A stretch of 64,000 nt of DNA from Acidobacteriota bacterium (GTDB lineage Bacteria; Acidobacteriota; Vicinamibacteria; Vicinamibacterales; UBA2999): positions 62,001 to 126,000 of the forward strand of contig JAUYQQ010000002.1 in the NCBI GenBank assembly GCA_030697165.1. Reading direction: 5' to 3'. Each line of letters opens with the position of its first letter. The first letter of the stretch is position 1. Under the pieces are notes generated by a model. The model did no database searches and was not told the DNA's origin. It saw nothing but the letters and a program-made list of their open reading frames with translations. A program made the position numbers and the translations under genes. Shown piece after piece: positions 1-64,000 of the stretch.

Positions 1-1
1 C

Positions 2-310
2 AACAAGATGGCGATCGCGCAAGAAGAGATCTTCGGGCCGGTGCTGGTGATCATTCCGTACGACACCGAAACGGATGCCGTGGCCATGGCCAACGACTCG
101 CCGTATGGCCTCGCGGGCGGGGTGTGGGCGGGCACGCCTGAGCGCGCGCTCGGCGTCGCGAAACAGCTGCGCACCGGTCAGGTGGATATCAACGGCGGCC
201 GCTTCAACGTGCTGGCGCCGTTTGGCGGCTACAAGAAGTCGGGCATCGGCCGCGAGATTGGGCCGCTGGCGCTGGAAGAGTTCTTCCAGCTGAAATCCAT
301 TCAGCGTTAA
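2..310 (+). CDS. Aldehyde dehydrogenase family protein, C-terminal part (cut by window edge)
   Basis: The reading frame is open from base 2 to a TAA stop and covers about the last 102 residues of an NAD(P)-dependent aldehyde dehydrogenase. Visible family features are the [11 protein letters not shown] segment, the [12 protein letters not shown] segment, and a C-terminal [14 protein letters not shown] stretch of the oligomerisation region. The catalytic Cys and the NAD-binding half lie upstream of the window, so substrate preference cannot be judged. The ATG at 8 is an internal Met, not a start. The nickel-transporter-like gene follows 18 bases later on the same strand. Confidence 0.93.
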
Positions 311-328
311 TCTCGCCACGGCCCTGAC

Positions 329-928
329 ATGTTTGCCTTTCTCGCGGGAGTTGCCGCCGGCCTGCTGCACGTCGTGTCGGGCCCCGATCACCTCGCCGCC
401 GTGGCGCCACTGGCGTCGGACCGCAAGCGGCGTCAGTGGCTGACTGGCCTGCAGTGGGGCTTTGGCCACACGGCGGGCGTGGTGCTGGTCGCGTCGCTGC
501 TGCTCTTGCTCAAAGAGCAACTGCCGCTCGAAGCCATCTCGGCCTACAGCGAGCGCGTCGTCGGCGCGACGCTGATCGCGCTCGGCACCTGGGGCGTGTG
601 GCGGGCCTACCAGCGGCATCGCCAACCACACGGTGGCGGACACACTCACGGTGGCGCTTCGTTCGCCATGGGGACCATTCACGGTCTGGCCGGCAGCTCC
701 CATCTGTTCGGCGTGTTGCCTGCCCTCGCCTTTCCATCACGCACGGCCTCGATGCTGTATCTCGCGGGGTTCGGCCTGGGCGCCATCGCCGGCATGACGG
801 CGTTCTCGACCGCCGTCGGCCTGCTGTCGTCGCGACTGGATCGCCGTTCGCGAAGCTACGGCGGGGTGCTCTACGCAGCCTCCGCGGTCGCACTGGTCGT
901 TGGCGGGGTCTGGTTGGTCAGGCAATGA
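329..928 (+). CDS. NicO/UreH-type nickel (cobalt) transporter-like membrane protein
   Basis: A 199-residue, very hydrophobic protein with about six predicted membrane spans. The first span carries HVVSGPDH (His14, Asp20, His21), resembling the His/Asp metal motif of nickel/cobalt permeases. A His-rich loop (HRQPHGGGHTHGG, near residues 90-105) lies between the two halves, as in NicO/RcnA/UreH-type proteins. The likely role is transport of Ni2+ or a related divalent ion across the inner membrane; direction cannot be decided. Its TGA overlaps the ATG of the next gene. LarE, which helps build a nickel cofactor, is encoded 14 kb away; a functional link is only a guess. Confidence 0.75.
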   Translation: MFAFLAGVAAGLLHVVSGPDHLAAVAPLASDRKRRQWLTGLQWGFGHTAGVVLVASLLLLLKEQLPLEAISAYSERVVGATLIALGTWGVWRAYQRHRQPHGGGHTHGGASFAMGTIHGLAGSSHLFGVLPALAFPSRTASMLYLAGFGLGAIAGMTAFSTAVGLLSSRLDRRSRSYGGVLYAASAVALVVGGVWLVRQ

Positions 929-2034
929 AGCTCGTGCCGGGCGTCCTGGCGGCATTTGTCGTGATGCTCACGGGCTTCTGGCTCGCCGATCAGATTGGCC
1001 AGGCGATTCTGGCCGCGCAGGGGCTGACGGGCAGCAGTCCGGTCTCTGGCGTCCCGGTCGCGATCGTCCTGGGCTTGCTGCTGCGCAACACGCTGCCGCT
1101 GCCGGCGTCACTGGCGCCGGGCCTGAAGTTCGCCACCACCGCCATTCTTCGCGCCGGCATCGTGCTGGTGGGCATTCGCCTGAGCCTGTTCGATGTCGTC
1201 AAGCTGGGCATTGCCGGCCTGCCGGTCGTGCTTGCGGCGATCGCCACCGGGCTGTTGTTCGTGACCTGGTTCAATAAGAAGCTGGGCTTGCCGCCGCGCC
1301 TGGGCACCCTGATCGCCGCCGGCACCAGCATTTGCGGCGTCACGGCCATCGTCTCGGTCGCCCCGGCCATCGAGGCCGACGAGCGCGAAGTGGCCTACGC
1401 CGTGGCCAACGTCGTCGCCTTCGGCCTGTTCGGGATGCTCGCCTATCCCTACCTCGCGCACTACTTCCTCACCTCGTCCGAGACGATTGGCTTGTTCCTG
1501 GGTACCGCCATTCACGACACGTCGCAGGTCGTTGGCGCGGCGCTGACCTACAAGCAGGTTTACGAAGATGATGTGGTGCTGCGAGTAGCGACGGTGACGA
1601 AGCTGACTCGCAACATCTTCCTGGCCGCGGTCATTCCGTTGCTGACGTGGATGCACATTCGCGACTCGCAGGCGGCCGTTGGTGGCGTGCCGAAGAAGAC
1701 CAGGTGGACGGCGCTGATTCCTGGCTTTGTCATCGGTTTCGTGGCGATGGCGGTGGTGCGCTCGGCCGGGGATGCCACACTGGGTTCAAATGGCGCAGCC
1801 TTCGGGATCTGGGACGCCGCGTCGTGGGCCTCGATCACGAAACAGCTGGGCGATTACTGGGCGTCTCAGATTTTGCTGGGCACGGCGATGGCTGCGGTCG
1901 GGCTGAACACCAACTTCGCGGTGTTCAAGGGCGTAGGCATGAAGCCGTTTGCCGTCGGCCTGGCCGGTGCGGTTGCGGTCGGGTCGGTCGGGATGCTGAT
2001 GGCCGTGCTCTTCGGTCGTTTCGTGCATCTATGA
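925..2034 (+). CDS. yeiH: YeiH-family (UPF0324) putative sulfate exporter
   Basis: A 369-residue integral membrane protein with roughly ten hydrophobic segments. It matches the YeiH/PSE family by its length, by GIRLSLFDV in the first half, by GTSICGVTAI, and by GTAIHDTSQVVGA followed by the TVTKLTRN motif. The family is annotated as putative sulfate exporters, but the substrate is not firmly known. The start chosen is the ATG at 925, which overlaps the stop of the preceding gene; the open frame continues upstream but that part is antisense-like sequence inside the nickel transporter. The stop codon is the first part of a palindromic repeat shared with the convergent dacB-like gene. Confidence 0.88.
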   Translation: MKLVPGVLAAFVVMLTGFWLADQIGQAILAAQGLTGSSPVSGVPVAIVLGLLLRNTLPLPASLAPGLKFATTAILRAGIVLVGIRLSLFDVVKLGIAGLPVVLAAIATGLLFVTWFNKKLGLPPRLGTLIAAGTSICGVTAIVSVAPAIEADEREVAYAVANVVAFGLFGMLAYPYLAHYFLTSSETIGLFLGTAIHDTSQVVGAALTYKQVYEDDVVLRVATVTKLTRNIFLAAVIPLLTWMHIRDSQAAVGGVPKKTRWTALIPGFVIGFVAMAVVRSAGDATLGSNGAAFGIWDAASWASITKQLGDYWASQILLGTAMAAVGLNTNFAVFKGVGMKPFAVGLAGAVAVGSVGMLMAVLFGRFVHL

Positions 2035-2102
2035 ACAGGAGATCAAGAGTTCACGAGCAAGTCTTTTAAGTGTTCATCTCTTGATCTCTTGCTCCCCTGT
2101 TA
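2032..2102. repeat. Palindromic repeat at a convergent junction, probable bidirectional terminator
   Basis: AACAGGAGATCAAGAG on the left is matched by an imperfect inverted copy on the right (CTCTTGATCTC through CCCCTGTT). It fills the whole gap between the two convergent genes, and the stop codons of both genes (TGA 2032-2034; TAA on the minus strand 2102-2100) lie at its tips. A close relative sits at 27544-27606 after another stop codon, so this is a dispersed family. Confidence 0.7.
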
Positions 2103-3635
2103 CGGCAGCAGGCTGGGGTGCTTGAAAACCACCAGCCTCAGCAGGGCCTGGTCCATCGCCGCATCGATCTCGCGCGCCGGGACCCGGAAGCCGTTGACCA
2201 TGAACGCGAACACCAGCGGCTCGCCTTCTTCAGTGACGACGTAGCCGGCGAGCGACCGCACCTGGGACATGGAGCCGGTCTTGGCCCAGACGCGCGCCTC
2301 GCCGACGGTCCCCTTCAGCCGCTGCGCCAGGCCGCCGCTCACGCCCGAAACCGGCAGCGACGAGCGGAAGTTCTCGGCGAGTTCGGGGTTGAGCCACATG
2401 TAGGTCAGCACGCCGATCAGCGCGTCGGGGGTCAGGTAGTCGTAACGCGACAGGCCCGAGCCGTCGCGCGCCAGGTAATAGTCGGGCGACACGCCCCACC
2501 GGCCCAGGGTCTCGGCCAGGATCTGCAATCCCGCTTCGGTGGTGGCAGGGACGCCCGGCGGCGACAGCGATCGCAACAGGGTCTCGGCGTAGAGGTTACG
2601 GCTCCACTTGTTGATGGTGTCGACGATTTCGAACAGTGCTGCCGAGCGGTCCTCGAGCAGCAGCGTGGCCTTGGCCATGTCGGGCGGAATGGCAACCGCG
2701 TCGATGTCGGCAATGTCGCCGGCGACCACGATGCCGTGCCGGAGCAGGGCTTCGCGCACTGCGTTCAAATAGAACACCGTGGGATTGGGCACGGCCGCGG
2801 TCGCCGCCAGCGGGGCGGCGCCCAGGGCGACCTGCCCTCGTACCTTCAACACGGAGCTGCCCGGGTCGCGCTCGAGGGAGAGGCGGCTCGGCTCGCCTGC
2901 GGCCGCCGTGACCACGTCGCGGTCGAGGGTCAGCCCGCTGCCTGGCGGCGACACGGTGATGATGGCGAGGCTGCCGGCCGCCATGCCAGGGCCGACGCTG
3001 AGTTCCACCTGGTTCTCGTTGTACTGCAGCGCGCTGACGGGCGCACCGTAGCCGAGCGCGAGGTCGTCCCACGCCCAGCCTAAACCCCAGCCAGGCTCGG
3101 CAAACGCGTTGTCGTCGCCGATCAGGTGACCGGTGATCACGCGCACGCCGCCCGCGGCGAGTCGTCTCGCCCAGTCGTCAAACGCCGCCGCGCGATCGGG
3201 ATGCCGCGGGTTGATGGTGGGATCGCCGTTGCTGACGACCACCAAGTCGCCTTCGAGCCGTCCGTCCGTTACCGGGCCGGTGGCATAGAGCTGGGTGGTG
3301 TAGCGGTAGTCCCAGCCAAGGCGCTCGGCCGCCACGGCGGTGGTCAGCAACTTTTGGGTTGAAGCGGGCACCTGGAGGCGGAACGAGTTGGAGCTGTACA
3401 GCGTCTCGCCGCGCTTGAGCGAGTGGACGGCCACCGACCACAAGCCGTGGTCCACACTGCGCGCCGAGAAGATCGCCCGCAGATCGCGGCGGAGTTGTTC
3501 GTGATGGTCGGGGTGGGCGAGGGCCTCGGCGAGCGTCGGCGCCTGCGCCCCGGCCGTTTGCCGGCTGGCGCAGGCCGTGGCGAGCAGGAGCGCGGCCGCG
3601 ACGGCCGCGGCCTTATGCCCGCCCCGTTTGGTCAC
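2100..3635 (-). CDS. dacB: D-alanyl-D-alanine carboxypeptidase/endopeptidase (peptidase S13, PBP4 type)
   Basis: A 511-residue penicillin-binding protein of the DacB/PBP4 family that trims or cleaves peptidoglycan stem peptides in the periplasm. The three active-site motifs are visible: SxxK as S92-T-Q-K95, SxN as S-R-N in KWSRNLYAE, and KTG in WAKTGSMSQ. The N-terminus is a signal sequence ending near LLATACAS; the Cys at about 22 could be lipidated, although the -3 Ala makes the lipobox weak. The gene overlaps the stop of the downstream-transcribed neighbour pattern (the DUF4340 gene ends at 3632), so it is probably the last gene of the minus-strand operon that starts near 8428. Confidence 0.92.
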   Translation of the reverse strand: MTKRGGHKAAAVAAALLLATACASRQTAGAQAPTLAEALAHPDHHEQLRRDLRAIFSARSVDHGLWSVAVHSLKRGETLYSSNSFRLQVPASTQKLLTTAVAAERLGWDYRYTTQLYATGPVTDGRLEGDLVVVSNGDPTINPRHPDRAAAFDDWARRLAAGGVRVITGHLIGDDNAFAEPGWGLGWAWDDLALGYGAPVSALQYNENQVELSVGPGMAAGSLAIITVSPPGSGLTLDRDVVTAAAGEPSRLSLERDPGSSVLKVRGQVALGAAPLAATAAVPNPTVFYLNAVREALLRHGIVVAGDIADIDAVAIPPDMAKATLLLEDRSAALFEIVDTINKWSRNLYAETLLRSLSPPGVPATTEAGLQILAETLGRWGVSPDYYLARDGSGLSRYDYLTPDALIGVLTYMWLNPELAENFRSSLPVSGVSGGLAQRLKGTVGEARVWAKTGSMSQVRSLAGYVVTEEGEPLVFAFMVNGFRVPAREIDAAMDQALLRLVVFKHPSLLP

Positions 3636-5032
3636 TGCTTCTCGCCCGGCTTGTCGGTGGCCGGGGCGGCCGGCGGCTCGGGCGGGATCGTGACCACGTC
3701 GAACGCCTGCATCGCCGCGGCCATCGAGGCCAGATCGACCTTGGCGACCACGGCTTCACCCTCGCGCGCGGCGAACGACTCTTCGCCGACACGGCCGAAG
3801 CGCACGCGTTCGAACTTGCCTTCGTCGAAGCTGGCGCTGACGACCAGCGCCGGCCGGTCGAGCCCGGTCCTGGTCCTGGCCTCGACGAACGATTCCGCCT
3901 TGATCGCCACGAGCTTGGCCAGCAGATCGTCCATGGCCGCGGAGTCGGCGGTGTGCGAGGCGCCGCCGACGCGGGTCACCTTCCAGGAATCGGTGCCGGC
4001 CGGGTCCGTGGCCTTCACCTTCTCCAATTCGTAGGTCTTGGGGCCGCCCGGCGCATCGAGCACCGCGCGCAGCCGGTCCACATGGAAGGCACGCAGCTCG
4101 AACAGCTCCTTCTTGCGGTAGTCGTCAAAGGGCTTGGTGAAATCGCCCTGCAGCGTCGTGTCGACGGTGAACACCAGCGGCCGGGACCGGTCGCGCGCGT
4201 AGGTGTCGCCGTTTTCGGTCTTGCCCACTTCGAGGATGGCCTTGGCGCTGCCGGCGCCCACCGCAATGGTCATCACCGGCCGGTCGAGCCCGTACTTCGC
4301 CAGCTCCGTGCCCTCGCTGTCGACCAGCTTCGACATGTTGGCGCTCGCCAGCCGCGTGAGCAACCCCTCGATGGCGCTGTAATCGCTGCGCGATGGCACC
4401 GGCCCGCTGACCTTCCAGTCGCTGCCGTCGCGTGCCAGCGTCATGGTCCGGCCGTCGCGGACCAGCGTCACCGCATCGGCCTTCTCGCGGTCGAACTTCA
4501 GGATCTTCTTGTCGCGCAGGTCGAACGGGGTGCGGTTGAAGCTGGTTTCCTGGAACGACGACACCAGGAACACCGTCTGGTCGCCGTTCTTCATGGCGTA
4601 CATCTCGCCCCCGGTGGCGTTCATGTCGCCAAGCGCCAGCGAGCCAGTCTGGCTGCCGGCCTTGAACTCGACCGCAATTGGCGGCGTCGCCAGGTTGTAC
4701 TTCACCAGGTCGGTGGCGTTCTCTTCGACGACGCGTACGCGTTCGAGATTGGCGAGCGCCATTCCAAGGCTCGCCGCCTCGGCCGGGTCGGCGTCGGTCT
4801 CGACCGGCTCGATCATCTTCCAGCCGGCCTCGCTCTTGCGCAGCAGGCTGGTCTCGCCCTGGTAGGTCAGCTTGACCTCGTCCACGGCATCAACCGCGAG
4901 CGTGTAGACCTTTTCCTTCGCCGGCCCGCCATCGAAGCCGGGCGCGGGCCGCTTCGAATCCACGAAGTAGATGTAGCCGCCCAACCCGGCCAGGACGACG
5001 ATCAGGATCAGAGTGGAGGTGATGCCGCGCAT
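3632..5032 (-). CDS. DUF4340 domain protein
   Basis: A 466-residue protein with one N-terminal membrane anchor (about residues 5-25, LILIVVLAGLGGYIYFV) and a large extracytoplasmic part. That part contains repeated units of the DUF4340 type, recognisable as VDEVKLTYQG..LLRKSEAGWKMIEPVETDADPAEAASL and a second similar pattern near SDWKVSGPVPSRSDYSAIEGLLTRL. DUF4340 proteins are commonly encoded next to GldF/GldG-like ABC genes, as here. Biochemical function is unknown; a periplasmic adaptor to the adjacent ABC system is an inference from context. It ends in an Ala/Pro-rich tail and overlaps the dacB-like start by 4 bases. Confidence 0.85.
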   Translation of the reverse strand: MRGITSTLILIVVLAGLGGYIYFVDSKRPAPGFDGGPAKEKVYTLAVDAVDEVKLTYQGETSLLRKSEAGWKMIEPVETDADPAEAASLGMALANLERVRVVEENATDLVKYNLATPPIAVEFKAGSQTGSLALGDMNATGGEMYAMKNGDQTVFLVSSFQETSFNRTPFDLRDKKILKFDREKADAVTLVRDGRTMTLARDGSDWKVSGPVPSRSDYSAIEGLLTRLASANMSKLVDSEGTELAKYGLDRPVMTIAVGAGSAKAILEVGKTENGDTYARDRSRPLVFTVDTTLQGDFTKPFDDYRKKELFELRAFHVDRLRAVLDAPGGPKTYELEKVKATDPAGTDSWKVTRVGGASHTADSAAMDDLLAKLVAIKAESFVEARTRTGLDRPALVVSASFDEGKFERVRFGRVGEESFAAREGEAVVAKVDLASMAAAMQAFDVVTIPPEPPAAPATDKPGEKQ

Positions 5033-5038
5033 GGCTCG

Positions 5039-6655
5039 TTACCTTCTCCGCCACCACGTGTAAACGCCCGATGCGAACACGATGCCGGGGATGACGAACA
5101 GGCACAGCAGCATGATGCGCTGTTGCTGATCGGCCGTCAGCGTGAGGCGGCGGTCGGCGGGTTCGCGCGGACGAATCGCAATCAGGTTCTCCGACTGCGC
5201 CAGCCAGTTCACCGCGTTCATGAAGAAGTCGCGATTGCCCTGGATGCCGAGGCCGAAGTTGGCGGCGAAGTCGGAGTCGCCGATGCCGACGACCCGCGAT
5301 TCCGGCTTGCGCTCGGCGTCGGGTGCGGCCGGGGTGCCGTTACCAGCGGGCGCTGCCGGTGCTGCAGTGGCCGGCGCCGAGACGGCCGCACCGAGCGTGA
5401 TCGGTCCCATCCGGTCGCCCTTGCCCTCGTCGAAGGCAACCTGCGCGCCGCCGGCGCCCGACAGCGAGGCGAGATCGGCTTCGGCCCAGCTCTGGGCGCT
5501 CGTGTTGACCAGCGGCTGCGCGGTGCGGCCATTCGCGCCGCCTTCGATCGGCGTCATCGACCGCGCCATCGGGTAGGCGGTGAGCAGGCGGAAGCCCTCA
5601 CTGATCGCGTGGGGCGGGTACTGCGCCGCGACCGGCACCGACGCGTCGGTGCCGAGCATCTGGCCCATGCCGCTCGCATCGAGCACCACGTCGTTGCCAG
5701 CGCGGATGCCCCAGTCGGCCAGGAACTGCGTCAGCAGCGGATGCGTGTTCGCGCCGGACTTCGCTTCCGGATCGAGCATCACCAGCACCTTGCCGCCGGC
5801 GTTGACGTAGGTATTGAGCGCGTCGATCTCCGGCTGGAAGAAGTCCGTGGTCGGGCCGGGAATCACCACGACGGTGGCGTCGGCCGGCACGGTCTTCTGC
5901 TGCACCAGCACCAGCGATTCGACGCCGTAGTTGTCGCTCGCCAGCGACTGGACGATGGTGCTGAGCCCGGTGCGATCGGTGGCGGCAATGTCCTTCTCGC
6001 CGTGACCCTGGGTGAAGTACACCTTTCGCGTGGCGCCGGTCACCGCCTTGATCAACGCGTTGGTGATGGCCTGCTCGTCGGAACTGGTCACGCGCTCGGT
6101 GCGGTCCTTGTACTGGATCAGGATGGTCCCGTACGACTGGATCGCCGCCTCCTTCGCCCGGGTCGGTTCGCGGTCCGGGTCGACGTACTCGGTCTTGACG
6201 TTGGTCGAGTGGTACGTGAACTGGTCCAGCCGATCGCGGAACGCGTCGAAACTGGTTTGGCGATCGAAGACCACGAACGTGACCGGCGCGTCGAGCGTCT
6301 GCAGTACCTTGATGGTCTGGTCCGACAGGCTGTAGACCTGGTTGGCGGTGAAGTCCCAGCGCTTGTTCTGCCGGACGCCCAGGTAGTTCACGGCGACGAG
6401 AATGCCGAGGAACACCAGGATGCTGACGATCGACATGGTGCCGTACTGGGCGCCGCGGCCCTTGTAGAAGGTGGCGACGTCGCGCCACTGGCCGGCCATG
6501 TAGATCAGCACCGCCACCAGGCCTGCCCACGCCATGTAGGTGGCGTAGTGATCGCTCCACCAGCCCCAGGGCGGGGTGTAGAGGCGCGCGGCGACGGCCG
6601 CGAACACCAGGACCGTGCCAATCCAGCCGATGATTCCGAAAATCTTGTTCGCCAT
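5039..6655 (-). CDS. GldG-like ABC auxiliary protein
   Basis: A 538-residue protein with two or three N-terminal membrane spans, a long periplasmic middle part and a C-terminal span followed by WRRR. Segments such as DFTANQVYSLSDQTIKVLQTLDAPVTFVVFDRQ and VYFTQGHGEKDI, plus an intervening DUF4350-like fold ending in DPEAKSG, match the ABC-type uncharacterised transport/GldG family. In gliding Bacteroidetes this family works with GldA and GldF, but outside that group the role is open. The start is set at the ATG at 6655, which has GAGG six bases upstream and sits two bases after the permease stop; an in-frame ATG at 6670 lacks such a site. Confidence 0.85.
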   Translation of the reverse strand: MANKIFGIIGWIGTVLVFAAVAARLYTPPWGWWSDHYATYMAWAGLVAVLIYMAGQWRDVATFYKGRGAQYGTMSIVSILVFLGILVAVNYLGVRQNKRWDFTANQVYSLSDQTIKVLQTLDAPVTFVVFDRQTSFDAFRDRLDQFTYHSTNVKTEYVDPDREPTRAKEAAIQSYGTILIQYKDRTERVTSSDEQAITNALIKAVTGATRKVYFTQGHGEKDIAATDRTGLSTIVQSLASDNYGVESLVLVQQKTVPADATVVVIPGPTTDFFQPEIDALNTYVNAGGKVLVMLDPEAKSGANTHPLLTQFLADWGIRAGNDVVLDASGMGQMLGTDASVPVAAQYPPHAISEGFRLLTAYPMARSMTPIEGGANGRTAQPLVNTSAQSWAEADLASLSGAGGAQVAFDEGKGDRMGPITLGAAVSAPATAAPAAPAGNGTPAAPDAERKPESRVVGIGDSDFAANFGLGIQGNRDFFMNAVNWLAQSENLIAIRPREPADRRLTLTADQQQRIMLLCLFVIPGIVFASGVYTWWRRR

Positions 6656-6657
6656 GA

Positions 6658-7422
6658 TTAGCCTCGCCACCTTTCGCTGTCGACCGACTTCATGGTGAGG
6701 AACAGGCCGAACGCGATGAAGCTCAGGTAGTAGATCACGTGCTTGGTGTCGATGATGCCCTTGGCGAAGTCATCGAAGTGTTCCGTGATCGACAGGTGCG
6801 CCAGCACCGCCTGCGTGGTCGGGCCGACGAAGGAGCTGATCCAGTTGAGCACCCACAGCATCAGGAACACCGCGAAGGTCGCCATGGCGGCGACGATCTG
6901 GTTCTTGGTGAGGCTCGAGATGAACAGGCCGAGCGACAGGAAGCAGCCGCCCATCAGCAACAGGCCAAGGTAGCCGGTGGCAATCGGCTTCCATTCGGGA
7001 TCGCCGAAGATGAACAGGATCGCCATGTGGATCAGCGTGATCGAGAGCATGGCGGTGTAGAGCGCCATCGCCCCGAGGAACTTGCCGAGAATGATCTCGA
7101 CGTCGGTCAGCGGCGAGGTCAGCAGCAGCTCGATGGTGCCCGAGCGCTTCTCCTCGGAGTAGGTGCGCATGGTGATTAGCGGGAACACCAGCAGCATGAT
7201 CACCGTGGTGTTCATGAACGCCGGGCCGACCAGCATCTGGTTGATGTTCAGCGCCTGGCCGGGATTCATGCCCGCCTGCATGCTCTGCTGCTCGAAGAAC
7301 GCCAGCGGCACGTAGAAAAACCACCCGAACAGCAGGGCGAAGAAGCCGATCAGCACGTAGCCAATCGGTGACGAGAAGTAGGCATTCAGCTCGCGCTGGG
7401 CGATCGCGGCGATGTTACGCAC
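6658..7422 (-). CDS. ABC-2 type permease, GldF-like
   Basis: A 254-residue membrane protein with six predicted spans. It has the ABC-2 layout: QRELNAYFSSPIGYVLIGFFALLFGWFFY at the start, a cytoplasmic segment TMRTYSEEKRSGTIELLLTSPLTDVEIILGKFLGAM typical of ABC-2 permeases, and a last span FIAFGLFLTMKSVDSERWRG. It should form the membrane channel partner of the ATPase encoded just upstream in transcription order (overlap 8 bases). Together with the GldG-like and DUF4340 genes it forms one operon; the exported substrate is unknown. Confidence 0.9.
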   Translation of the reverse strand: MRNIAAIAQRELNAYFSSPIGYVLIGFFALLFGWFFYVPLAFFEQQSMQAGMNPGQALNINQMLVGPAFMNTTVIMLLVFPLITMRTYSEEKRSGTIELLLTSPLTDVEIILGKFLGAMALYTAMLSITLIHMAILFIFGDPEWKPIATGYLGLLLMGGCFLSLGLFISSLTKNQIVAAMATFAVFLMLWVLNWISSFVGPTTQAVLAHLSITEHFDDFAKGIIDTKHVIYYLSFIAFGLFLTMKSVDSERWRG

Positions 7423-8428
7423 CGGCCACCTCCTCGCCTTCCGCCTTCGCCGAGGCTTCGGCGGACAGGTCGCCTGCCGCAGTTGACTCGCCGGTGGCCA
7501 CTTCCTCGGTGGTCAGGCTCAGGAAGATCTCCTCGAGGCTGACCCGTACCGGCCGCAGCTCGAGCAAACCCCAACCGCCGCGGACGATGGCCGTGGCGAG
7601 TTCGCGCCGGACATCGGCGCCCTTGTCAGTGTCCACTTCGAAGATGCCCGTGTCGTCTTTCTGGTCGGCGACATGCACGCGGGCCACGCCGGCGACGCTT
7701 TGCAGCGCGCGCTGCATGTCGTCGACCGGGCCCTGTGCCTGCACATACATGGTGATGGCGCCGCGCAGCCGTTCGGTGAGCGCATCCGGCGTGTCGATGG
7801 CCACGACCTTGCCCTTGTTGATGATCACGACCTTCTGGCAGGTCTGCGACACCTCGGGGAGGATGTGGGTGCTCAGCACAATGGTGTGGTTGCCGGCCAG
7901 CTCGCGAATGAGCTGCCGCGTTTCGATGATCTGCTTGGGGTCGAGGCCCGCGGTCGGCTCGTCGAGCACCAGTACCTCGGGTTTATGGATCAGCGCCTGG
8001 GCCAGGCCGACGCGCTGTTTGTAGCCCTTGGAGAGCTTCGCGCAGTGCCGGTCGGCCATGTCGGCGACCCAGGTCCGCTTCATCACCTCGTCCACGCGGC
8101 CCTTGATGTCCTTGCGCACGCCCTTGATCTTGGCGACGAAGGTCAGGTACTCGCGGACGGTCATGTCCGGATAGAGGGGCGGGGTCTCGGGCAGGTAGCC
8201 GGTCTTGCGCTTGGCCTCGATCGGCTGCGTGAAGACGTCATGCCCCGCCACGGTCGCCGTGCCTTCGCTGGCCGGCATGTAGCCCGTGATGATGCGCATG
8301 GTGGTGGTCTTGCCCGCGCCGTTCGGCCCCAGGAACCCGAGGATTTCTCCCGACTCCGCGCGGAAACTCACGTCGTCCACGGCCGTAAATGCACCGTAGC
8401 GTTTCGATAGATGCTGAACCTCGATCAC
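7415..8428 (-). CDS. ABC transporter ATP-binding protein, GldA-like
   Basis: A 337-residue ATPase with Walker A GPNGAGKT, signature LSKGYKQRVGLAQAL, Walker B VLVLDEPTAGLD and the H-loop STHIL, then a roughly 100-residue C-terminal regulatory domain. The start chosen is GTG at 8428 (MIEVQHLSKRYG) with GGAG seven bases upstream; the open frame extends to 8527 but that extension has no family similarity. The C-terminal tail is rich in Ala/Glu (AEASAKAEGEE) and is encoded by a small palindromic sequence near 7440-7470, so the tail may have been added by a repeat. First gene of the minus-strand ABC/DUF4340/dacB operon. Confidence 0.9.
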   Translation of the reverse strand: MIEVQHLSKRYGAFTAVDDVSFRAESGEILGFLGPNGAGKTTTMRIITGYMPASEGTATVAGHDVFTQPIEAKRKTGYLPETPPLYPDMTVREYLTFVAKIKGVRKDIKGRVDEVMKRTWVADMADRHCAKLSKGYKQRVGLAQALIHKPEVLVLDEPTAGLDPKQIIETRQLIRELAGNHTIVLSTHILPEVSQTCQKVVIINKGKVVAIDTPDALTERLRGAITMYVQAQGPVDDMQRALQSVAGVARVHVADQKDDTGIFEVDTDKGADVRRELATAIVRGGWGLLELRPVRVSLEEIFLSLTTEEVATGESTAAGDLSAEASAKAEGEEVAGA

Positions 8429-8562
8429 GAGAGGTCTCCGATGGTTGAAAACAGTGTAAGCTCTAGACCGGACGCGGATTAAGTGCGTCCAGCCCCCCAT
8501 CCTATTCGAACCGCCTGAGCGCGGCAAGTCGCCTCAGACGGGATATCGCATTCAGGAACCAC

Positions 8563-11061
8563 GTGAAGCGAATACTGTTCGCAACGGTCGTTCTTTTACT
8601 GGTCGCTGCCGGCTCCGGTTGGTGGTGGGCGCGCGCCTCCCTTCCCGCTTTGGACGGCCAACTGGCCCTTCCTGGTCTTGGCGCCCCGGTCGAGGTGTTG
8701 ATCGACGGCTACGGCGTGCCCACGGCCTATGCCCGCGATGTCGAGGATGCGTGGTTTGCGGCGGGAGCGCTGCATGCGCGCGATCGGCTGTGGCAGATGG
8801 AGCTGTACCGCCGCGTCACGCGCGGCCGGCTCTCGGAAGTGATGGGGGAGGCGACGCTGACGATCGACCAGCGCTTCCTGACCCTCGGCTTGCGGCAGGC
8901 CGCTGCCGAGGAGTGGTCGCGCGCGACCCCGGCGGTGCGAACCGCGCTCGAGCGGTATGCCGCAGGCGTGAACGCGATTGTATCTACGTTGACCGGCCGC
9001 CAGCGGCCGATTGAGTTCCAGGTCTTGGGAATCACGCCCGCGCCGTGGACACCCGAGGATTCGCTGGCCGTTGGCCGATTGCTGGCGTGGCGGCTGGCCG
9101 AGAACCACCAGGCGGAACTCGTCAGGGGAGCCATGGCTGCGAAGCTTGGCGAGACGGCGGCGCGGGAGCTGGCTGGCCGTTATCCTGCAGACTCGCCGGC
9201 GATTCTCGGCGAGTCTGGTCCCGCCGCCGGCCCTGTGGGGTCGGCCGCTGGCGCGGCCTCCTCGGGCTTGACCCTGCGGGTCTCGTCGGGCTTGGCGACT
9301 CCGTCGCCTCGTCGGGAAACCCCCGCCTGGCCGGCGGGCCTGGAGTGGCTGAGGCCCGGCGTCAAGCGCGGCAACAGCAACAACTGGGTGGTCGCGGGAC
9401 GCCGAACCACGAGCGGGCGCGCGATTCTCGCGAACGACCCGCATCTGGCGATCGAGTTTCCCTCGGTGTGGTATGAGCTTCATCTCGTGGCGGCGGGACT
9501 TGATGTCACGGGCGTCACCGTGCCGGGCGTGCCGTTCGTCGTGCTTGGGCACAACGCGCGCGTGGGGTGGGGCATCACCAATACCGGCGCCGACGTGCAG
9601 GACCTGTTCCGGGAGCGGATCCAGGTGGGGCAGAAGCGGGCGTTCCATCGCGGCGAGTGGCTACCGATTGAGGTGACGCCGGCCGACATTCCCATTCGCG
9701 GCCACTCGCGGCCGTTCCCGTTTGAAGTGTGGAAGACCAGAAACGGTCCCATCTTCGCCGACGTCGGCCTCGAGTGGGATGCGCCACCGTCGTGGCTGTC
9801 GCCCGAGAGCCGGCCGGCGGAGGAACGCGGTGCGTACTCGATTCGTTGGGACGCCGGCGGCGATCTCGCGGTGTCGTTCGAGGCGCTCAATCGGGCCACG
9901 GACTGGGCGTCGTTCACGGCCGCGGTCGAGTCGTTCGCGCTGCCGTCATCCAACATCGTCTATGTCGACGTGGACGGCAACATCGGCTACGCGATGTCGG
10001 GCCGTTTACCGGTGCGTGCCAGCGGCGACGGCAGCGTCCCGATTGATGGGGGCAGTGGCGCCGGTGCCTGGACCGGCACGGTGGCGGCGGCCGCGCTGCC
10101 GCGTGTGATCAATCCGCCGGCTGGATTCATCGCCTCGGCGAACAACGAGGTCGATCGCAAGTTCCCGGGTCTGATCACGAGAGACTGGGCAGCGCCGTTC
10201 CGGGCTACGCGCCTGGTCGAGCAGTTGTCGAAGCCCGAGACCGTCGACCTGGATGCGATGCTCGCGCTGCAGAACGACCGCCGCAGCCTGGCGGCCGATG
10301 CCGTGCTCGCCGGCCTCGAGGGCGCACTGACTGCCGGGCGCGCGCGCGGCGCCGACGCCTCCGCAGTGGCCGTACTCGACCTGCTGGCGCAGTGGGACCG
10401 CGTGGTTGACGCGCGGCCGGTGGTGTCGCTGTACGAGGCGTTCGAGGACGCGATGTGGCGCCGGACGTTCATGGACGAGATGGACGAGCCGCTGTTCATG
10501 GCGTTCTACGAGTGGGCCGGCGCCGAGCGCTTTGCCGGCCTGCACGTGGTGCTGGGCGACCGGCAGTCGCGCTGGTTCGACGACATCACGACCGTCGATC
10601 GGCGCGAGACGCGCGACGAGATCATGCTGCTGGCGGCGCGCGATGCGGAGGAGCGGCTCCAGGCCGAGTACGGCGGTGGCGCCGGCCGCGCCTGGGACCG
10701 GGTGCATGCAGCGCGCTTCGAGCATCCGCTCGGCGGGGCGGCGTTTCCCCTGGCGTGGCTGTTCAACCGCGGCCCGGTGCCGGTCGCCGGCGACGGCACG
10801 ACGGTCATGCGGATCAGCTGGAATCGCCGCCGGCCCTTTGCGGCTTGGGAGTATCCGTCGTGGCGGCAGATTCTGCACGCCGGGCAATGGGACGAGTCGC
10901 GCGTGTCGCTGCCGGCGGGGCAGTCGGGCCACCCCCTCAGCCCTCATTACTTCGACCAGAACGAAATCTGGCGCGATGGCGGCTACCGTTTACAGCCCTT
11001 CTCGCGCGCCGCGGTCCAATCCGCCTCCCGCCACCGCTTGCTGCTGCTGCCAGGGGTCTGA
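8563..11061 (+). CDS. Penicillin acylase family (Ntn hydrolase) amidase
   Basis: An 832-residue precursor with an N-terminal signal/anchor (about residues 4-25). The family pattern is clear: GVPTAYARDVEDAWFAAGALHARDRLWQMELYRR in the alpha part, then KRGNSNNWVV, whose Ser272 should be the N-terminal nucleophile of the beta chain after self-cleavage, and NDPHLAIEFPSVWYELHL downstream. Members hydrolyse amide bonds of acylated amines, including beta-lactams and acyl-homoserine lactones; the substrate here cannot be told. The start is GTG at 8563 with AGGA six bases upstream. The last residues LLLLPGV and the TGA are encoded inside a REP-like element, so the original C-terminus may have been altered. 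Confidence 0.9.
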   Translation: MKRILFATVVLLLVAAGSGWWWARASLPALDGQLALPGLGAPVEVLIDGYGVPTAYARDVEDAWFAAGALHARDRLWQMELYRRVTRGRLSEVMGEATLTIDQRFLTLGLRQAAAEEWSRATPAVRTALERYAAGVNAIVSTLTGRQRPIEFQVLGITPAPWTPEDSLAVGRLLAWRLAENHQAELVRGAMAAKLGETAARELAGRYPADSPAILGESGPAAGPVGSAAGAASSGLTLRVSSGLATPSPRRETPAWPAGLEWLRPGVKRGNSNNWVVAGRRTTSGRAILANDPHLAIEFPSVWYELHLVAAGLDVTGVTVPGVPFVVLGHNARVGWGITNTGADVQDLFRERIQVGQKRAFHRGEWLPIEVTPADIPIRGHSRPFPFEVWKTRNGPIFADVGLEWDAPPSWLSPESRPAEERGAYSIRWDAGGDLAVSFEALNRATDWASFTAAVESFALPSSNIVYVDVDGNIGYAMSGRLPVRASGDGSVPIDGGSGAGAWTGTVAAAALPRVINPPAGFIASANNEVDRKFPGLITRDWAAPFRATRLVEQLSKPETVDLDAMLALQNDRRSLAADAVLAGLEGALTAGRARGADASAVAVLDLLAQWDRVVDARPVVSLYEAFEDAMWRRTFMDEMDEPLFMAFYEWAGAERFAGLHVVLGDRQSRWFDDITTVDRRETRDEIMLLAARDAEERLQAEYGGGAGRAWDRVHAARFEHPLGGAAFPLAWLFNRGPVPVAGDGTTVMRISWNRRRPFAAWEYPSWRQILHAGQWDESRVSLPAGQSGHPLSPHYFDQNEIWRDGGYRLQPFSRAAVQSASRHRLLLLPGV

Positions 11062-11208
11062 CCCCCATTTTCACCAAACAGTGGATTGGGGACAGTCATA
11101 TTGAAGCCGCTGTGGCCCCAATTCAGGTTTTTCGGCCATTTTCGCGGCCGACGACGATTGGACGTCTGACCCCAATCCACTGTTTGGTGAAAATGGGGGT
11201 CAGACCCC
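11053..11208. repeat. REP-like doublet: perfect 39-bp inverted repeat with a 78-bp spacer
   Basis: The left arm (11053-11091, beginning GGGGTCTGACCCCCATTTTC) and the right arm (11170-11208) are exact reverse complements over 39 bases. The palindrome GGGGTCTGACCCC forms each outer tip. Versions of the same arm flank the RAYT transposase gene at 59230-59269 and 60274-60313, so this is a non-autonomous REP/BIME-type element probably mobilised by that enzyme family. The stop codon of the upstream hydrolase lies within the left arm. Confidence 0.88.
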
Positions 11209-11239
11209 GAATTGACGGCGGGCGTGGTTGGCGGTAATG

Positions 11240-11257
11240 TATGAGCAACTGTTCATA
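11240..11257. promoter_or_regulatory. Candidate ArsR/SmtB-family operator overlapping the arsR-like start codon
   Basis: TATGAGCA-AC-TGTTCATA is an 8-2-8 inverted repeat with a single mismatch, and its last base is the A of the start codon at 11257. Position and form fit an operator at which the encoded metal sensor represses its own operon; that use is inferred. Confidence 0.65.
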
Positions 11258-11667
11258 TGTTCAGACATGACGACGTCTGCGATCTCGTCCAAATCGACCT
11301 GGCGCGCGTGCGCGCGATTCGGGCGGCGCTGACCGCGCCCGGCCCGGTCCAGGCGCTGGCCGACACGTTCAGCGCGCTTGGCGATCCGACCCGCGTGCGG
11401 ATTCTCGACGCGCTCTCGCACGGCGAACTTTGCGTGTGCGACCTGGCCGCGGTCCTCAAGCTGAGCCAGTCCGCGGTCTCGCACCAACTGCGCCTGCTGC
11501 GCGGCCTGCGCCTCGTCCGCCCGCGCCGCAACGGCCGGGTCGTCTTCTACTCGCTCGACGACCAGCACATCATGGCGATCTTCAGGCAGACGCTTCAGCA
11601 CGTCGAAGAAGATCAAGGTGCCAAAGGTGCCAAAGGTGCCAAGGGTGCAGAGGGACGACGCCGGTGA
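11257..11667 (+). CDS. ArsR/SmtB-family metal-responsive repressor (CadC/CmtR-like)
   Basis: A 136-residue winged-helix repressor. The ELCVCDLA motif in the alpha-3 helix, followed by LKLSQSAVSHQLRLLRGLRLVR, is the classic metal-binding and recognition-helix pair of CadC-type sensors; another Cys (Cys8, DDVCDL) is in the N-terminal arm where CadC has ligands. The neighbour is a P1B-type heavy-metal ATPase, whose GTG overlaps this stop (GTGA), so cadmium, lead or zinc sensing is most likely. The C-terminus ends in GAKGAKGAKGAEG, encoded by a 9-base tandem repeat (about 11610-11645), an unusual add-on to the family. Confidence 0.9.
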   Translation: MFRHDDVCDLVQIDLARVRAIRAALTAPGPVQALADTFSALGDPTRVRILDALSHGELCVCDLAAVLKLSQSAVSHQLRLLRGLRLVRPRRNGRVVFYSLDDQHIMAIFRQTLQHVEEDQGAKGAKGAKGAEGRRR

Positions 11668-13604
11668 GCACCGCCACCACCGCGCCGCAGGCCCACGCGA
11701 TTGGCTGCTCGCACTGCGACGACGAGGCGCCGGCGCCGACCGGCGCGCGCATCCGCGGCTGGGTCACCGCGATCGCGGCGGCCCTCGTGCTCGTCGCCTG
11801 CGCCCTCGGTTTCTTCGCCGTTTTTCCGGCGTGGGTCAATGCCCTCTTCGTCGTTGCGGCCCTGACCGGCAGCATTTTCCCGGCGCAACGCGCCATCCAG
11901 TCGCTCGGTCGCGGCTCGCTCGACATCAACGCGTTGATGGTGATCGCTGTCGCCGGGGCGATGGCGATCGGCGAGTTCGAGGAGGCGGCGATGGTGGTGT
12001 CGCTGTTTGCGGCCGCCCAGTGGCTCGAGGCCCAAAGCCTTGATCGTGCCCGCAAGGCCATCGGCCGGCTGCTCGACTCCGCTCCCGCCGACGTCCTGAT
12101 CCGCGATCAGACCGGCGAACGCCGGGTCGCGATCGACGCCGTGCCAATCGGCGCGCTGATGATCGTGCGGCCCGGTGACAAGTTCGCCCTCGACGGGCTC
12201 GTCGAAAGCGGCCGGTCCGACGTGAACCAGGCGCCCATCACCGGCGAATCCCTCCCCGTCGAGAAGGCCGAGGGCGACGAGGTCTTCGCCGGCACCGTCA
12301 ACGGCCACGGCGCGCTGACTGTTGCGGTCACGCGCCGCCGTGCCGACACCACGCTCGCCCGCATCGTCCGTCTCGTCGAGACCGCGCAAGCGCAACGCGC
12401 GCCGGTGCAACAGTTCATCGACCGTTTCGCGGCGTGGTACACGCCGGCGGTCGTGGTGCTCGCCGTGCTGCTCGCCGCGCTGCCGGTGCTGCTTGCGGGA
12501 CAGCCGTTCGACGTGTGGCTGTATCGCGCCCTCGTCCTGCTGGTGGTGGCCTGTCCGTGCGCGCTCGTCATTTCCACGCCGGTGTCGGTGGTGTCGGCGC
12601 TGGCGGGTGCGGCCAGCCACGGCGTGCTCGTCAAGGGCGGCGTTCACCTCGAACGCCTGGCCGGCGTGCGCGTGGTCGCCTTCGACAAGACCGGCACGCT
12701 CACGACCGGCACGTTCAGCCTCGACCGGGTGATCCCGCTGGCCGGTACGCCGCCTGATGATCTCATCCGCTACGCCGCCGCCGTCGAATCGCAATCCGAG
12801 CATCCGATCGCCGCGGCCATCGTCGCGCATGCGGTGGCGGCCGGCTGGGCGCTCGAGCCGCCGTCGCAGGTCCGCGCGCTGCCCGGACTGGGCGTCGAAG
12901 GCACGGTCGCGGGTTCGGCCATCGTCTGCGGCACGCCGCGGCTGTTTGCCGAGCGCGGCTGGATGACGCCCGCGCTTGAAGAGACCGCCGCCGCGGTCGC
13001 CGCCGCCGGCCTGTCGCCGGTGCTCGTGTCTCGCGATGGGCTGGCGATTGGCGTGCTCGGACTGCGCGATCGGCCGAAGGCCGATGCACCGCGAATCGTG
13101 GACGAGCTCAGCCGGCACGAGGGCATTCGGGTCGCGATGATCACCGGCGACCACCACGAACCCGCGCGCGCCCTCGCCCGCGACCTCAACATCGCGACCG
13201 TGCTGTCGCAGCAATTACCGCAGGACAAGGTCACGGCGGTCCAGTCGCTGCGCCGCGAGACGGGTGCCATCGCCATGATCGGCGACGGCGTCAACGACGC
13301 GCCGGCCCTGGCCGCGGCCGATGTCGGGATTGCGATGGCGGCGATGGGTAGCGCCGTGGCAATCGAAGCCGCCGACATCGCCCTGATGAGCGACGACTTG
13401 TCGAAGTTGCGTTACGCCATTCGCCTGAGCCGCGCCACCCTCGTCAACATCCGGGTCAACGTCGCGCTGTCGGTCGCGCTCAAGGCGATCTTCCTGGCCC
13501 TCGCCGTGGCCGGCGTCGCCACGCTGTGGATGGCCGTGCTGGCCGACACCGGTGCGTCGGCGCTGGTGGTTGCCAACGCGGTGCGCCTGCGGCGGTTCAA
13601 ATAA
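11664..13604 (+). CDS. P1B-type heavy-metal translocating ATPase (Zn/Cd/Pb exporter type)
   Basis: A 646-residue inner-membrane efflux pump. Visible motifs are the metal-binding CPC in span 6 (C297-P-C299), the phosphorylated Asp341 in DKTGTLT, SEHP, and GDGVNDAPALAAADVGIAM. The last span has MAVLADTGASALVVANA, whose Asp is characteristic of P1B-2 (ZntA/CadA) pumps. There is no full N-terminal heavy-metal domain; only a short GCSHCDD stretch remains, making it shorter than ZntA. The start is GTG at 11664, overlapping the regulator stop; the open frame further upstream is an artefact of the arsR-like gene. It is presumably derepressed by metal together with the regulator. Confidence 0.92.
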   Translation: MSTATTAPQAHAIGCSHCDDEAPAPTGARIRGWVTAIAAALVLVACALGFFAVFPAWVNALFVVAALTGSIFPAQRAIQSLGRGSLDINALMVIAVAGAMAIGEFEEAAMVVSLFAAAQWLEAQSLDRARKAIGRLLDSAPADVLIRDQTGERRVAIDAVPIGALMIVRPGDKFALDGLVESGRSDVNQAPITGESLPVEKAEGDEVFAGTVNGHGALTVAVTRRRADTTLARIVRLVETAQAQRAPVQQFIDRFAAWYTPAVVVLAVLLAALPVLLAGQPFDVWLYRALVLLVVACPCALVISTPVSVVSALAGAASHGVLVKGGVHLERLAGVRVVAFDKTGTLTTGTFSLDRVIPLAGTPPDDLIRYAAAVESQSEHPIAAAIVAHAVAAGWALEPPSQVRALPGLGVEGTVAGSAIVCGTPRLFAERGWMTPALEETAAAVAAAGLSPVLVSRDGLAIGVLGLRDRPKADAPRIVDELSRHEGIRVAMITGDHHEPARALARDLNIATVLSQQLPQDKVTAVQSLRRETGAIAMIGDGVNDAPALAAADVGIAMAAMGSAVAIEAADIALMSDDLSKLRYAIRLSRATLVNIRVNVALSVALKAIFLALAVAGVATLWMAVLADTGASALVVANAVRLRRFK

Positions 13605-13607
13605 CGC

Positions 13608-13687
13608 CGGGAGTCGGGAGTCGGGAGTCGGTCGGGAAACCAATCGCTCCAGCATTTCGACTCCCGGTTCCCGATTCCCGACTCCCG
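13608..13687. repeat. Inverted GGGAGTC repeat array at a convergent junction, probable terminator
   Basis: Tandem GGGAGTC units (three copies from 13608) are followed about 25 bases later by their inverted complement (CGACTCCCGGTTCCCGATTCCCGACTCCC in two blocks, ending 13687). The array fills the space between the ATPase stop and the convergent response-regulator stop. A further one-sided copy lies at 34758-34789. Confidence 0.75.
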
Positions 13688-13693
13688 CCTGGA

Positions 13694-14413
13694 TCACGTC
13701 TTCACGGACCGGAAGAAGTGCGCGTTGACGAACTCGTCGATGGCGACCTGGTCGGCGGGCTTCACGCTGGTGAAGCGGATGCCCATGCCGGCGCGCTGGT
13801 CGCTCCAGCACACCACCGCCTCGGCTTCCATCTCCCGCTTCGAGCCCGGGAGCGCGAATCGCAGCTTGAGCTCGGTCTCGCGCGGTAGCGGACCGGAGGT
13901 GCGAATCGCGATGCCGCCGCGGCTCAAATTGAGCGACAAGGCCGCCGCGATCGTGCCGCCGGCGCGATAGGACACCGGAATTCCCATCACCACCCGCGGA
14001 CCGCCGCGCCGGTTGAAGTTGTCGGGAAACAAGTGCGGCGCGATCGACGGCAGGATGTGTTCGACCGCGCTGTACTCGTTGAGGTAGCCGCCCACGCCCA
14101 GGCCTGCCAGTTCGCGGATCTCCTCGGCGCTCGTCACCGACCCGCTGAACACCAGGATCGGCAGGCGGCCCTGATCGAGCTTTCGAATGCGCCGCACCAG
14201 TTCGGCCCCCGACGCGTGCGGCATGCGCAGGTCGAGGACCATCAGGTCAAGCTCATCGAGGTCGGCATGCACCCGCGCCAGCAATTGGGCAACGCTCTTC
14301 ACCACCACGGCGCGGTGGCCGGAGGCAGCCAGTGCGGCCTTGAACCGATCGCGCACAAACGGCGTGTCGGCGGCGACGAGCACGGTCTTGCGTGGTGAAG
14401 TGGAAACCGTCAT
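13694..14413 (-). CDS. Response regulator receiver domain fused to a PilZ domain
   Basis: A 239-residue protein. Residues about 8-120 form a receiver domain with Asp61 (LMVLDLRMP) as likely phosphoacceptor and a conserved Ser and switch region (ILVFSGSVTSAEE). The C-terminal half contains a PilZ-type segment with VMGIPVSYRAG and SLNLSRGGIAI, close to the RxxxR...[DN]xSxxG c-di-GMP signature, although the first Arg motif is weak here. A cytoplasmic link between phosphorelay and c-di-GMP signalling is a reasonable reading. The start is ATG at 14413; the frame stays open upstream but runs through the complementary strand of the acidic protein gene and encodes only poly-Ser. Confidence 0.8.
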   Translation of the reverse strand: MTVSTSPRKTVLVAADTPFVRDRFKAALAASGHRAVVVKSVAQLLARVHADLDELDLMVLDLRMPHASGAELVRRIRKLDQGRLPILVFSGSVTSAEEIRELAGLGVGGYLNEYSAVEHILPSIAPHLFPDNFNRRGGPRVVMGIPVSYRAGGTIAAALSLNLSRGGIAIRTSGPLPRETELKLRFALPGSKREMEAEAVVCWSDQRAGMGIRFTSVKPADQVAIDEFVNAHFFRSVKT

Positions 14414-14439
14414 ATCGCGCTCGGCGCGAGGCCAATTCG

Positions 14440-14469
14440 TTGCAGACTGTATCAGGTTCTCGCTATAAT
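14440..14469 (+). promoter_or_regulatory. Predicted sigma-70 promoter for the LysW-like gene
   Basis: TTGCAG (14440-14445) and TATAAT (14464-14469) are separated by 18 bases; transcription would begin about 14476, some 38 bases before the ATG at 14514, which is preceded by AGGAG. Confidence 0.6.
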
Positions 14470-14513
14470 TTGCTGGACCGTCCGCCACCAAACGCCGCCA
14501 AGGAGCGCCGAGC

Positions 14514-14762
14514 ATGTCCGCGATTTGTCCCGAGTGCGATTCGCCAATTGATGTTGATGAGTTCGACGTTGACATTGGCGACGAGCTCACCTGCTCGGAA
14601 TGCGGGTCGTTCCTGCGGGTCGCCAGCGATTCTCCGCTCGAATTCGAGCTCGCCGATGACGACGATCTCGACGAAGAAGAAGACGAAGAAGAAGAGAAGG
14701 ACGGCGAAGAAGAGGATGCCGACGACGAGGACGAAGACGAAGACAAGGACGACGACGAGTAG
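14514..14762 (+). CDS. LysW-like zinc-ribbon protein with an extreme acidic tail
   Basis: An 82-residue protein. Residues 1-47 form a small zinc ribbon with two CxxC pairs (ICPECDSP and LTCSECGS) and the PLEFELA segment, and they resemble the amino-group carrier protein LysW/ArgW. The remaining 35 residues are almost pure Asp/Glu. The C-terminal EDWGE motif, whose Glu carries the substrate in LysW, is absent and no lysX-like ligase is nearby, so a role in lysine or arginine synthesis is not supported. A strong ribosome site (AAGGAG) and promoter precede it. It overlaps the larE start, suggesting coupled expression. Function unknown. Confidence 0.75.
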   Translation: MSAICPECDSPIDVDEFDVDIGDELTCSECGSFLRVASDSPLEFELADDDDLDEEEDEEEEKDGEEEDADDEDEDEDKDDDE

Positions 14763-15582
14763 CGAAGTCGCCGGCAAGGCGGCGCGCCTGCGCGAGATCC
14801 TGGCCGGCTACGACTCAGTCCTGGTCGCCTTCAGCGGCGGCGTCGACAGCGCCTACCTCGCCATCGCCGCCTCGCAGGCGCTGGGGCCAAAGGCCCTGGC
14901 GGTGACCGCCGACAGCCCGAGCTATCCCGATAGCCATCGGCAACTCGCCCTGGCGATCGCGCGCGATTTCAACCTTGCCCACGAGGTGATTCACACCGCC
15001 GAACTGGACCGGCCCGAGTACCGAGCCAACCCGGCGAACCGCTGCTACTTCTGCAAGGACGAGCTTTACTCCCAGCTGAGCGCCGTGGCGCGCGCGCGCG
15101 GCCTGGCCGTGATCGTCGACGGCAACAACGCCGACGACCGTGGCGACTATCGGCCCGGCCGACAGGCCGCCCGCGAACACCACGTCCGCAGTCCTCTGGA
15201 TGAGGCCGACCTCACCAAGGACAACATTCGCGAGTTGTCGCGCGCCGCCGGTCTCGACAGCTGGGACGAGCCGGCCTCGGCATGCCTGTCGTCGCGCATT
15301 CCCTACGGCAGCGAAGTCACCGACGCCGCGCTGCGGCAGATTGAGCAGGCCGAGCAAGTCGTGCGCGATCTCGGGTTCCGCATCTTCCGCGTGCGCCACC
15401 ACGACCAGGTGGCCCGCCTCGAGGTCGCCCGCTCCGAAATGCCGCGCGCCCTGGAGCCGGCGGTCAACGCCCAGCTCGTCGCCGGCCTCAAGGCACTCGG
15501 CTATCAGTATGTGAGCCTCGACCTCCAGGGCTACCGGCTGGGCAGCTTGAACGAGGCGCTGCGCCTGCGCCCGGTATCGTGA
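14716..15582 (+). CDS. larE: LarE-type ATP-dependent sacrificial sulfur transferase
   Basis: A protein of about 288 residues with the PP-loop SGGVDSAYLA, RCYFCKDELY, GNNADDRGDYRPGRQAA and ASACLSSRIPYG. In characterised LarE the Cys of the last motif gives its sulfur to the pyridinium bis-carboxylate mononucleotide during synthesis of the nickel-pincer cofactor of lactate racemase; that Cys is present here. LarB, LarC and LarA are not in the window. The start is uncertain: ATG at 14716 overlaps the acidic gene by 47 bases and adds a Thr/Lys-rich leader; the conserved part begins near 14775 and no better start codon lies between. Confidence 0.85.
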   Translation: MPTTRTKTKTRTTTSSEVAGKAARLREILAGYDSVLVAFSGGVDSAYLAIAASQALGPKALAVTADSPSYPDSHRQLALAIARDFNLAHEVIHTAELDRPEYRANPANRCYFCKDELYSQLSAVARARGLAVIVDGNNADDRGDYRPGRQAAREHHVRSPLDEADLTKDNIRELSRAAGLDSWDEPASACLSSRIPYGSEVTDAALRQIEQAEQVVRDLGFRIFRVRHHDQVARLEVARSEMPRALEPAVNAQLVAGLKALGYQYVSLDLQGYRLGSLNEALRLRPVS

Positions 15583-17891
15583 CCCCGCGGCGGGCGCTCG
15601 CTGCGCTCGCGCTGGTCTTCGCGCTGGCCCACGTCCCGTTTCTCGCCAACTCGCTCGAAGACATCGACTCGGTGAACTTCGCGCTCGGCGTGCGCGACTT
15701 CAATGTGGCCGAGCACCGTCCGCACCCGCCTGGCTACCCCCTGTACATCGCGATGGGCAAGGTGATGACGGCCATCACTGGCACTGTGATGAGCGGCGCA
15801 CCCGCGGCGACGGTGGAAGCGCGCGCACTGGCGGTGCTGTCGGTGCTTGCGGGCCTTGCGGCCATCGCCGGGCTCTACGGTGTGTTCGCGAGCCTGGCCT
15901 CGCGCAAGCCCGCCGCGACGACGCCCTGGAGCCCGCTCAGTATCGAAGCGCTGGCGGCCACCGCGGTCACCGTATCGTGTCCATTGTTCTGGTACCTCGC
16001 CGCGCGCCCGATGAGCGACCTGCCGGGCCTGGCTTTTGCCCTGGCGGCCCAGGCTTGCCTCTTGCTCGCGTGGTGGCGGCAGTCGCCCGGTCCCGACGGC
16101 GATCGGCGACTGTCGCCTGCCATGACGGCGGCGTCGGGCCGGATGATCGTGATCGGGTCGTTTCTGGCGGCGCTCAGCATCGGCATGCGCTCGCAAACCG
16201 TGTGGTTCACGCTGCCGCTGCTGATGGTGGTGCTGTTCGACCGCGTCGGCCGCGGCGTCGCGGGCGCGATGATCGGCGGCGGCATCATGTTCATCGTCGG
16301 CGGCCTGGCCTGGGGTATCCCGCTGCTGGTCGTGAGTGGAGGACTGGGCCCGTACCTGGCTGCGCTCGGGACGCAGGCCGGCGAAGACTTTGCCGGCGGC
16401 GAGATGTTGTACACGAACCTGTCGGCGAGGACGGCGGCGTTTGCGCTGATGCGCACGTTTCTCGACCCATGGGATTCGGTGGTGCTGGGCACCATCGTGA
16501 TGGTGCTCGCTGCGGCCGGAGTGGTGCACCTGTTGCTGCGCGACCGGCGCACCCTGGTCGCGGTCTTGGCCATGAGCGCGCCCTACCTGGTGTTTCACCT
16601 GGCATTCCAGGACACCTCCTTCGTCCGCTACGCGCTGCCGATCGTTCCGGCCATCGCCTTCCTCGCCATGCGCGGTGCCGCCCTGGCGGCTGAGCGCGCC
16701 GTGGCGGTCGCCGCGATCGCCATCTCGATTGGGTCGGTGGTGATTGCCAGCCCGGTGCTGGCGGCCTATGGCGCCGAACCCAGCCCAACCGTACGGGTGC
16801 TCGCGGCCATGACCGCCGAGGCGCCGCCGGGTGCGCCAGTCGCGCTCGCCATGCACCAGACCTTCAAGCGTCCACTCGAAGCCGAGGTCGTGCCGTTTGC
16901 CACGGTGTTGCCGTCGCCGCCGCGGCTCGAGTGGCTCGAGCTGGCAAAGTTCTGGCGCGAGGGCCGCACCGAGCCGGTGTGGTTCCTGGCCGACCCCGTG
17001 CGCAGCGATCTCGCCTTGATCGATCCCGCCAGCCTGAACGCGTCCACCGAGTTTCGCTGGCCGCTGGTCGCCCGCCCGGCATTTGGCGGTATGCGGCCGT
17101 CGGCAGTGCGCTGGTATCGCCTGCCGCCGCCCGGCTGGTTTGCTGAAGAAGGGTGGTCGCTGACGCCCGAGACGTCTGGCATGGCCGGCTTGATGGGTCG
17201 TGGCCCACACCTGGGCCCCATTGTCGCGCGGGTGCGGCGTCGTGCCGGTGCGACTGCCGTGATGGTCGGCGGCCGTAACCTCGGCGCTCCCGGTGACCCT
17301 GCGGCACGCTTCACCATGGCCCTCGACGGGGTCACGCTGCAGCAGTGGGATGCGCCTCCGGGCTTCTTCCTGCACGTCTTCGACGTTCCCGCGGGACGGC
17401 TGCTCGGACAGGGTTCCTTTGCCGAGCTGGCGATTCACTCCACCTCCGGCGCGGGCACGCCCGTCATCCAGACCGCGATCGAACAGTTCGACCTGCAGGA
17501 CACCGGCGCGCTGATGTGGGGCTACGGTGACGGCTGGAACGAAGCGGAGTACAACACCACCCTCGGCGTGTGGCGATGGACCAGCGCGCGGGCGACGCTG
17601 CGTATCGCCGGCGGGGCCGAGGACGTCCGGGTCGCGCTGGAGGTCGAGTCGCCGTTGCGGCACTTCGATGCACCCGCGAACGCGCGGATCCTGGCCGGCG
17701 ATCAAGAGGTTACGAAGACGTCACTGGCCGGGACCCAGACGTGGGAGTTCACCGTTCCCGGCGCGGTGCTGGCGGCGTCTGGCGGCGTGCTGACCATCGA
17801 GACCGACCGGACCTTCGTGCCGGCCGAGCGTGGCGGGGGGGCTGACAATCGGCGCCTGGGATTGCGCATCCTTTCCATTCGTATCCGCTAA
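15579..17891 (+). CDS. GT-C-like polytopic membrane protein
   Basis: A 770-residue protein with about ten membrane spans in the first 400 residues and a soluble C-terminal half of about 350 residues. The first periplasmic loop contains EDIDSVNFALGVRDFNVAEHRPHPPGYPLY, an arrangement typical of GT-C (GT39/DUF2723-like) glycosyltransferases that use lipid-phosphate sugars, with the acidic pair as candidate catalytic residues. The C-terminal part looks beta-rich. The GTG start overlaps the larE stop (GTGA), so they may be cotranscribed. Acceptor and donor are unknown. Confidence 0.65.
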   Translation: MTPRRALAALALVFALAHVPFLANSLEDIDSVNFALGVRDFNVAEHRPHPPGYPLYIAMGKVMTAITGTVMSGAPAATVEARALAVLSVLAGLAAIAGLYGVFASLASRKPAATTPWSPLSIEALAATAVTVSCPLFWYLAARPMSDLPGLAFALAAQACLLLAWWRQSPGPDGDRRLSPAMTAASGRMIVIGSFLAALSIGMRSQTVWFTLPLLMVVLFDRVGRGVAGAMIGGGIMFIVGGLAWGIPLLVVSGGLGPYLAALGTQAGEDFAGGEMLYTNLSARTAAFALMRTFLDPWDSVVLGTIVMVLAAAGVVHLLLRDRRTLVAVLAMSAPYLVFHLAFQDTSFVRYALPIVPAIAFLAMRGAALAAERAVAVAAIAISIGSVVIASPVLAAYGAEPSPTVRVLAAMTAEAPPGAPVALAMHQTFKRPLEAEVVPFATVLPSPPRLEWLELAKFWREGRTEPVWFLADPVRSDLALIDPASLNASTEFRWPLVARPAFGGMRPSAVRWYRLPPPGWFAEEGWSLTPETSGMAGLMGRGPHLGPIVARVRRRAGATAVMVGGRNLGAPGDPAARFTMALDGVTLQQWDAPPGFFLHVFDVPAGRLLGQGSFAELAIHSTSGAGTPVIQTAIEQFDLQDTGALMWGYGDGWNEAEYNTTLGVWRWTSARATLRIAGGAEDVRVALEVESPLRHFDAPANARILAGDQEVTKTSLAGTQTWEFTVPGAVLAASGGVLTIETDRTFVPAERGGGADNRRLGLRILSIRIR

Positions 17892-17894
17892 TCG

Positions 17895-17922
17895 TTGACA
17901 CCGGCAGAAGGCAGCCGTTAAT
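17895..17922 (+). promoter_or_regulatory. Predicted promoter for pal
   Basis: TTGACA (17895-17900) and GTTAAT (17917-17922) are 16 bases apart, about 55 bases upstream of the pal ATG. The -10 box matches four of six consensus bases. Confidence 0.4.
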
Positions 17923-17977
17923 CTGCGCTCAGACAATTCTGTTACCCCAACAGAACTAGCAGATCTAGGGAGATCGA

Positions 17978-18559
17978 ATGACGATCAGTTTGGTTCGACG
18001 AACGGCAAGTGTCGCCACTATCTGCGTGGTGTTGGGCCTGGGTTTAGCAGCCTGCGGCAAGAAGGCTCCGGCACCCGCACCCGCACCGCCACCACCGGCG
18101 GCGGCTCCTGCTGCTCCGCCGCCCCCGCCCGCCCCACCCCCGCCCCCGGCGGCCCCGGCCCCGCGGCCGCTGACCGAAGACGAGCTGTTCGCACAGAAGA
18201 GCTTGGAGCAGCTGAACTCTGAACGGCCCCTGGCCGACGCCTACTTCGACCTCGACTCCTCGACCATTCGTGTCGAGGGCCGGGCGGCGCTGGCGACCAA
18301 CGCCGACTGGCTCAAGCGCTGGACCAACACGCGGATCAGCGTGGAAGGCCACTGCGACGAGCGCGGCACCGCGGAGTACAACCTCGGCCTCGGCGAGCGC
18401 CGCGCGTCGGCCGTGAAAGCCTATCTCGTGGAGTTGGGTGTGCCGGCCGACCGCGTGATGATTGTCAGCAAGGGCAAGGAAACGCCCTTCTGCACGGACT
18501 CGAATGAAGCGTGCTGGCAGCAGAACCGCCGCGGCCACTTCATCATCACGGCGAAATAA
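17978..18559 (+). CDS. pal: Peptidoglycan-associated lipoprotein (Pal/OmpA family)
   Basis: A 193-residue outer-membrane lipoprotein. The signal peptide ends at a lipobox LAAC (Cys26), followed by a Pro/Ala-rich linker of about 40 residues and an OmpA-C domain. That domain shows YFDLDSSTIR, EGHCDERGTAEYNLGLGERRA and RVMIVSKGKETP, the meso-DAP-binding pattern of Pal. It should tie the outer membrane to peptidoglycan as part of the Tol-Pal system; tol genes are not in the window. The start ATG has AGGGAG upstream. The TAA is followed two bases later by a nested palindrome that probably terminates transcription. Confidence 0.93.
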   Translation: MTISLVRRTASVATICVVLGLGLAACGKKAPAPAPAPPPPAAAPAAPPPPPAPPPPPAAPAPRPLTEDELFAQKSLEQLNSERPLADAYFDLDSSTIRVEGRAALATNADWLKRWTNTRISVEGHCDERGTAEYNLGLGERRASAVKAYLVELGVPADRVMIVSKGKETPFCTDSNEACWQQNRRGHFIITAK

Positions 18560-18564
18560 CTAGC

Positions 18565-18621
18565 CCGTAGGGTCGGGCTTTAGCCCGACCGGTGGCGGCG
18601 TACTGAAGTGCGCCCCTACGG
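18565..18621. terminator. Nested palindrome between convergent pal and pyrF
   Basis: GGTCGGGCT-TT-AGCCCGACC (18571-18590) is a perfect 9-2-9 hairpin nested inside the wider pair CCGTAG/CTACGG. It sits between two convergent stop codons. There is no U-tract, so termination is inferred from position; it also looks like a dispersed REP-type repeat. Confidence 0.6.
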
Positions 18622-18624
18622 AAG

Positions 18625-19326
18625 CTACAGCGACGCGGCCATCTGCTCGGCCGCTTCGCGAGGATTGGGCGCTCCAGTAATGGGGCGCCCAATTACCAGG
18701 TACGTCGATCCCGCCTGCATGGCCTCCGCCGGCGTCAGCGTTCTCGCCTGATCGTCCTTGCCCTGTTGCTCCACCGGCCGGATCCCCGGCGTCACAATCT
18801 GGAAATCGGGACCGCACGCCGCGCGGATCGCGGCGGTCTCCTGCGGCGACGCGACCACGCCGTCGAGTCCGCTTTGCTTCGCGAGCTTCGCCAGGTGCAC
18901 CACCTGGTCGAGCACCGGGCGCGTCACGCCGACTTCCGCCAGCGCCTCCGCCGTCATGCTGGTGAGCACCGTCACGCCGATCACGAGCGGCCGCGGCCGG
19001 CCGAGCGCTGCGGCGGCTTTCGTCGCCGCGTCAGCAGCCGCTTTCATCATCGCGCTGCCGCCCGAGGCATGCACGTTGACCATCCAGGCGCCCGTCGCCA
19101 CCGCCGCCTGGACCGCGCCGGCAACGGTGTTGGGAATGTCGTGGAACTTGAGGTCGAGGAACACGCGATCGCCGCGGCTGGTCAGTTCGTGGACCATCGC
19201 CGGACCTTCAGCCGTGAACAACTGCTTGCCGATCTTGTAGCCGCCGACCGCGCCGCGCAGGGCGTCGGCCAGCGCCATGGCCTTGGCGGCCGAGTCGACA
19301 TCGAGGGCGACCAGAATCGGGTTCAT
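18625..19326 (-). CDS. pyrF: Orotidine 5'-phosphate decarboxylase
   Basis: A 233-residue TIM-barrel enzyme that makes UMP from OMP. The active-site motif [12 protein letters not shown] carries the Asp-Lys-Asp charged network, and the start [12 protein letters not shown] and the end [16 protein letters not shown] (phosphate-binding loop) are diagnostic. The start used is ATG at 19326 (MNPILVALD); an in-frame ATG at 19344 would add six residues that fall on a palindromic repeat and have no similarity to the family. It is the last gene of the minus-strand pyrK-pyrD-pyrF set. Confidence 0.93.
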
Positions 19327-19338
19327 GAGGGAATGTCC

Positions 19339-19360
19339 GGACACACCTAAAGGTGTGTCC
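19339..19360. repeat. Perfect 10-2-10 palindrome carrying the pyrD stop codon
   Basis: GGACACACCT-AA-AGGTGTGTCC. The pyrD TAG (19349-19347 on the minus strand) is inside the palindrome, and the alternative upstream start of pyrF touches its other end. It could act as an intercistronic attenuator or RNA-stability hairpin. Confidence 0.8.
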
Positions 19361-20291
19361 CCACAGAGGGGGGCGTCGGGTCAAAGGCGCCGACCAGGTC
19401 GCTCAGCCGGGCGACCTGGTGGCGCGCCATGTAGTCCTGGAGGCCGTCGAGCACCTTGGTCCAGATGAACGGATCGACGAAATTCTGCGTGCCGATTTGC
19501 ACCGCCGTGGCGCCGGCCAGCATGAACTCCAGCGCATCGCGGGCGTCGGTGATTCCGCCCATGCCAATGACCGGGATCTTCACCAGCTGGTAGCACTCCC
19601 ACACCATGCGAACCGCGATCGGCCGGATGGCCGGGCCACTCAGCCCGCCCAGCACATTGGAGATCTTCGGGCGCCGCGTTTCGACGTCGATCGCCATCGC
19701 CAGGAAGGTGTTGACCAGCGACACGGCGTCGGCGCCGGCGTCTTCCGCGGCCTTGGCAAACGACGCCACGTCGGTCACGTTGGGCGTCAGTTTCGGAATC
19801 ACCGGCAGCGTGGTCGCCTTGCGCACCGCGCTGACCACATCGAAGGTGCCGTGCAGGCTGCACCCGAACTGGATGCCGCCTTCCTTGATGTTGGGGCACG
19901 AGATGTTCAGCTCGATGGCCGCCACCCCTTCCGCATCCGACAACACCTTGCAGACCTCGACGTACTCATCCAGCGTGGTGCCGCACACGTTGACGAAGGT
20001 CCGGGCGCCGCGCTCGCGCAGCAGCGGCAGCTTCTCCTTGACGAACCGGTGCACGCCGATGCCTTGCAGGCCAATGGCGTTGATCATCCCGGCCGGCGTC
20101 TCGACGATGCGCGGTGGCGGATGACCCTGGCGCTCTTTCATGAAGAGGCCCTTCGAGACCACGCCGCCAAGCAGCGACAGGTCGACCACCTGGTCGTACT
20201 CGAGGCCGTAGCCGAAGCAGCCGCTCGCGGCGATCAGCGGGTTTGGCAGCGTCAGCGCGCCGATGGAGACCGAAAGATCGGGGGTCGTCAT
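19347..20291 (-). CDS. pyrD: Dihydroorotate dehydrogenase, class 1B catalytic subunit
   Basis: A 314-residue FMN enzyme that oxidises dihydroorotate to orotate in the cytoplasm. It has the class 1B pattern: [13 protein letters not shown], the active-site loop [13 protein letters not shown] with its catalytic Cys, PKLTPNVTD, and [26 protein letters not shown]. The paired electron-transfer subunit PyrK is encoded directly upstream with a TGATG junction, which also supports the ATG at 20291 as start over the ATG at 20300. The C-terminal residues GTHL and the stop codon are encoded by the palindromic repeat at 19339-19360. Confidence 0.95.
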
Positions 20292-21106
20292 CAGTCCCAT
20301 ACCAATTCGGCGCCGTCGAAGACGGGGCCGCTAATGCACGAGCGCACGAGGTTTGATTCTTCGTTGCCGTGCTTCACGGGGATGACGCAGCTGTAGCAAC
20401 CGCCCAGGCCGCATCCCATCACGCGCTCGACCGAGACCTGCGACGGCTGGTGGTAACGCGCCGCCAGCTTGGCCACGGCCGCGAGCATCGGTTCAGGGCC
20501 GCAGGCATAAACCATCGCCGAGTCGCCGGTGCCAAGCGCTTTCAGCGATTCCTCGAGCGGCAGGGTGACGCGGCCCTTGGTGCCGCGAGCGCCGTTTTCG
20601 GTGGTGAGCACTAGGGTCGCGCCCAGTCGCTCGAAGAAGTCCAGGTAGAAGAGCTCTTCACCCGTGCGCGCGCCGTAGAACAGCGTGGTGTCGGTCTTGC
20701 TCGCGGCCAGCGACTCCGCGAGGGTCGCAAACGGCGCCAGGCCCACGCCGCCGGCGACCATCCAGGCCTTGACGGGGGACGATACCGGCCTGAACGGCTG
20801 CCCGAGCGGTCCGAGGCACGACACGACATCGCCCGCTTCGAGGTCGTAGAGCCGGCGCGTGCTGCGGCCGGCGCGCTTGTTGAGGATGCTGACGCCGGTG
20901 ATGGTACCCCGGGCATCGCGCAGCACTTCGAACACCGAGAACGGCCGGCGCAGCAGCGGGTCGGTGACGCCGGCGGGCTTGACCATCACGAACTGGCCCG
21001 GCAGGGTGCGGGCGCCCACTTCCGGCGCGGCCAGGCTCAGGACGGAGTAGTCACTCGACAATCGCGCGTTGGCGATCACGGTCGCGGCGACGTCGATCGG
21101 CGGCAT
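20291..21106 (-). CDS. pyrK: Dihydroorotate dehydrogenase electron-transfer subunit
   Basis: A 271-residue ferredoxin-reductase-like protein that passes electrons from dihydroorotate dehydrogenase to NAD+. It shows the FAD-binding RRPFSVFEV, the NAD-binding segment AGGVGLAPFATLAESL and, near the C-terminus, the [2Fe-2S] ligands CGLGGCYSC with the fourth Cys in RSCISGP. The start is ATG at 21106 (MPPIDV); the frame is open to 21433 but the extra part has no family similarity. An extended -10 box (TGCTATACT) ends six bases before the ATG, so the transcript may be leaderless. Confidence 0.94.
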   Translation of the reverse strand: MPPIDVAATVIANARLSSDYSVLSLAAPEVGARTLPGQFVMVKPAGVTDPLLRRPFSVFEVLRDARGTITGVSILNKRAGRSTRRLYDLEAGDVVSCLGPLGQPFRPVSSPVKAWMVAGGVGLAPFATLAESLAASKTDTTLFYGARTGEELFYLDFFERLGATLVLTTENGARGTKGRVTLPLEESLKALGTGDSAMVYACGPEPMLAAVAKLAARYHQPSQVSVERVMGCGLGGCYSCVIPVKHGNEESNLVRSCISGPVFDGAELVWD

Positions 21107-21112
21107 CAAGCG

Positions 21113-21121
21113 AGTATAGCA
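21113..21121 (-). promoter_or_regulatory. Extended -10 element directly upstream of pyrK
   Basis: On the minus strand TGC-TATACT is followed by six bases and then ATG. With a usual start site 6-8 bases after the -10 box, the mRNA would begin at or near the start codon. No Shine-Dalgarno sequence is visible. No clear -35 box is seen. Confidence 0.5.
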
Positions 21122-21146
21122 AGCCGGGTACAGTGTCCGCGATCCG
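21119..21146. repeat. Dispersed 28-base repeat, copy 1
   Basis: GCAAGCCGGGTACA followed by a diverged second half; the copy at 25756-25783 differs at only a few bases. Confidence 0.6.
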
Positions 21147-21429
21147 TCGCCCGTGAGTGGTCGGACGCCCCATCGGTTTCCACATGCGCGACCTGAATCC
21201 CCGCCTGCGGGGCGAGACGCCTCGCGGGCTCGCCCTTCGCAGAATGTGCGCCCCGTCATCGTGCGCCCGATTGCCGTTTCCACGACCGATGCCAGCGGCG
21301 GCCCCCGCAACTCGTAGATAGCGAAGCGTGCCATTGACAGGCAAGCGATCCGACGCGCATTCGTGGCCCGTGCCCGGTCTGGCGGCACTTCAGGGCACCG
21401 CGCTCGGCAACCACTCCTCTCCCAGACTG

Positions 21430-21624
21430 TCATTTTTCGCCAGACGAGGTGAGCCGCCCCGCGAACCCCCAGTTCTCAGGGTCCACCTCGTCGATGACGA
21501 TGTGGATGTGTTCGGGACGCTTGCCGAGCACCTCCACCAGCGTGGTTGTGATCTGGGCGACCACTCGTGCTTTCTGCTCCCGCGTGACTCCATCGCGCGT
21601 GATCTTGACGTTCACATAAGGCAT
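21430..21624 (-). CDS. 4-oxalocrotonate tautomerase family protein
   Basis: A 64-residue protein beginning MPYVNVKITRDGVTREQK; the Pro exposed after Met removal is the catalytic base of the family. The IHIVIDEVDPENWGFAGRL segment matches the second half of the beta-alpha-beta fold. Such small subunits assemble as hexamers and tautomerise enol/keto acids or related aromatics; the true substrate is unknown. It lies one base after the MarR gene and shares its operon and, by inference, its operator at 23479. Confidence 0.9.
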   Translation of the reverse strand: MPYVNVKITRDGVTREQKARVVAQITTTLVEVLGKRPEHIHIVIDEVDPENWGFAGRLTSSGEK

Positions 21625-21625
21625 G

Positions 21626-22147
21626 TCATTCTCCCGGGGTGGTTTGCGACTGCCGCGTTGACGGTTGCAGTTCGAGAGCGAGCTTGCGCAGCGTGGCGCG
21701 CACCACGCGGGCTTCGCCGCGTCCGAGCATCCCGACCACCTGACGCGCGTCCTCGAAGCGGTCGCGCACCGCGGGATCGATCCGCCGCACGCCGGCCGGC
21801 GTCAGCCGAATGATGGTGCCGCGCCGATCGTCAGGGTCCGGGGTTCTCTTCACGAGTCCAGCATCTTCCAGACGGTCGATCCGGTTGGTCATGGCACCCG
21901 ACGAGAGCAGGAGCTCGTGCAGCAAGCGCTTCGGAGAGAGGCCCTCGGCGCCGTTGCGGCGAAGCGTCGCCAGCACGTCGAATTCCCAGATCGTGAGGTC
22001 GTGATCCCGCAGGACGGCGGTGAGCCGCTCCTCAAGGATTGCCGCCAGCCGCATGATGCGGACGACCAGGGCCATCGGGTCGGGATCCAGGTCCGGCCGG
22101 GCCTCGGCCCACTGCGCCACGAGGTGATCGGCGAAGTCCCGGCTCAT
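21626..22147 (-). CDS. MarR-family transcriptional regulator
   Basis: A 173-residue winged-helix protein. The recognition part reads TIWEFDVLATLRRNGAEGLSPKRLLHELLLSSGAMTNRIDRLEDAGLVKRTPDPDDRRGTIIRLT, the typical MarR helix-turn-helix and wing with the DPDDRR tip. Its ATG overlaps the stop of the PhzF-SnoaL gene (ATGA). A perfect 8-2-8 palindrome upstream of the operon at 23479-23496 is the likely operator, so autoregulation is expected. The inducing ligand is unknown, perhaps a phenolic compound or oxidant as in related regulators. Confidence 0.93.
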   Translation of the reverse strand: MSRDFADHLVAQWAEARPDLDPDPMALVVRIMRLAAILEERLTAVLRDHDLTIWEFDVLATLRRNGAEGLSPKRLLHELLLSSGAMTNRIDRLEDAGLVKRTPDPDDRRGTIIRLTPAGVRRIDPAVRDRFEDARQVVGMLGRGEARVVRATLRKLALELQPSTRQSQTTPGE

Positions 22148-23442
22148 CGCGACCCATCCACCACGAGATCCACGCCGCGATGCGCCCGGACGGCCTCGAG
22201 CGCGCTTCGCTCCACCCAGCCTTCGGCGAGTCGTCCGTCCCGGACGTGCCAGAGTGCAATGCCGCTGAACGACACCGGTCGGCCGTCTGCGGGGAGACCG
22301 AAGATGCCGCCGCTCTGCCCCCGGCAGATCCAGCGGGCCACGACCCGAGTCCCCGCTCGATCGGAAAACACCTCGACCACCTCGTTGGTGGCGCCGGGCA
22401 GCTTCTCATGGAACGCACCGACCCACGCCGCGAACGCGCTCCGTCCCCGCACCTCGGTGCCGGCAGAGGTGAGCACGTAATCCTCGGTCATGAGCTCGTC
22501 GATTGCCGCGAGGTCCGCTGGCACGCTCCACACCCGCGCCAGGAAGGCCCGCGCCAGGTGCTCCGCCGCCTCGTGTGCGGCCACGGGTCGCAGTGGCGAT
22601 TCCAGCCACGCCGCCGTACCTGTGACGGTGATCCCACCCGAGACCGGAACTTGCACCTCGATCCGACTCGGGCGGCCCATGGCGTGGCCCTGGTGAATGA
22701 CCATGCTGCGGGGTGCCGCCACAAGCCCCGCGTCCCGCAAGTAACCGCCGAGAGCGGCGGCCGCGGCTCCGGTGGCCGGATCCTCCACCACGCCGCCCAC
22801 GGGAAAGGGATTGCGGGCGTGGAAGGTGCCTTCGTCCTCACGCCAGATTAGCTGCAGCGTGGTGAGGCCAGCTTCCAGCATGAGGGCTTTTAGCGCCGCG
22901 AAGTCATAGGACAGCTCCTGCAGCCGGGACGGCTTGGCGACGGCCAGGACCAGGTGCCACGCGCCTGCCCATGCGAGCCGTGGGGGAATGGCGCCATCGA
23001 GGTCGGCGGCGGACCAGCCGAGGGCCGCGAGAGCCCCCTCGAGCAACGCGAGCGGCGGCGCCGCTTGTTTTGGAATCACCGACGTCAGCGACGCGCGAAA
23101 GCCATCGTTACTTTCGTCCACGCGGACCGATACCTGCCCAATGGTGGTATCGAAGCGGTACGAGCCCTCGCCGTTCAGCTCGCCGAGGAAGACTCCGGCA
23201 GCGACGGTGGCATGCCCGCAGAAGGACACTTCGGCTTCCGGGCTGTAGTAGCGGACGCGGTAGGTGGCGTCGGCGGTGCGCGCGAGGAAGGCCGTCTCGG
23301 AGTACCCCACGTCCGCGGCGATGCGCTGCATCTCCCGCGGCTCCGGCAGCACGTGGCCGAGCCAGACTCCGGCCGGGTTGCCGCCCTTTGGGTCCCGGGT
23401 GAATGCCGCCAGGCGCCCGAGGATCGGCAAAGTCATCGTCAT
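22144..23442 (-). CDS. PhzF-like isomerase fused to a SnoaL-like domain
   Basis: A 432-residue two-domain protein. Residues about 1-290 are PhzF-type, with GNPAGV, VGYSETAFL, FCGHATVA and VVEDPATGAAAAAL, the active-site motifs of the diaminopimelate-epimerase-like fold. Residues about 305-430 look like a SnoaL/NTF2 ester-cyclase fold (IDELMTEDYVLTSAGTEVRGRSAFAAWV, VSFSGIALWHVRDGRLAEGWVE). I know each family as a stand-alone protein; the fusion is uncommon. The start ATG at 23442 has GGAAGGGG in front. First gene of the MarR-controlled operon. Confidence 0.87.
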   Translation of the reverse strand: MTMTLPILGRLAAFTRDPKGGNPAGVWLGHVLPEPREMQRIAADVGYSETAFLARTADATYRVRYYSPEAEVSFCGHATVAAGVFLGELNGEGSYRFDTTIGQVSVRVDESNDGFRASLTSVIPKQAAPPLALLEGALAALGWSAADLDGAIPPRLAWAGAWHLVLAVAKPSRLQELSYDFAALKALMLEAGLTTLQLIWREDEGTFHARNPFPVGGVVEDPATGAAAAALGGYLRDAGLVAAPRSMVIHQGHAMGRPSRIEVQVPVSGGITVTGTAAWLESPLRPVAAHEAAEHLARAFLARVWSVPADLAAIDELMTEDYVLTSAGTEVRGRSAFAAWVGAFHEKLPGATNEVVEVFSDRAGTRVVARWICRGQSGGIFGLPADGRPVSFSGIALWHVRDGRLAEGWVERSALEAVRAHRGVDLVVDGSR

Positions 23443-23478
23443 GTCATGCCCCTTCCGTCTGCCAGCCTGACCGGTATT

Positions 23479-23496
23479 TATCTTGATGTCAAGATA
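23479..23496. promoter_or_regulatory. Perfect MarR-type operator palindrome
   Basis: TATCTTGATGTCAAGATA is an 8-2-8 perfect inverted repeat 37 bases upstream of the PhzF-SnoaL start, with the spacing and A/T-rich form of MarR-family operators. The regulator is encoded in the operon it would control. Confidence 0.8.
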
Positions 23497-23571
23497 CTTT
23501 ACGTGGAGACACATGCCTTGTGCGCAGGCGGGGCGGAAGGGCTAAGTCGACGACCCGCGATCGGCGTCCGA

Positions 23572-24681
23572 TCAGCCAGGCTCGTGCGGCTTGTGCGACG
23601 GGCTGAGACGATGCGCCTTGCGGCCGCCACGGCTGAGTGGATCGTGACTGGTCGCGGCAATCAGGTGCTGGGCCGCATGGATCGCCCGTTCGGTGAGGGC
23701 ACGGGCAGCGTCGTGCAAATCCTTGCTGCCCGACACCTCGGCGACATTGCGCTCCATGTCTTCCGCCGTCCAGCCGCGAGAATGGGCGATGTAGGGAAAG
23801 GGCCGGAACGTACAGCCGATCTCGGCAAAGAACCCAAGCAGTTGACCCGCCACCGCCTGCACGTTGTCCTGCCCGCCGGTGATGATCATGGCCGCCACCT
23901 TGTTCTTGATCAGCTCGCGATTGCGGATCGTGATTTGATTCTGGACGCAATTGAGGCGTTCCACCATCTTGTAATAAAGCGCACTGGCCGAACCCCACCG
24001 GATCGGTGTCGCAATGACGATGACATCGGCCCAGTGCACGATGGCTTCGTAGACCTGATCCATCTGGTCCGATTCGTCCATCTGCGTGATCGAACAGGGC
24101 CAGGTGCAGGCGTGGGCCGAGATCGAGTAATACCCCTCACACGAGCGGAACTTCAGGGTGCTCAGCCGGATCAATCGAGACTCAAGCCCCAGATTCTCCG
24201 CGTGCGCCATGGCCGTTCGCAGCAGCAGGTCAGACGTAGACACGCGGGGCAGCGCTTCATTCATGTTGGTGGTGGAGATCCCGACGACCCGGACGGGCCC
24301 GGGACTACGTTCCACCGGGCGAGCCAGCGGATGTGGTTCGTGCGGCGCCTTGTGCCGGCCGGTCGACGGGGTCAGATTCACCCACACATGACCGTCGCGA
24401 ACCTCGACGTCATGGCGCGGCACCCGATCGGACTCGAATCCCGGCTCTCCCTGCCCCGTGCGGCAGTGGAATTTCCAGCCATGCCAGGGGCAGGTGACGT
24501 ACTCGCCCTCCAGACGGCCGTCGCCTAACGGCCCGCCCGCGTGGTTGCACACGCCGGACACCGCTCCGAATTGGCCGTCCACAAATGACAGCGCCACTCG
24601 CGTGCGGCCGACCACGATTTGCTGCAACGCCTTCCGGCTGAGCGACTCCGCCGGCCCCAGGTCACTCCACTGATCAGCCAT
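23572..24681 (-). CDS. Rieske ferredoxin domain fused to an NADPH-dependent FMN reductase/flavodoxin-like domain
   Basis: A 369-residue fusion. Residues about 5-105 form a Rieske domain with CNHAGGPL and CPWHGWKF, giving the Cys-His/Cys-His ligands of a [2Fe-2S] cluster. Residues about 125-330 form a flavodoxin-like FMN-binding domain with VVGISTTNMN, ADVIVIATPIRWGSASALYYKMVERL and AAMIITGGQDNVQAVAGQLLGFFAEIGCTF. This suggests a soluble two-centre electron-transfer protein; partners are unknown. The start is ATG at 24681; no ribosome site is seen and a TACAGT box ends seven bases upstream, so a leaderless transcript is possible. Confidence 0.85.
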   Translation of the reverse strand: MADQWSDLGPAESLSRKALQQIVVGRTRVALSFVDGQFGAVSGVCNHAGGPLGDGRLEGEYVTCPWHGWKFHCRTGQGEPGFESDRVPRHDVEVRDGHVWVNLTPSTGRHKAPHEPHPLARPVERSPGPVRVVGISTTNMNEALPRVSTSDLLLRTAMAHAENLGLESRLIRLSTLKFRSCEGYYSISAHACTWPCSITQMDESDQMDQVYEAIVHWADVIVIATPIRWGSASALYYKMVERLNCVQNQITIRNRELIKNKVAAMIITGGQDNVQAVAGQLLGFFAEIGCTFRPFPYIAHSRGWTAEDMERNVAEVSGSKDLHDAARALTERAIHAAQHLIAATSHDPLSRGGRKAHRLSPSHKPHEPG

Positions 24682-24757
24682 GGCCGACACTGTATCAGCC
24701 GGTCGGACTGGACGTAACACTCCCCTCCTCCCGAACCTGCCACGCGGCGGTTAAGCG

Positions 24758-25213
24758 TCACTGGGTCGACCGATCTGCGCGGGCCGCGCGACCGTTGCCC
24801 CCACGCGCCTTCGCGAGATCCTCGAGGATGATGCAGTCCGGACCGGGGCCGCCCGCACACGACGCATCGCAGGAATCGACAAATGAGATCAGGCTGCGCT
24901 CCAACGCCTTCAACTCGCGCATCTTGGCGCGAACTGCCGTCAGATGCTCCGCCGCCATGTCGCGCGCCGCCATGCACGAACGATTTGGGTCCTGGGTGAT
25001 CGACACCAGCGTTCGGACTTGCTCGATCGAGAAATCGAAGTCGCGGCAACGCCGGATGAACGTCAGCCGATCAACGTCTTCGCGCCGATATACGCGCTGG
25101 CCGCTCGCCTGACGTGCAGCGCGCCGCAGCAACCCAATCGCTTCGTAGTACCGGATCGTCGGCACGGACGTACCCGTCCGTTCCGCCAAGTCGCCGATTC
25201 TCAAGTCACCCAT
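24758..25213 (-). CDS. MerR-family thiol-type metal sensor
   Basis: A 151-residue activator. The N-terminal helix-turn-helix reads LRIGDLAERTGTSVPTIRYYEAIGLLRRA; a long dimerisation helix follows. The Cys set Cys80, Cys115, Cys119 and Cys127 (DSCDASCAGGPGPDC) resembles the mercury MerR set: the spacing from the first to the second Cys, 35 residues, is the same as C82-C117 in Hg-MerR, but the last loop is longer. It lacks the SoxR iron-sulfur pattern. The start ATG at 25213 has AAGGGA upstream; an ATG at 25231 is possible. Its operator lies between it and the divergent gene at 25302. Confidence 0.9.
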   Translation of the reverse strand: MGDLRIGDLAERTGTSVPTIRYYEAIGLLRRAARQASGQRVYRREDVDRLTFIRRCRDFDFSIEQVRTLVSITQDPNRSCMAARDMAAEHLTAVRAKMRELKALERSLISFVDSCDASCAGGPGPDCIILEDLAKARGGNGRAARADRSTQ

Positions 25214-25236
25214 GGAAATCCCTTGAATCATCGCCC

Positions 25237-25267
25237 TTGACCCTCAAGTTACTTGAGGGTCTACACT
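25237..25267 (+). promoter_or_regulatory. MerR-type promoter: 19-bp spacer with a perfect 10-1-10 operator
   Basis: TTGACC (25237-25242) and TACACT (25262-25267) are 19 bases apart instead of 17, the hallmark of promoters that MerR proteins activate by DNA distortion. The spacer is filled by ACCCTCAAGT-T-ACTTGAGGGT (25240-25260). It faces the gene at 25302. Confidence 0.92.
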
Positions 25268-25301
25268 GCCATATGAGGAATCGAAAACCAAGGGATTCAC
25301 G

Positions 25302-25661
25302 TTGATAGAGAACCAAACCGAGCCACCAATCGCCTGCACGCTCGAGGGCGAAAGCTATCCGGAGCGCATCGCATGGATCGCGGATCTGGCGCGCGAGGGC
25401 TTGCGCAGCCATCGGCGAGACGACCTGACGCTCGAGTTGGACTACGCGCCGGAAGTCGCCGGCCGTGTTCATGAAATGGTGCGCAAGGAACAGGAATGTT
25501 GCGCGTTCCTCTCCTTCGACATCACCGACAGAAACAACGCCGTTCGGCTCACGATTACGGCGCCGGGGCGCGCCCGCGACGTTGCTGACGACCTCTTCGA
25601 ACAGTTCCTCCCGACGAGCGCGAGTTGTTCCGTGCCGGCCGGTAGCGCAGATCGATCCTGA
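25302..25661 (+). CDS. MerR-controlled Cys-rich small protein, function unknown
   Basis: A 119-residue soluble protein. I do not recognise a characterised family. It has a vicinal Cys pair in RKEQECCAFLSFDIT (Cys66-Cys67) plus Cys12 and a Cys near the end (SASCSVP), and it looks like a compact alpha/beta domain. The TTG start has AAGGG six bases upstream and is the only start that fits the reading frame. It is the only gene behind the MerR-type promoter, so a role in binding or handling the sensed thiophilic metal is likely but inferred. Confidence 0.75.
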   Translation: MIENQTEPPIACTLEGESYPERIAWIADLAREGLRSHRRDDLTLELDYAPEVAGRVHEMVRKEQECCAFLSFDITDRNNAVRLTITAPGRARDVADDLFEQFLPTSASCSVPAGSADRS

Positions 25662-25755
25662 TCAAGCTCGACCTTGCTCGTTCCTTCACGCAGCACCGAC
25701 AGTGGCGATCGGCGCCACCGGCGACTGGCCAAGCCCGGCGCCTCAATCGAGCATC

Positions 25756-25783
25756 GCAAGCCGGGTACAATGTTCGTGACCCG
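25756..25783. repeat. Dispersed 28-base repeat, copy 2
   Basis: Matches 21119-21146 with few differences. Here it ends six bases before the ATG at 25789 and its TACAAT could serve as a -10 box for that gene. Confidence 0.6.
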
Positions 25784-25788
25784 CCCAC

Positions 25789-27546
25789 ATGCGCTACCTG
25801 CGGATGCTGTCGAACTCGGTGATCGCCGGTGGCGTGGCCTCCGGGTACCTTACCGCGCTCGTCCTGCAGCTCAATCCTTCGGTCTCACTCGTTCCTGGCA
25901 CGTTGTTGCCGCTGGCGCTGGTGCTGGGCGTCGCCTATGGCGCCAACCTGACGGTGGCGTTCTACGCGCTGATTGTGCTGCGCCAGATCCTGGCGGTTGA
26001 AGTGCTGTCGCCGGGGTGGCTGAGCGTGCGCCTGCTGTCGTGGCTCTGCACGATGGCCGCCGGCACGGGCGCCGCCTTGATGTGGATGAACCTGCGCAGC
26101 TTCGGCCCCGTGCTCGATCCGATTACCGCCAACCGCATGGGCATCGGCGCCGGCATCGTCTCGGCGGCCGGCGTCGTCTTCCTCGGGATTGCGCTCGCGC
26201 ACCTGGGGCGGCGTGGCGGGCGCACCAGCGCCGCGCTGCTGTCGGTGACCATGCTGCTGTCGGTGGTCCTGCCGATTGTCGCGCGCGGTCCGGCCCGCCC
26301 AACGCCGCTGCCGGCGCGGCCCACCACCGCGGTTGCCCAGCCCGAGGCATCGCGGGCGCAGGCCAACGTCACGCTGCTGATGTTCGATGGCGCCACCCTC
26401 GACATGATCTCGCCGGCGGTCGCCGCCGGGCGGTTGCCGAATATCGGCCGGATCTTCGACCAGGGCGCGGTGCTGCACCTGGCCACGCTCAGGCCGACCC
26501 AGGCCGAGCCGGTGTGGAGCGCGATCGCCACCGGCCGCTACCCGATGTACAACGGCGTGCGATCGGCGGAGGTCTATCGAGTCTTCGGTGGCCCGCCCAT
26601 CCAGTTGTTGCCGGACTATTGCTTCGCGCAGGCGCTGGTGAGCTTTGGATTCCTGGCGGCCGAGCCGCTCACCGCAAGTGACCTGACGGCACGGCCGATC
26701 TGGAGCATCCTGAGCGACCACGGCGTGCGGGTCGGCGTGATCGGCTGGCCGCTCACGCAGCCGGCGCCCCAGGTTGACGGCTTCGTCGTGAGCGAGTCCT
26801 TCCACCGCCTGTCGGAAACCGAGATGGCGTTCGAGGGCGCCTCGGCGGTGTGGCCGCCGGAGTTGCTGGCGGACGTGCGGGTGGCGTTGCAGACGCCCGC
26901 CGAACCTGATCCGGTCGCGCTCGTCGCGAACATGGGTGCGCCGCAACCCGTGAACGACTACGACGCGCGGCGCGATCCGACGCCGGTGGTCGGCGACCGT
27001 GTGCACCTCCAGTTGCTGACCGCGCTGAGAGGCTCGGCGCCACGCTTCCTGGCGGCGCGCTTCCCCGGCATCGATGCCGTCGGCCACTTCTTCCTGCGCT
27101 ATGCCGACCCTTCTGCGTTCGGCGATGTCTCGGAAGACGAGCGGCAACGTTTCGGGCGCGTGCTGGATCAGTACTACGGCTTCATGGACACGCTGGTGGG
27201 CCGGGAACTGGATCGCCTCGGCCCCGATGGTCTGTTGCTAGTGGTGTCGGCATTCGGGATGGAGCCGCTGACCCCCAGCAAGCGGGTGCTGGAGATGATT
27301 CTCGGCAATCCCCGCATTAGCGGCACGCACGAACGCGCTCCCGATGGGTTCGTGCTGGCCTTCGGCCAGCCGATCGCCGCGGGCCGGCCGCCCCGTGCCT
27401 CGGTCGTCGACCTCGCGCCGACGCTGCTGTATTTCCTGGGCCTGCCGGTCGGGCGCGACATGGAAGGCTTTGCGCGCATCGATCTGTTCACGCCGGACTT
27501 CACGAGCGACAAGCCGGTCACCTACATCCCGACCTACGGACGTTGA
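25789..27546 (+). CDS. Membrane-anchored alkaline-phosphatase-superfamily (type I phosphodiesterase/nucleotide pyrophosphatase-like) protein
   Basis: A 585-residue protein with about five N-terminal membrane spans (residues 5-165), a Pro-rich linker and a catalytic-type domain from about 190. VTLLMFDGATLDMI carries the metal-binding Asp, EPVWSAIATGRYP has the usual Thr/Ser nucleophile region, and ARFPGIDAVGHFFLRY has the Asp and His metal ligands; GTHERAPDGFVLAFG and VDLAPTLLYFLGLPVGRDMEG are the C-terminal markers. It may remove or transfer phospho-groups outside the inner membrane; substrate unknown. The stop codon begins a palindromic repeat. Confidence 0.85.
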   Translation: MRYLRMLSNSVIAGGVASGYLTALVLQLNPSVSLVPGTLLPLALVLGVAYGANLTVAFYALIVLRQILAVEVLSPGWLSVRLLSWLCTMAAGTGAALMWMNLRSFGPVLDPITANRMGIGAGIVSAAGVVFLGIALAHLGRRGGRTSAALLSVTMLLSVVLPIVARGPARPTPLPARPTTAVAQPEASRAQANVTLLMFDGATLDMISPAVAAGRLPNIGRIFDQGAVLHLATLRPTQAEPVWSAIATGRYPMYNGVRSAEVYRVFGGPPIQLLPDYCFAQALVSFGFLAAEPLTASDLTARPIWSILSDHGVRVGVIGWPLTQPAPQVDGFVVSESFHRLSETEMAFEGASAVWPPELLADVRVALQTPAEPDPVALVANMGAPQPVNDYDARRDPTPVVGDRVHLQLLTALRGSAPRFLAARFPGIDAVGHFFLRYADPSAFGDVSEDERQRFGRVLDQYYGFMDTLVGRELDRLGPDGLLLVVSAFGMEPLTPSKRVLEMILGNPRISGTHERAPDGFVLAFGQPIAAGRPPRASVVDLAPTLLYFLGLPVGRDMEGFARIDLFTPDFTSDKPVTYIPTYGR

Positions 27547-27606
27547 ACAGGAGATCAGGAGTTCAAGAGTTCAACCAAAAGATGCTCCTGAACTCTTGAT
27601 CTCCTG
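27544..27606. repeat. Palindromic repeat following a stop codon (relative of 2032-2102)
   Basis: TGAACAGGAGATCA at the gene end is followed by an inverted copy ending GATCTCCTG at 27606, with arms of about 23 bases. It begins with the stop codon of the upstream gene, exactly as at 2032, and probably forms a terminator-like hairpin. Confidence 0.75.
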
Positions 27607-27681
27607 TCTTTGGCGGGATCTTGATTGCGCCGCTGTCCATGTTCGGGCGATCATGCAGCGGCCCCGGCCTGATCGCAGACC

Positions 27682-28647
27682 ATGCTCGTCAACTGTGTTG
27701 CCTACCATCGTGGTCAGAAGCTCGCCGACATCTCGCTCGGCGAAGTCCGCACGCATCTGGACCGGGCCGATTGCTTCGTGTGGGTGGCGCTCAAGGATCC
27801 TCAACCGGGTGAGCTGGCGTCGCTTCAAGACGAATTTGACCTTCACGAGCTGGCGATCGAAGACGCGCAGAAGGGCCACCAGCGCCCGAAGGTCGAGGAG
27901 TATGGCTCCTCGCTGTTTGTCGTCTTGCACCTGGTCGAGCCGGCCGGCGACGAGCTGCTGACCGGCGAGGTCGCCATCTTCGTTGGACCGCAGTACATCA
28001 TTTCGGTGCGCAGCGACGCACAGGTCGGATTCGCCGAGGTGCGGCGCCGCTGCGAACTGGAACCCGAGTTGCTGCAACACGGCCCCGCCTACGTGCTCTA
28101 TGCGTTGATGGACACGGTCGTCGACCGCTACTTTCCGGTGCTCGATGCCTTGAGCGAGGAGATCGAGGGGATCGAGCAGCGCATCTTCGCCGGCCAGACG
28201 ACCCGCGCCCAGATCGAAGAGCTGTACTCGCTCAAGCGCAAGCTGTTGACGCTGGACCACGCGACCGTGCCGCTGCTCGAAGTGGCGGCCAAGCTGCACG
28301 GCGGCCGCGTGCCGCCGATTTGCAACGGGCTCCAGGAGTATTTCCGAGACGTCTACGACCACCTGATGCGCCTCAAGCAGTCGATCGACAGCCTGCGCGA
28401 CATGGTCACCACCGCCATCTCCGTCAACCTGTCGCTGATCGCGCTGCAGGAGAGTGAGGTCACCAAGCGACTGGCCGCCTATGCGGCCCTCGTCGCGGTG
28501 CCGACCATGGTCGCGGGTGTCTACGGAATGAACTTCGCCAACATGCCGGAGTTGCAGTGGGCCTACGGCTACCCGGCGGCGGTCGCGGCGATGGTGCTGA
28601 TCGACGTCTACCTGGTGTATCGCTTCAAGAAGGCTGGTTGGATGTGA
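27682..28647 (+). CDS. corA: CorA-family magnesium/cobalt transporter
   Basis: A 321-residue protein with a large cytoplasmic alpha/beta and helical-funnel domain and two C-terminal membrane spans. The selectivity motif GMN is present in GVYGMNFANMPE just after the first span, and the tail RFKKAGWM is basic as expected. The conserved segments KVEEYGSSLFVVLHLV and VISVRS-like gating region fit the family. It should take up Mg2+ as a pentamer in the inner membrane. Its stop overlaps the GTG of the amidase gene. Confidence 0.94.
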   Translation: MLVNCVAYHRGQKLADISLGEVRTHLDRADCFVWVALKDPQPGELASLQDEFDLHELAIEDAQKGHQRPKVEEYGSSLFVVLHLVEPAGDELLTGEVAIFVGPQYIISVRSDAQVGFAEVRRRCELEPELLQHGPAYVLYALMDTVVDRYFPVLDALSEEIEGIEQRIFAGQTTRAQIEELYSLKRKLLTLDHATVPLLEVAAKLHGGRVPPICNGLQEYFRDVYDHLMRLKQSIDSLRDMVTTAISVNLSLIALQESEVTKRLAAYAALVAVPTMVAGVYGMNFANMPELQWAYGYPAAVAAMVLIDVYLVYRFKKAGWM

Positions 28648-30062
28648 CCGGCGACGCGCTCTGTTTCACAAGCGCGCGCGAGCTCGCCGGCTTGATTAGG
28701 TCGCGCCAGGTCTCGGCGCGCGAGGTGATGTCGGCCTTTCTCGGCCAGATCAGGCGCTTCAACCCGTCGCTCAACGCGATTGTCGCCAGCCTCGACGAGG
28801 ACTCGTGCCTGGCGCTGGCCGACCGGGCCGATCGCGAGCTGGCGTCGGGCCAGGCCGTCGGCGCCCTCCATGGTCTTCCGATCGCGTTCAAGGATCTTGA
28901 ATCGGTAGTCGGCTTCCCGTTCACGAAGGGATCGCCGATTTTCAAGGACGTGATGCCGTCTGAAGACTCGGTGATCGTCGAGCGGCTGCGTCGCGCCGGC
29001 ACCATTCCGATCGGCAAGACCAACGTGCCCGAATTCGGCATGGGCTCGCATACCTACAACAAGGTCTACGGCACTACTTACAATCCGTACGACCGTACCA
29101 AGAGCGCTGGCGGCTCGTCCGGCGGGGCGGGCGCGGCGCTCGCGGCCGGCATGCTGCCACTCGCCGACGGCAGCGACCTGGGCGGCTCGCTCCGCAACCC
29201 GGCCAACTTCAACAACATCGTCGCGCTTCGGCCGACCGTCGGCCTGGTGCCGGTCGCCCCGGCGGCGCTGCCCCTGGTCGGCGTGTCGGTCAAGGGGCCG
29301 ATGGCGCGGTCGGTGGCCGACGCCGCGTTCATGCTGAGCGTGATCGCCGGCGAGGACGGCCGCGATCCCCAGTCGTATCCGTCGAACCTGCAGGACTTCA
29401 CGCCGCCGCTCGATCGCGATTGGAGGGGCGTGCGGGTGGCGTGGTCGCCGGACCTGGGCGGGCTGCCTCTCGACCGGCGCGTGCGCGCCGTGCTCGAATC
29501 ACAACGCAGCACCTTCGAGGACCTCGGCTGCATCGTCGAAGAAGCGACGCCGGATTTCAGTGACGTGGACGAGATCTTCCTGACCTTGCGGTCGTGGGCG
29601 AACTGGAACACCAACGGTGCGCTGCTGGCAGAGCACCGCGCGGTGATGAAGCCCGAGGCGATTTGGGATATCGAGGCCGGTGCCAAGTTGAGCGGCGCCG
29701 ACGTCGCGCAGGCGATCATCAAGCACGGCGCGTTGCTGGAGCGGATGCGCGTGTTCCAGGAGAAGTACCCGTTCCTCGTGTGCGCGGTCAACCAGGTACC
29801 GCCGTTCGACGCGCACCTCGATTGGCCGAAGTCGATCGAGGGCGTCGCGATGGACAACTACGTGGCGTGGATGAAGTCCGCGTATTGGATCTCGACCACG
29901 TGCCGCCCGGCGATCTCGGTGCCGGCGGGGTTTACGCCCGAGGGCCTGCCGGTGGGGATCCAGATTGTCGGCCGGCATCGTGACGACCTTGGCGTGTTGC
30001 GGTTAGGGCACGCTTTTGAGCAAGCGACCGGAGTGGGCCGCCGCCGGCCCGACGGGGCGTAG
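28644..30062 (+). CDS. Amidase signature family hydrolase
   Basis: A 472-residue enzyme with the Ser-cisSer-Lys triad: Lys83 (IAFKDLE), Ser158/159 in GGSSGGAGAALAAG and the nucleophile Ser182 in DLGGSLRNPA. The family includes amide hydrolases and GatA; the lack of gatC/gatB neighbours and the C-terminal sequence argue for a stand-alone amidase. The start is GTG at 28644, overlapping the corA stop (GTGA); upstream frame is a shadow. Two copies of the qualifier apply: substrate is unknown and context gives no hint. Confidence 0.92.
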   Translation: MTGDALCFTSARELAGLIRSRQVSAREVMSAFLGQIRRFNPSLNAIVASLDEDSCLALADRADRELASGQAVGALHGLPIAFKDLESVVGFPFTKGSPIFKDVMPSEDSVIVERLRRAGTIPIGKTNVPEFGMGSHTYNKVYGTTYNPYDRTKSAGGSSGGAGAALAAGMLPLADGSDLGGSLRNPANFNNIVALRPTVGLVPVAPAALPLVGVSVKGPMARSVADAAFMLSVIAGEDGRDPQSYPSNLQDFTPPLDRDWRGVRVAWSPDLGGLPLDRRVRAVLESQRSTFEDLGCIVEEATPDFSDVDEIFLTLRSWANWNTNGALLAEHRAVMKPEAIWDIEAGAKLSGADVAQAIIKHGALLERMRVFQEKYPFLVCAVNQVPPFDAHLDWPKSIEGVAMDNYVAWMKSAYWISTTCRPAISVPAGFTPEGLPVGIQIVGRHRDDLGVLRLGHAFEQATGVGRRRPDGA

Positions 30063-30126
30063 CGCTCGGCCCGCAGCCAGGCGCATGGTGATATAGTTCC
30101 AGTCAACCTGCGGAGGCGACTCCGCT

Positions 30127-30160
30127 CTCTTTAAACGCGGACCTGCGAGTTCGCAAAGAG
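30127..30160 (+). promoter_or_regulatory. PyrR-binding RNA element in the pyrR-pyrB leader
   Basis: CTCTTTAA opens a lower stem with AAAGAG at the end, and the loop part CGGACCTGCGAGTTCG aligns base for base with the conserved PyrR-recognition loop (GNCCNGNGAGG type) known from Bacillus pyr leaders. The closing strand AAAGAGGTG is also the ribosome-binding site of pyrR (ATG at 30167), so UMP-bound PyrR would block translation. A matching element is at 40206-40238. Confidence 0.82.
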
Positions 30161-30166
30161 GTGACT

Positions 30167-30703
30167 ATGCCGGTTGTCATGGATGCGGAGCGCATCTCGC
30201 GCGCGCTCACTCGCATCGCCCACGAAATTATCGAGCACAATCGCGGCCTGGCGAACATCGCCCTCGTGGGCGTGCGCAGCCGTGGCGTGCCGATCGCCCA
30301 TCGAATCGCCCACGACATCCTCCAGATCACCACGGAAGAAATCGCGGTCGGCGCCCTCGACATCACCCTCTATCGTGACGACCTGATGGGCGCCTCGGTC
30401 GGCCTCGCGCCAATGGTCCGCAAGACCGAGATTCCTTTCTCCATCGATGGCCGCACCATCGTGCTCGTGGACGACGTGCTCTATACGGGCCGGACCACGC
30501 GCGCCGCGCTCGACGCGCTGACGGATTTTGGCCGGCCCAAGTCGATCCAGCTGGTGGTGCTGGTCGATCGCGGCCACCGCGAGCTGCCGATCAAGGCCGA
30601 CTACGTCGGCAAGAATGTGCCGACCTCCCGCACCGAGAGCGTGCAGGTCCACTTGCGCGAGCTCGACGGCGTGGACGAAGTGTTGCTCGAAGGGAAGGCG
30701 TGA
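30167..30703 (+). CDS. pyrR: PyrR, pyrimidine operon RNA-binding regulator / uracil phosphoribosyltransferase-like
   Basis: A 178-residue PRTase-fold protein. The PRPP-binding motif is [32 protein letters not shown] and [28 protein letters not shown] are PyrR-specific segments, the latter containing RNA-contact residues. In other bacteria UMP/UTP-loaded PyrR binds a leader RNA and lowers pyr expression. Such an element lies immediately upstream and another precedes pyrC, so this protein probably regulates both operons. The start is ATG at 30167; the in-frame GTG at 30161 lies inside the ribosome site. Confidence 0.94.
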
Positions 30704-31653
30704 TGCTGACCGCCCTCAAGCAGAAGCACTTGCTTGGCATCGCCGACCTGAGCCCCGAAGAGATCGTCCTGATTCTCGACACGACCGAGGCCATGAAGGA
30801 AGTGGGGCAGCGCACCATCAAGAAGGTGCCGACGCTGCGCGGCCGCACCGTCATCAACCTGTTCTTCGAGCCAAGCACGCGCACGCGGACCTCGTTCGAG
30901 ATTGCCGAGAAGCGGCTGAGCGCGGACACACTCAACGTGGCGATTGCCTCATCCAGCGTGGTGAAGGGCGAGACGCTGGTCGACACCGCGATGAACCTCG
31001 AGGCGATGGCGCCGAGCATGATCGTGCTGCGTCACGCCTCTTCCGGCGCCTGCCACCTGCTCTCGCGCATCTGCAAGGCCGCCATCGTCAATGCCGGCGA
31101 CGGCATGCACGAGCACCCGACCCAGGCGTTGCTCGACGCGTTCACGATTCGCGAGCGCAAGGGTAAACTGGCCGGCCTCAAGATCGCAATCGTGGGCGAC
31201 TTGCTGCACAGCCGCGTGCTGCGGTCGAACGTGCTGTTGCTGACGAAGCTCGGCGCGGATGTCTGGGTGTGTGCGCCGGCGACGCTGATTCCGCCGGGGC
31301 TCGCGCAGATGGGCGTGACGGTGACGACGCGCGTGGACGAGGCCGTCGAGGGCGCCGACGTGATCATGATGCTGCGCATCCAGCTCGAGCGCATGCAGGG
31401 CGCCTATTTCCCGTCGCAGCGCGAGTATTTCCGGACCTTCGGCATGACCGAAGCCCGGGTGGCGCGGGCCAAGACCGACGTCATCATCATGCATCCCGGG
31501 CCCATCAACCGCGGGGTGGAAATCGCCTCAGAAGTTGCCGATGGCGCCTCGTCCGTAATCCTCGACCAGGTCGCCAATGGGGTCGCCGTGCGCATGGCGG
31601 TGCTCTACCTGCTGGCCGGGGGCGGCGAAGCCGAGGCGGCCCGGGCCGATTGA
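30703..31653 (+). CDS. pyrB: Aspartate carbamoyltransferase catalytic subunit
   Basis: A 316-residue enzyme for the first committed step of pyrimidine synthesis. [19 protein letters not shown] is the carbamoyl-phosphate motif, [19 protein letters not shown] and [14 protein letters not shown] the following active-site segments, and [12 protein letters not shown] the C-terminal loop. Start ATG at 30703 overlaps the pyrR stop (TGATG); GTG at 30700 is an alternative. No regulatory pyrI is adjacent. Shares the PyrR-controlled transcript. Confidence 0.95.
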
Positions 31654-31714
31654 CACACCCTTCGTCCCACCCGTACGATGGTGACTTGGCTTCTGTCGTA
31701 GTCTGGTTGCAGTC

Positions 31715-32365
31715 ATGATCCGGTGGTTTCGCTCGCGCGTGGGCACCCTGCTCCACGCTGTACGGCATTTGGCTCCCGTTCGCCGCGTCGCAACCGCACA
31801 GTTGCCGACCGAGTTTGGTGAGTTCACGATCCACGTCTTCGAGAACGGGCTGGGCGGTGGCACGCACGTCGCCATGGTGCGCGGCGAGTTGGGCGACGGC
31901 GAGAACGTGCTGGCCCGCGTCCATTCCTCGTGCCTGACCGGCGACATCTTCCACTCGGCGCGGTGCGACTGCGGCGAGCAGTTGCACGCGGCGCTCCAGC
32001 GGATCTCGGACGAGGGCCGCGGCGTGCTGCTGTATCTCAACCAGGAAGGCCGCGGCATTGGCCTGGCGAACAAGATTCGCGCCTACGCCCTGCAGGAGGC
32101 CGGCTGCGACACGGTTGAAGCCAACGCCCGCCTCGGCTTCCCGGCCGACCTGCGCGACTACCGCGCGGCCATTCGCATGCTGCAGGACCTCGGCGTGCGC
32201 TCGACCCGGCTGATGAGCAACAACCCGCGCAAGCTGGCCGGCATCACCGGCGAGGGCCTGTCGGTGAGCGAGCGCCTGCCGATCGAGATCCTGGCCAACG
32301 CCGCGAACGAACGCTACCTGAAGACCAAGAAAGACAAGCTCGGTCACCTGCTCTCGTCGGTGTAG
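31715..32365 (+). CDS. ribA: GTP cyclohydrolase II
   Basis: A 216-residue zinc enzyme that opens the imidazole ring of GTP to give the 2,5-diamino-pyrimidinone precursor of flavins. The zinc ligands are in SSCLTGDIFHSARCDCGEQL and the catalytic segment is LLYLNQEGRGIGLANKIRAYALQ; SNNPRKLAGI and KKDKLGHLL close the domain. It is a stand-alone RibA without the RibB half. Neighbours are not riboflavin synthase or lumazine synthase genes but the pterin-like cluster downstream, so it may feed a dedicated pathway. An N-terminal extension of about 25 residues (MIRWFRSRVGTLLHAVRHLAP) precedes the core. Confidence 0.93.
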   Translation: MIRWFRSRVGTLLHAVRHLAPVRRVATAQLPTEFGEFTIHVFENGLGGGTHVAMVRGELGDGENVLARVHSSCLTGDIFHSARCDCGEQLHAALQRISDEGRGVLLYLNQEGRGIGLANKIRAYALQEAGCDTVEANARLGFPADLRDYRAAIRMLQDLGVRSTRLMSNNPRKLAGITGEGLSVSERLPIEILANAANERYLKTKKDKLGHLLSSV

Positions 32366-32368
32366 CCG

Positions 32369-33931
32369 GTGTTCGCCGCCGCCGCCCTGCTGCTGCTGAA
32401 CGCGTCGCTCACGTTCGGCAACGTGTGGCCCACCCCGAAAATTCGTTGGGAGAATGCGTTGTCGGTGGAGCTCGCCGTGTGCGTACTGCTGCTGGCCGTC
32501 GCGCACCAACGGGCCGAGCGTCTGGCCCGGCGGGTGCTGCCGGTGCTGTGGGTGCTGCTGGTCGCAGGTCATTACCTCGATGTGACGGCCCCGGGTCTGT
32601 ACGGCCGCGACTTCAACCTCTATTGGGATTCCCGTCACCTGGGCAACGTCACCGCCATGCTGGCGCGCGCGGTGCCGGCGTGGCAAATCGTGGCGGCGGC
32701 GGCCGGCCTGGTGCTCGTCATCGCCGCCGTGTTCCTGCTCGCCCGGCTTGCCCTTCGGCATCTGGCCGCCGCAGTGCAGCATCGCCGCGCGCGTCTCCTG
32801 CTCGGGTCCGCTGCGTCACTCGTGATTGCATTGTTCACGCTGCAGCAGGTCACGTCGTTCGCGCAGCCGGCGTTTGCCGAGCCCGCGACCGGTGCCTACC
32901 TGCGCCAGGCGCGATACGTTGTCGCCATGACCGCAACCGGCGGCGCCTCGCCGGTGCTGGGCGACAGCCCGGACTTCGGCACGGCTGACTTGCGCGACCT
33001 GGACGGCGCCGATGTCGTGCTGGTGTTTCTCGAATCGTACGGCGCGGTCACGTTCGACAATCCGGAGTTCGCTGAAGTGCTGGCGGGGAGCCGGCGCAAT
33101 CTCGAAGCCGCCGTGGGCGACGCCGGGCGCGAGTTGATCTCGGCCTATGTGGAATCGCCGACCTTTGGCGCTTCGTCGTGGCTGGCACATCTCAGCCTGC
33201 TCACCGGCGTGAAGGTGACCGATCAGTACGAGTACACCTCGCTGATGGCATCATCCCGCGACACCATCGTGAGAGCATTCAGCCGCGGCGGCTACCGGAC
33301 CGTGGCGTTGATGCCGGGCATGCGCCAGCCGTGGCCCGAAGGCGCGTTCTACGGCTTCGACGTGATCTACGGTCGTGACTTGCTGGCGTACGAGGGCCCC
33401 GAGTTTGGCTGGTGGGGCATTCCCGATCAGTTTGCGCTGGCCAGGCTCGATGCGCTCGAACGCAGTGCTGCGTCGCGGGCGCCGCTGTTCGCGGTGTTTC
33501 CCACCAGCACCTCGCACGCGCCGTTTGGCCCGGTACCGCCGTTCTTGCCCGAGTGGTCACGCGCGCTGCAGAAGGACGGCTATCGTCCCGAGGACGTGAC
33601 GGCCGCTCCCGCGCCTGACCTTACCGATCTGGCGCCGAGCTACCTGCGCGCCATCGCCTACGGCTACGACACGCTGGCCGGCTACATCCGCGCGCATGCC
33701 GGCGAGAACCTGGTGCTGATCGTGATTGGCGACCACCAGCCTCCAGCGGCGGTGAGCGGCCGCACCGCGGTGCGCGACGTGCCGGTGCATGTCATTGCCA
33801 GTCGTCCCGAGTTGCTGCGCCGCCTGCGCGCGAGCGGCTTCCACGACGGCCTCGCACCCGTTCGGCCCGGGGCTGGCGAGATGCACGCGCTGGTCCCAGC
33901 GTTGCTGGAAGCTTTCAGCGTGCGGGAATGA
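32369..33931 (+). CDS. Sulfatase/LtaS-like membrane protein (alkaline-phosphatase superfamily)
   Basis: A 520-residue protein with about four N-terminal membrane spans and an extracytoplasmic domain from about 190. ADVVLVFLESYGAV has the Glu/Ser region of LtaS/OpgB-like phosphotransferases, SPTFGASSWLAHLSLLTGVKV the nucleophile region, GYRTVALMPGM.QPWPEG and FPTSTSHAPFGPVPPFL follow the family order, and IVIGDHQPP carries the metal-binding Asp-His. The GTG start lies three bases after ribA, implying one transcript. It may transfer or hydrolyse a phospho-head group; with the CDP-alcohol phosphatidyltransferase next door it hints at lipid or glycan decoration. Confidence 0.8.
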   Translation: MFAAAALLLLNASLTFGNVWPTPKIRWENALSVELAVCVLLLAVAHQRAERLARRVLPVLWVLLVAGHYLDVTAPGLYGRDFNLYWDSRHLGNVTAMLARAVPAWQIVAAAAGLVLVIAAVFLLARLALRHLAAAVQHRRARLLLGSAASLVIALFTLQQVTSFAQPAFAEPATGAYLRQARYVVAMTATGGASPVLGDSPDFGTADLRDLDGADVVLVFLESYGAVTFDNPEFAEVLAGSRRNLEAAVGDAGRELISAYVESPTFGASSWLAHLSLLTGVKVTDQYEYTSLMASSRDTIVRAFSRGGYRTVALMPGMRQPWPEGAFYGFDVIYGRDLLAYEGPEFGWWGIPDQFALARLDALERSAASRAPLFAVFPTSTSHAPFGPVPPFLPEWSRALQKDGYRPEDVTAAPAPDLTDLAPSYLRAIAYGYDTLAGYIRAHAGENLVLIVIGDHQPPAAVSGRTAVRDVPVHVIASRPELLRRLRASGFHDGLAPVRPGAGEMHALVPALLEAFSVRE

Positions 33932-33948
33932 TGCTTGTCCACGAACTT

Positions 33949-34053
33949 GCCACAGAGGGCGCAGACGACACAGAGCCAACCTCTTTAAATGCGATCAGGC
34001 TTCGAACTGGCGGACACGCCTTTTGAAGTATTTGACTCTGTGTTCTCTGTGGC
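33949..34053. repeat. Inverted CACAGAG repeat between convergent genes
   Basis: The left arm contains GCCACAGAG and ACACAGAG (33949-33975), the right arm CTCTGTGTTCTCTGTGGC (34036-34053). It fills the gap between two convergent stop codons and could act as a bidirectional terminator; the sequence type also occurs as a dispersed repeat in many genomes. Confidence 0.65.
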
Positions 34054-34062
34054 TGATTTCTG

Positions 34063-34728
34063 TCACCCCCTCGACAACCGCCTCACATCGATGGCAAACG
34101 ACCATACGAGCGTTGCCAATGTGACCGCCGCGACGACCGCACTGGCCGGCGCCGGAACCACCGGGGCAAGCGCCAGGCCCAGGCCGGCGAACTGCGCAAC
34201 GGCGACGCTCTTGCCTCGAAGTGTTGGTTTGAGCGGATTGTTCATCCACGGCAGTACCCACCCGGCCGCGACGAACGCGTAGCGCATCAACCCGCAGGCC
34301 AGCACCCACACCCCGGCCTTGTCGTACCGCCACACGAACAGCGACAGCACCAGGATCAGCAGGGCATCGACCTCGACGTCGAACCGGGCACCGAACATGC
34401 TGGCCAGGCCGGTTCGCCGCGCGAGCCAGCCGTCGAGACCATCAAGGGCGGCCAGGCAGGCGGTTGCCCCCACCACGAACCACGCGACTTCGTGGCTCGT
34501 TGGCTCCAGGAGCAGGGTCGCCGCTCGCGATACCACCGCCGCGCGGAGCATCGTGACGTAGTTGGCCGGCCCGAATCGCGCAAACGGATGATGGGCACCG
34601 ACCGTGGTCGCCGCCACCGCCATCATGACGGCGAATACCGATGCCGCTGCGGGCGAGGCAACGGCCAGGGCGAATGCGCCGACACCGCTCGCGAGCAGGA
34701 CCTGGGTGCGAAGAGGCAAGGACGGCAT
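34063..34728 (-). CDS. CDP-alcohol phosphatidyltransferase family protein
   Basis: A membrane protein of about 221 residues with six or so spans. The family motif DG-x2-(A/W)LARR-x8-G-x3-D-x3-D is present as DGLDGWLARRTGLASMFGARFDVEVDA, giving the metal-binding Asp residues. Such enzymes move a phospho-alcohol from a CDP-linked donor to an alcohol in the membrane. The start is uncertain: ATG at 34728 is preceded by GATACA and no ribosome site. The open frame to 34803 runs over the GGGAGTC repeat and the neighbouring start. Confidence 0.8.
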   Translation of the reverse strand: MPSLPLRTQVLLASGVGAFALAVASPAAASVFAVMMAVAATTVGAHHPFARFGPANYVTMLRAAVVSRAATLLLEPTSHEVAWFVVGATACLAALDGLDGWLARRTGLASMFGARFDVEVDALLILVLSLFVWRYDKAGVWVLACGLMRYAFVAAGWVLPWMNNPLKPTLRGKSVAVAQFAGLGLALAPVVPAPASAVVAAVTLATLVWSFAIDVRRLSRG

Positions 34729-34757
34729 TGTATCTGGGAGAGAATGGAAGACCCGGG

Positions 34758-34789
34758 CCGGGAGTCGGGAGTCGGGAACCGGGAGTCGG
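34758..34789. repeat. GGGAGTC tandem repeat between divergent genes
   Basis: Three to four GGGAGTC/GGGAACC units in tandem, the same units as in the inverted array at 13608-13687. Confidence 0.7.
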
Positions 34790-34802
34790 ATTGCAAAGTG
34801 CA

Positions 34803-35774
34803 ATGAATACAGAATCCAGGGCGTTTTGGGTGGTTGAGCCCGGGCGCGGTGAGATCAGGACTGAAGAACTGCGTACCCCCGGGGGCGACGAGGTCGTGGT
34901 GCGCGCGCTCTACAGCGGCATCAGCCGCGGCACCGAGGCGCTGGTTTTCAACGGCCGCGTTCCGCAGACCGAGTGGACCCGCATGCGGGCGCCGTTCCAG
35001 GTGGGCGAATTTCCCGCGCCGGTGAAGTACGGCTACTCCCTGACCGGCATCGTCGAACAGGGTTCCGCAGACCTGGTGGGCCGCCATGTGTTCGTGCTGC
35101 ATCCGCACCAGACTCGCTTCGTGGTGTCCGCCACGGCCGTGGCTGTCATTCCTGATGACGTACCTCCGGCCCGGGCGGTGCTGGCCGCGAACCTCGAGAC
35201 GGCTCTCAACGGTATTTGGGACGCCCGGCCGCACGTCGGCGATCGCATCACCGTGATCGGCGCCGGCACCGTCGGCATGCTCACCGCGTGGCTGGCCAGC
35301 CGCCTCCCCGAATGTGTCGTTGAGCTGGTAGACACCAACCCGCAACGCGCGGCGGTGGCGCGCGCGTTGGGCGTGCCGTTCGCCACGCCAGAGACGGCCG
35401 CCGGCGAGGCCGATGTCGTCATCCACGCCAGCGGGTCGCCATCAGGACTCGAGCTGGCGCTGACCCTGGCCGCGCTCGAGGCGACCATTGTCGAGATGAG
35501 CTGGTTCGGCGATCAAGCCGTGACCGTGCCGCTCGGCGGCGCGTTTCACTCGAAGCGCCTGACCATCGCCTCGTCGCAGGTGGGTCGCATTGCCCCGGCG
35601 CAGCGCGCAAGGTGGGACCATCGCCGCCGGATGCAGCTGGCGCTAGGCATGCTTCGCGATCCGGCGCTCGATGCGCTGATCACCGGCGAGAGTCCGTTCG
35701 AGACGCTGCCGGAGGTGATGGCCGGCCTGGCGCAATCTTCAGGCGATGTGTTGTGCCATCGCATCCGGTATTAG
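34803..35774 (+). CDS. MDR-type (zinc-binding alcohol dehydrogenase-like) oxidoreductase
   Basis: A 323-residue medium-chain dehydrogenase/reductase. RALYSGISRGTEALVFNGRVP, GYSLTGIVEQGSADLVGRHVFVLHPHQTRFV and the nucleotide-binding IGAGTVGMLTAWLASRL are seen; GSPSGLELAL and VEMSWFG follow. The usual structural-zinc Cys cluster is absent and the catalytic Cys-His set is not evident, so it may be zinc-independent. This subfamily is commonly found beside a PTPS-like gene and a glycosyltransferase, as here. Start ATG at 34803; upstream frame is antisense to the neighbouring gene. Confidence 0.82.
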   Translation: MNTESRAFWVVEPGRGEIRTEELRTPGGDEVVVRALYSGISRGTEALVFNGRVPQTEWTRMRAPFQVGEFPAPVKYGYSLTGIVEQGSADLVGRHVFVLHPHQTRFVVSATAVAVIPDDVPPARAVLAANLETALNGIWDARPHVGDRITVIGAGTVGMLTAWLASRLPECVVELVDTNPQRAAVARALGVPFATPETAAGEADVVIHASGSPSGLELALTLAALEATIVEMSWFGDQAVTVPLGGAFHSKRLTIASSQVGRIAPAQRARWDHRRRMQLALGMLRDPALDALITGESPFETLPEVMAGLAQSSGDVLCHRIRY

Positions 35775-35797
35775 CCCGTGTTCTCTGCCATGCGTCA

Positions 35798-35828
35798 CAC
35801 AGAACCACGGAAACACAGAACCACGGAA
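35798..35828. repeat. Direct repeat, two copies of CACAGAACCACGGAA
   Basis: Copies at 35798-35812 and 35814-35828 (period 16) in the gap between the MDR gene and the PTPS-like gene. Purpose unknown. Confidence 0.7.
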
Positions 35829-35937
35829 CCTCGTTTGGCCACAAAGATTGTCGGCACTTCAGTGATTCGGTGCTTCAGTGCGAGGCATTTGTGAGATACC
35901 CCGCAATCATTCACCAAGACAACGGAAGGAACACTCG

Positions 35938-36348
35938 ATGTACTACGTAACGGTGCGCGACCACATCATGATCGCGCACAGCTTCAGGGGCGAGGTGTTC
36001 GGTCCCGCCCAGCGCCTGCACGGTGCGACCTATGTGGTCGACGCCGAGTTCCGCCGCCCCGATCTCGACGCCGACGGGATCGTCGTCGATATTGGCCGCG
36101 CCGGCGAGGCGCTGAAGAAGGCGCTGGCCGACCTGAACTTCCGCAACCTGGACGAGGTGCCGGAATTCAAGGGCAAGAACACCACCACTGAGTTCATCGC
36201 ACGAACCGTGTTCGACCGGATGGTGGCGGCGATCCACCGCGGTGATTTGGGTCCCGGCGCCGGCGCGGTGGAAAGCTTGCGCGTGACACTGCAGGAATCG
36301 CACGTGGCATCGGCCGCGTACGAAGGCCGCGTCGGCGCCGCAGACTGA
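35938..36348 (+). CDS. Diverged 6-pyruvoyl-tetrahydropterin synthase/QueD-like protein
   Basis: A 136-residue T-fold protein. [29 protein letters not shown] aligns with the zinc and substrate region of PTPS/Que[47 protein letters not shown] with the rest, and the C-terminal LRVTLQES contains the pterin-anchoring Glu. Two of three zinc His are there (His14, His28) but the HGH motif reads HGA, and the position of the catalytic Cys (four before His28) is Ala24. It cannot work like a canonical PTPS, yet the substrate-binding Glu is kept. GGAAGGA precedes the ATG. Sits between MDR and GT4 genes. Confidence 0.87.
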
Positions 36349-36349
36349 T

Positions 36350-36383
36350 CACAGCCGCAGATTCAAACACAGCCGCAGATTCA
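36350..36383. repeat. Direct repeat, two copies of CACAGCCGCAGATTCA
   Basis: Copies at 36350-36365 and 36368-36383 between the PTPS-like stop and the glycosyltransferase start. No ribosome site is visible in the remaining 12 bases. Confidence 0.75.
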
Positions 36384-36395
36384 GAATAAGACCTG

Positions 36396-37451
36396 ATGAA
36401 ATCAGCAGTGTTTGTCGTGCCCGGGTCGATTGCCGCCAGGACCGGCGGCTCGATCTACGACCGGCGCATGGTCGATGGCTTGCGCCGGCGTGGCTGGGAC
36501 ATCACGGTCGTGGAACTTGCGGGCGACTTTCCGCAGCCCTCGGCGGAGGCGGTGACAGGCGCGGCCGCGGCCCTGGCGGCGCTGCCAGACGCCGCGCTGG
36601 TGGTGATGGATGGCCTCGCACTCAGTGCCCTCCCAGAGGTCATCGAACGCGAGGCCGCGCGCTTGCGCATCGTCGCACTCGTCCACCTGCCGCTTGCCGC
36701 TGACGTAAGCATCGATGCCGAAACCCGCGATCGGCTGGCGGTCGCGGAGCAGCGTGCCCTCGCCGCGTCGGCGCTGATTGTCGTCACCGGTGCGGCCACT
36801 CTTGGCCTGCTCGAACCCTATGCACTGCCGCGCGATCGCGTGGTTGTGGTCGAACCCGGCACTGACCCGGCACCGCAGGCCAAGGGCTCTGACGGCGCTC
36901 GCGTGCACCTGCTGTGCGTGGCGACGGTCAACGCCGGGAAAGGACATGATGTGCTGTTCGAGGCGCTGGCAGCCGTGCCGAATCGAGCGTGGCGCCTCAC
37001 GTGCGCCGGAAGCCTGACGCGTGATCACGCGACCGTTGACCGCGTTCGCAGCCTCGTGTGGCAGCTTGGACTCGACGATCGGGTGACGCTCGCCGGAGAG
37101 CTGGATGCCGAAGCACTCGTGACCTGCTATGACTCTGCCGATGTGTTCGTCCTGGCCACGCGCCGCGAGACCTACGGCATGGCCGTGGCCGAGGCGCTGG
37201 CGCGCGGACTGCCAGTGGTGAGTACGACGACGGGAGCGATTCCCGATCTCGTTGGCGCCGACGCCGGCGTGGTGGTGCCACCGGGTGAGGTGGCGCCACT
37301 TGCGGAAGCGCTGTCGCGCGTCATCGGCGACGCGGATCTTCGCGCCCGGATGGCAGCCGGCGCGCGCGAGGTTCGCGATCGCCTGCCAGTGTGGGAGGTG
37401 GCAGCCGCCCGGATGGACGCTGCTCTTCAGAAACTCAATTCCCATGTCTGA
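36396..37451 (+). CDS. Glycosyltransferase family 4-like protein
   Basis: A 351-residue GT-B enzyme. The N-terminal half opens MKSAVFVVPGSIAARTGGSIYDRRM, the C-terminal half has LLCVATVNAGKGHDVLFEAL, VTLAGELDAEALVTCYDSADVFVLATRRETYGMAVAEALARGLPVVST, with the E-x7-E type nucleotide-sugar motif at ETYGMAVAEAL. It probably glycosylates a small molecule or lipid made by the surrounding cluster. It overlaps the first methyltransferase by 8 bases. Confidence 0.88.
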   Translation: MKSAVFVVPGSIAARTGGSIYDRRMVDGLRRRGWDITVVELAGDFPQPSAEAVTGAAAALAALPDAALVVMDGLALSALPEVIEREAARLRIVALVHLPLAADVSIDAETRDRLAVAEQRALAASALIVVTGAATLGLLEPYALPRDRVVVVEPGTDPAPQAKGSDGARVHLLCVATVNAGKGHDVLFEALAAVPNRAWRLTCAGSLTRDHATVDRVRSLVWQLGLDDRVTLAGELDAEALVTCYDSADVFVLATRRETYGMAVAEALARGLPVVSTTTGAIPDLVGADAGVVVPPGEVAPLAEALSRVIGDADLRARMAAGAREVRDRLPVWEVAAARMDAALQKLNSHV

Positions 37452-38352
37452 AACTCTTGGCGACTGGCTGAAGCTGCGCGAGGCGGCCGATTGGGAAGCG
37501 CGGTCGTCGCGGCTCGTCCAACGGGTTGTCGACGCGGCGCCCCAGGAAGGGGCGCCCTACAACGTTCTGGATCTCGGCACCGGCACCGGATCCAACGTTC
37601 GTTACCTGGCCGATCGCCTGCCGGGTCACCAGCATTGGCTGGTTGTAGACCGGAGCCCGGACTTGCTCGCCCTGGTGACCAATCGCACCGCGTCCTGGGC
37701 CGCGTCGCGCGGCTACGAATGCCGCGCAACGGCGACGGGACTACACGTGCGTCACGAGACGCTGGACTGCGAGATCGAAACACGGCAGCGCGACCTTCGG
37801 GTGCTGGACGACCCCGGACTGTTCGCGGGTCGGCAGCTGGTGACGGCATCGGCGCTGCTGGATCTCGTGTCCGAGTCGTGGCTCCAGTCGCTCGCCGCGC
37901 GGTGCCGGGACGCGGGCGCCGCCGTGCTGTTTGCCCTCACCTATAACGGCGAATCATCGTGTTCGCCGGCGGAGCCCGAAGACGAGCTCATTCGGGAGCT
38001 GCTGAATCAGCACCAACACACCGACAAGGGTCTTGGTGGCATCGCCGCCGGCCCAGACGCGGTGGCCTGCGCCGAACGCTGCTTCATCGACGTTGGCTAC
38101 CAGGTTCACATCGAGCCCGCCGACTGGAACATCGGACCCGCGCACGCCGACATGCAGCGCTACCTGATCAACGATTGGGCGAGTGCCGCCAGCGAGTTGG
38201 CGCTCGTTAGGCAACCCCAAGAAGGGGTTGCCTCCACCGGTCCCAGCTGGATCACCGGTTGGCGAGATCGCCGGCTCGCACACATTGATGCCGGACGATC
38301 ACGCATCACCGTTCGCCATCACGATCTCGCCGCCTGGCCGGCGACACCATGA
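37444..38352 (+). CDS. Class I SAM-dependent methyltransferase (first of two)
   Basis: A 302-residue protein with the SAM motif VLDLGTGTGSNVRYLADRL, an acidic end of strand 2 (LVVDRSPDLL), and a strand-4 region LVTASALLDLVSESWL. The start ATG at 37444 overlaps the GT4 stop; the longer frame is a shadow of GT4. Residues encoded at 38209-38233 (VRQPQEGVAS) come from a perfect 10-5-10 palindrome inside the gene, which looks like an in-frame inserted repeat. Its stop overlaps the next methyltransferase (ATGA). Methyl acceptor unknown. Confidence 0.85.
   Translation: MSETLGDWLKLREAADWEARSSRLVQRVVDAAPQEGAPYNVLDLGTGTGSNVRYLADRLPGHQHWLVVDRSPDLLALVTNRTASWAASRGYECRATATGLHVRHETLDCEIETRQRDLRVLDDPGLFAGRQLVTASALLDLVSESWLQSLAARCRDAGAAVLFALTYNGESSCSPAEPEDELIRELLNQHQHTDKGLGGIAAGPDAVACAERCFIDVGYQVHIEPADWNIGPAHADMQRYLINDWASAASELALVRQPQEGVASTGPSWITGWRDRRLAHIDAGRSRITVRHHDLAAWPATP
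38209..38233. repeat. Perfect hairpin-forming palindrome inside a coding region
   Basis: AGGCAACCCC-AAGAA-GGGGTTGCCT, read in frame in the first methyltransferase. It looks like a REP-type insertion tolerated near the protein's C-terminus. Confidence 0.8.
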
Positions 38353-39206
38353 CCGCGCCACCGGCACCCCGATTCGACCCAGCGCAAGTCCGCGATTACT
38401 ACGATCGTCACTCAGCCACCTTTGTGTCCCGCGGCCAGGGTGGCGGCGCCATCCATCGCGCCGTGTGGGGGCCAGGGGTCAGCCACCGTGCCCAGGCGTT
38501 TCACTACGTTGAGGATCGGATCGCGGAGATCGCGCAATCCCTGGCTGCGCCCGCTGGACACCCGCTCCACATCGTCGACCTCGGGTGCGGCGTTGCTGGA
38601 AGTGCGTGCTACCTGGCCGAGCGCCTGCCAGTACGGGTCACCGGCATCACGCTCAGCCCGGTGCAGGCCCGAATCGCTCACGCCCGCATCCGTGAAGCCG
38701 GCCTCTCGGATCGGGTGGCATGTCTGGTCGGCGACTACAACGACCTCCCGGAGGTCGGCACAGCGGATCTCGCGTATGCGATTGAGTCGTTTGTGCACGG
38801 CCCCGAGCCCGATCGCTTCTTCGCGCAGTGCCGGCGGCTGTTGAGACCTGGTGGAGTGCTTGTGATCTGCGACGACTTTCTCCGTCCCACCACGGATCCG
38901 CGCGCGGCCCGCGCCATCGAGCGTTTCTGCCGCGGCTGGCATGTCAACACGCTGCTGGATCGCGACGCACTGCAGGCGCTGGCGCAAGCCCACCGCTTTA
39001 GCCACGACTCGACCGTGGATCTGTCGCCCTACCTGGAACTTGGTCGCGCCCGTGACCGACTGCTGAGCGCGCTGCTGCCGTTGCTGAACTTGCTGCCGAT
39101 CAACTCCGGCCGATTCGATTACGTGAATGGTGGCAGCGCCTTGCAGGAATGCCTGGCGCAGGGCTGGATCGCGTACGAGATGGTGACGTTTCGCGCGCCT
39201 AGGTAA
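38349..39206 (+). CDS. Class I SAM-dependent methyltransferase (second of two)
   Basis: A 285-residue protein of the small-molecule methyltransferase type: VRDYYDRHSATFV at the start, IVDLGCGVAGSACYLAERL (SAM motif I), GITLSPVQARIAHARI, GDYNDLPEVGTADLAYAIESFVHGPEPDRFF and RLLRPGGVLVICDDF, as in sterol/coq/mycolate-like C- or O-methyltransferases. Coupled to the first methyltransferase by an ATGA overlap. It ends four bases from the convergent RibD-like gene. Confidence 0.9.
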   Translation: MTAPPAPRFDPAQVRDYYDRHSATFVSRGQGGGAIHRAVWGPGVSHRAQAFHYVEDRIAEIAQSLAAPAGHPLHIVDLGCGVAGSACYLAERLPVRVTGITLSPVQARIAHARIREAGLSDRVACLVGDYNDLPEVGTADLAYAIESFVHGPEPDRFFAQCRRLLRPGGVLVICDDFLRPTTDPRAARAIERFCRGWHVNTLLDRDALQALAQAHRFSHDSTVDLSPYLELGRARDRLLSALLPLLNLLPINSGRFDYVNGGSALQECLAQGWIAYEMVTFRAPR

Positions 39207-39209
39207 CGC

Positions 39210-40175
39210 CTAGATCACTCGCGTGACGGCCGGAGCGCGGTCGGCCGCGTGATCGGTGTTGGTCTGCGAATCCAGCTCGCAGTCGAACAGCACGTCGCCG
39301 CCCATCCGGAACACACGATAGCCAGGGCGGAGGCAGTCGCGCAGGCGCTCCTGCGGCGCCAGCCGAATGGCGGGCCGGCCGTCGCCGATCAACACCGGCG
39401 CGATCGCGAGTTGCAGGCGGTCCAGCAAGTCCGCTGCCAGAAACGCCGACACCGTGACGCCACCGCCTTCAACGAACACGCGCCCGCAGCCGCGCGCCCG
39501 CAGCAGCGCCAGCAGTTCCGCTACGCCCCCCGGGCCTTCGGCAACGCCGATGGCGGTGGCATCGCCCACCTGCGTTTCGCCTGACGCCAGCCGTGATTGT
39601 TCGCAGACATAGAGTGTCGGGGCCGCGCCATCGGTGAAGAGCTTGAAGGTCGGTGCGAGCCGCCGGCCCGGGTCGTAGATCACGCGCAGTGGGTGTGGCC
39701 CGCTCACGTGCCGGGTCGTCAGCTGCGGATCGTCCGCGGCCACCGTGCCGGCACCAACCACGACCGCGTCGCACAACGCCCGCATGCGATGCAGGTGGAC
39801 GATGTTGCCGCCGCCGGTGACGAACTGCGAATCACCGGAATGAGTGGCGATGAACCCGTCGAGGCTCTGGCCAAGATGTCCAACGGTCATCGGCCGTGAA
39901 GTCGTTGCGCTGCAAATGGGGAGGTAGAGATCGAGCAGGTCTGCCAGAGGGCTGTCGACCGGCAGCCGCGAGTGCCAACCGGAGCCCGGCTGCCACTCGA
40001 GCACGGCACGGTCGGCATCACCGGTCACCGGTTGCAGCTTCGTGCCGTCCAGCGAGAACGACTGTGCCCGCCCATCACGCTCCAGGTCGCCGGCCATGGC
40101 GCTGGCCGCGAGCAGCAGGGGCCAGGTGGCGTCGGCGGCTAACGCCGATGGCGACGAAATGCTTTCTGGCGACAC
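39210..40175 (-). CDS. RibD C-terminal (reductase) domain protein with an unknown N-terminal extension
   Basis: A protein of about 321 residues. From about residue 95 it matches the RibD reductase/DHFR-like fold: MTVGHLGQSLDGFIAT, LHRMRALCDAVVVGAGTVAADDPQLTTRHV, HPLRVIYDPGRRL, VFVEGGGVTVSAFLAADLLDRLQLAIAPVLIGDGRPAI. The RibD deaminase half is absent; instead about 95 residues without recognised similarity precede the domain. It likely reduces a ribosylamino-pyrimidine with NADPH. The GTG start at 40175 lacks a well-spaced ribosome site and could be wrong. It converges on the methyltransferases and diverges from the pyrC leader. Confidence 0.85.
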   Translation of the reverse strand: MSPESISSPSALAADATWPLLLAASAMAGDLERDGRAQSFSLDGTKLQPVTGDADRAVLEWQPGSGWHSRLPVDSPLADLLDLYLPICSATTSRPMTVGHLGQSLDGFIATHSGDSQFVTGGGNIVHLHRMRALCDAVVVGAGTVAADDPQLTTRHVSGPHPLRVIYDPGRRLAPTFKLFTDGAAPTLYVCEQSRLASGETQVGDATAIGVAEGPGGVAELLALLRARGCGRVFVEGGGVTVSAFLAADLLDRLQLAIAPVLIGDGRPAIRLAPQERLRDCLRPGYRVFRMGGDVLFDCELDSQTNTDHAADRAPAVTRVI

Positions 40176-40205
40176 CTCCCATCACTATGCCATACTCACC
40201 AGCGT

Positions 40206-40238
40206 CTCTTTAACGCGGGCCCGCGAGCCCGAGAAGAG
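40206..40238 (+). promoter_or_regulatory. PyrR-binding RNA element in the pyrC leader
   Basis: CTCTTTAA ... GAAGAG encloses CGGGCCCGCGAGCCCG, matching both the 30127-30160 element and the known PyrR loop consensus. The closing strand AAGAGG is the ribosome site of the 19-codon upstream ORF at 40245. Confidence 0.82.
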
Positions 40239-40244
40239 GTGTCC

Positions 40245-40304
40245 ATGACCACTTTCCTGTCACCCGGGCGGCGTACGCCGCACATGCTCCTCACACACCT
40301 ATGA
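40245..40304 (+). CDS. 19-codon leader ORF overlapping the pyrC start
   Basis: The frame encodes MTTFLSPGRRTPHMLLTHL and ends in a TGA that overlaps the pyrC ATG as ATGA. Its start is seven bases after AAGAGG, the 3' strand of the PyrR element, whereas pyrC itself has no ribosome site. The simplest reading is that ribosomes enter here and reinitiate at pyrC, so PyrR binding would silence both. The peptide itself may have no function. The call rests on position only. Confidence 0.6.
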   Translation: MTTFLSPGRRTPHMLLTHL

Positions 40305-41605
40305 AACGCTTGCTCAAGGGCGGCCGCGTCGTCGACCCGGCCAACGGACGCGATGGCATCTTCGATGTGCTGCTCGACGGCGATCGTATTGCCGAGGTCG
40401 GTGCCAACCTGAAGGCCGACGGCGCCGAGGTCATCAATATTCCGGCCGGGCTGGTCGTGTGTCCGGGCCTGATCGACATGCACGTGCACCTGCGCGAACC
40501 CGGCCAGGAGCACAAGGAAACCGTCGCGACCGGCGTGGCCTCGGCCGTGGCCGGTGGCTTCACCGCGGTCGCCTGCATGCCCAACACGAAGCCGGTCAAC
40601 GACAACGCCGGTGTCACCAAGCTGATCCTGCAGAAGGCAGCCGAAGCGAACCTGGCGCGGGTGTATCCCATTGGTGCCGTCTCGCGCGGGCAGAAGGGCG
40701 AAGAGCTTGCGGATATCGCCGAGCTGAAGGAAGCCGGGTGTGTCGCCGTGACCGACGACGGTTTGCCGGTGGCGACGGCCCTGCTGGCGCGACGGGCGCT
40801 CGAGTACACCAGCATGTTCAACATGCCGGTGATCGAGCACTGCGAGGATCAAACGCTGAAGGGTGATGGCGTCGCCCACGAAGGCCCGGTGGCGGCATCG
40901 CTCGGCCTGCGCGGCATTCCGGGCGTCGCCGAGGCCATCACCGCCGGGCGCGACATCCTGCTGGCCGAAATGACCGGCGGCCACATCCACATCGCGCACA
41001 TGAGCGCATGGACCACCATCGAGGCGGTCCGCCAGGGCAAGAGCCGCGGCGTGAAAGTGACCTGCGAGGTGTGCCCGCATCACTTCACGCTGACCGACGA
41101 CCTGCTGGCCGCGCCGGTGGCGTATGACACCAACACCAAGATGAACCCGCCGCTGCGCGAGGCGCGCGACCGCGACGCCATGCTCGCCGGTATCGTCGAC
41201 GGCACCGTGGACGTGATTTCGACCGACCACGCCCCGCATCATTACGACGAGAAGAACGTCGAGTACGACCGTGCGCCGTTCGGCATTGTCGGTCTCGAAA
41301 CCGCGGTGTCGATCACGCTCGACAAACTGGTGCACACCGGCCTGATCACGCTGTCGCGCATGGTCGAACTGATGTCGGTGAACCCGGCGAAGATCCTGAA
41401 CGTGCCCGGCGGATCCTTGTCGGCCGGAGCGCCGGCCGACATCACCATCCTGGCGCTGGAGTTGCCCGTGACGGTCGACAAGACCAAACTGGTCAGCAAG
41501 TCGAAGAACACGCCGTTCCACGGCTGGGCCTTCAAGGGCGGCGTGGCCGCCACCATCGTCGGCGGACGCACGGTCTACGCCAACCCCGCGGCAGGACTCC
41601 AATGA
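40301..41605 (+). CDS. pyrC: Dihydroorotase
   Basis: A 434-residue class I dihydroorotase that cyclises carbamoyl-aspartate. Zinc ligands are in DMHVHLREPGQEHKET and TGGHIHIAHMS; CEVCPHHFTLTDD, MNPPLREARDRDAM and STDHAPHHYDEK complete the amidohydrolase set with the catalytic Asp. Translation seems coupled to the 19-codon leader ORF. Overlaps the following PRTase gene (ATGA). Confidence 0.95.
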   Translation: MKRLLKGGRVVDPANGRDGIFDVLLDGDRIAEVGANLKADGAEVINIPAGLVVCPGLIDMHVHLREPGQEHKETVATGVASAVAGGFTAVACMPNTKPVNDNAGVTKLILQKAAEANLARVYPIGAVSRGQKGEELADIAELKEAGCVAVTDDGLPVATALLARRALEYTSMFNMPVIEHCEDQTLKGDGVAHEGPVAASLGLRGIPGVAEAITAGRDILLAEMTGGHIHIAHMSAWTTIEAVRQGKSRGVKVTCEVCPHHFTLTDDLLAAPVAYDTNTKMNPPLREARDRDAMLAGIVDGTVDVISTDHAPHHYDEKNVEYDRAPFGIVGLETAVSITLDKLVHTGLITLSRMVELMSVNPAKILNVPGGSLSAGAPADITILALELPVTVDKTKLVSKSKNTPFHGWAFKGGVAATIVGGRTVYANPAAGLQ

Positions 41606-42228
41606 CTTCATCTGGAAACGCCCGTCACGACGGTGTCCGGGCGCGCGCGCTCGACGACATGCGCCGCTTCGAAGTGGTGATGGCGGGCCACTTCGATTAC
41701 GGCAACGGCTTTCACGGCAAGCTCTACCTGAATCCGCACAAGCTGCTGCAGTGGCCGTCGACGATCTGGCGCGTCGCGCAGGATCTGATCGACATCATGC
41801 CGGCGGACTTCGCCGAGGCCGAGGTGATTGCCGGCCCCGCGACCGGCGGCGCGGTGCTGGCCCACACGGTGGCCGGCCTGCTCGACGGCCGCCGGCCCAT
41901 GACGCATCCCCCGTACTCGTTCGCGCCGTTTGGCGATGAGGAAGGCGACCCGGTCCTCAGCCCGTTCTACGCGACGAGCATGCACGGCAAGCGCGTGTTG
42001 ATCGTGGACGACGTGCGCAACACCGGGACGACCTTCCGCAAGTGCGCGGACCTGGTCGCGGCTGCCGGCGGCATCGTCATTGGGACCATGCAGATCGTCG
42101 ACCGCTGCGAGGTGTGCGTCACCGTGGACGTGCCGAACGTGGCGTTGGTGGAATACACCGCGCCGCCCAACTATGCGGCGGGGTCCTGCCCGATGTGCGC
42201 CGACAGGGTCCCGATCACCAGCTTCTGA
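41602..42228 (+). CDS. PyrE-like phosphoribosyltransferase
   Basis: A 208-residue PRTase. The PRPP motif is VLIVDDVRNTGTTFRKCADLV and GPATGGAVLAHTVAG is the orotate/pyrophosphate loop; GHFDYGNGFHGKLYLNPHKLLQWP resembles the hood start of orotate PRTases. However, the flexible catalytic loop with the KExxxHG lysine and histidine is not recognisable, and the C-terminus has a CPMC pair. Position between pyrC and TIGR02757 supports a pyrimidine role, perhaps orotate PRTase, but a different PRTase reaction is possible. Under PyrR control with pyrC by context. Confidence 0.7.
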   Translation: MTSSGNARHDGVRARALDDMRRFEVVMAGHFDYGNGFHGKLYLNPHKLLQWPSTIWRVAQDLIDIMPADFAEAEVIAGPATGGAVLAHTVAGLLDGRRPMTHPPYSFAPFGDEEGDPVLSPFYATSMHGKRVLIVDDVRNTGTTFRKCADLVAAAGGIVIGTMQIVDRCEVCVTVDVPNVALVEYTAPPNYAAGSCPMCADRVPITSF

Positions 42229-42233
42229 CGCCG

Positions 42234-43076
42234 TTGGCCGACCTCCGCTCGGCGCTGGACACGCTCTACCTCACGTTCAACGCGGATCGCGTGGTGACCG
42301 ATCCGATTTGGATCGTGCACCGCTACGAGCGGCCCGACGATCGCGAGGTGGTGGCGTTTATCGCGGCGGCGCTCGCGTTCGGGCGCGTGCAAAGCGTCCT
42401 CAACTCGATCAACGGCATGCTGCAGGTGATGGGGCCGTCGCCGGCCGCGTTCGTGCGCGCGTTCGAGCCGGCCCGCGATCGCCGCAAGTTCGATCACCTG
42501 GTGCATCGCTGGACCAAGGGCATCGACATGGCAGCGCTGGTGTGGGTGATGCACCAGATGATCCGAGACGGCGGATCGATCGAGGGCTTCTTCGCCGCCG
42601 GCCTGCCGGCTGACGCGGTGGACGTCGGCGAGGGCCTGCAGTCGTTCTCGACGCGGGCGTTGGCGCTCGATCAGAAGGCGGTCTACGGCCGCGCGAAACC
42701 GAAACCCGGTGTCGCCTACTTCTTCTCGCGCCCGTCATCCGGCGGCGCCTGCAAGCGGCTCAATCTCTTCCTGCGCTGGATGGTGCGCCGCGATCAAGTC
42801 GATCTGGGCGTCTGGACGCGCGTGCGGCCGAGTCAGTTGATCGTGCCGCTCGACACGCACGTGATCCGCGTCGGGCAGTGCCTGCGGCTGACGAAGCTCA
42901 AGAGCCCGGGCTGGCGAATGGCGACCGACATCACCAAGTCACTACGTGCGCTCGACCCCATCGACCCGGTGAAGTTCGACTTTTCGATCTGCCACCTGGG
43001 GATGATGAACGCGTGCGGGTTCGGCAAGAAACAGCGCGATTCTCAGTGTCCACTCAAGGGCTGTTGTCGGCCGTAA
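42234..43076 (+). CDS. TIGR02757 family protein (DUF2400)
   Basis: A protein of about 280 residues matching TIGR02757: DPIWIVHRYERPDDREVVAFIAAALAFGRVQSVLNSI, FDHLVHRWTKG, KRLNLFLRWMVRRDQVDLGVWTRVRPSQLIVPLDTHVIRVGQCLRLT. The C-terminus (CHLGMMNACGFG...CPLKGCC) has several Cys, reminiscent of the iron-sulfur loop of helix-hairpin-helix DNA glycosylases; that reading is inference. Function is not established. The start is unclear: TTG at 42234 (just after the PRTase stop) is the first plausible codon and no ribosome site is seen. Confidence 0.8.
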   Translation: MADLRSALDTLYLTFNADRVVTDPIWIVHRYERPDDREVVAFIAAALAFGRVQSVLNSINGMLQVMGPSPAAFVRAFEPARDRRKFDHLVHRWTKGIDMAALVWVMHQMIRDGGSIEGFFAAGLPADAVDVGEGLQSFSTRALALDQKAVYGRAKPKPGVAYFFSRPSSGGACKRLNLFLRWMVRRDQVDLGVWTRVRPSQLIVPLDTHVIRVGQCLRLTKLKSPGWRMATDITKSLRALDPIDPVKFDFSICHLGMMNACGFGKKQRDSQCPLKGCCRP

Positions 43077-43120
43077 GTGTCTGTTGAAACAGGCTATTGA
43101 CCTGCCATCTGTGTAATGTG

Positions 43121-43134
43121 CATATTGAGATATG
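43121..43134. promoter_or_regulatory. Candidate autoregulatory operator over the VapB-like start
   Basis: CATAT-TGAG-ATATG is a perfect 5-4-5 inverted repeat that includes the ATG at 43132. TTGACC at 43097-43102 with CATATT 18 bases on could be the promoter. Confidence 0.45.
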
Positions 43135-43380
43135 GCCACCAAGACGATTTCGTTGAAAGTAGAGGCATATAACCGGCTGAGCGCCGCCCGCCGCTATCGC
43201 GACGAGTCGTTCAGCGAGGTGGTGATGCGGGCCACCTGGCCGGAAGATACCATTACCGGCCGGGCGTTGCTCGACTTGTTGGGCTCGCGGCGGGTGCACC
43301 TCCGTGACGAGGAATTGGACCGCATCGATGAGATTATTCAGCGCGATCCGCCGCCCGAGGACAAATGGGCCGGGCGCTGA
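43132..43380 (+). CDS. VapB-like antitoxin
   Basis: An 82-residue protein with a ribbon-helix-helix-like N-terminus (TKTISLKVEAYNRLSAARRYRDESFSEVVMRA) of the VapB/UPF0330 type and a charged C-terminal tail expected to wrap the toxin. The gene overlaps the PIN-domain gene by 16 bases, the normal antitoxin-toxin arrangement. An inverted repeat on its start codon is a candidate binding site for the pair. Confidence 0.85.
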   Translation: MATKTISLKVEAYNRLSAARRYRDESFSEVVMRATWPEDTITGRALLDLLGSRRVHLRDEELDRIDEIIQRDPPPEDKWAGR

Positions 43381-43763
43381 TTCTTGAGAGCGCGTTTCTA
43401 AGAGATCTTGAGCGTACTCATCGCCGTGGGGTGCCAGGAGGGGCGCTAGAGTTCCTTGAGGCGAACCAAGACGCCCGGCTCTATCTGCCGTTCGTGGTAG
43501 CGGGAGAGATCGCTTCAGGCATCTCCATGCGCGACCGCGCTCGGTGGGAGGCGTTTCTGGCACCCTATTATGTGTTGCCTGTGACCCCCGAAGTCAGCTG
43601 GCAGTACGGCCGCGCATTCCGTCACTTGCGCGACAACCGCATCCCAATAGATCGGAGCGAACTCTGGATCGCCGCCACCGGCCTCGCCTACGAGATGCCG
43701 GTGGTCACCAGGAACGTCGAGCACTTCAAGCGCGTGCCGGGCCTTGAAGTTGAAAGTTACTGA
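43365..43763 (+). CDS. PIN-domain ribonuclease toxin, VapC-like
   Basis: A 132-residue PIN-fold protein, presumed Mg-dependent RNase. The usual acidic set is present in altered form: Glu8 (LILESAFLRDL) where most members have Asp, Glu48 (VAGEIASG), Glu99 (SELWIAATGL) instead of Asp, and Asn117 in VTRNVEHF. Two Asp-to-Glu changes in the metal site may weaken catalysis. Its end overlaps the start of the qhpG-like frame by up to 20 bases. Confidence 0.85.
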   Translation: MGRALILESAFLRDLERTHRRGVPGGALEFLEANQDARLYLPFVVAGEIASGISMRDRARWEAFLAPYYVLPVTPEVSWQYGRAFRHLRDNRIPIDRSELWIAATGLAYEMPVVTRNVEHFKRVPGLEVESY

Positions 43764-45144
43764 CCATGTGGTGGTGCTCGGCGGCGGTCCCGCGGGTGCC
43801 GCTGCCGCGAAGCTCCTCTCGGAGTGGGGCCATCCCGTCCGCCTGATCACGCGACCGGCTCCCGACGCTCGCCTGGCCGTGTCTGTTCCCCCCAGCACCG
43901 GCAAGCTGTTCGAGGCCGTGGGCATCCGCGACGCGATCGGGCGCGCCGGTTTCATCCGCTCCACCGGCAATACCGTCTGGTGGGGACAGCCGCAGCCGCG
44001 CGTCGAACCATTTGCCGGCGGCTCCCTGGGATGGCAGGTCCCACTGCAGCGCCTGGACGACGTGATGCTGGCGGAGGCGAGGGCCGCCGGCGTGGCCGTT
44101 GAACGCCGGCTGGTCGTCGAGGCCGACCTGGCGGCGGCGGCCGGTCAGTTCCTGATCGACGCCACTGGTCGATCGGGCCTGCTGGCTCGCGCCAAAGGGG
44201 TGCGCGTCCATGCGGACGGACCGCGCACGGTGGCGCTGGTGGCCGAATGGAAGCGCGCCGGGGCGTGGCCCGTGCCAGACGACACGCATACCCTGATCGA
44301 ATCCTACGAATCGGGATGGGCCTGGTCGGTGCCAACGTCGCCCGGCATTCGGCATGTGGCGGTGATGGTCGATCCGCAACGGTCCGCGCTTGCCCGCGGC
44401 GCCTCGGCCCGCGAGCTTTACCTCGCGGAGATCGACAAGACCGTGACCTTTCGGCGGCTGACCGCCACCGCTGAATGCGTGGACGGCCCGAAGGGCTGGG
44501 ACGCGTCCGAGTATCGCGCCGAGCAGTACGCGGGCGATGGTTGGCTGCTGGCCGGCGACGCCGGCTCCTTCATCGATCCCCTGTCGTCCGCAGGCGTGAA
44601 GAAGGCGCTGGCGTCGGGCTGGCTGGCGGCAGTTGTGGCGCACACCTGCCTGCGCACGCCCGCCATGCGCCCGTACGCACTGGCTTTCTTCTCCGGCCGC
44701 GAGCAGGAGATCGAGCGCCACTATTCGCGGATGAGCCGTGCCTTCCTGGCTGAGGCCGCGCCCAATCACCCGGATGCGTTCTGGCGCGACCGCGCCGACG
44801 CGCCCGACGCGCCGGGCACCGATGCCTTGGTCCTGCGGGAGGCGCTCGAGGCGCTGCGCTCGGCGCCAAACCTGGCCCTTCGTCCCGGCGACGCGGCCAT
44901 CGAGCCGCGCCCGGTCGTTCGAAATCACGAAATCGTGCTCCAACCACACATCGTCAGCGGCAGCGAATCGATTCGATTCGTGCGGGGCGTTGACGTGATC
45001 GCGCTGAGGGAGCTGGCGCCGCAGTGCGCGCAGGTCCCCGACCTGTTCGAGGCGTACGGCCGGTTGCACGGCCACGTCCCCCTGCATGACTTTCTGTTTG
45101 CCCTTGCCACCGTGGTTGCGCGGCGCTGGCTTGTGTCACAATGA
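43744..45144 (+). CDS. qhpG: QhpG-like flavoprotein monooxygenase
   Basis: A 466-residue FAD protein with the Rossmann motif VVVLGGGPAGAAAAKLLSEWG, the middle motif LIDATGRSG and the second FAD motif GWLLAGDAGSFIDPLSSAGVKKAL of tryptophan-halogenase/monooxygenase-like enzymes. In studied systems QhpG hydroxylates the tryptophan of the amine dehydrogenase gamma subunit during CTQ formation. Its place at the head of a complete qhp set supports that role. The start is uncertain: TTG at 43744, TTG at 43750 or GTG at 43768 are all possible and none has a clear ribosome site. Confidence 0.87.
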   Translation: MKLKVTDHVVVLGGGPAGAAAAKLLSEWGHPVRLITRPAPDARLAVSVPPSTGKLFEAVGIRDAIGRAGFIRSTGNTVWWGQPQPRVEPFAGGSLGWQVPLQRLDDVMLAEARAAGVAVERRLVVEADLAAAAGQFLIDATGRSGLLARAKGVRVHADGPRTVALVAEWKRAGAWPVPDDTHTLIESYESGWAWSVPTSPGIRHVAVMVDPQRSALARGASARELYLAEIDKTVTFRRLTATAECVDGPKGWDASEYRAEQYAGDGWLLAGDAGSFIDPLSSAGVKKALASGWLAAVVAHTCLRTPAMRPYALAFFSGREQEIERHYSRMSRAFLAEAAPNHPDAFWRDRADAPDAPGTDALVLREALEALRSAPNLALRPGDAAIEPRPVVRNHEIVLQPHIVSGSESIRFVRGVDVIALRELAPQCAQVPDLFEAYGRLHGHVPLHDFLFALATVVARRWLVSQ

Positions 45145-45168
45145 CGCCGAATTGTCGGAGGTCCCGAA

Positions 45169-46902
45169 GTGACGAGAGCGACACGTGCCATCGCGGTGGT
45201 AGGGGTTCTATTGGTGACGTTGCTGGCGGGTGTGGCCGCCACACAGCAGCCGCCCGCGGCCGCGCCCACGGCCAAGCCTGAGGAGGGCATCCCGGTGACG
45301 GACGCCACCGTCCAGAAGGCGTGCGGCACCTGCCACCGGCCCGACGACAAGGGCCAGATGTCGCGCATCTCGTTCCAGCGCAACACGCCCGAGGGCTGGC
45401 AGTCGACCATCCAGCGAATGGCGGCGCTGAACGGCCTCAGCATCGATCCGGCCACCGCGCGCCAGGTGGTCAAATACCTCTCCAATAATCACGGCCTGGC
45501 GCCCGAAGAGGCCAAGCCGGCCGCGTGGGAAGCTGAACGGCGGCTGATTGACTTCAAGTACACCGCCAGCGCCGACACCGAGTCCACCTGCATCCGCTGC
45601 CACTCGATGGGCCGCGTGATCTCGCAGCGGCGCACCCGCGGCGAGTGGAACCTGCTGATGGCGATGCACCGCGGCTGGTACCCCCTGGTGGATAACCAGG
45701 CGTTCCGCCGCAACGGTCCGCCACCACGCGATCCCTCAGCCGATGGCCGTCCGCCAGACCTCCGGCAGCCGGTGGAGAAGGCCGTTGACCATCTCTCTGG
45801 TGCGTTCCCGCTCAAGACTCCCGAGTGGACGGCGTGGTCGGCCACCATGCGCGCGGCCCGGCTCGAGGGCACCTGGACGCTGAGCGGTTGGGACGCCGGC
45901 AAAGGCGCCATCTTCGGCCGCGTGACGATCAGCGCCGATCCGGCGGCACCCGACGAGTTCACGACCGCCACGACCTACCGCGTCGCCCGCACTGGCGAAA
46001 CCGTGACGCGCACTGGCCGCGCGCTGGTCTACACCGGCTTCCAGTGGCGCGGCCGCTCGACCACCGCCGCGGGCGCCGATTCGGCCATGCGGGAAGTGAT
46101 GTTCGTGGATCGCGACTGGCGGCAGCTCGAGGGCCGCTGGTTCACGGGCGGCTACGACGAGGTTGGACTCGACGTGCGACTCGACCGGGTCAACGCCGAC
46201 CCGCGGGTGCTCGGCACCGACCGCACGGCGCTCAAGCAGGGCGCCACTGGGCAGGAGTTGAAGATTTACGGCGCTAACTTCCCAACCGGGCTCCGCCCGG
46301 CGGATATCGATCTCGGCCCCGGCCTCACCGTCACGCGGATCGTCAGCGTCACTCCCGACGTGGCCACCGCCGCCATCGACGTGGCGGCGACCGCCGCCTT
46401 GGGCGCGCGTGACCTGTTCGTCGCCGGCGCCTCGAAGCCCAAGGCGCTCGTGGTGTTCGATCGCGTGGACACGATCAAGGTCAAGCCCGACTGGGCCATG
46501 GCGCGGGTCGGCGGCACCACGTTTCCGAAGATGCTGGCGCAGTTCGAGGCGTGGGCCTTCCACAATGGCGCTGACGGCCGGCCCGATACGCCCGACGACC
46601 TGAGCCTCGGCATGGTCGATGCCGCCTGGAGCATGGAAGAGTTCGCGGCGACCTACGACGATGACGATGTGAAGTTCGTGGGTGCGCTGGATGCGGCGAC
46701 CGGTCGCTTCACGCCGAACGTCGATGGTCCCAACCCGGCACGCAAGGGCAGCCGCAACAACATTGGCGACGTGTGGGTAGTGGCGACCTACGCCGCCGAG
46801 GCCGGTGGCGGAAAGCCGGCGGGCAGCATTCGCGCCAGGGCCCACCTGCTGGTCACCGTGCCGCTGTACATGCGCTTTGACCCGACAGTGGGTGTCCCGT
46901 GA
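45169..46902 (+). CDS. qhpA: Quinohemoprotein amine dehydrogenase, alpha (diheme) subunit
   Basis: A 577-residue secreted protein. After a signal peptide (about 1-25) come two c-type heme sites, CGTCH (Cys52, Cys55, His56) and CIRCH (Cys141, Cys144, His145), then the long beta-domain region of the QHNDH alpha subunit (IYGANFPTGLRPADIDLGPGLTVTRIVSVTPDVATAAIDVAA). It passes electrons from the CTQ cofactor of the gamma subunit to a periplasmic acceptor during oxidation of primary amines. GTG start at 45169 with GGAGG upstream; its stop overlaps qhpD. Confidence 0.95.
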   Translation: MTRATRAIAVVGVLLVTLLAGVAATQQPPAAAPTAKPEEGIPVTDATVQKACGTCHRPDDKGQMSRISFQRNTPEGWQSTIQRMAALNGLSIDPATARQVVKYLSNNHGLAPEEAKPAAWEAERRLIDFKYTASADTESTCIRCHSMGRVISQRRTRGEWNLLMAMHRGWYPLVDNQAFRRNGPPPRDPSADGRPPDLRQPVEKAVDHLSGAFPLKTPEWTAWSATMRAARLEGTWTLSGWDAGKGAIFGRVTISADPAAPDEFTTATTYRVARTGETVTRTGRALVYTGFQWRGRSTTAAGADSAMREVMFVDRDWRQLEGRWFTGGYDEVGLDVRLDRVNADPRVLGTDRTALKQGATGQELKIYGANFPTGLRPADIDLGPGLTVTRIVSVTPDVATAAIDVAATAALGARDLFVAGASKPKALVVFDRVDTIKVKPDWAMARVGGTTFPKMLAQFEAWAFHNGADGRPDTPDDLSLGMVDAAWSMEEFAATYDDDDVKFVGALDAATGRFTPNVDGPNPARKGSRNNIGDVWVVATYAAEAGGGKPAGSIRARAHLLVTVPLYMRFDPTVGVP

Positions 46903-48347
46903 CCCTCGGCCTGCGCGAGTTCCACTCGTTCGAGGCGGCCGGCCGGCGCTACCTCTACCTCGTGCCCAGTGCGGCGGTGTTCGCGCTGGACGATTGCTCC
47001 GAGGCGATCCTGCAGGAATTGGGGCGCGGCCCGCTGCCGGTGGCCGATGTGGCCCGCAACCTGTCGAATCGATTCGACGCCGCCGAAGTCACCGACACGA
47101 TTGCCGAACTGCAGCGCGTCCGCGCACTCGGCGAGATGAGGGCCAAGCCGGATAAGCCACAGCCGAAGATTGTCCCGCTGCGCCCCGTGCCGCTGCAGAC
47201 ACTGGTGGTGAACGTCACCAACCAGTGCAACCTGGCCTGCACCTACTGCTACGAGTACGGCGAGGACAAGATTGTCGACACCGCCAACGGCCAGCAACCG
47301 AAGTTCATGAGCGAAGAGACCGCCCGCGAGAGCGTCGAGTTCGCGTTGCGCGAGTCGCGCGAGAACAAGCACGCGCACATCACCTTCTTCGGCGGTGAAA
47401 CGCTGATGAACTTCCCGGTGCTCAAGGCGACCATTGCCTACGCCCGCCGGCGGGCTGCCGAAGTCGGCAAGGACATCGACTTCAGCCTCACCACCAACGC
47501 CACGCTGCTGCAGCCGGAGGTGATCGAGTTCCTGGCCAACGAGCGGGTCGGCGTCACGATCTCAATCGACGGCCCGGAAGAGATGCAGGACAAGTTCCGC
47601 GTCTTCAACAACGGCCAGGGCAGCTACGCGATGGCCGCGCCGAAGATCAAGGCGCTGCTGCAGCGGCACCGCACGCGGCCGGTGGGCGCCCGGGTCACGC
47701 TGACTCGGCAGACGCTCGACGTCCGCCGCATCTATCACCATCTGACCGAGGAATTGGGATTCTGGGAAGTCGGGTTCGCGCCGGTGACCACGGCGCCCGG
47801 CCGCGACTACGCCATTTCGGACGGCGGCTTCGACCACCTGCTCGAGCAGTTCCGCGCGCTGGCCGCCGACTACCTGGCGGCGTCGCTGCGGAACCGGCAT
47901 CACGGCTTTTCGAACGTGCGCGAGACGCTGCAGGAGATTCATCACGGCCACGCCAAGGCGTATCCGTGCGGCGCCGGCATCGGCCTGATGGGCGTGTCGA
48001 CCGACGGCCGCGTGGCCTTGTGTCATCGTTTCGCCGGTTCCGACGACCACGGCCTCGGCACCGTCACCGACGGCATCTCGTGGGAGAAGCAGCAGGCGTT
48101 TCTCGACACGCACCACGTTGCCAACAAGACCGATTGCCAGACCTGCTGGGCGCGCCCGATTTGCGCCGGCGGCTGTTACCACGAAGCCAACACGCGTTAC
48201 GGCTCAACAGCATCGCCGAACCTGCACTACTGCGAGTGGATTCGCGGCTGGACCCACACCTGCCTTGAAATCTACGGCGAGTTGGCGGCGCGCAACCCAG
48301 AATTCCTGGCCCAGTTTGACGACGCACCAACGGAGAAGGTGTCATGA
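46899..48347 (+). CDS. qhpD: QhpD, peptide-modifying radical SAM enzyme
   Basis: A 482-residue radical SAM/SPASM protein. Residues 1-90 look like a PqqD/RRE-type peptide-binding segment, Cys110, Cys114 and Cys117 (CNLACTYC) hold the SAM-binding cluster, and the C-terminal Cys set (CGAGIGL...CHRF...CQTCWARPICAGGCY) should hold auxiliary clusters. QhpD forms the Cys-to-Asp/Glu thioether bridges in the gamma subunit precursor. GTG start overlaps the qhpA stop and its own stop overlaps qhpC. Confidence 0.95.
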   Translation: MTLGLREFHSFEAAGRRYLYLVPSAAVFALDDCSEAILQELGRGPLPVADVARNLSNRFDAAEVTDTIAELQRVRALGEMRAKPDKPQPKIVPLRPVPLQTLVVNVTNQCNLACTYCYEYGEDKIVDTANGQQPKFMSEETARESVEFALRESRENKHAHITFFGGETLMNFPVLKATIAYARRRAAEVGKDIDFSLTTNATLLQPEVIEFLANERVGVTISIDGPEEMQDKFRVFNNGQGSYAMAAPKIKALLQRHRTRPVGARVTLTRQTLDVRRIYHHLTEELGFWEVGFAPVTTAPGRDYAISDGGFDHLLEQFRALAADYLAASLRNRHHGFSNVRETLQEIHHGHAKAYPCGAGIGLMGVSTDGRVALCHRFAGSDDHGLGTVTDGISWEKQQAFLDTHHVANKTDCQTCWARPICAGGCYHEANTRYGSTASPNLHYCEWIRGWTHTCLEIYGELAARNPEFLAQFDDAPTEKVS

Positions 48348-48700
48348 AGCATCTGACTGCGATCAATCGCAAGGCCACGCGGATGGAAGAGGTCACCAGG
48401 GACACCGCCAAGGATGTCGTGGCGTTGCAGCAGGGACCGCCGCAGCAGCCCGAGCCGCCGCACATTCCCAACGGGTGCTCGCTCGTGTTCTCACCCGGCT
48501 GGGAAGCCGATCGCAACGGCGGCACCGCCGGGTTGTGCCAGCCGGTCGAACGCGACCTGTTCGACTGCCACATGGGTTGCTTCTGGCCGGCGCAGGTGCC
48601 CGACCAGTTGAACCACGCGCCCGACTGGACCGCGAAGTGTGCGGCCGCGCAAAAAGACTGGCGCAAGATTGATTTGATCTTCCCGGACGAGAAGAAGTGA
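48344..48700 (+). CDS. qhpC: Quinohemoprotein amine dehydrogenase gamma subunit precursor (CTQ-bearing peptide)
   Basis: A 118-residue RiPP-like precursor. If the numbering of the Pseudomonas enzyme is shifted by 38, every modified residue is found: thioethers Cys45-Glu54, Cys65-Asp71 and Cys79-Asp87, the CTQ pair Cys75-Trp81, with Asp71 as the catalytic base. Residues 1-28 resemble the leader removed by QhpE, and a Gln/Pro-rich stretch (29-39) follows. It is modified by QhpD and QhpG, exported with QhpF and joins QhpA and QhpB in the periplasm. Flanked by ATGA and TGATG junctions. Confidence 0.95.
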   Translation: MKHLTAINRKATRMEEVTRDTAKDVVALQQGPPQQPEPPHIPNGCSLVFSPGWEADRNGGTAGLCQPVERDLFDCHMGCFWPAQVPDQLNHAPDWTAKCAAAQKDWRKIDLIFPDEKK

Positions 48701-49818
48701 TGGCGATGCGACGGCGATTCGTATTCGTGGCAATTGCGCTGGCGCTCGCGGTGGGCGCGACCTCCACCTCGGCGCAGCGGCCGGCTCGCCTCGGCGCGCC
48801 GATCGCTGCCGGTGGTGACCACTTGCTCTACATCGGCGCCTACGATGGCTCCATTCACATCTTTGACGAGGCGACCGACCGGCAGGTCGGCGCGATCAAG
48901 CTCGCGACCGGCATACCCCGCTCGCTGACCTTGTCGCAGTCGCGCCGCAAGTTCTACGTGCTCGACTCGACGCTCGAGAAGATCGAAGTGGTCGATATTG
49001 CGACGCGGACCACTGACTCAACCTTCACCCTTACCGAAGGCAACAAGCAGGTCCGCATTCGCGGTCTGCAGGTCGACCCGCTCGAGCGGTTCCTGATCCT
49101 GCTGACGCGGTCGGCCACCAAGCAGATCGACCGCTGGGAGATCGGCGACATCTCGCTGCAGCTCTACGACCTCGCCGAGAAGAAGATCACCCGCACCATC
49201 CCGTGGCCACGGGGCGAGGAACGCGAGGGCGTCAACATCCGCTTCTCGCCAGACGGCAAGCTGCTCTACTTCTTCGGCGACGATGTGCTGATCCTGGAGA
49301 CGCAGAACTTCACCGAGGTCGACACCTGGGCGCTCAGCCGGCCGCTCGAGCCCGGCCTCGGCCGCATCAGCTTCGGTCAGGTCGACGACTTCAACGACGA
49401 CCCCGGCTTCTTCACCGGCCTGTTCACCATCCAGGATCCGGTGCAGAACCGCCGCATCATGGGCCTCGGTCGCGTCAACCTGGTCGGCAAGAGCATCGAC
49501 TTCACGCCGATCGGGCCCGCCGAAGGCGTGGGCTTCGCCATGGCGCCCGACCGCAAGCGCGGCTATGGACTGATGCAGCAGATCGGCCGCTACGAGTTCT
49601 GGGCCTTCGATGTGACCGCGCGAAAGCTGATTAGCCGCACGCCGTTCGAAGGGCGGCCGCGCATGGCGATGCGCGTGTCGTCGAACGGCCGGCTGCTCTA
49701 TGTCTTCCAGGCCGGCGAGACCATCGACGTTTACGACTCAACCTCGTACCAGCTGCTGCGCACCATTTCGATGACCGCCGACCAGACGACGAACCTGTTC
49801 ATCCTGCCAAAGAAGTAG
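48700..49818 (+). CDS. qhpB: Quinohemoprotein amine dehydrogenase beta subunit
   Basis: A 372-residue secreted seven-bladed propeller of the YVTN/amine-dehydrogenase beta type. A basic signal peptide (MAMRRRFVFVAIALALAVGATSTSAQ) is followed by repeated blade patterns such as LLYIGAYDGSIHIFDEATDRQVGAIKL, FYVLDSTLEKIEVVDIATRT and LLYVFQAGETIDVYDSTSYQLLRTI. It forms the scaffold that holds the gamma subunit against QhpA. ATG at 48700 overlaps the qhpC stop; GTG at 48697 is possible. Confidence 0.93.
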   Translation: MAMRRRFVFVAIALALAVGATSTSAQRPARLGAPIAAGGDHLLYIGAYDGSIHIFDEATDRQVGAIKLATGIPRSLTLSQSRRKFYVLDSTLEKIEVVDIATRTTDSTFTLTEGNKQVRIRGLQVDPLERFLILLTRSATKQIDRWEIGDISLQLYDLAEKKITRTIPWPRGEEREGVNIRFSPDGKLLYFFGDDVLILETQNFTEVDTWALSRPLEPGLGRISFGQVDDFNDDPGFFTGLFTIQDPVQNRRIMGLGRVNLVGKSIDFTPIGPAEGVGFAMAPDRKRGYGLMQQIGRYEFWAFDVTARKLISRTPFEGRPRMAMRVSSNGRLLYVFQAGETIDVYDSTSYQLLRTISMTADQTTNLFILPKK

Positions 49819-49821
49819 CAC

Positions 49822-51549
49822 GTGGACCGACGCGCGTTCGCCTATCTCGTTCCATACTGGCGGCGCCTCGTCCTGGTTCTCGTCATCAGCCTGATCAGTA
49901 CGGCCGCCACCCTGGCGATGCCGTACCTGTCCAAGGATCTCATCGACAACGCGCTCATCGGCCGCGACCCCGTCGCCCTTCGCCGCATCGTCCTGATGTT
50001 CGCGGCGCTCGGTGTGGTGGGCTTTGGGTTGAACGTGGTGAGCGGCCTGCGCTACACCCGCGTGTCGGCGGAGATCCTGTTCGATATGCGGCTGTCGATG
50101 TACGCGCATCTGCAGCGGCTGTCGCCCCGCTTCTACGCCCGCACCCGGCTGGGCGACATCGTGTCGCGCTTGAACAATGACATCAGCGAGATCCAGCGGG
50201 TCGCGGCCGAGGCAGCGCTGGCCTGGGTCGGTAACGTGCTGTTCCTGGCCGGCAGCCTGGTGATGATGATTTGGCTCGACTGGCGGCTGTCGCTGATGGC
50301 GCTGGCGCCCCTGCCGATCAGCCTGATCGCCCTCGGCTTTTACCGTCGCCGGCTCGAAGGCCGCATCGCCGACCTTCGACAGCGCAGCAGCGACATCGGC
50401 AGCTTCCTGATCGAGACGTTGCAGGCCACGTCGCTGGTGGTCGCCTCCAACGCCCAGGTTCGCGAGCGCGCCCGCTTCGGGGGCCTGAACGGCGCCTTCA
50501 TCGACGCGCTGATGCGCATGCAGCGCGTCACCTACTTTGCCGGCGGCCTGCCGGGCACCGTGTTGTCAATCGGTTCCGCGGTCGCGTTCTTCTATGGTGG
50601 CATGCGCGTGATCGACGGCACGTTGACGCTGGGAACGATGGGCGCGTTTCTGGCCTACCAGATGCGGGTGTTCGCGCCGGCGCAGGCCCTGATGGGGCTC
50701 TACGCCAGCCTCACCACGGCCAAGGTGTCGTGGAACCGGGTGCGCGAGATCCTCGATGCGCCGGTGGACGTGCAAGAGCGGCAAGACGCCCGGGCCCTGC
50801 CACAGTGCCGCGGCGAGGTGCAGTTCGAGGCCGTGACGCTCGGGACCGATCGCCAGTCAATCGTCCTTGATGCGGTGACGTTCACGGCGCGGCCGGGTGA
50901 GTGCGTGGCACTGGTCGGCGGCAGTGGTGTCGGCAAGAGCACCCTGGCGTACCTCGCGACGCGACTGCTGGATCCGGATAGCGGGGTTGTTCGTCTCGAC
51001 GGTCACGACCTGCGCGATTTGCAACTCGACGACCTCCGCCGGCACGTCGTCCTGGTCGAGCAGGAGCCGACGCTGTTCCATGCCAGCGTCGCCGACAACA
51101 TCCGCTACGTCAGGCCCGCGGCGACCGATGCCGAGGTGATGCGGGCGGCCGAGGCAGCTGGCATTGCCCGGTTCATCGCGGCGCTGCCGAGCGGGTTTGC
51201 CACGCTGGTGGGCGAGCGCGGGCTCGCGCTGTCGGCCGGCGAGCGGCAGCGTATTGCGCTGGCGCGGGCGTTTCTCGCCGACCCGGCGGTCCTGGTCCTC
51301 GACGAACCAACCGCGGCGCTTGACGCGATCGCGCAGCGCCAGGTCATCGATGGCTACCAGGCGGTGATGAAGGGCCGCACCACCCTGCTGATCACGCATC
51401 GCCGCGAGCTGGCGATGGCCGCCGATCGCGTGGTCGTGCTCGAGGGCGCCCGGGTGGTCGACGAGGGCCGGCCGCAGGAGCTGGCCGGCCGATCCGGGGT
51501 GTTCGCGCGGCTGTTCGAGATCGATCACCCGGCGGGCATTGACGCATGA
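49822..51549 (+). CDS. qhpF: QhpF-like ABC exporter (fused membrane and ATPase domains)
   Basis: A 575-residue half-transporter with six membrane spans in residues 15-290 and an ATPase domain with Walker A GGSGVGKST, signature LSAGERQRIALARAF, Walker B VLVLDEPTAALD and H-loop THRRE. Within the qhp operon it is the candidate exporter of the leader-trimmed, crosslinked gamma subunit to the periplasm. GTG start three bases after qhpB; ATGA overlap with qhpE. Confidence 0.92.
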   Translation: MDRRAFAYLVPYWRRLVLVLVISLISTAATLAMPYLSKDLIDNALIGRDPVALRRIVLMFAALGVVGFGLNVVSGLRYTRVSAEILFDMRLSMYAHLQRLSPRFYARTRLGDIVSRLNNDISEIQRVAAEAALAWVGNVLFLAGSLVMMIWLDWRLSLMALAPLPISLIALGFYRRRLEGRIADLRQRSSDIGSFLIETLQATSLVVASNAQVRERARFGGLNGAFIDALMRMQRVTYFAGGLPGTVLSIGSAVAFFYGGMRVIDGTLTLGTMGAFLAYQMRVFAPAQALMGLYASLTTAKVSWNRVREILDAPVDVQERQDARALPQCRGEVQFEAVTLGTDRQSIVLDAVTFTARPGECVALVGGSGVGKSTLAYLATRLLDPDSGVVRLDGHDLRDLQLDDLRRHVVLVEQEPTLFHASVADNIRYVRPAATDAEVMRAAEAAGIARFIAALPSGFATLVGERGLALSAGERQRIALARAFLADPAVLVLDEPTAALDAIAQRQVIDGYQAVMKGRTTLLITHRRELAMAADRVVVLEGARVVDEGRPQELAGRSGVFARLFEIDHPAGIDA

Positions 51550-52229
51550 CCCGGCCGGTCAGGGTCGTCTTGATCGACAGCGGCGTGCACGCGGCCCATC
51601 CTCACGTCGGGGGTGTCAGTGGCGGGGTCGGCATCGATTCATCCGGGGATCTTCACGATGATTTCGTCGATCGCCTGGGCCACGGCACGGCGGTCGCCGC
51701 GGTGGTTCGCGAGAAGGCGCCGGCGGCTGAGATCCTGATCGCCAAAGTGTTCGATCGCGAGTTGGCCGCGACCGGGCCGGCGCTGGTGGCCGCGGGCGAG
51801 TGGGCGATTGAGCAACGCGCCGACGTCGTGAACCTCAGCCTGGGCACCACCAATGCGCAACACGAGGGCGCGCTGGCTGTGGTGGTCAGCCGCCTTCGCG
51901 AGTCCGGTGCGGTCATCATCGCGGCGGGACCGCAAGACGGTGTGGCGTGGCTGCCCGGGCGCTTGCCGGGCGTCTGGAGCGTGACGCTCGATTGGTCGCT
52001 GCCGCGAGAGCAGTGCCGGGTGGCCGTGAGTCCGGCCCGTGAAGTGTCTTTCACCGCCTCGGGTTTCCCGCGGCCGATTCCTGGCGTGCCGCCGGAGAAG
52101 AACCTGAAGGGTCTGAGCTTCGCCGTCGCTAACGTCAGCGGCTTGGTCGCGGCGTTAATCGCAAACGAACCGGGCACCGATCCGGTGGACCTGCTCTTGC
52201 GAGCGGTGTCGACCGGACGGATGGGCTGA
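51546..52229 (+). CDS. qhpE: QhpE-like subtilisin-type leader peptidase
   Basis: A 227-residue small S8 protease without a signal peptide, so cytoplasmic. The triad is Asp11 (VVLIDSG), His46 (LGHGT) and Ser191 (LKGLSFAVANVSG). The usual oxyanion Asn after AAG is replaced (IIAAGPQDG), and it is shorter than secreted subtilases. In studied systems QhpE cuts the leader from the crosslinked gamma subunit. Final core gene of the qhp set. Confidence 0.92.
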   Translation: MTRPVRVVLIDSGVHAAHPHVGGVSGGVGIDSSGDLHDDFVDRLGHGTAVAAVVREKAPAAEILIAKVFDRELAATGPALVAAGEWAIEQRADVVNLSLGTTNAQHEGALAVVVSRLRESGAVIIAAGPQDGVAWLPGRLPGVWSVTLDWSLPREQCRVAVSPAREVSFTASGFPRPIPGVPPEKNLKGLSFAVANVSGLVAALIANEPGTDPVDLLLRAVSTGRMG

Positions 52230-52236
52230 CCGAGGT

Positions 52237-54459
52237 ATGCCCCTCGTTCTCGTTGTCTTACTGCTGAGCCTCGCCCGGTTCGCCGACGCTCAGACCGCCG
52301 CCGGACCCGCCATTGTCAGTCGCACGGCGAACGACCACGTGACGGTGCGCGCCGTGCGCGTCACTGAGCCATTACGGATCGACGGCCGCCTCGACGAAAG
52401 CGTCTATGCCGACGTGGAGTCAATCACCGGCTTCATCCAGCAGGAACCGCAAGAAGGCCAGCCGGCCACCGAGAAGACCGAGGCGTGGATCCTGTTTGAC
52501 GATGTGAATCTGTATATCAGCGCGAGGAACTGGAACTCGCAGCCAGAGCGGGAGATCGCCAACGAGCTGCGCCGCGACAACGCCAACATTCTCGGCAACG
52601 ACAACTTCACGTTCGTGATCGACCCGCTGCACGATCGCCGCAACGGCTACCTGTTCCAGACCAATCCGCTCGGCGCGTTGCGCGACATGACCGTGACCGA
52701 CGACCAGCAGAACTCGGCGTGGAACGGCATCTGGTACGTCGAGACCGGCCATTTCGAGCACGGCTGGACCATGGAGGTGGCCATCCCCTTCAAGTCGTTG
52801 CGCTACAGTGGCAGCGGGCCACAGACCTGGGGCATCAACCTGCGCCGCCTGGTGAAATGGAAGAACGAGTTTTCCTATTTGTCGCTCGTGCCGGCGGCGC
52901 TCGGCACGGTGGGAGTCAGCCGCATGGCGTCGGCCGCGACGGTGGTCGGCATCGAGACGCCGGCGGAGTCCAAGAACATCGAATTCAAGCCGTATGCGGT
53001 CGCTACGTCTACGACCAACCGGACTGCGACGCTGCCGTTCGACAACGACGGCGACTTCAACGCCGGACTTGACTTCAAGTACGGCCTGACACGCAGCCTG
53101 ATTCTCGACGCGACCTATCGCACGGACTTTGCTCAGGTGGAGGAGGACCTCCAGCAGATCAACCTCACGAGATTCAGCGTCTTCTTTCCCGAGAAGCGGG
53201 ACTTCTTCATCGAGGGGCAGGGCATCTTCGACTTCGGCGGCGTGCAGGCGGGCAACAGTCCCGGCGACGTGCCGCTGCTGTTCTTCAGCCGCCAGATCGG
53301 GATCAGCCAGGGCCAGGCGGTGCCCGTGCTCGGCGGCGCCCGGCTGACCGGTCGCCAGGGCCCCTTCAGCATTGGCGTCCTCAACATCCAGACCGACGAC
53401 CAGCCGTCGGCGCGGGCGGTGTCGACCAACTTTTCGGCCTTGCGCGTAAAGCGCAACCTGTTGCGCCGCAGCAACGTGGGCGTGATGGCGACCCGGCGTG
53501 GCCCGGCCATCGGCGGCACCGGCGCGCCCAGCTACACCTTTGGCGCGGATGCCACGCTGTTGTTCTTCAAGAGCATCAACGTGACCAGCTATTACGCCAT
53601 GACCAGCGTGCCGGGCCGGACTGGTGGGAACGTGACCGGCACCAGCTATCGCGGCCGCTTCGACTACACCGACGACCGCTATGGGGCGTCCGCCGAGCAC
53701 ATGTTGATCGACAAGACCTTCGCCCCGGAGGTCGGTTACGTCAGGCGCACCGACGTGCGGCGCAGCTTCGGCCAGGCGCGCTTCAGTCCGCGGCCACGCG
53801 CCAGCGCATTCGTTCGCAAGTACACCTGGCAGGGTGGTGTGGAATACGTCACCGATGCGTCGGCGACCACCCTGCAAAGCCGCGACGTGTCGGGTTTGTT
53901 TCGAATCGACTTTCAGTCGAGCGATCAGGCCAGCATCGACCTGTCGCGCGAGTACGAGTTGCTGCCCGCCCCGTTTGTCATTGCGCCAGGTGTCGTGGTG
54001 CCCGCGGGTGGCTACACCGATGGCACGGTGCGGCTGGGTTACACGCTCGGGCAACAGCGCAAGGTGTCGGGCCGGTTGTCGGCCGCCACCGGCACGTTGT
54101 ATGGCGGCACGAAGTCGGTGGTGTCGTACAGCGGGCGCTGGGGCGTCGTGCCACAGTTGTCGCTGGAGCCGAGCGTCGCACTCAATTGGGTCAGCCTGCC
54201 GTACGGCGACTTCACCGCCCGGCTGGTAAGCTCGCGCTTCACGATCACGCCGAGCGCGCGGATGCTGATCAGCAGCCTGGTCCAATTCAATGTTGACACC
54301 CAGACCCTGAGTTCAAGTGCGCGGTTGCGGTGGGAATACACTGGCGGCAGCGAGCTGTTCGTGGTCTACAGCGACGGCCGCGACACCTCGGCCACCGGCT
54401 TTCCGCTGCTGCAGAACCGAACCTTTGCGGTCAAGGCGACGCGGCTCCTGCGACGGTAG
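52237..54459 (+). CDS. DUF5916 outer-membrane protein with CBM9-like N-terminal domain
   Basis: A 740-residue secreted protein. After a signal peptide (to about residue 19) a CBM9-like domain reads IDGRLDESVYADVESITGFIQQEPQEGQPATEKTEAWILFDDVNLYISARNW; from about 240 the DUF5916 part contains ATYRTDFAQVEEDLQQINLTRFSVFFPEKRDFFIEGQGIFDFG and then many alternating strands typical of a beta barrel, ending in Arg-Arg. It follows qhpE by seven bases in the same direction, so it may be cotranscribed. A role in passage of amines or polymers over the outer membrane is only a guess. Confidence 0.85.
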   Translation: MPLVLVVLLLSLARFADAQTAAGPAIVSRTANDHVTVRAVRVTEPLRIDGRLDESVYADVESITGFIQQEPQEGQPATEKTEAWILFDDVNLYISARNWNSQPEREIANELRRDNANILGNDNFTFVIDPLHDRRNGYLFQTNPLGALRDMTVTDDQQNSAWNGIWYVETGHFEHGWTMEVAIPFKSLRYSGSGPQTWGINLRRLVKWKNEFSYLSLVPAALGTVGVSRMASAATVVGIETPAESKNIEFKPYAVATSTTNRTATLPFDNDGDFNAGLDFKYGLTRSLILDATYRTDFAQVEEDLQQINLTRFSVFFPEKRDFFIEGQGIFDFGGVQAGNSPGDVPLLFFSRQIGISQGQAVPVLGGARLTGRQGPFSIGVLNIQTDDQPSARAVSTNFSALRVKRNLLRRSNVGVMATRRGPAIGGTGAPSYTFGADATLLFFKSINVTSYYAMTSVPGRTGGNVTGTSYRGRFDYTDDRYGASAEHMLIDKTFAPEVGYVRRTDVRRSFGQARFSPRPRASAFVRKYTWQGGVEYVTDASATTLQSRDVSGLFRIDFQSSDQASIDLSREYELLPAPFVIAPGVVVPAGGYTDGTVRLGYTLGQQRKVSGRLSAATGTLYGGTKSVVSYSGRWGVVPQLSLEPSVALNWVSLPYGDFTARLVSSRFTITPSARMLISSLVQFNVDTQTLSSSARLRWEYTGGSELFVVYSDGRDTSATGFPLLQNRTFAVKATRLLRR

Positions 54460-54489
54460 CGTCCGGCTTCAGGCGGACCTCTGAATCCG

Positions 54490-56949
54490 TCAATCGTGCC
54501 GCAGCGCGATCAGCGGGTCGAGGAAGGTGGCGCGCCGCGCCGGCCAGACGCAGGCGGCGACTGCGACCACCGCCAGCAGCACCGCGATGCCGCCGATCGT
54601 CAGCGGATCGCCGGCCGTGGTCTGGACCAGCAACTCCGTGCTCTGGAACAGCCGGCCCACGCCGTACGCGCCGGCCACCCCGAGGGTAAGCCCGATTGCC
54701 AATTGCACGAACGACTGGCGCAGGAACAGCCAGGTCACCTGGTTCGACTGCGCGCCAAGGGCCATGCGCACGCCGACCTCCTGCGTGCGCTGCGTCACGG
54801 AGTAGGCGGTCACGGCATAGAGGCCGATTGCCGACAACGCTAACGCGATGCACGCAAAGACCGCGAACATCGTCCCGAAGACGCGGAACGGCCAGCGCGC
54901 CTGCGCCAGCGACCGGTCCATTGTCATGATGCCGAAGAGCGGCAGGTCGGCGTCAATGGCGCGGACTTCCTCGCGCAGGATCGGCGCCATCGCCGTCGGG
55001 TCGCTCTGGCTGCGCACCAGCAGTGTCATAAAGGCGCGCGGATCGGTGCGGAAGGGCAGGTAGGCAATCGGATCGGGATCCGGCAGCTGGAAGTCACGTT
55101 GCCGGACGTTGGGGGCGATCCCGACGATGGTCGCCGCCAGCGAGACGGGAATGCCGCCGGCCGGCGCGGCGCCGCCCTGCAGGTCGATGCTGAGCACGAT
55201 GCGGCGGCCGATCGGATCCTCGTTCGGGAAGTGCAGCTGCGCGAAGCGCTGGTTGATGATGGCGGCCTCGCGGCCAATCATCCCGTCCTCGTCGGTGAGC
55301 CCGCGGCCGCGCACGAGCGGCGCGCCAATGGTTGCGAAGTAGCGCGGATCCACGGTCAACATGGTCACATTTGGCGCCTGCTGGCCCTGTTCGAGCGGCT
55401 TGCCGTCGAGCGTGAGCCGACGCAGGAAGCCGCCCTGCATGGGCGGGTGGCTGGCGATCGTGACCGACTCGATGCGGCTGTTCGACTTCAGGCGCTCTTC
55501 GATCTGCTGGTAGAACGCGAGGCGCTGCTCGAGCGCCGGGTACTTCCGCTCTGGCAGCGACAGCCGCATCACGAGTAGTTTCGACGTGTCGATGCCCAGG
55601 TCGAGGCTGTACATGGTGACGAAGTTGCGCATCATGAACGCGGCGCCGGCCAGCAAGACGACGGTGAGCGCCAGTTCGCCGACGATCAGCGCGCCGGTCC
55701 AGCGGCGGGCGCGGACGCCGGCGGTGCCCGACCGTCCGCCTTCTTTCAGCACTTCGTTCACGTCGGTCTTCGAGATGTGCAGCGCCGGGGCCAGGCCGAA
55801 CAGCACGCCGGTGCCGAGGCAGATCGCCGCCAGGTACGCGAAGACGCTGCCGTCCATCGTGAACTGGATCCAGTAGGGCCGGCCGACGTCCTGGGTGGCC
55901 TGGTCGAACAGCCGGATGCCGACGAACGAGATGGCCAGGCCGATCACGCCGCTGATCGTCGCGAGCAGGACGCTTTCGATCAGCAGTTGCCGGATCACGC
56001 GCCAGCGCGTGGCGCCGAGCGAGATGCGGACCGAGATCTCCCGCCCGCGCTGCGTCGATCGCGCCAGCAGCAGGTTGGCGACGTTGGCGCAGGCGATCAG
56101 CAGCACGAACGCCACCGCGCCCATCAGCGACAGGAACACCGCCCGAATCGGCCCGCCGTTCATGAACTCGTTGAACGTCAGCACCTTCGGCTGCACGTCC
56201 TGGTTGGTGTCGGGGTAGTCGGCGGTCAGCTGGCGGCCAATGTTGATGAGCTCGCCTTGTGCCTGGTCGCGGGTCACGCCCGCCGCGAGCCGTCCGAACA
56301 CCGACAGGCCGCGCGAGTTGCGCTTCTGCTGCTCCAGCCCATTGATCACCGACAGCGGCTGCCAGAGGTCGGCATTCTGCGGGAACTTGAATCCTTCCGG
56401 CATCACCCCGATCACCACCGACGGCACGTCGTTGATCCGGATCGTGCGGCCGATCACGTTGGGGGCGCTGCCGTAGCGGTTCTGCCACATGCCGTGGCCG
56501 AGCAGCACGACCGCGGCGGCGCCCGGCCGGTCGTCCTCGGGCAGAAAATCACGGCCGAGTGCGGGCCGCTGACGCATGATCGAGAAGGAGCTGGCGCTCA
56601 GGTAGGTGCCGTTGAATTGCTCGGGCAGCTGGCCTTCGTCGCTGACGTTGGCGGCAGTGCCCGTGAAGGCGGCCAGCGATTCGAACGTGCGCGTGGTGTC
56701 GCGCCAATCCCTGAAGTCCAGGTACGACACGCCCATTTCGTTATTGCGCACCGGGTCGAACGACCGCATGGCCATCACGCTGTCGGGCTCGTCAATCGGC
56801 AGGCCGCGAATCAGCACCGCGTTCACGAACGTGAACACCGTGGTGTTCACGCCAATGCCAAGGGCCAGCGCCAGGGCGGCGACCAGCGTGAACCACTTGT
56901 CCTTGACCAGCAGTCGGGCCGCGAAGCGAATGTCTTCCCAAAATCCCAT
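54490..56949 (-). CDS. ADOP-type ABC transporter permease (MacB/FtsX family)
   Basis: An 819-residue permease with two MacB_PCD-FtsX units in one chain: MGFWEDIRFAARLLVKDKWFTLVAALALALGIGVNTTVFTFVNAVLIRGLP starts the first and the second is seen from about residue 430. This duplicated orphan permease form is typical of Acidobacteriota. Eight or so spans in total. No ATPase gene is next to it, as is usual for ADOPs. Substrate unknown. It converges with the DUF5916 gene across a 30-base gap. Confidence 0.92.
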   Translation of the reverse strand: MGFWEDIRFAARLLVKDKWFTLVAALALALGIGVNTTVFTFVNAVLIRGLPIDEPDSVMAMRSFDPVRNNEMGVSYLDFRDWRDTTRTFESLAAFTGTAANVSDEGQLPEQFNGTYLSASSFSIMRQRPALGRDFLPEDDRPGAAAVVLLGHGMWQNRYGSAPNVIGRTIRINDVPSVVIGVMPEGFKFPQNADLWQPLSVINGLEQQKRNSRGLSVFGRLAAGVTRDQAQGELINIGRQLTADYPDTNQDVQPKVLTFNEFMNGGPIRAVFLSLMGAVAFVLLIACANVANLLLARSTQRGREISVRISLGATRWRVIRQLLIESVLLATISGVIGLAISFVGIRLFDQATQDVGRPYWIQFTMDGSVFAYLAAICLGTGVLFGLAPALHISKTDVNEVLKEGGRSGTAGVRARRWTGALIVGELALTVVLLAGAAFMMRNFVTMYSLDLGIDTSKLLVMRLSLPERKYPALEQRLAFYQQIEERLKSNSRIESVTIASHPPMQGGFLRRLTLDGKPLEQGQQAPNVTMLTVDPRYFATIGAPLVRGRGLTDEDGMIGREAAIINQRFAQLHFPNEDPIGRRIVLSIDLQGGAAPAGGIPVSLAATIVGIAPNVRQRDFQLPDPDPIAYLPFRTDPRAFMTLLVRSQSDPTAMAPILREEVRAIDADLPLFGIMTMDRSLAQARWPFRVFGTMFAVFACIALALSAIGLYAVTAYSVTQRTQEVGVRMALGAQSNQVTWLFLRQSFVQLAIGLTLGVAGAYGVGRLFQSTELLVQTTAGDPLTIGGIAVLLAVVAVAACVWPARRATFLDPLIALRHD

Positions 56950-57038
56950 GCGTGCCTCTCCCGCTGTAGACCCTGGTGGCGCTAGACACGGTTACGGAGA
57001 AACCGGCGGCAGGGTTCCCTTGGGTTACGATTCCGTCC

Positions 57039-57548
57039 ATGACAATCCGCCGTGGCACAGCCGCGGATGCCCCGACCCTGGCGGCCCTGGCGCGCGACAC
57101 TTTCTTCGACACGTTTGCGTCCACCAACGATGCGACCGACATGGCCCTTCACCTGCAACGGGCCTACGGCGTCGAGCAGCAGACCGCCGAGTTGACGGAC
57201 CCGCGCGTGATCACGCTGCTGGTGGAAGAGGGCGATCGGGCCGTCGCCTATGCGCAGCTGAGGACGGGCGATGAGCCCGAATGCATCACCGGCCCGCGGC
57301 CCATGGAGTTATGGCGGTTCTACGTGGATCAGGACTGGCACGGCAAAGGCGTGGCGCAGGCGTTGATGGACCGCGTGGTGGCCGAGGCCGGCGAGGCCGG
57401 CGCCCAGACCCTGTGGCTCGGCGTGTGGGAGCGCAACCCGCGGGCGCTCGCGTTTTACGGTAAATGTGGTTTCGCCGACGTTGGCGAGCACGTATTCTTG
57501 TTCGGGACCGATCCGCAGACCGATCGCGTCATGACCAGGCCCTTATGA
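57039..57548 (+). CDS. GNAT-family N-acetyltransferase
   Basis: A 169-residue protein with the GNAT fold: MTIRRGTAADAPTLAALARDTFFDTFAST, the acetyl-CoA pyrophosphate loop in DQDWHGKGVAQALMDRV (Q/RxxGxA type) and WLGVWERNPRALAFYGKCGF. The order resembles SpdI/PaiA-like acetyltransferases, so a small amine could be the acceptor; this is uncertain. ATG at 57039; the stop overlaps the M28 gene (ATGA). Confidence 0.9.
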   Translation: MTIRRGTAADAPTLAALARDTFFDTFASTNDATDMALHLQRAYGVEQQTAELTDPRVITLLVEEGDRAVAYAQLRTGDEPECITGPRPMELWRFYVDQDWHGKGVAQALMDRVVAEAGEAGAQTLWLGVWERNPRALAFYGKCGFADVGEHVFLFGTDPQTDRVMTRPL

Positions 57549-58564
57549 AGACACGCAGAGTAACACGCCGAATAATTGTGTTGAGCATTGTCGCCACCGG
57601 CGTCATCTGGTTCCAGGTGGCGGGTCGGTTCGAGGCGAGTCGCATTGACGATCAGCGCGAATCGCGACCGGCGACGCAGGCCCGCGCGGCGAGCCTGCGC
57701 GTCGACAGCGACCGGCTGATGGAGGTGGTGACGACGCTGTCGGATCCGAAGTTCGAGGGGCGGGCCGCCGGTTCCCCAGGCGGGATCGCGGCGCGCGCCT
57801 GGGTGCTGGATCGGTTCAAGGACATCGGCCTGCAGCCGGTGTCGGGCAGCTACGTGTTCCCCTTCACGTACACGCGCATGACCGCGAAGGGCCGCGTCGA
57901 CGGCAGCGGCGCCAACGTGATCGGCCAATGCGTGGGCACCGACCCCAAGGCCCCGATCTTCGTCGTCTCCGCTCACTACGATCATCTCGGGGTGCGCGAC
58001 GGCGTGATCTATCCCGGTGCTGATGACGACGCGTCGGGCGTGGCGGTGATGATGGCGGTGGCGGAGTATTGCCGCAAGACGCCGTTCCGCCGGACCGTGG
58101 TCTTTGCCGCGTTCGACGCGGAAGAAGCGGGGCTGCAGGGCGCCAAGGTGTTTGTCGCGTCGCCGCCGTTCCCCAAAGAGCGCATTGTCCTCAACGTCAA
58201 CCTCGACATGGTGAGCCGCAGCGACAAGCGGGAAATCTTCATTGCCGGGACGCACCCATGGCCGCAGCTGAAGGCGCCGCTCGAGCAGGTCGCGAAGCGC
58301 GCCCCGATCACCGTGCTGTTCGGCCACGACAAGCCGGTGGCGATTGCGGGCGGCGTCGATGATTGGACCAACCAGTCGGACCACGGCCCCTTCAACGCCG
58401 CGAAGATTCCGTTCGTGTACTTCGGCGTCGAGGACCACGCCGACTATCACAAGCCAACCGACACCGCCGACAAGATCAATCGCGGATTCTTTGTTGATGT
58501 GGCCGAGACGGTGCTTGATGCGGTGCTACAGCTGGATGCGGCGTTCGCCGCGCCACCGAAGTAG
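57545..58564 (+). CDS. M28-family zinc aminopeptidase-like protein
   Basis: A 339-residue protein with an N-terminal signal/anchor (residues 8-28). The M28 zinc set is visible: SAHYDHLG (His), GADDDASG (Asp), FDAEEAGLQG (catalytic Glu and ligand), NLDMVS (Asp) and DYHKPTDTADKI (His). It should be a secreted or periplasmic exopeptidase. Coupled to the GNAT gene; the ankyrin gene follows 15 bases on. Confidence 0.92.
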   Translation: MKTRRVTRRIIVLSIVATGVIWFQVAGRFEASRIDDQRESRPATQARAASLRVDSDRLMEVVTTLSDPKFEGRAAGSPGGIAARAWVLDRFKDIGLQPVSGSYVFPFTYTRMTAKGRVDGSGANVIGQCVGTDPKAPIFVVSAHYDHLGVRDGVIYPGADDDASGVAVMMAVAEYCRKTPFRRTVVFAAFDAEEAGLQGAKVFVASPPFPKERIVLNVNLDMVSRSDKREIFIAGTHPWPQLKAPLEQVAKRAPITVLFGHDKPVAIAGGVDDWTNQSDHGPFNAAKIPFVYFGVEDHADYHKPTDTADKINRGFFVDVAETVLDAVLQLDAAFAAPPK

Positions 58565-58579
58565 CAGAAAGGGAGCGCG

Positions 58580-59239
58580 ATGGAGGCCTTGTTCGATGCG
58601 ATCAAGAAGGGGCAGGTCGATGAAGTTCGACGCCTGGTCGGCGCCACGCCGGCGTTGGCCGGCGCGCGCGACGCCAATGGCGTGTCGGCCATCCTGATTG
58701 CGGCCTATCACGGGAAGCGCGACGTGGCCGCGGCACTGGTCGAGATGGGCGCGCCGGTCGACATCTTCGAGGCCAGCGCGCTCGGCCTGGTGGGCCAGAT
58801 CACCGCGCTTGTGACCGCCGCCCCGGGACTGGCCTCGGCCTACGCGCAGGACGGGTTTTATCCGCTCGGCCTGGCCGCGTTCTTTGGGCACCTCGACGCC
58901 GTCCGCGTCCTGATCGCCGCCGGGGCCGATGTGCGGGCCACCGCGAAGAATCCGTTCAAGGTGCAGCCCGTTCATGCCGCCGCTGCCAGCCGCAACCTTG
59001 ACATCCTGCGCGCGGTGCTCGAGGCCGGCGGGGATCCCAACGTCCCGCAGCAACAGGGCTTCGTCCCGCTGCACGAGGCCGCCACCAACGGCAACCGCGA
59101 GATGGCGGAGCTGCTGCTCGAGCACGGCGCCAATCCGCGCCTGGCCAACGAAGCCGGCAAGACGAGCATCGACCTGGCCACCGACAAAGGCCACACCGAG
59201 CTGGCCGCCCTGTTGGGTGCCGCCCTGTTGGGTGCCTGA
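58580..59239 (+). CDS. Ankyrin-repeat protein
   Basis: A 219-residue protein with about six ankyrin units, for example GFYPLGLAAFFGHLDAVRVLIAAGADV, NPFKVQPVHAAAASRNLDILRAVLEAGGDPN and GFVPLHEAATNGNREMAELLLEHGANPR. Likely a cytoplasmic protein-binding module. The last residues ALLGAALLGA are encoded by a tandem duplication at the edge of the REP-like element that also supplies the stop codon, so the tail is probably not original. AAAGGGAG precedes the ATG. Confidence 0.9.
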   Translation: MEALFDAIKKGQVDEVRRLVGATPALAGARDANGVSAILIAAYHGKRDVAAALVEMGAPVDIFEASALGLVGQITALVTAAPGLASAYAQDGFYPLGLAAFFGHLDAVRVLIAAGADVRATAKNPFKVQPVHAAAASRNLDILRAVLEAGGDPNVPQQQGFVPLHEAATNGNREMAELLLEHGANPRLANEAGKTSIDLATDKGHTELAALLGAALLGA

Positions 59240-59269
59240 CCCCCAAATCCACAGATTTGTGGATTGGGG
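59230..59269. repeat. REP-like element on the 3' side of the RAYT gene
   Basis: GGGTGCCTGACCCCC followed by a hairpin AATCCACAGATTTGTGGATT and GGGG. It shares its ends with the arms at 11053-11208 and 60274-60313, and includes the ankyrin gene stop. Confidence 0.85.
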
Positions 59270-59284
59270 ACGGAGCAACCTCGG

Positions 59285-60130
59285 TCAACCTCGCGTTCGC
59301 AGGGCCCTTACGACCTGGCTGACGGTATTCGGGTGCCCACACAGGCAGGCGGCGATCTCCGCAAGCCGGTATCCGTGCACGACGTGGGCGCGAAGAATCT
59401 GGGTGTTGCGCTGCGCCTTATGTTGGGGACGGGGAAATAGTTCTCCGAGCGACGGGCGTCCGAGCGCCTTGTATTCACGAGGCACCCGGCACTGATGCTG
59501 GCTTTCGCCGATCTCAGTGCGGATGACCCCGCGGAGAGCCTGGTCCCCAAACGCGAGTTTGTCATCTGGCGCTGAGGCATCGGAGCTTGTCCGTAGGAAC
59601 TCTCGATATTGTCGTTGTGCAGCCTTCACTGATCGCCCTCCGAAGACCCAGTTGAGCCAGGCAAGATCCAGCCAGCCGGGAGGCGTGACGAGACCCGCTG
59701 TTGCACGATGGCTGCTCCAAGCCCACGCGTCAGGATCGTCGACAAGACCGGCCCGCACGGGATTCATCACGACGTAGACATTCGCGGTGCGTAGATACAC
59801 GTCGTCCCCGATGAAGACCGACTTGAAACACCCTTGCAGCAAATGGCCGCTGCGGTGGTGGCGTCGATTCGACTCTCGCGCGAAGACGCCGTTCAGCCAT
59901 CTCATGGCGTCAGACAGGTTACCCTCTGGGACCTCCACGATTGCGTGGTAGTGGTTGCCCATCAAGCAATACGACTGACACCGCAAGCGGTAACGCTCTG
60001 TTGTCTCGCCTAGCAGCTCCACGAACCTTCGGCGATCGAGATCATCCTCAAAGATGATTCCCTTTCGGTTTCCTCGCGACATCACGTGGTGAGTCGCGCC
60101 CCTCAGCTGGATTCGTCGTCCCCTTGCCAT
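59285..60130 (-). mobile_element. REP-associated tyrosine transposase (RAYT) gene
   Basis: A 281-residue Y1/HUH transposase of the TnpA-REP type. It has MARGRRIQLRGATHHVMSRGNRKGIIF, the HUH motif in LMGNHYHAIVEV, and ANVYVVMNPVRAGLV with the probable catalytic Tyr; the C-terminal 90 residues hold a helix-turn-helix-like part (YRLAEIAACLCGHPNTVSQVVRAL). RAYTs bind and move REP palindromes. Intact REP-like elements lie on both sides at 59230 and 60274, and a doublet at 11053, making it probable that this enzyme family spread them. The frame is uninterrupted. Confidence 0.93.
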
Positions 60131-60273
60131 GTCCTATGGCCCTACAAAGTAGAGGCCACCCAGGATCGATGATTCGTCTCCGGATCCGTCATCCTCGGCT
60201 CGGAGGGGGTGCAATTCTCGCAACACGGACGGCGAGCTGATTGCGAAGAAACTGCGATCGGGCCGATGACTGG

Positions 60274-60313
60274 CCCCAACCCACAATGTTGTGAAAATGG
60301 GGGTCAGGCACCC
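60274..60313. repeat. REP-like element on the 5' side of the RAYT gene
   Basis: In inverse orientation it reads GGGTGCCTGACCCCCATTTT, then CACAACATTGTG and GGTTGGGG, close to the 11053 arm. It carries the GT4 stop codon. A tandem 15-base unit (GGGCACCCAACTGGC type) follows at 60310-60336. Confidence 0.85.
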
Positions 60314-61407
60314 AACTGGCGGGCACCCAACTGGCGGTAGGCGGCGAGGGTGCCGGAGACGAGGTGTTCGACGTCGAACTGCTCCGCGACGCGCTGGCGT
60401 CCGGCCTCTCCGTAGCTTCGTCGCAGCTCGGCATCCTTGAGCAGCTTCACCAGCGCGGCCGCCAGCGGTTTTGCCTCGCCTGGTTCCACGAGTTCACCGG
60501 TCTCGCCCGGAACAACGGCCTCTGGGATGCCGCCGGCTCGCGTGCCGACTACGGCCAGCGCCATCGCCATGGCGTCGAGCACTGCCGAGCCGAGCCCCTC
60601 GGTGATCGAGCTCATCACGAAAAGGTCGGCCGACTTCATCAACGACAGGACGTCTTCTCGGAAACCCGGTAGCAGCACGTGCTTTTCGAGCGACAGGTGC
60701 TTCACCTGGCGCTCCAGCGCCGGCCGCAACTCGCCTTCGCCGAAGATCACCAGGCGCGCGTCGGGCACCTCGCGCAAGACCAGGGGCACGGCGTCGATCA
60801 GGAACTTCTGCCCCTTGTGCGCGACCAGCGCGCCGACGTTGACGATGACCGGGACGCCGTGCGGCAGCCAGTACTCCGCATGCAGATCGGTCGCCTCGCG
60901 ACGCGCGATCTTCTCGACGTCGATGCCGTCGTGGACGACGCTGATGCGGCCGGCCGGAACTCCGTCGTGGACCAGAATGTCGCGGATGGCACCCGAGGCG
61001 GCGATGAACCCGTCTACCTGCCGGTACTTCCACTGCGACAACGCATTGCCCTGCAGGTGGAAGTCCACCCGCCGCGACGCGACGATCTTCGGCCGTGGCA
61101 CCGGCGCGCCATACGACAGGCCGAGCGCCGCCATGGCGACCGCATGCGGATCATGGGCATGGACAATGGCGGGTTGCCACTGCCGCACCACCCGCGACAG
61201 CTTCCACGCCGCCGCCAGGTCAACCTCGTTCATCGAAGCAATCGGCACCAGGTCGGGCCCCTCCACCGCGCGTCGATAGAGCTCTCCCTCCGGGTGCGCG
61301 ACCAGCACCGCGCGATGGCCCCTGGCCCGCAGGCCAAGCACGGTCAGGAGGACTTGTTGCTGTCCTCCGCGCCACGAGCGCGCGGTGTCGATGTGGAGGG
61401 AGAACAC
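60304..61407 (-). CDS. Glycosyltransferase family 4 protein
   Basis: A 367-residue GT-B enzyme. HIDTARSWRGGQQQVLLTVLGLRARGH opens the acceptor half; HAHDPHAVAMAALGL, VVHDGIDVEKI, IVNVGALVAHKGQKFLIDAVPLVL and SSITEGLGSAVLDAMAMALAVVGTRAGGIPEAV follow, the last with the EGLGSAVLDAM donor-sugar motif. Likely works on LPS or another envelope glycan together with the overlapping GT2. The C-terminal RQLGARQLGA is encoded by tandem units at the REP-like element, so the end is secondary. Overlaps the GT2 gene by 64 bases, which is long. Confidence 0.9.
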   Translation of the reverse strand: MFSLHIDTARSWRGGQQQVLLTVLGLRARGHRAVLVAHPEGELYRRAVEGPDLVPIASMNEVDLAAAWKLSRVVRQWQPAIVHAHDPHAVAMAALGLSYGAPVPRPKIVASRRVDFHLQGNALSQWKYRQVDGFIAASGAIRDILVHDGVPAGRISVVHDGIDVEKIARREATDLHAEYWLPHGVPVIVNVGALVAHKGQKFLIDAVPLVLREVPDARLVIFGEGELRPALERQVKHLSLEKHVLLPGFREDVLSLMKSADLFVMSSITEGLGSAVLDAMAMALAVVGTRAGGIPEAVVPGETGELVEPGEAKPLAAALVKLLKDAELRRSYGEAGRQRVAEQFDVEHLVSGTLAAYRQLGARQLGA

Positions 61408-62144
61408 AGTTCCCAGAGTTTGGCGAATTTGAGGCCGACGTATCGCGCGTTCATCGCCGAGACGATCAGCCCGGGCACTCCATCGCGGAAGCCGCCGCGG
61501 AGCAGGTAGTTGCGAAGAAACGCCGCCGGCGGATGCACGGCGAGATCGAACCAGCCGGCGCGCCGGCCATCCTCGAACATCTGCCGCGCGGCGAGCGAGG
61601 TGTAGCGGTCCATGGTCTGGAAGTGATGCGCCAGGTCGCGGTAGGCGTAGTGCTGCAGCTCACCCCTCAGGTCGATCACCGGGCCATCTGCTTTCACCGA
61701 TTCGTGCACCAGGCGGCCGGTCCACGTGGCGCGCCGGCGGTCATATAAGCGCAGCTGGTAGTCCGGAAACCAATCGGTGGACCGAATCCAGCGACCCAGG
61801 TGAAATGTCACCCGCGGCACGCGGTAGCCTGGCGCGGCCGGTCCGCGCTGCAGCACGGCCTTGATCTCGTCGGCCAGCGCCGGTGACACGCGTTCGTCGG
61901 CATCGAGCGAGAAGATCCAGTCGTGGCTGGCCTGCGCCGCGGCGAAGTTCTTTTGTTCGACGTAGCCTGGCCACTCCCGCACGATCACCTGGTCGGTGAA
62001 CTCCCGGGCGATGGCCACGGTGTTATCGGTGCTCTGGCTGTCAACGACGATGATCTCGTCGGCCCACGAGAGGGACTCGAGGGCGGCCCGCAGGTTGGCG
62101 GCTTCGTTGAGGGTAATGACTGTGGCCGTGACGGGCACGGCCAC
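61344..62144 (-). CDS. Glycosyltransferase family 2 protein (WaaE/KdtX-like)
   Basis: A 266-residue GT-A enzyme: ATVITLNEAANLRAALESLSWADEIIVVDSQSTDNTVAIA at the N-terminus, the DxD-type motif SLDADERVS, and VTFHLGRWIRSTDWFPDYQLRLYDRRRATWTGRLVHE, a pattern of LPS-core WaaE-like transferases. A C-terminal hydrophobic stretch (FLRNYLLRGGFRDGVPGLIVSAMNA) may sit at the membrane. A role in core or surface glycan synthesis is likely; sugar unknown. It starts 18 bases before the TolC-type gene ends. Confidence 0.9.
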   Translation of the reverse strand: MAVPVTATVITLNEAANLRAALESLSWADEIIVVDSQSTDNTVAIAREFTDQVIVREWPGYVEQKNFAAAQASHDWIFSLDADERVSPALADEIKAVLQRGPAAPGYRVPRVTFHLGRWIRSTDWFPDYQLRLYDRRRATWTGRLVHESVKADGPVIDLRGELQHYAYRDLAHHFQTMDRYTSLAARQMFEDGRRAGWFDLAVHPPAAFLRNYLLRGGFRDGVPGLIVSAMNARYVGLKFAKLWELCSPSTSTPRARGAEDSNKSS

Positions 62145-62161
62145 AGTCTATCGGAGAAGGG

Positions 62162-63763
62162 CTAGAAGAGGGGCGACACCTGGACGGCGGTGTAGTTCAC
62201 GACCGACTTGGCGTATTCGATCAGGGCCAGCAGTTCGCTGTTGCGGGCGACGTTCAGGTCGCGCTGGGCCTGCAGCACGAAGAAGCTGCTGGTCATGCCG
62301 GCCTGGTATTTCTTCTCTTCCGCTTCGAGGCGGCGCTCGGCGAGCACGCGCGACGACCGGGTGGCGTCCACGCGCTTGGCGTTGGTCTGCACCTGGCGGC
62401 CGTACTCGCGGACCTGGGTCGCGACCTGGAGCTCGAGGCTCTGAATCTGCCGCTCGGCCTGCGTGTTCTGCAGCCGCGCCCGTGCCAGCTGCGCCTCCTG
62501 CGTCGACTTGCCGATCGGGTAGGCCAGGTCGACCTGCAGCGTCCAGCCCGGGAAATCGCCCGAGAAGGTCTTGCCGAGGGTGTTGAAGTAGCTCTGCTCG
62601 ACGCTCGAGATGATGTCGCCGGTGGGAAGGCCGGTGATCGGATCGCGGGCGCGGCTCACCTGCAGACCGCCGGTGGCGCGGGCGTTGTAGTTGACCGACG
62701 CGGTCACGTCCGGCAACGCCTGGTTGCGGAAGTAACGGATGTTGACGTCGTTGATCTCGAGGTTCTTTCGGGCGTTAACGACGTCGGTCCGCTGCCCGAG
62801 GGCGTTCTTGACCGCGCCCTCGATGTCGACGGTCGTCGGCTGGAAGGTCACCGTCTCGGTCGGTTCGATGCGCGCCGACCAGAAGTCGGCGCTGTCCGGG
62901 TTAAAGACCAGCGCGCGCAGCGTGTCCTGGGCGCGGTCGATGGCGGCCTCGGCGAGAATCACCGACTCCTCGCGCGTCGCCACTTCGGCTTCGGCCTGGA
63001 CGATGTCGAGCGGCGCCATGGTGCCAATTTCAACGCGCGCCCGGTTGTCCTTGAGCGACTGCTGCGCGAGGTCGAGTGATTGCCGCTGCACGGCGAGATT
63101 GCCGAGCGCATAGGTCAGGTCGTAGTAGGCATTGCGCACGTTGCGCACCGTCACCGAGACCGACTGCTGCAATTGGACGTCGGAGATCTCCTTGTTCTTC
63201 TGGCTGACCAGCAGTTGCTGGCGGGTGCCGTCGATCTTGAAGTTACGCAACAGCGGCTGGGTGTAGGTCGCGCTGAGCGACGAGTTCAACTGCGGGTTGA
63301 ACGTCGAGAACTGGTTGTTGGTGGTATTGCGGCCGTTGTTCCAGCGGACGTCGTAGCTGCCGCCCCCCCAGTTGGTGAGCGAAGCGACCCCAAAATTGAA
63401 CAGCGACTGGCCGGTCGTGATGCCACTGGCGGTGCCGCCCGAGAGGATGTTGGTAGAGGGCTGTGTCGAGTCCGACGTGCTGACCGTCGACACAAAGTTC
63501 GGCGAGTACGCCGCCTTGAACTGGTCGGTCGACAGGTCCTGCAGCTGCGGGTTGTAGCGCTGGACCTGCAGGTCGAGGTTCTGCTCGATCGCGGTCGCCA
63601 CCGCATCGTCGATGCTCATCCGCCGGACCGGGCCGCCTTGCGCCGGAGGCGTAGTGGCCGTTGTCTGGGCGTGGACAGCCGACAGCCCAAAACCGGACAC
63701 TATCGTCGCCACGAGGCCGGCGGTAACCACAGCCCGGGCGCAAAAACGCTGGTCAAAACGCAT
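62162..63763 (-). CDS. TolC-family outer membrane efflux protein
   Basis: A 533-residue protein with a signal peptide (about 1-33, ending VHAQ) and the two TolC-type repeats: MSIDDAVATAIEQNLDLQVQRYNPQLQ in the first and IEGAVKNALGQRTDVVNARKNLEINDVNIRYFRNQALPDVTASVNY in the second, with long coiled-coil helices (SVTVRNVRNAYYDLTYALGNLAVQRQSLDLAQQSLKDNRARVEIGTMAPLDIVQAEAEVA). Forms a trimeric outer-membrane channel; the pump partner is not here. Start ATG 63763 with GGAG ten bases upstream; the longer frame to 63856 has no signal-like start. Confidence 0.92.
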   Translation of the reverse strand: MRFDQRFCARAVVTAGLVATIVSGFGLSAVHAQTTATTPPAQGGPVRRMSIDDAVATAIEQNLDLQVQRYNPQLQDLSTDQFKAAYSPNFVSTVSTSDSTQPSTNILSGGTASGITTGQSLFNFGVASLTNWGGGSYDVRWNNGRNTTNNQFSTFNPQLNSSLSATYTQPLLRNFKIDGTRQQLLVSQKNKEISDVQLQQSVSVTVRNVRNAYYDLTYALGNLAVQRQSLDLAQQSLKDNRARVEIGTMAPLDIVQAEAEVATREESVILAEAAIDRAQDTLRALVFNPDSADFWSARIEPTETVTFQPTTVDIEGAVKNALGQRTDVVNARKNLEINDVNIRYFRNQALPDVTASVNYNARATGGLQVSRARDPITGLPTGDIISSVEQSYFNTLGKTFSGDFPGWTLQVDLAYPIGKSTQEAQLARARLQNTQAERQIQSLELQVATQVREYGRQVQTNAKRVDATRSSRVLAERRLEAEEKKYQAGMTSSFFVLQAQRDLNVARNSELLALIEYAKSVVNYTAVQVSPLF

Positions 63764-63881
63764 CACACTGCTACTCCAATCGAAGGTAATTCGCGGGTCT
63801 GGCCATGAGGGGCAGCAAAAGCGGTGCCGCCGGCCGACACGTCCGTCCTCCATCATAGACGTGGCAGGGCCGGGAAGGGTT

Positions 63882-63923
63882 CGCCGCCTTCGCGCTCCGC
63901 GCTTCGGCGCGCCAAGGGCGGCG
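63882..63923. repeat. GC-rich inverted repeat upstream of the last gene
   Basis: CGCCGCC and GGCGGCG arms (7 bases) enclose a TTCGCGCTCCGCGCTTCGG core that can pair further; a common type of dispersed palindrome. Confidence 0.5.
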
Positions 63924-63936
63924 AGGGCTGGTCGTT

Positions 63937-63957
63937 ATACTAGATACTAGATACTAG
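63937..63957 (+). promoter_or_regulatory. Triplicate ATACTAG repeat overlapping a -10 box
   Basis: Three head-to-tail copies of ATACTAG. The first gives TATACT (63936-63941), a good -10 box, 22 bases before the ATG at 63964; the repeats could shift promoter position or form a binding site. Confidence 0.5.
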
Positions 63958-63963
63958 CCTTTC

Positions 63964-64000
63964 ATGACCGAATCCGACCTCCTGACCCTGTTCCGCCGCT
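63964..64000 (+). CDS. Start of a gene cut by the window edge, possibly a canonical orotate phosphoribosyltransferase
   Basis: Only MTESDLLTLFRR is visible. This resembles the N-terminus of typical PyrE proteins, in which a similar LLxLFRxxGALLEGHF segment is found, but twelve residues are too few for a firm call. If true, it would mean the PRTase gene beside pyrC is a second, different enzyme. Confidence 0.35.
   Translation, partial: MTESDLLTLFRR

Follow-up and report, generated by a model that had tools for sequence, protein, structure and literature searches.

Nine clustered genes, spanning positions 31715-40175 of the window (the whole stretch of 64,000 nucleotides that was analysed), probably convert GTP to a compound of pyrimidine or pterin type that carries a sugar and methyl groups and may sit on a membrane lipid. 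We give a probability of about 0.55 to a conserved pathway that starts at the RibA product and ends in a pyrimidine or pterin with added sugar and methyl groups, which may be linked to a lipid. The structure of the product, the lipid link and all chemical steps (that of RibA from its family) are what we infer from the genes described below. In the literature searched we found no description of the cluster and no assigned product, activity or phenotype.

In the proposed pathway, RibA would open the imidazole ring of GTP, yielding 2,5-diamino-6-ribosylamino-4(3H)-pyrimidinone 5'-phosphate (DARPP). A RibD-type reductase, an MDR oxidoreductase and an SCO6650-family T-fold protein, whose zinc and catalytic sites are altered, may then remodel the pyrimidine or the sugar chain, while MT1 (here also MT2) would methylate and GT4 would glycosylate. 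At the membrane, the CDP-alcohol phosphotransferase would probably couple the product to a phospho-alcohol or a phospholipid, and in some lineages this step may also involve an LtaS-like transferase or a flippase-like protein.

The locus and its setting

The first-pass annotation had assigned nine genes to families from the sequence; their positions were correct and profile searches agreed with the assignments:

31715..32365, + strand: RibA, predicted stand-alone second GTP cyclohydrolase II, 216 aa (Pfam PF00925 GTP_cyclohydro2, 1.4e-68)
32369..33931, + strand: LtaS-like protein, putative membrane alkaline-phosphatase-superfamily transferase (Pfam PF00884 Sulfatase, 5.5e-6)
34063..34728, - strand: CDP-alcohol phosphatidyltransferase (Pfam PF01066, 1e-16)
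34803..35774, + strand: MDR-type oxidoreductase, BchC-like (ADH_zinc_N, 23.8 bits, below the Pfam cut-off of 31.8; nearest NCBIfam model bchC, 57 bits, below the model cut-off)
35938..36348, + strand: degenerate PTPS/QueD homologue, SCO6650 family, predicted T-fold (Pfam PF01242, 2.3e-23)
36396..37451, + strand: GT4-family glycosyltransferase (PF00534, 1.8e-28)
37444..38352, + strand: MT1, class I SAM methyltransferase, core (Methyltransf_25, 9.8e-7)
38349..39206, + strand: MT2, class I SAM methyltransferase, lineage-specific accessory (Methyltransf_11, 2.2e-17)
39210..40175, - strand: RibD-C, RibD reductase domain without the deaminase domain (PF01872, 1.6e-35)

The cluster is inserted in a pyr operon, preceded by pyrR-pyrB and followed by pyrC and a pyrE-like gene. 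Among four other genomes of the genus, the full setting was found in G083; pyrB and pyrC matches in G077 were partial and at edges only, and G078 and G081 had no pyr flanks. Since the block lies within the pyr operon in the window and in G083 and at other sites in other relatives, it moves as a unit. A defence-system reading was rejected, the PADLOC match being to the mad2 model only and involving just the two methyltransferases.

Conservation of the block

We compared 97 non-duplicate loci (76 named loci and 21 from the order, the window among the latter) and, in addition, 20 actinomycete loci. Presence and absence of genes refer to the fetched stretches, which were at least 18 kb long for 43 of the named loci. 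The fixed order MDR-PTPS-GT4-MT1 occurred in 82/97 loci, in 40 of the 43 long named loci and in 18/20 actinomycete loci, with MDR present in 94, GT4 in 93 and MT1 in 86 of the 97. The CDP-alcohol phosphotransferase accompanied 72/97 and, among actinomycetes, 17/20 loci. The full block is present in four bacterial phyla, and a diverged version lies on a Haloarcula plasmid. A chance neighbourhood of unrelated genes in one genome, to which the two genes on the opposite strand and the insertion into the pyr operon might point, is refuted by the retention of block and order across these phyla. The recurrence of the set in other genomes exceeds chance, and the genes make up a genuinely conserved unit.

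RibD-C, RibA, the LtaS-like transferase and the flippase-like protein are variable members around this core. RibA was found in 35/97 loci, the LtaS-like transferase in 37, the flippase-like protein in 31, a creatininase-family hydrolase in 29 and MT2 in 16 (3/76 named loci). In the fetched stretches the cluster RibA was missing from 56/76 named loci and from 31 of the 43 of at least 18 kb, RibD-C from 14/20 actinomycete loci, the LtaS-like gene from 55/76 and MT2 from 73/76 named loci. Short contigs explain only part of the missing RibA and RibD-C genes. Several of the nine genes are therefore optional or lineage-specific; of the nine-family set first proposed, the MDR-PTPS-GT4-MT1 core is conserved, whereas RibA, RibD-C, the LtaS-like gene and MT2 are absent from many loci. 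Reduced versions also occur: two Myxococcota loci carry MDR-PTPS without GT4 and MT1, and two Streptomyces plasmids carry the PTPS gene without the remaining cluster genes.

We also considered whether the genes decorate the envelope by placing a head group on periplasmic glucans or lipids, with RibA, RibD and creatininase as accessory suppliers in some lineages only. This would suit the LtaS-like fold and the presence of mdoH in 12/97 and mdoG in 8/97 loci (hosts: Alpha- and Gammaproteobacteria, Gemmatimonadota); in Methylosinus, mdoH adjoins the gene set. However, the 21 loci from the order (the window included) and the 20 actinomycete loci all lack mdoH, and we regard this explanation as distinctly unlikely. 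It is highly improbable that the genes, instead of synthesising a product, salvage or break down damaged purines or pterins of the formamidopyrimidine type. The creatininase-family hydrolase and RibA, at the frequencies given above, would fit it, but RibA uses up GTP, and the glycosyltransferase, methyltransferases and CDP-alcohol phosphotransferase belong to families that build and do not degrade.

GTP cyclohydrolase II and the RibD-type reductase

The window RibA carries the Cys motif CLTGDIFHSARCDCG, the Tyr of AYALQ and the D-x-R region (Pfam, 230 bits), which we take to be the functional residues of GTP cyclohydrolase II, and this activity is predicted for it on family grounds. It is 62% identical over 203 residues to the genome's own RibBA. 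Six of 20 other cluster-bearing genomes have a cluster RibA in the fetched locus (L110, L114, L118, L122, L123 and L129), and each of these holds at least one further RibA-family match.

A single clade of cluster RibAs was rejected (52 rows versus 13; lnL 154 worse; p-AU 1.25e-72) in a test that was designed after the first tree and in which the tree software flagged long branches. Nine sequences without the motif (L073 and eight non-cluster sequences) were left out. In the tree behind this test the window RibA and the genome's RibBA fell in one unresolved fork; in the first tree they were joined in a 12-row set (98/90). As the cluster RibAs do not form one clade, GTP cyclohydrolase II appears to have been recruited or replaced repeatedly, which argues that the RibA product is needed.

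The creatininase-family gene is coupled to the type of RibA. It was present at all 17 loci with a short-type RibA that has lost the Tyr and, in the fetched stretches, at none of the 15 with a short-type RibA that has kept it; these 17 Tyr-less proteins fall in a single clade and so do not represent 17 independent cases. Long-type RibA keeps the Tyr, yet the gene was found at 19/21 such loci. A general rule by which loss of the Tyr entails a creatininase gene therefore holds for short-type RibA and breaks in the long type. Among genomes of the order, orthologues of the creatininase gene (E<=1e-70) occurred in 22/22 f14 genomes with the PTPS and in 0/46 f1/f3 genomes with it; the window's genome has none, its best match showing 31% identity (1.3e-19). 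An identification of these proteins with ArfB was considered weak: of four members, three matched the ArfB deformylase model, at 19-38 bits, and no match to it was listed for the fourth, and the MftE and creatininase models scored higher.

The several origins of RibA and the coupling to the creatininase gene speak for a pathway that draws on the RibA product. A RibA-derived compound, as proposed in the first-pass annotation, thus gains from these findings and from the conserved unit, and loses from the optional nature of several of the nine genes.

For RibD-C, the Pfam search found the RibD_C domain only, and the best solved chain was the DARPP reductase 6p8c. None of the 71 rows that could be read (67 once duplicates are removed) retains the Lys of the DGK motif, which the genome's own RibD has kept, so RibD-C may not reduce DARPP itself. 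The locus shares with riboflavin biosynthesis the RibA and RibD reductase folds and DARPP as the expected first product, and differs from it in this Lys. Among the nine genes we found no RibD deaminase, RibB, RibE or RibH, and no QueC/QueE, FolE or sepiapterin reductase. The reported lack of riboflavin and queuosine genes can hold for the window only: elsewhere the genome has a RibBA fusion beside RibE (both recognised by eye), a 370-aa RibD (C11:230898) and a second PTPS copy with the CxxxHGH motif of QueD. We therefore rejected the riboflavin-operon reading. With the set conserved and a second ribA and other riboflavin genes present, neither of two objections raised at the outset applies, namely that the set might be confined to one genome or that its RibA and RibD-like protein might be the organism's sole flavin enzymes.

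Other pathways also start from such intermediates. Toxoflavin is an antimetabolite built from a GTP cyclohydrolase-type product. Vicine and convicine of faba bean are glycosylated pyrimidines from the GTP cyclohydrolase II product; we know of no T-fold protein or lipid enzymes in this plant pathway. The 8-azaguanine pathway resembles the proposed one in deriving an antimetabolite from a GTP cyclohydrolase-type product. Among the nine genes we saw neither the nitric oxide synthase nor the GTP cyclohydrolase I-like enzyme that, according to PMC7109123, its ptnA-F operon encodes; that source also mentions that DARPP has been made with E. coli RibA.

The SCO6650-family protein and the membrane-side enzymes

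The window PTPS (PF01242, 82.9 bits against a cut-off of 22.4) is, by sequence and predicted structure, a T-fold member of the PTPS superfamily that belongs to the SCO6650 family. It shares 60% identity with SCO6650 of Streptomyces coelicolor (PDB 3d7j; phmmer 3e-48; TM 0.91), including the same 11-residue motif; its TM to QueD/PTPS is about 0.73. It carries G22, A24 and Q25, and HGA in place of HGH. A24 and A30, the latter replacing the second His of HGH, were invariant in 97/97 loci, and the LDH motif had Glu or Asp in place of its His in 19/19 aligned sequences. The absence of the catalytic Cys that had been noted at first is real, and the second HGH His and the LDH His are lost as well. 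E120 and T82/E85 are invariant; judged by their PTPS counterparts, these are presumably pterin-binding positions.

The published signatures of PTPS-I, II and III are CxxxHGH, CxxxxxHGH and ExxHGH, and a passage of PMC5041015, which gives them, terms PTPS-V 'still unclear'. The window protein shares the T-fold, E120 and the T/E motif with these COG0720 proteins and lacks all three signatures. A QueD or folate identity is ruled out by motif, and the genome has its separate CxxxHGH protein; public plasmid records nevertheless annotate the cluster PTPS with 'queuosine biosynthetic process'. Structure 3d7j, released in 2008, was deposited as uncharacterised. The 2008 paper on it reportedly found neither zinc nor PTPS activity. 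The window differs from the SCO6650 neighbourhood in its Tyr-containing RibA and its lack of a creatininase orthologue. SCO6655 we take to be a GTP cyclohydrolase II whose reaction ends at the formylated product. A metabolic-model paper names it once.

Alternatively, the product may be a soluble pterin cofactor. Here, the T-fold protein would cyclise the RibA product to a dihydropterin (the latter half of the reaction of GTP cyclohydrolase I), RibD-C would reduce this to a tetrahydropterin, GT4 and MT1 would tailor it, and the membrane enzymes would serve a separate envelope function. The invariant E120 and T82/E85 fit this, as do the fold matches (PTPS, QueD and, weakly, DHNA aldolase, urate oxidase and GTP cyclohydrolases IB and I) and a Rhodobacteraceae locus with MDR-PTPS-MT-RibD that lacks GT4, the CDP-alcohol phosphotransferase and the LtaS-like gene. 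We nevertheless think it rather unlikely, because the CDP-alcohol phosphotransferase goes with the core too often (72/97 and 17/20 loci) for an enzyme of separate function and because RibD-C, among solved structures, best matches a diaminopyrimidine-phosphate reductase.

The possibly lipid-linked product that we favour draws on the membrane-side enzymes. Matches of the CDP-alcohol phosphatidyltransferase, the MDR and the LtaS-like protein to solved sequences were weak or absent. By eye, the first has the complete DxxDGxxARx8GxxxDxxxD catalytic motif, with which the family consensus agrees, and the MDR has no GHE zinc motif. The LtaS-like protein, with membrane helices and an alkaline-phosphatase-type domain in its AlphaFold model (pLDDT 88.6), fits the LtaS/EptA-type transferases; its nearest Foldseek matches were LtaP/LtaS, MCR-1 and GacH, at a TM of only about 0.3-0.5. 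Its residues E222, S270, D455 and H456 were invariant in 19 sequences.

That four bacterial phyla have retained the block, and that a haloarchaeal plasmid carries relatives of it, suggests a metabolite worth keeping. Once found, the product could be a new lipid, cofactor or signal, could give SCO6650-type proteins a function and could correct the queuosine annotations. With the differing origins of RibA, one could readily test which intermediate the pathway takes up. More tentatively, many bacteria and some haloarchaea might make an unrecognised membrane-bound, glycosylated and methylated pyrimidine or pterin by way of a recruited GTP cyclohydrolase II, joined to a phospholipid by the CDP-alcohol phosphotransferase and possibly redox-active. 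The possible redox activity is suggested by YceI, found in 19/97 loci, and by plasmid-borne cytochrome b genes. Cytochrome b561 was rejected as a regular partner, occurring in only 2/101 loci plus two plasmids. On two rhizobial plasmids, cytochrome b genes adjoin the gene set.

Layout and conservation of the block

The nine-gene cluster is framed by pyr genes in the window:

Window 30161-31653: pyrR-pyrB, preceding the cluster
Window 31715-40175, seven genes on the + strand and two on the − strand: nine-gene cluster (family calls by Pfam and NCBIfam)
Window 40301-42228: pyrC and a pyrE-like gene, after the cluster

Pfam and NCBIfam bore out the families that the first-pass annotation had assigned: RibA, a sulfatase/LtaS-like membrane protein, a CDP-alcohol phosphatidyltransferase (CDP-PT), an MDR oxidoreductase (scoring under the curated cut-offs; nearest model, bchC), a PTPS homologue, a GT4 glycosyltransferase, two SAM methyltransferases (MT1 and MT2) and a RibD reductase domain lacking the deaminase half (RibD-C). 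Three same-strand junctions are close (RibA-LtaS, +3; GT4-MT1, −8; MT1-MT2, −4 bases). Short tandem repeats of CGGGAGT occur at window 13608-13631, 13676-13687 and 34759-34789, the last between the CDP-PT and MDR genes (12-base exact matches: five seen, 0.05 expected).

With PTPS as query, homologues were detected in 71 of 162 genomes of the window's order. A phylum-wide sample gave matches in 89 of 297 genomes, of which 11 reached E 1e-60 or better, every one within the order; one of the others scored 9e-25, and the remaining 77 were no better than 1.6e-16. PTPS was flanked by MDR and most of the set in all 20 fetched order loci, and pyrR, pyrB and pyrC were found in none of these 20. Within the window's genus, the block sits between pyrB and pyrC in genome G083, the same split as in the window; its edges carry partial pyrB (155 residues, 56%) and pyrC (248 residues, 94%) matches in G077 and neither match in G078 and G081. 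The block therefore changes place as a unit.

A wider scan of genome contigs yielded at least 582 relatives. Neighbouring genes played no part in choosing the best 80, a selection that biases the sample towards close relatives. After removal of four duplicates, these made up 97 loci together with the window and the 20 order loci. The best 80 came from Acidobacteriota, Pseudomonadota (alpha, beta and gamma), Gemmatimonadota, Actinomycetota and Myxococcota, plus one contig labelled Natrialbaceae archaeon that may be mis-binned. The two Myxococcota loci had MDR-PTPS without GT4 and MT1, which leaves four phyla with the full block. Among the 97 loci (76 from the best 80 of at least 582), we found MDR in 94, GT4 in 93, MT1 in 86, CDP-PT in 72, RibD-C in 68, LtaS-like in 37, RibA in 35, flippase-like in 31, creatininase-family in 29, FkbM in 25, YceI in 19, MT2 in 16 and mdoH in 12. 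The co-occurrence suggested as a check on the cluster was evident in the same sample, where MDR, PTPS, GT4 and MT1 stood in this strict order in 82 of 97 loci, including 40 of the 43 wider-scan loci of at least 18 kb. In eight loci from Gammaproteobacteria and Gemmatimonadota (L086, L087, L089, L100, L110, L114, L122 and L124), the cluster is adjoined by mdoG and mdoH, which serve osmoregulated periplasmic glucans.

We consider it probable (about 0.8) that the block encodes one conserved pathway, and the evidence supports the product of GTP cyclohydrolase II as its starting point. The full statement, which adds the proposed product class (a glycosylated, methylated pterin- or pyrimidine-like compound) and a lipid link based on the CDP-PT, flippase-like and LtaS-like neighbours, has somewhat better than even odds. 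The proposed pathway matches none of the known pathways tested in their defining features, and no description of the cluster was found in the literature searched. Parts of the system have long been known as orphans, namely SCO6650 and SCO6655.

Flavin genes elsewhere and the cluster proteins

The window's own genome (5.39 Mb, 23 contigs, completeness listed as 100%) has two RibA-family matches, the cluster RibA and a RibBA fusion on contig C11 (fusion by eye). Riboflavin synthase adjoins RibBA (by eye), and a RibD frame of 370 residues lies ~2 kb from it, so the second ribA that had been asked after exists and the cluster RibA and RibD-like protein are not the sole riboflavin enzymes. There are also two PTPS matches, the cluster PTPS and a second at C1:248863. 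The latter bears CxxxHGH, one of the signatures that PMC5041015 gives for PTPS-I, II and III. Judging from these genes, the organism does not depend on the cluster for flavin or queuosine.

The sole PDB sequence match of the cluster PTPS at E≤0.001 was 3d7j ('uncharacterized protein SCO6650'), and its predicted model (pLDDT 89.6) gave TM 0.91 to 3d7j and ~0.73 to QueD/PTPS. The catalytic Cys is missing, as first described, and substitutions also occur at the positions of a zinc His and of the catalytic His. R7, H9, H14, H28, A30, D51, D72, E85, E120, S121 and H122 are invariant in the 97 loci (76 from the best 80 of at least 582). The 2008 SCO6650 structure paper reportedly found neither zinc nor PTPS activity.

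The best solved chain for RibD-C was 6p8c, by title a reductase of DARPP (2,5-diamino-6-ribosylamino-4(3H)-pyrimidinone 5'-phosphate), followed by 2azn, which its deposit describes as a putative aminouracil reductase; all 71 readable rows (67 once duplicates are removed; L069 gapped) have lost the DGK Lys. The catalytic motif of CDP-PT is complete by eye, and the LtaS-like fold is nearest to LtaP, LtaS, MCR-1 and GacH. As read from its sequence, MDR lacks the GHE motif and has Ser-Arg at the position occupied by Cys in zinc MDRs.

RibA types and the creatininase-family partner

RibA was absent from 56 of the 76 wider-scan loci (from the best 80 of at least 582). At least one RibA-family match was present in each of 20 genomes checked, and the six in which the fetched stretch included a cluster RibA each had at least one more. 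A single clade of cluster RibAs was rejected (p-AU 1.25e-72; 52 rows against 13) in a test devised after the first tree, with a program warning of long branches. The window type joined the genome's own RibBA in the first tree (98/90), a region that the rebuilt tree does not resolve. Actinomycete Tyr-less RibA clusters with RibA-family genes from actinomycete genomes (99/95). Proteobacteria, Gemmatimonadota and the order's family f14 have the long type in common, and a Micromonospora type stands apart.

A creatininase-family gene accompanied all 17 short-type RibAs that had lost Y124, the catalytic Tyr, and none of the 15 that kept it (window included; fetched stretches). Fisher's p of 1.8e-9 overstates this association, because the 17 Tyr-less RibAs are a single clade. 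The Tyr is retained in long-type RibA, yet the gene was present in 19 of 21 loci, L073 and L135, both with short flanks, being without it. Short and long labels of L043, L135, L146, L147, L149 and L156 were set by hand (read-through frames or missing motif). Among genomes of the order with PTPS, a creatininase orthologue at E≤1e-70 occurred in 22 of 22 from f14, 0 of 46 from families f1 and f3 and 0 of 3 from f13; three further f14 genomes (G129, G139 and G144; 77-89% complete) had the orthologue and no PTPS match.

SCO6655 is said to stop at the formylated pyrimidine. On the simplest reading, Tyr-less RibA would leave the formyl group and the creatininase-family partner would remove it, so that Tyr-containing and Tyr-less routes would meet at DARPP. 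This reading stays tentative, since MftE and creatininase models give the partner its best scores. E. coli RibA has been used for making DARPP, according to PMC7109123.

Actinomycete, plasmid and reduced versions

A sample of 296 genomes from the class to which the Amycolatopsis genome belongs included 43 with PTPS at E≤1e-30. The 20 actinomycete loci fetched from 44 listed places contained MDR (20), GT4 (20), MT1 (18), flippase-like (18), RibA (18), CDP-PT (17), creatininase-family (15), RibD-C (6) and LtaS-like (5) genes. Eight of 22 plasmid records matching PTPS were examined. Peteryoungia and Agrobacterium plasmids carry almost the whole set and a cytochrome b gene, and MDR, PTPS and GT4 were found in an unannotated Arthrobacter record. 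Two Streptomyces plasmids have SCO6650-type PTPS without other cluster genes (L138 10001-10399 and L144 10001-10426). Haloarcula sinaiiensis (L142 3213-12335) has creatininase, CDP-PT, MDR, PTPS, GT4 (30-33% identity) and an MT1 relative, interspersed with a gene annotated as aldo/keto reductase; this haloarchaeal version is diverged, with the PTPS motif HSH rather than HGA. L145 (7834-11891) holds a reduced MDR-PTPS-MT1-RibD set without GT4, adjoining a ribokinase gene.

Beyond the cluster, window 43744-46902 contains a flavin monooxygenase (nearest model QhpG, 193.8 bits; cut-off 240), after which comes a haem-motif protein resembling, by eye, the quinohemoprotein amine dehydrogenase large subunit.
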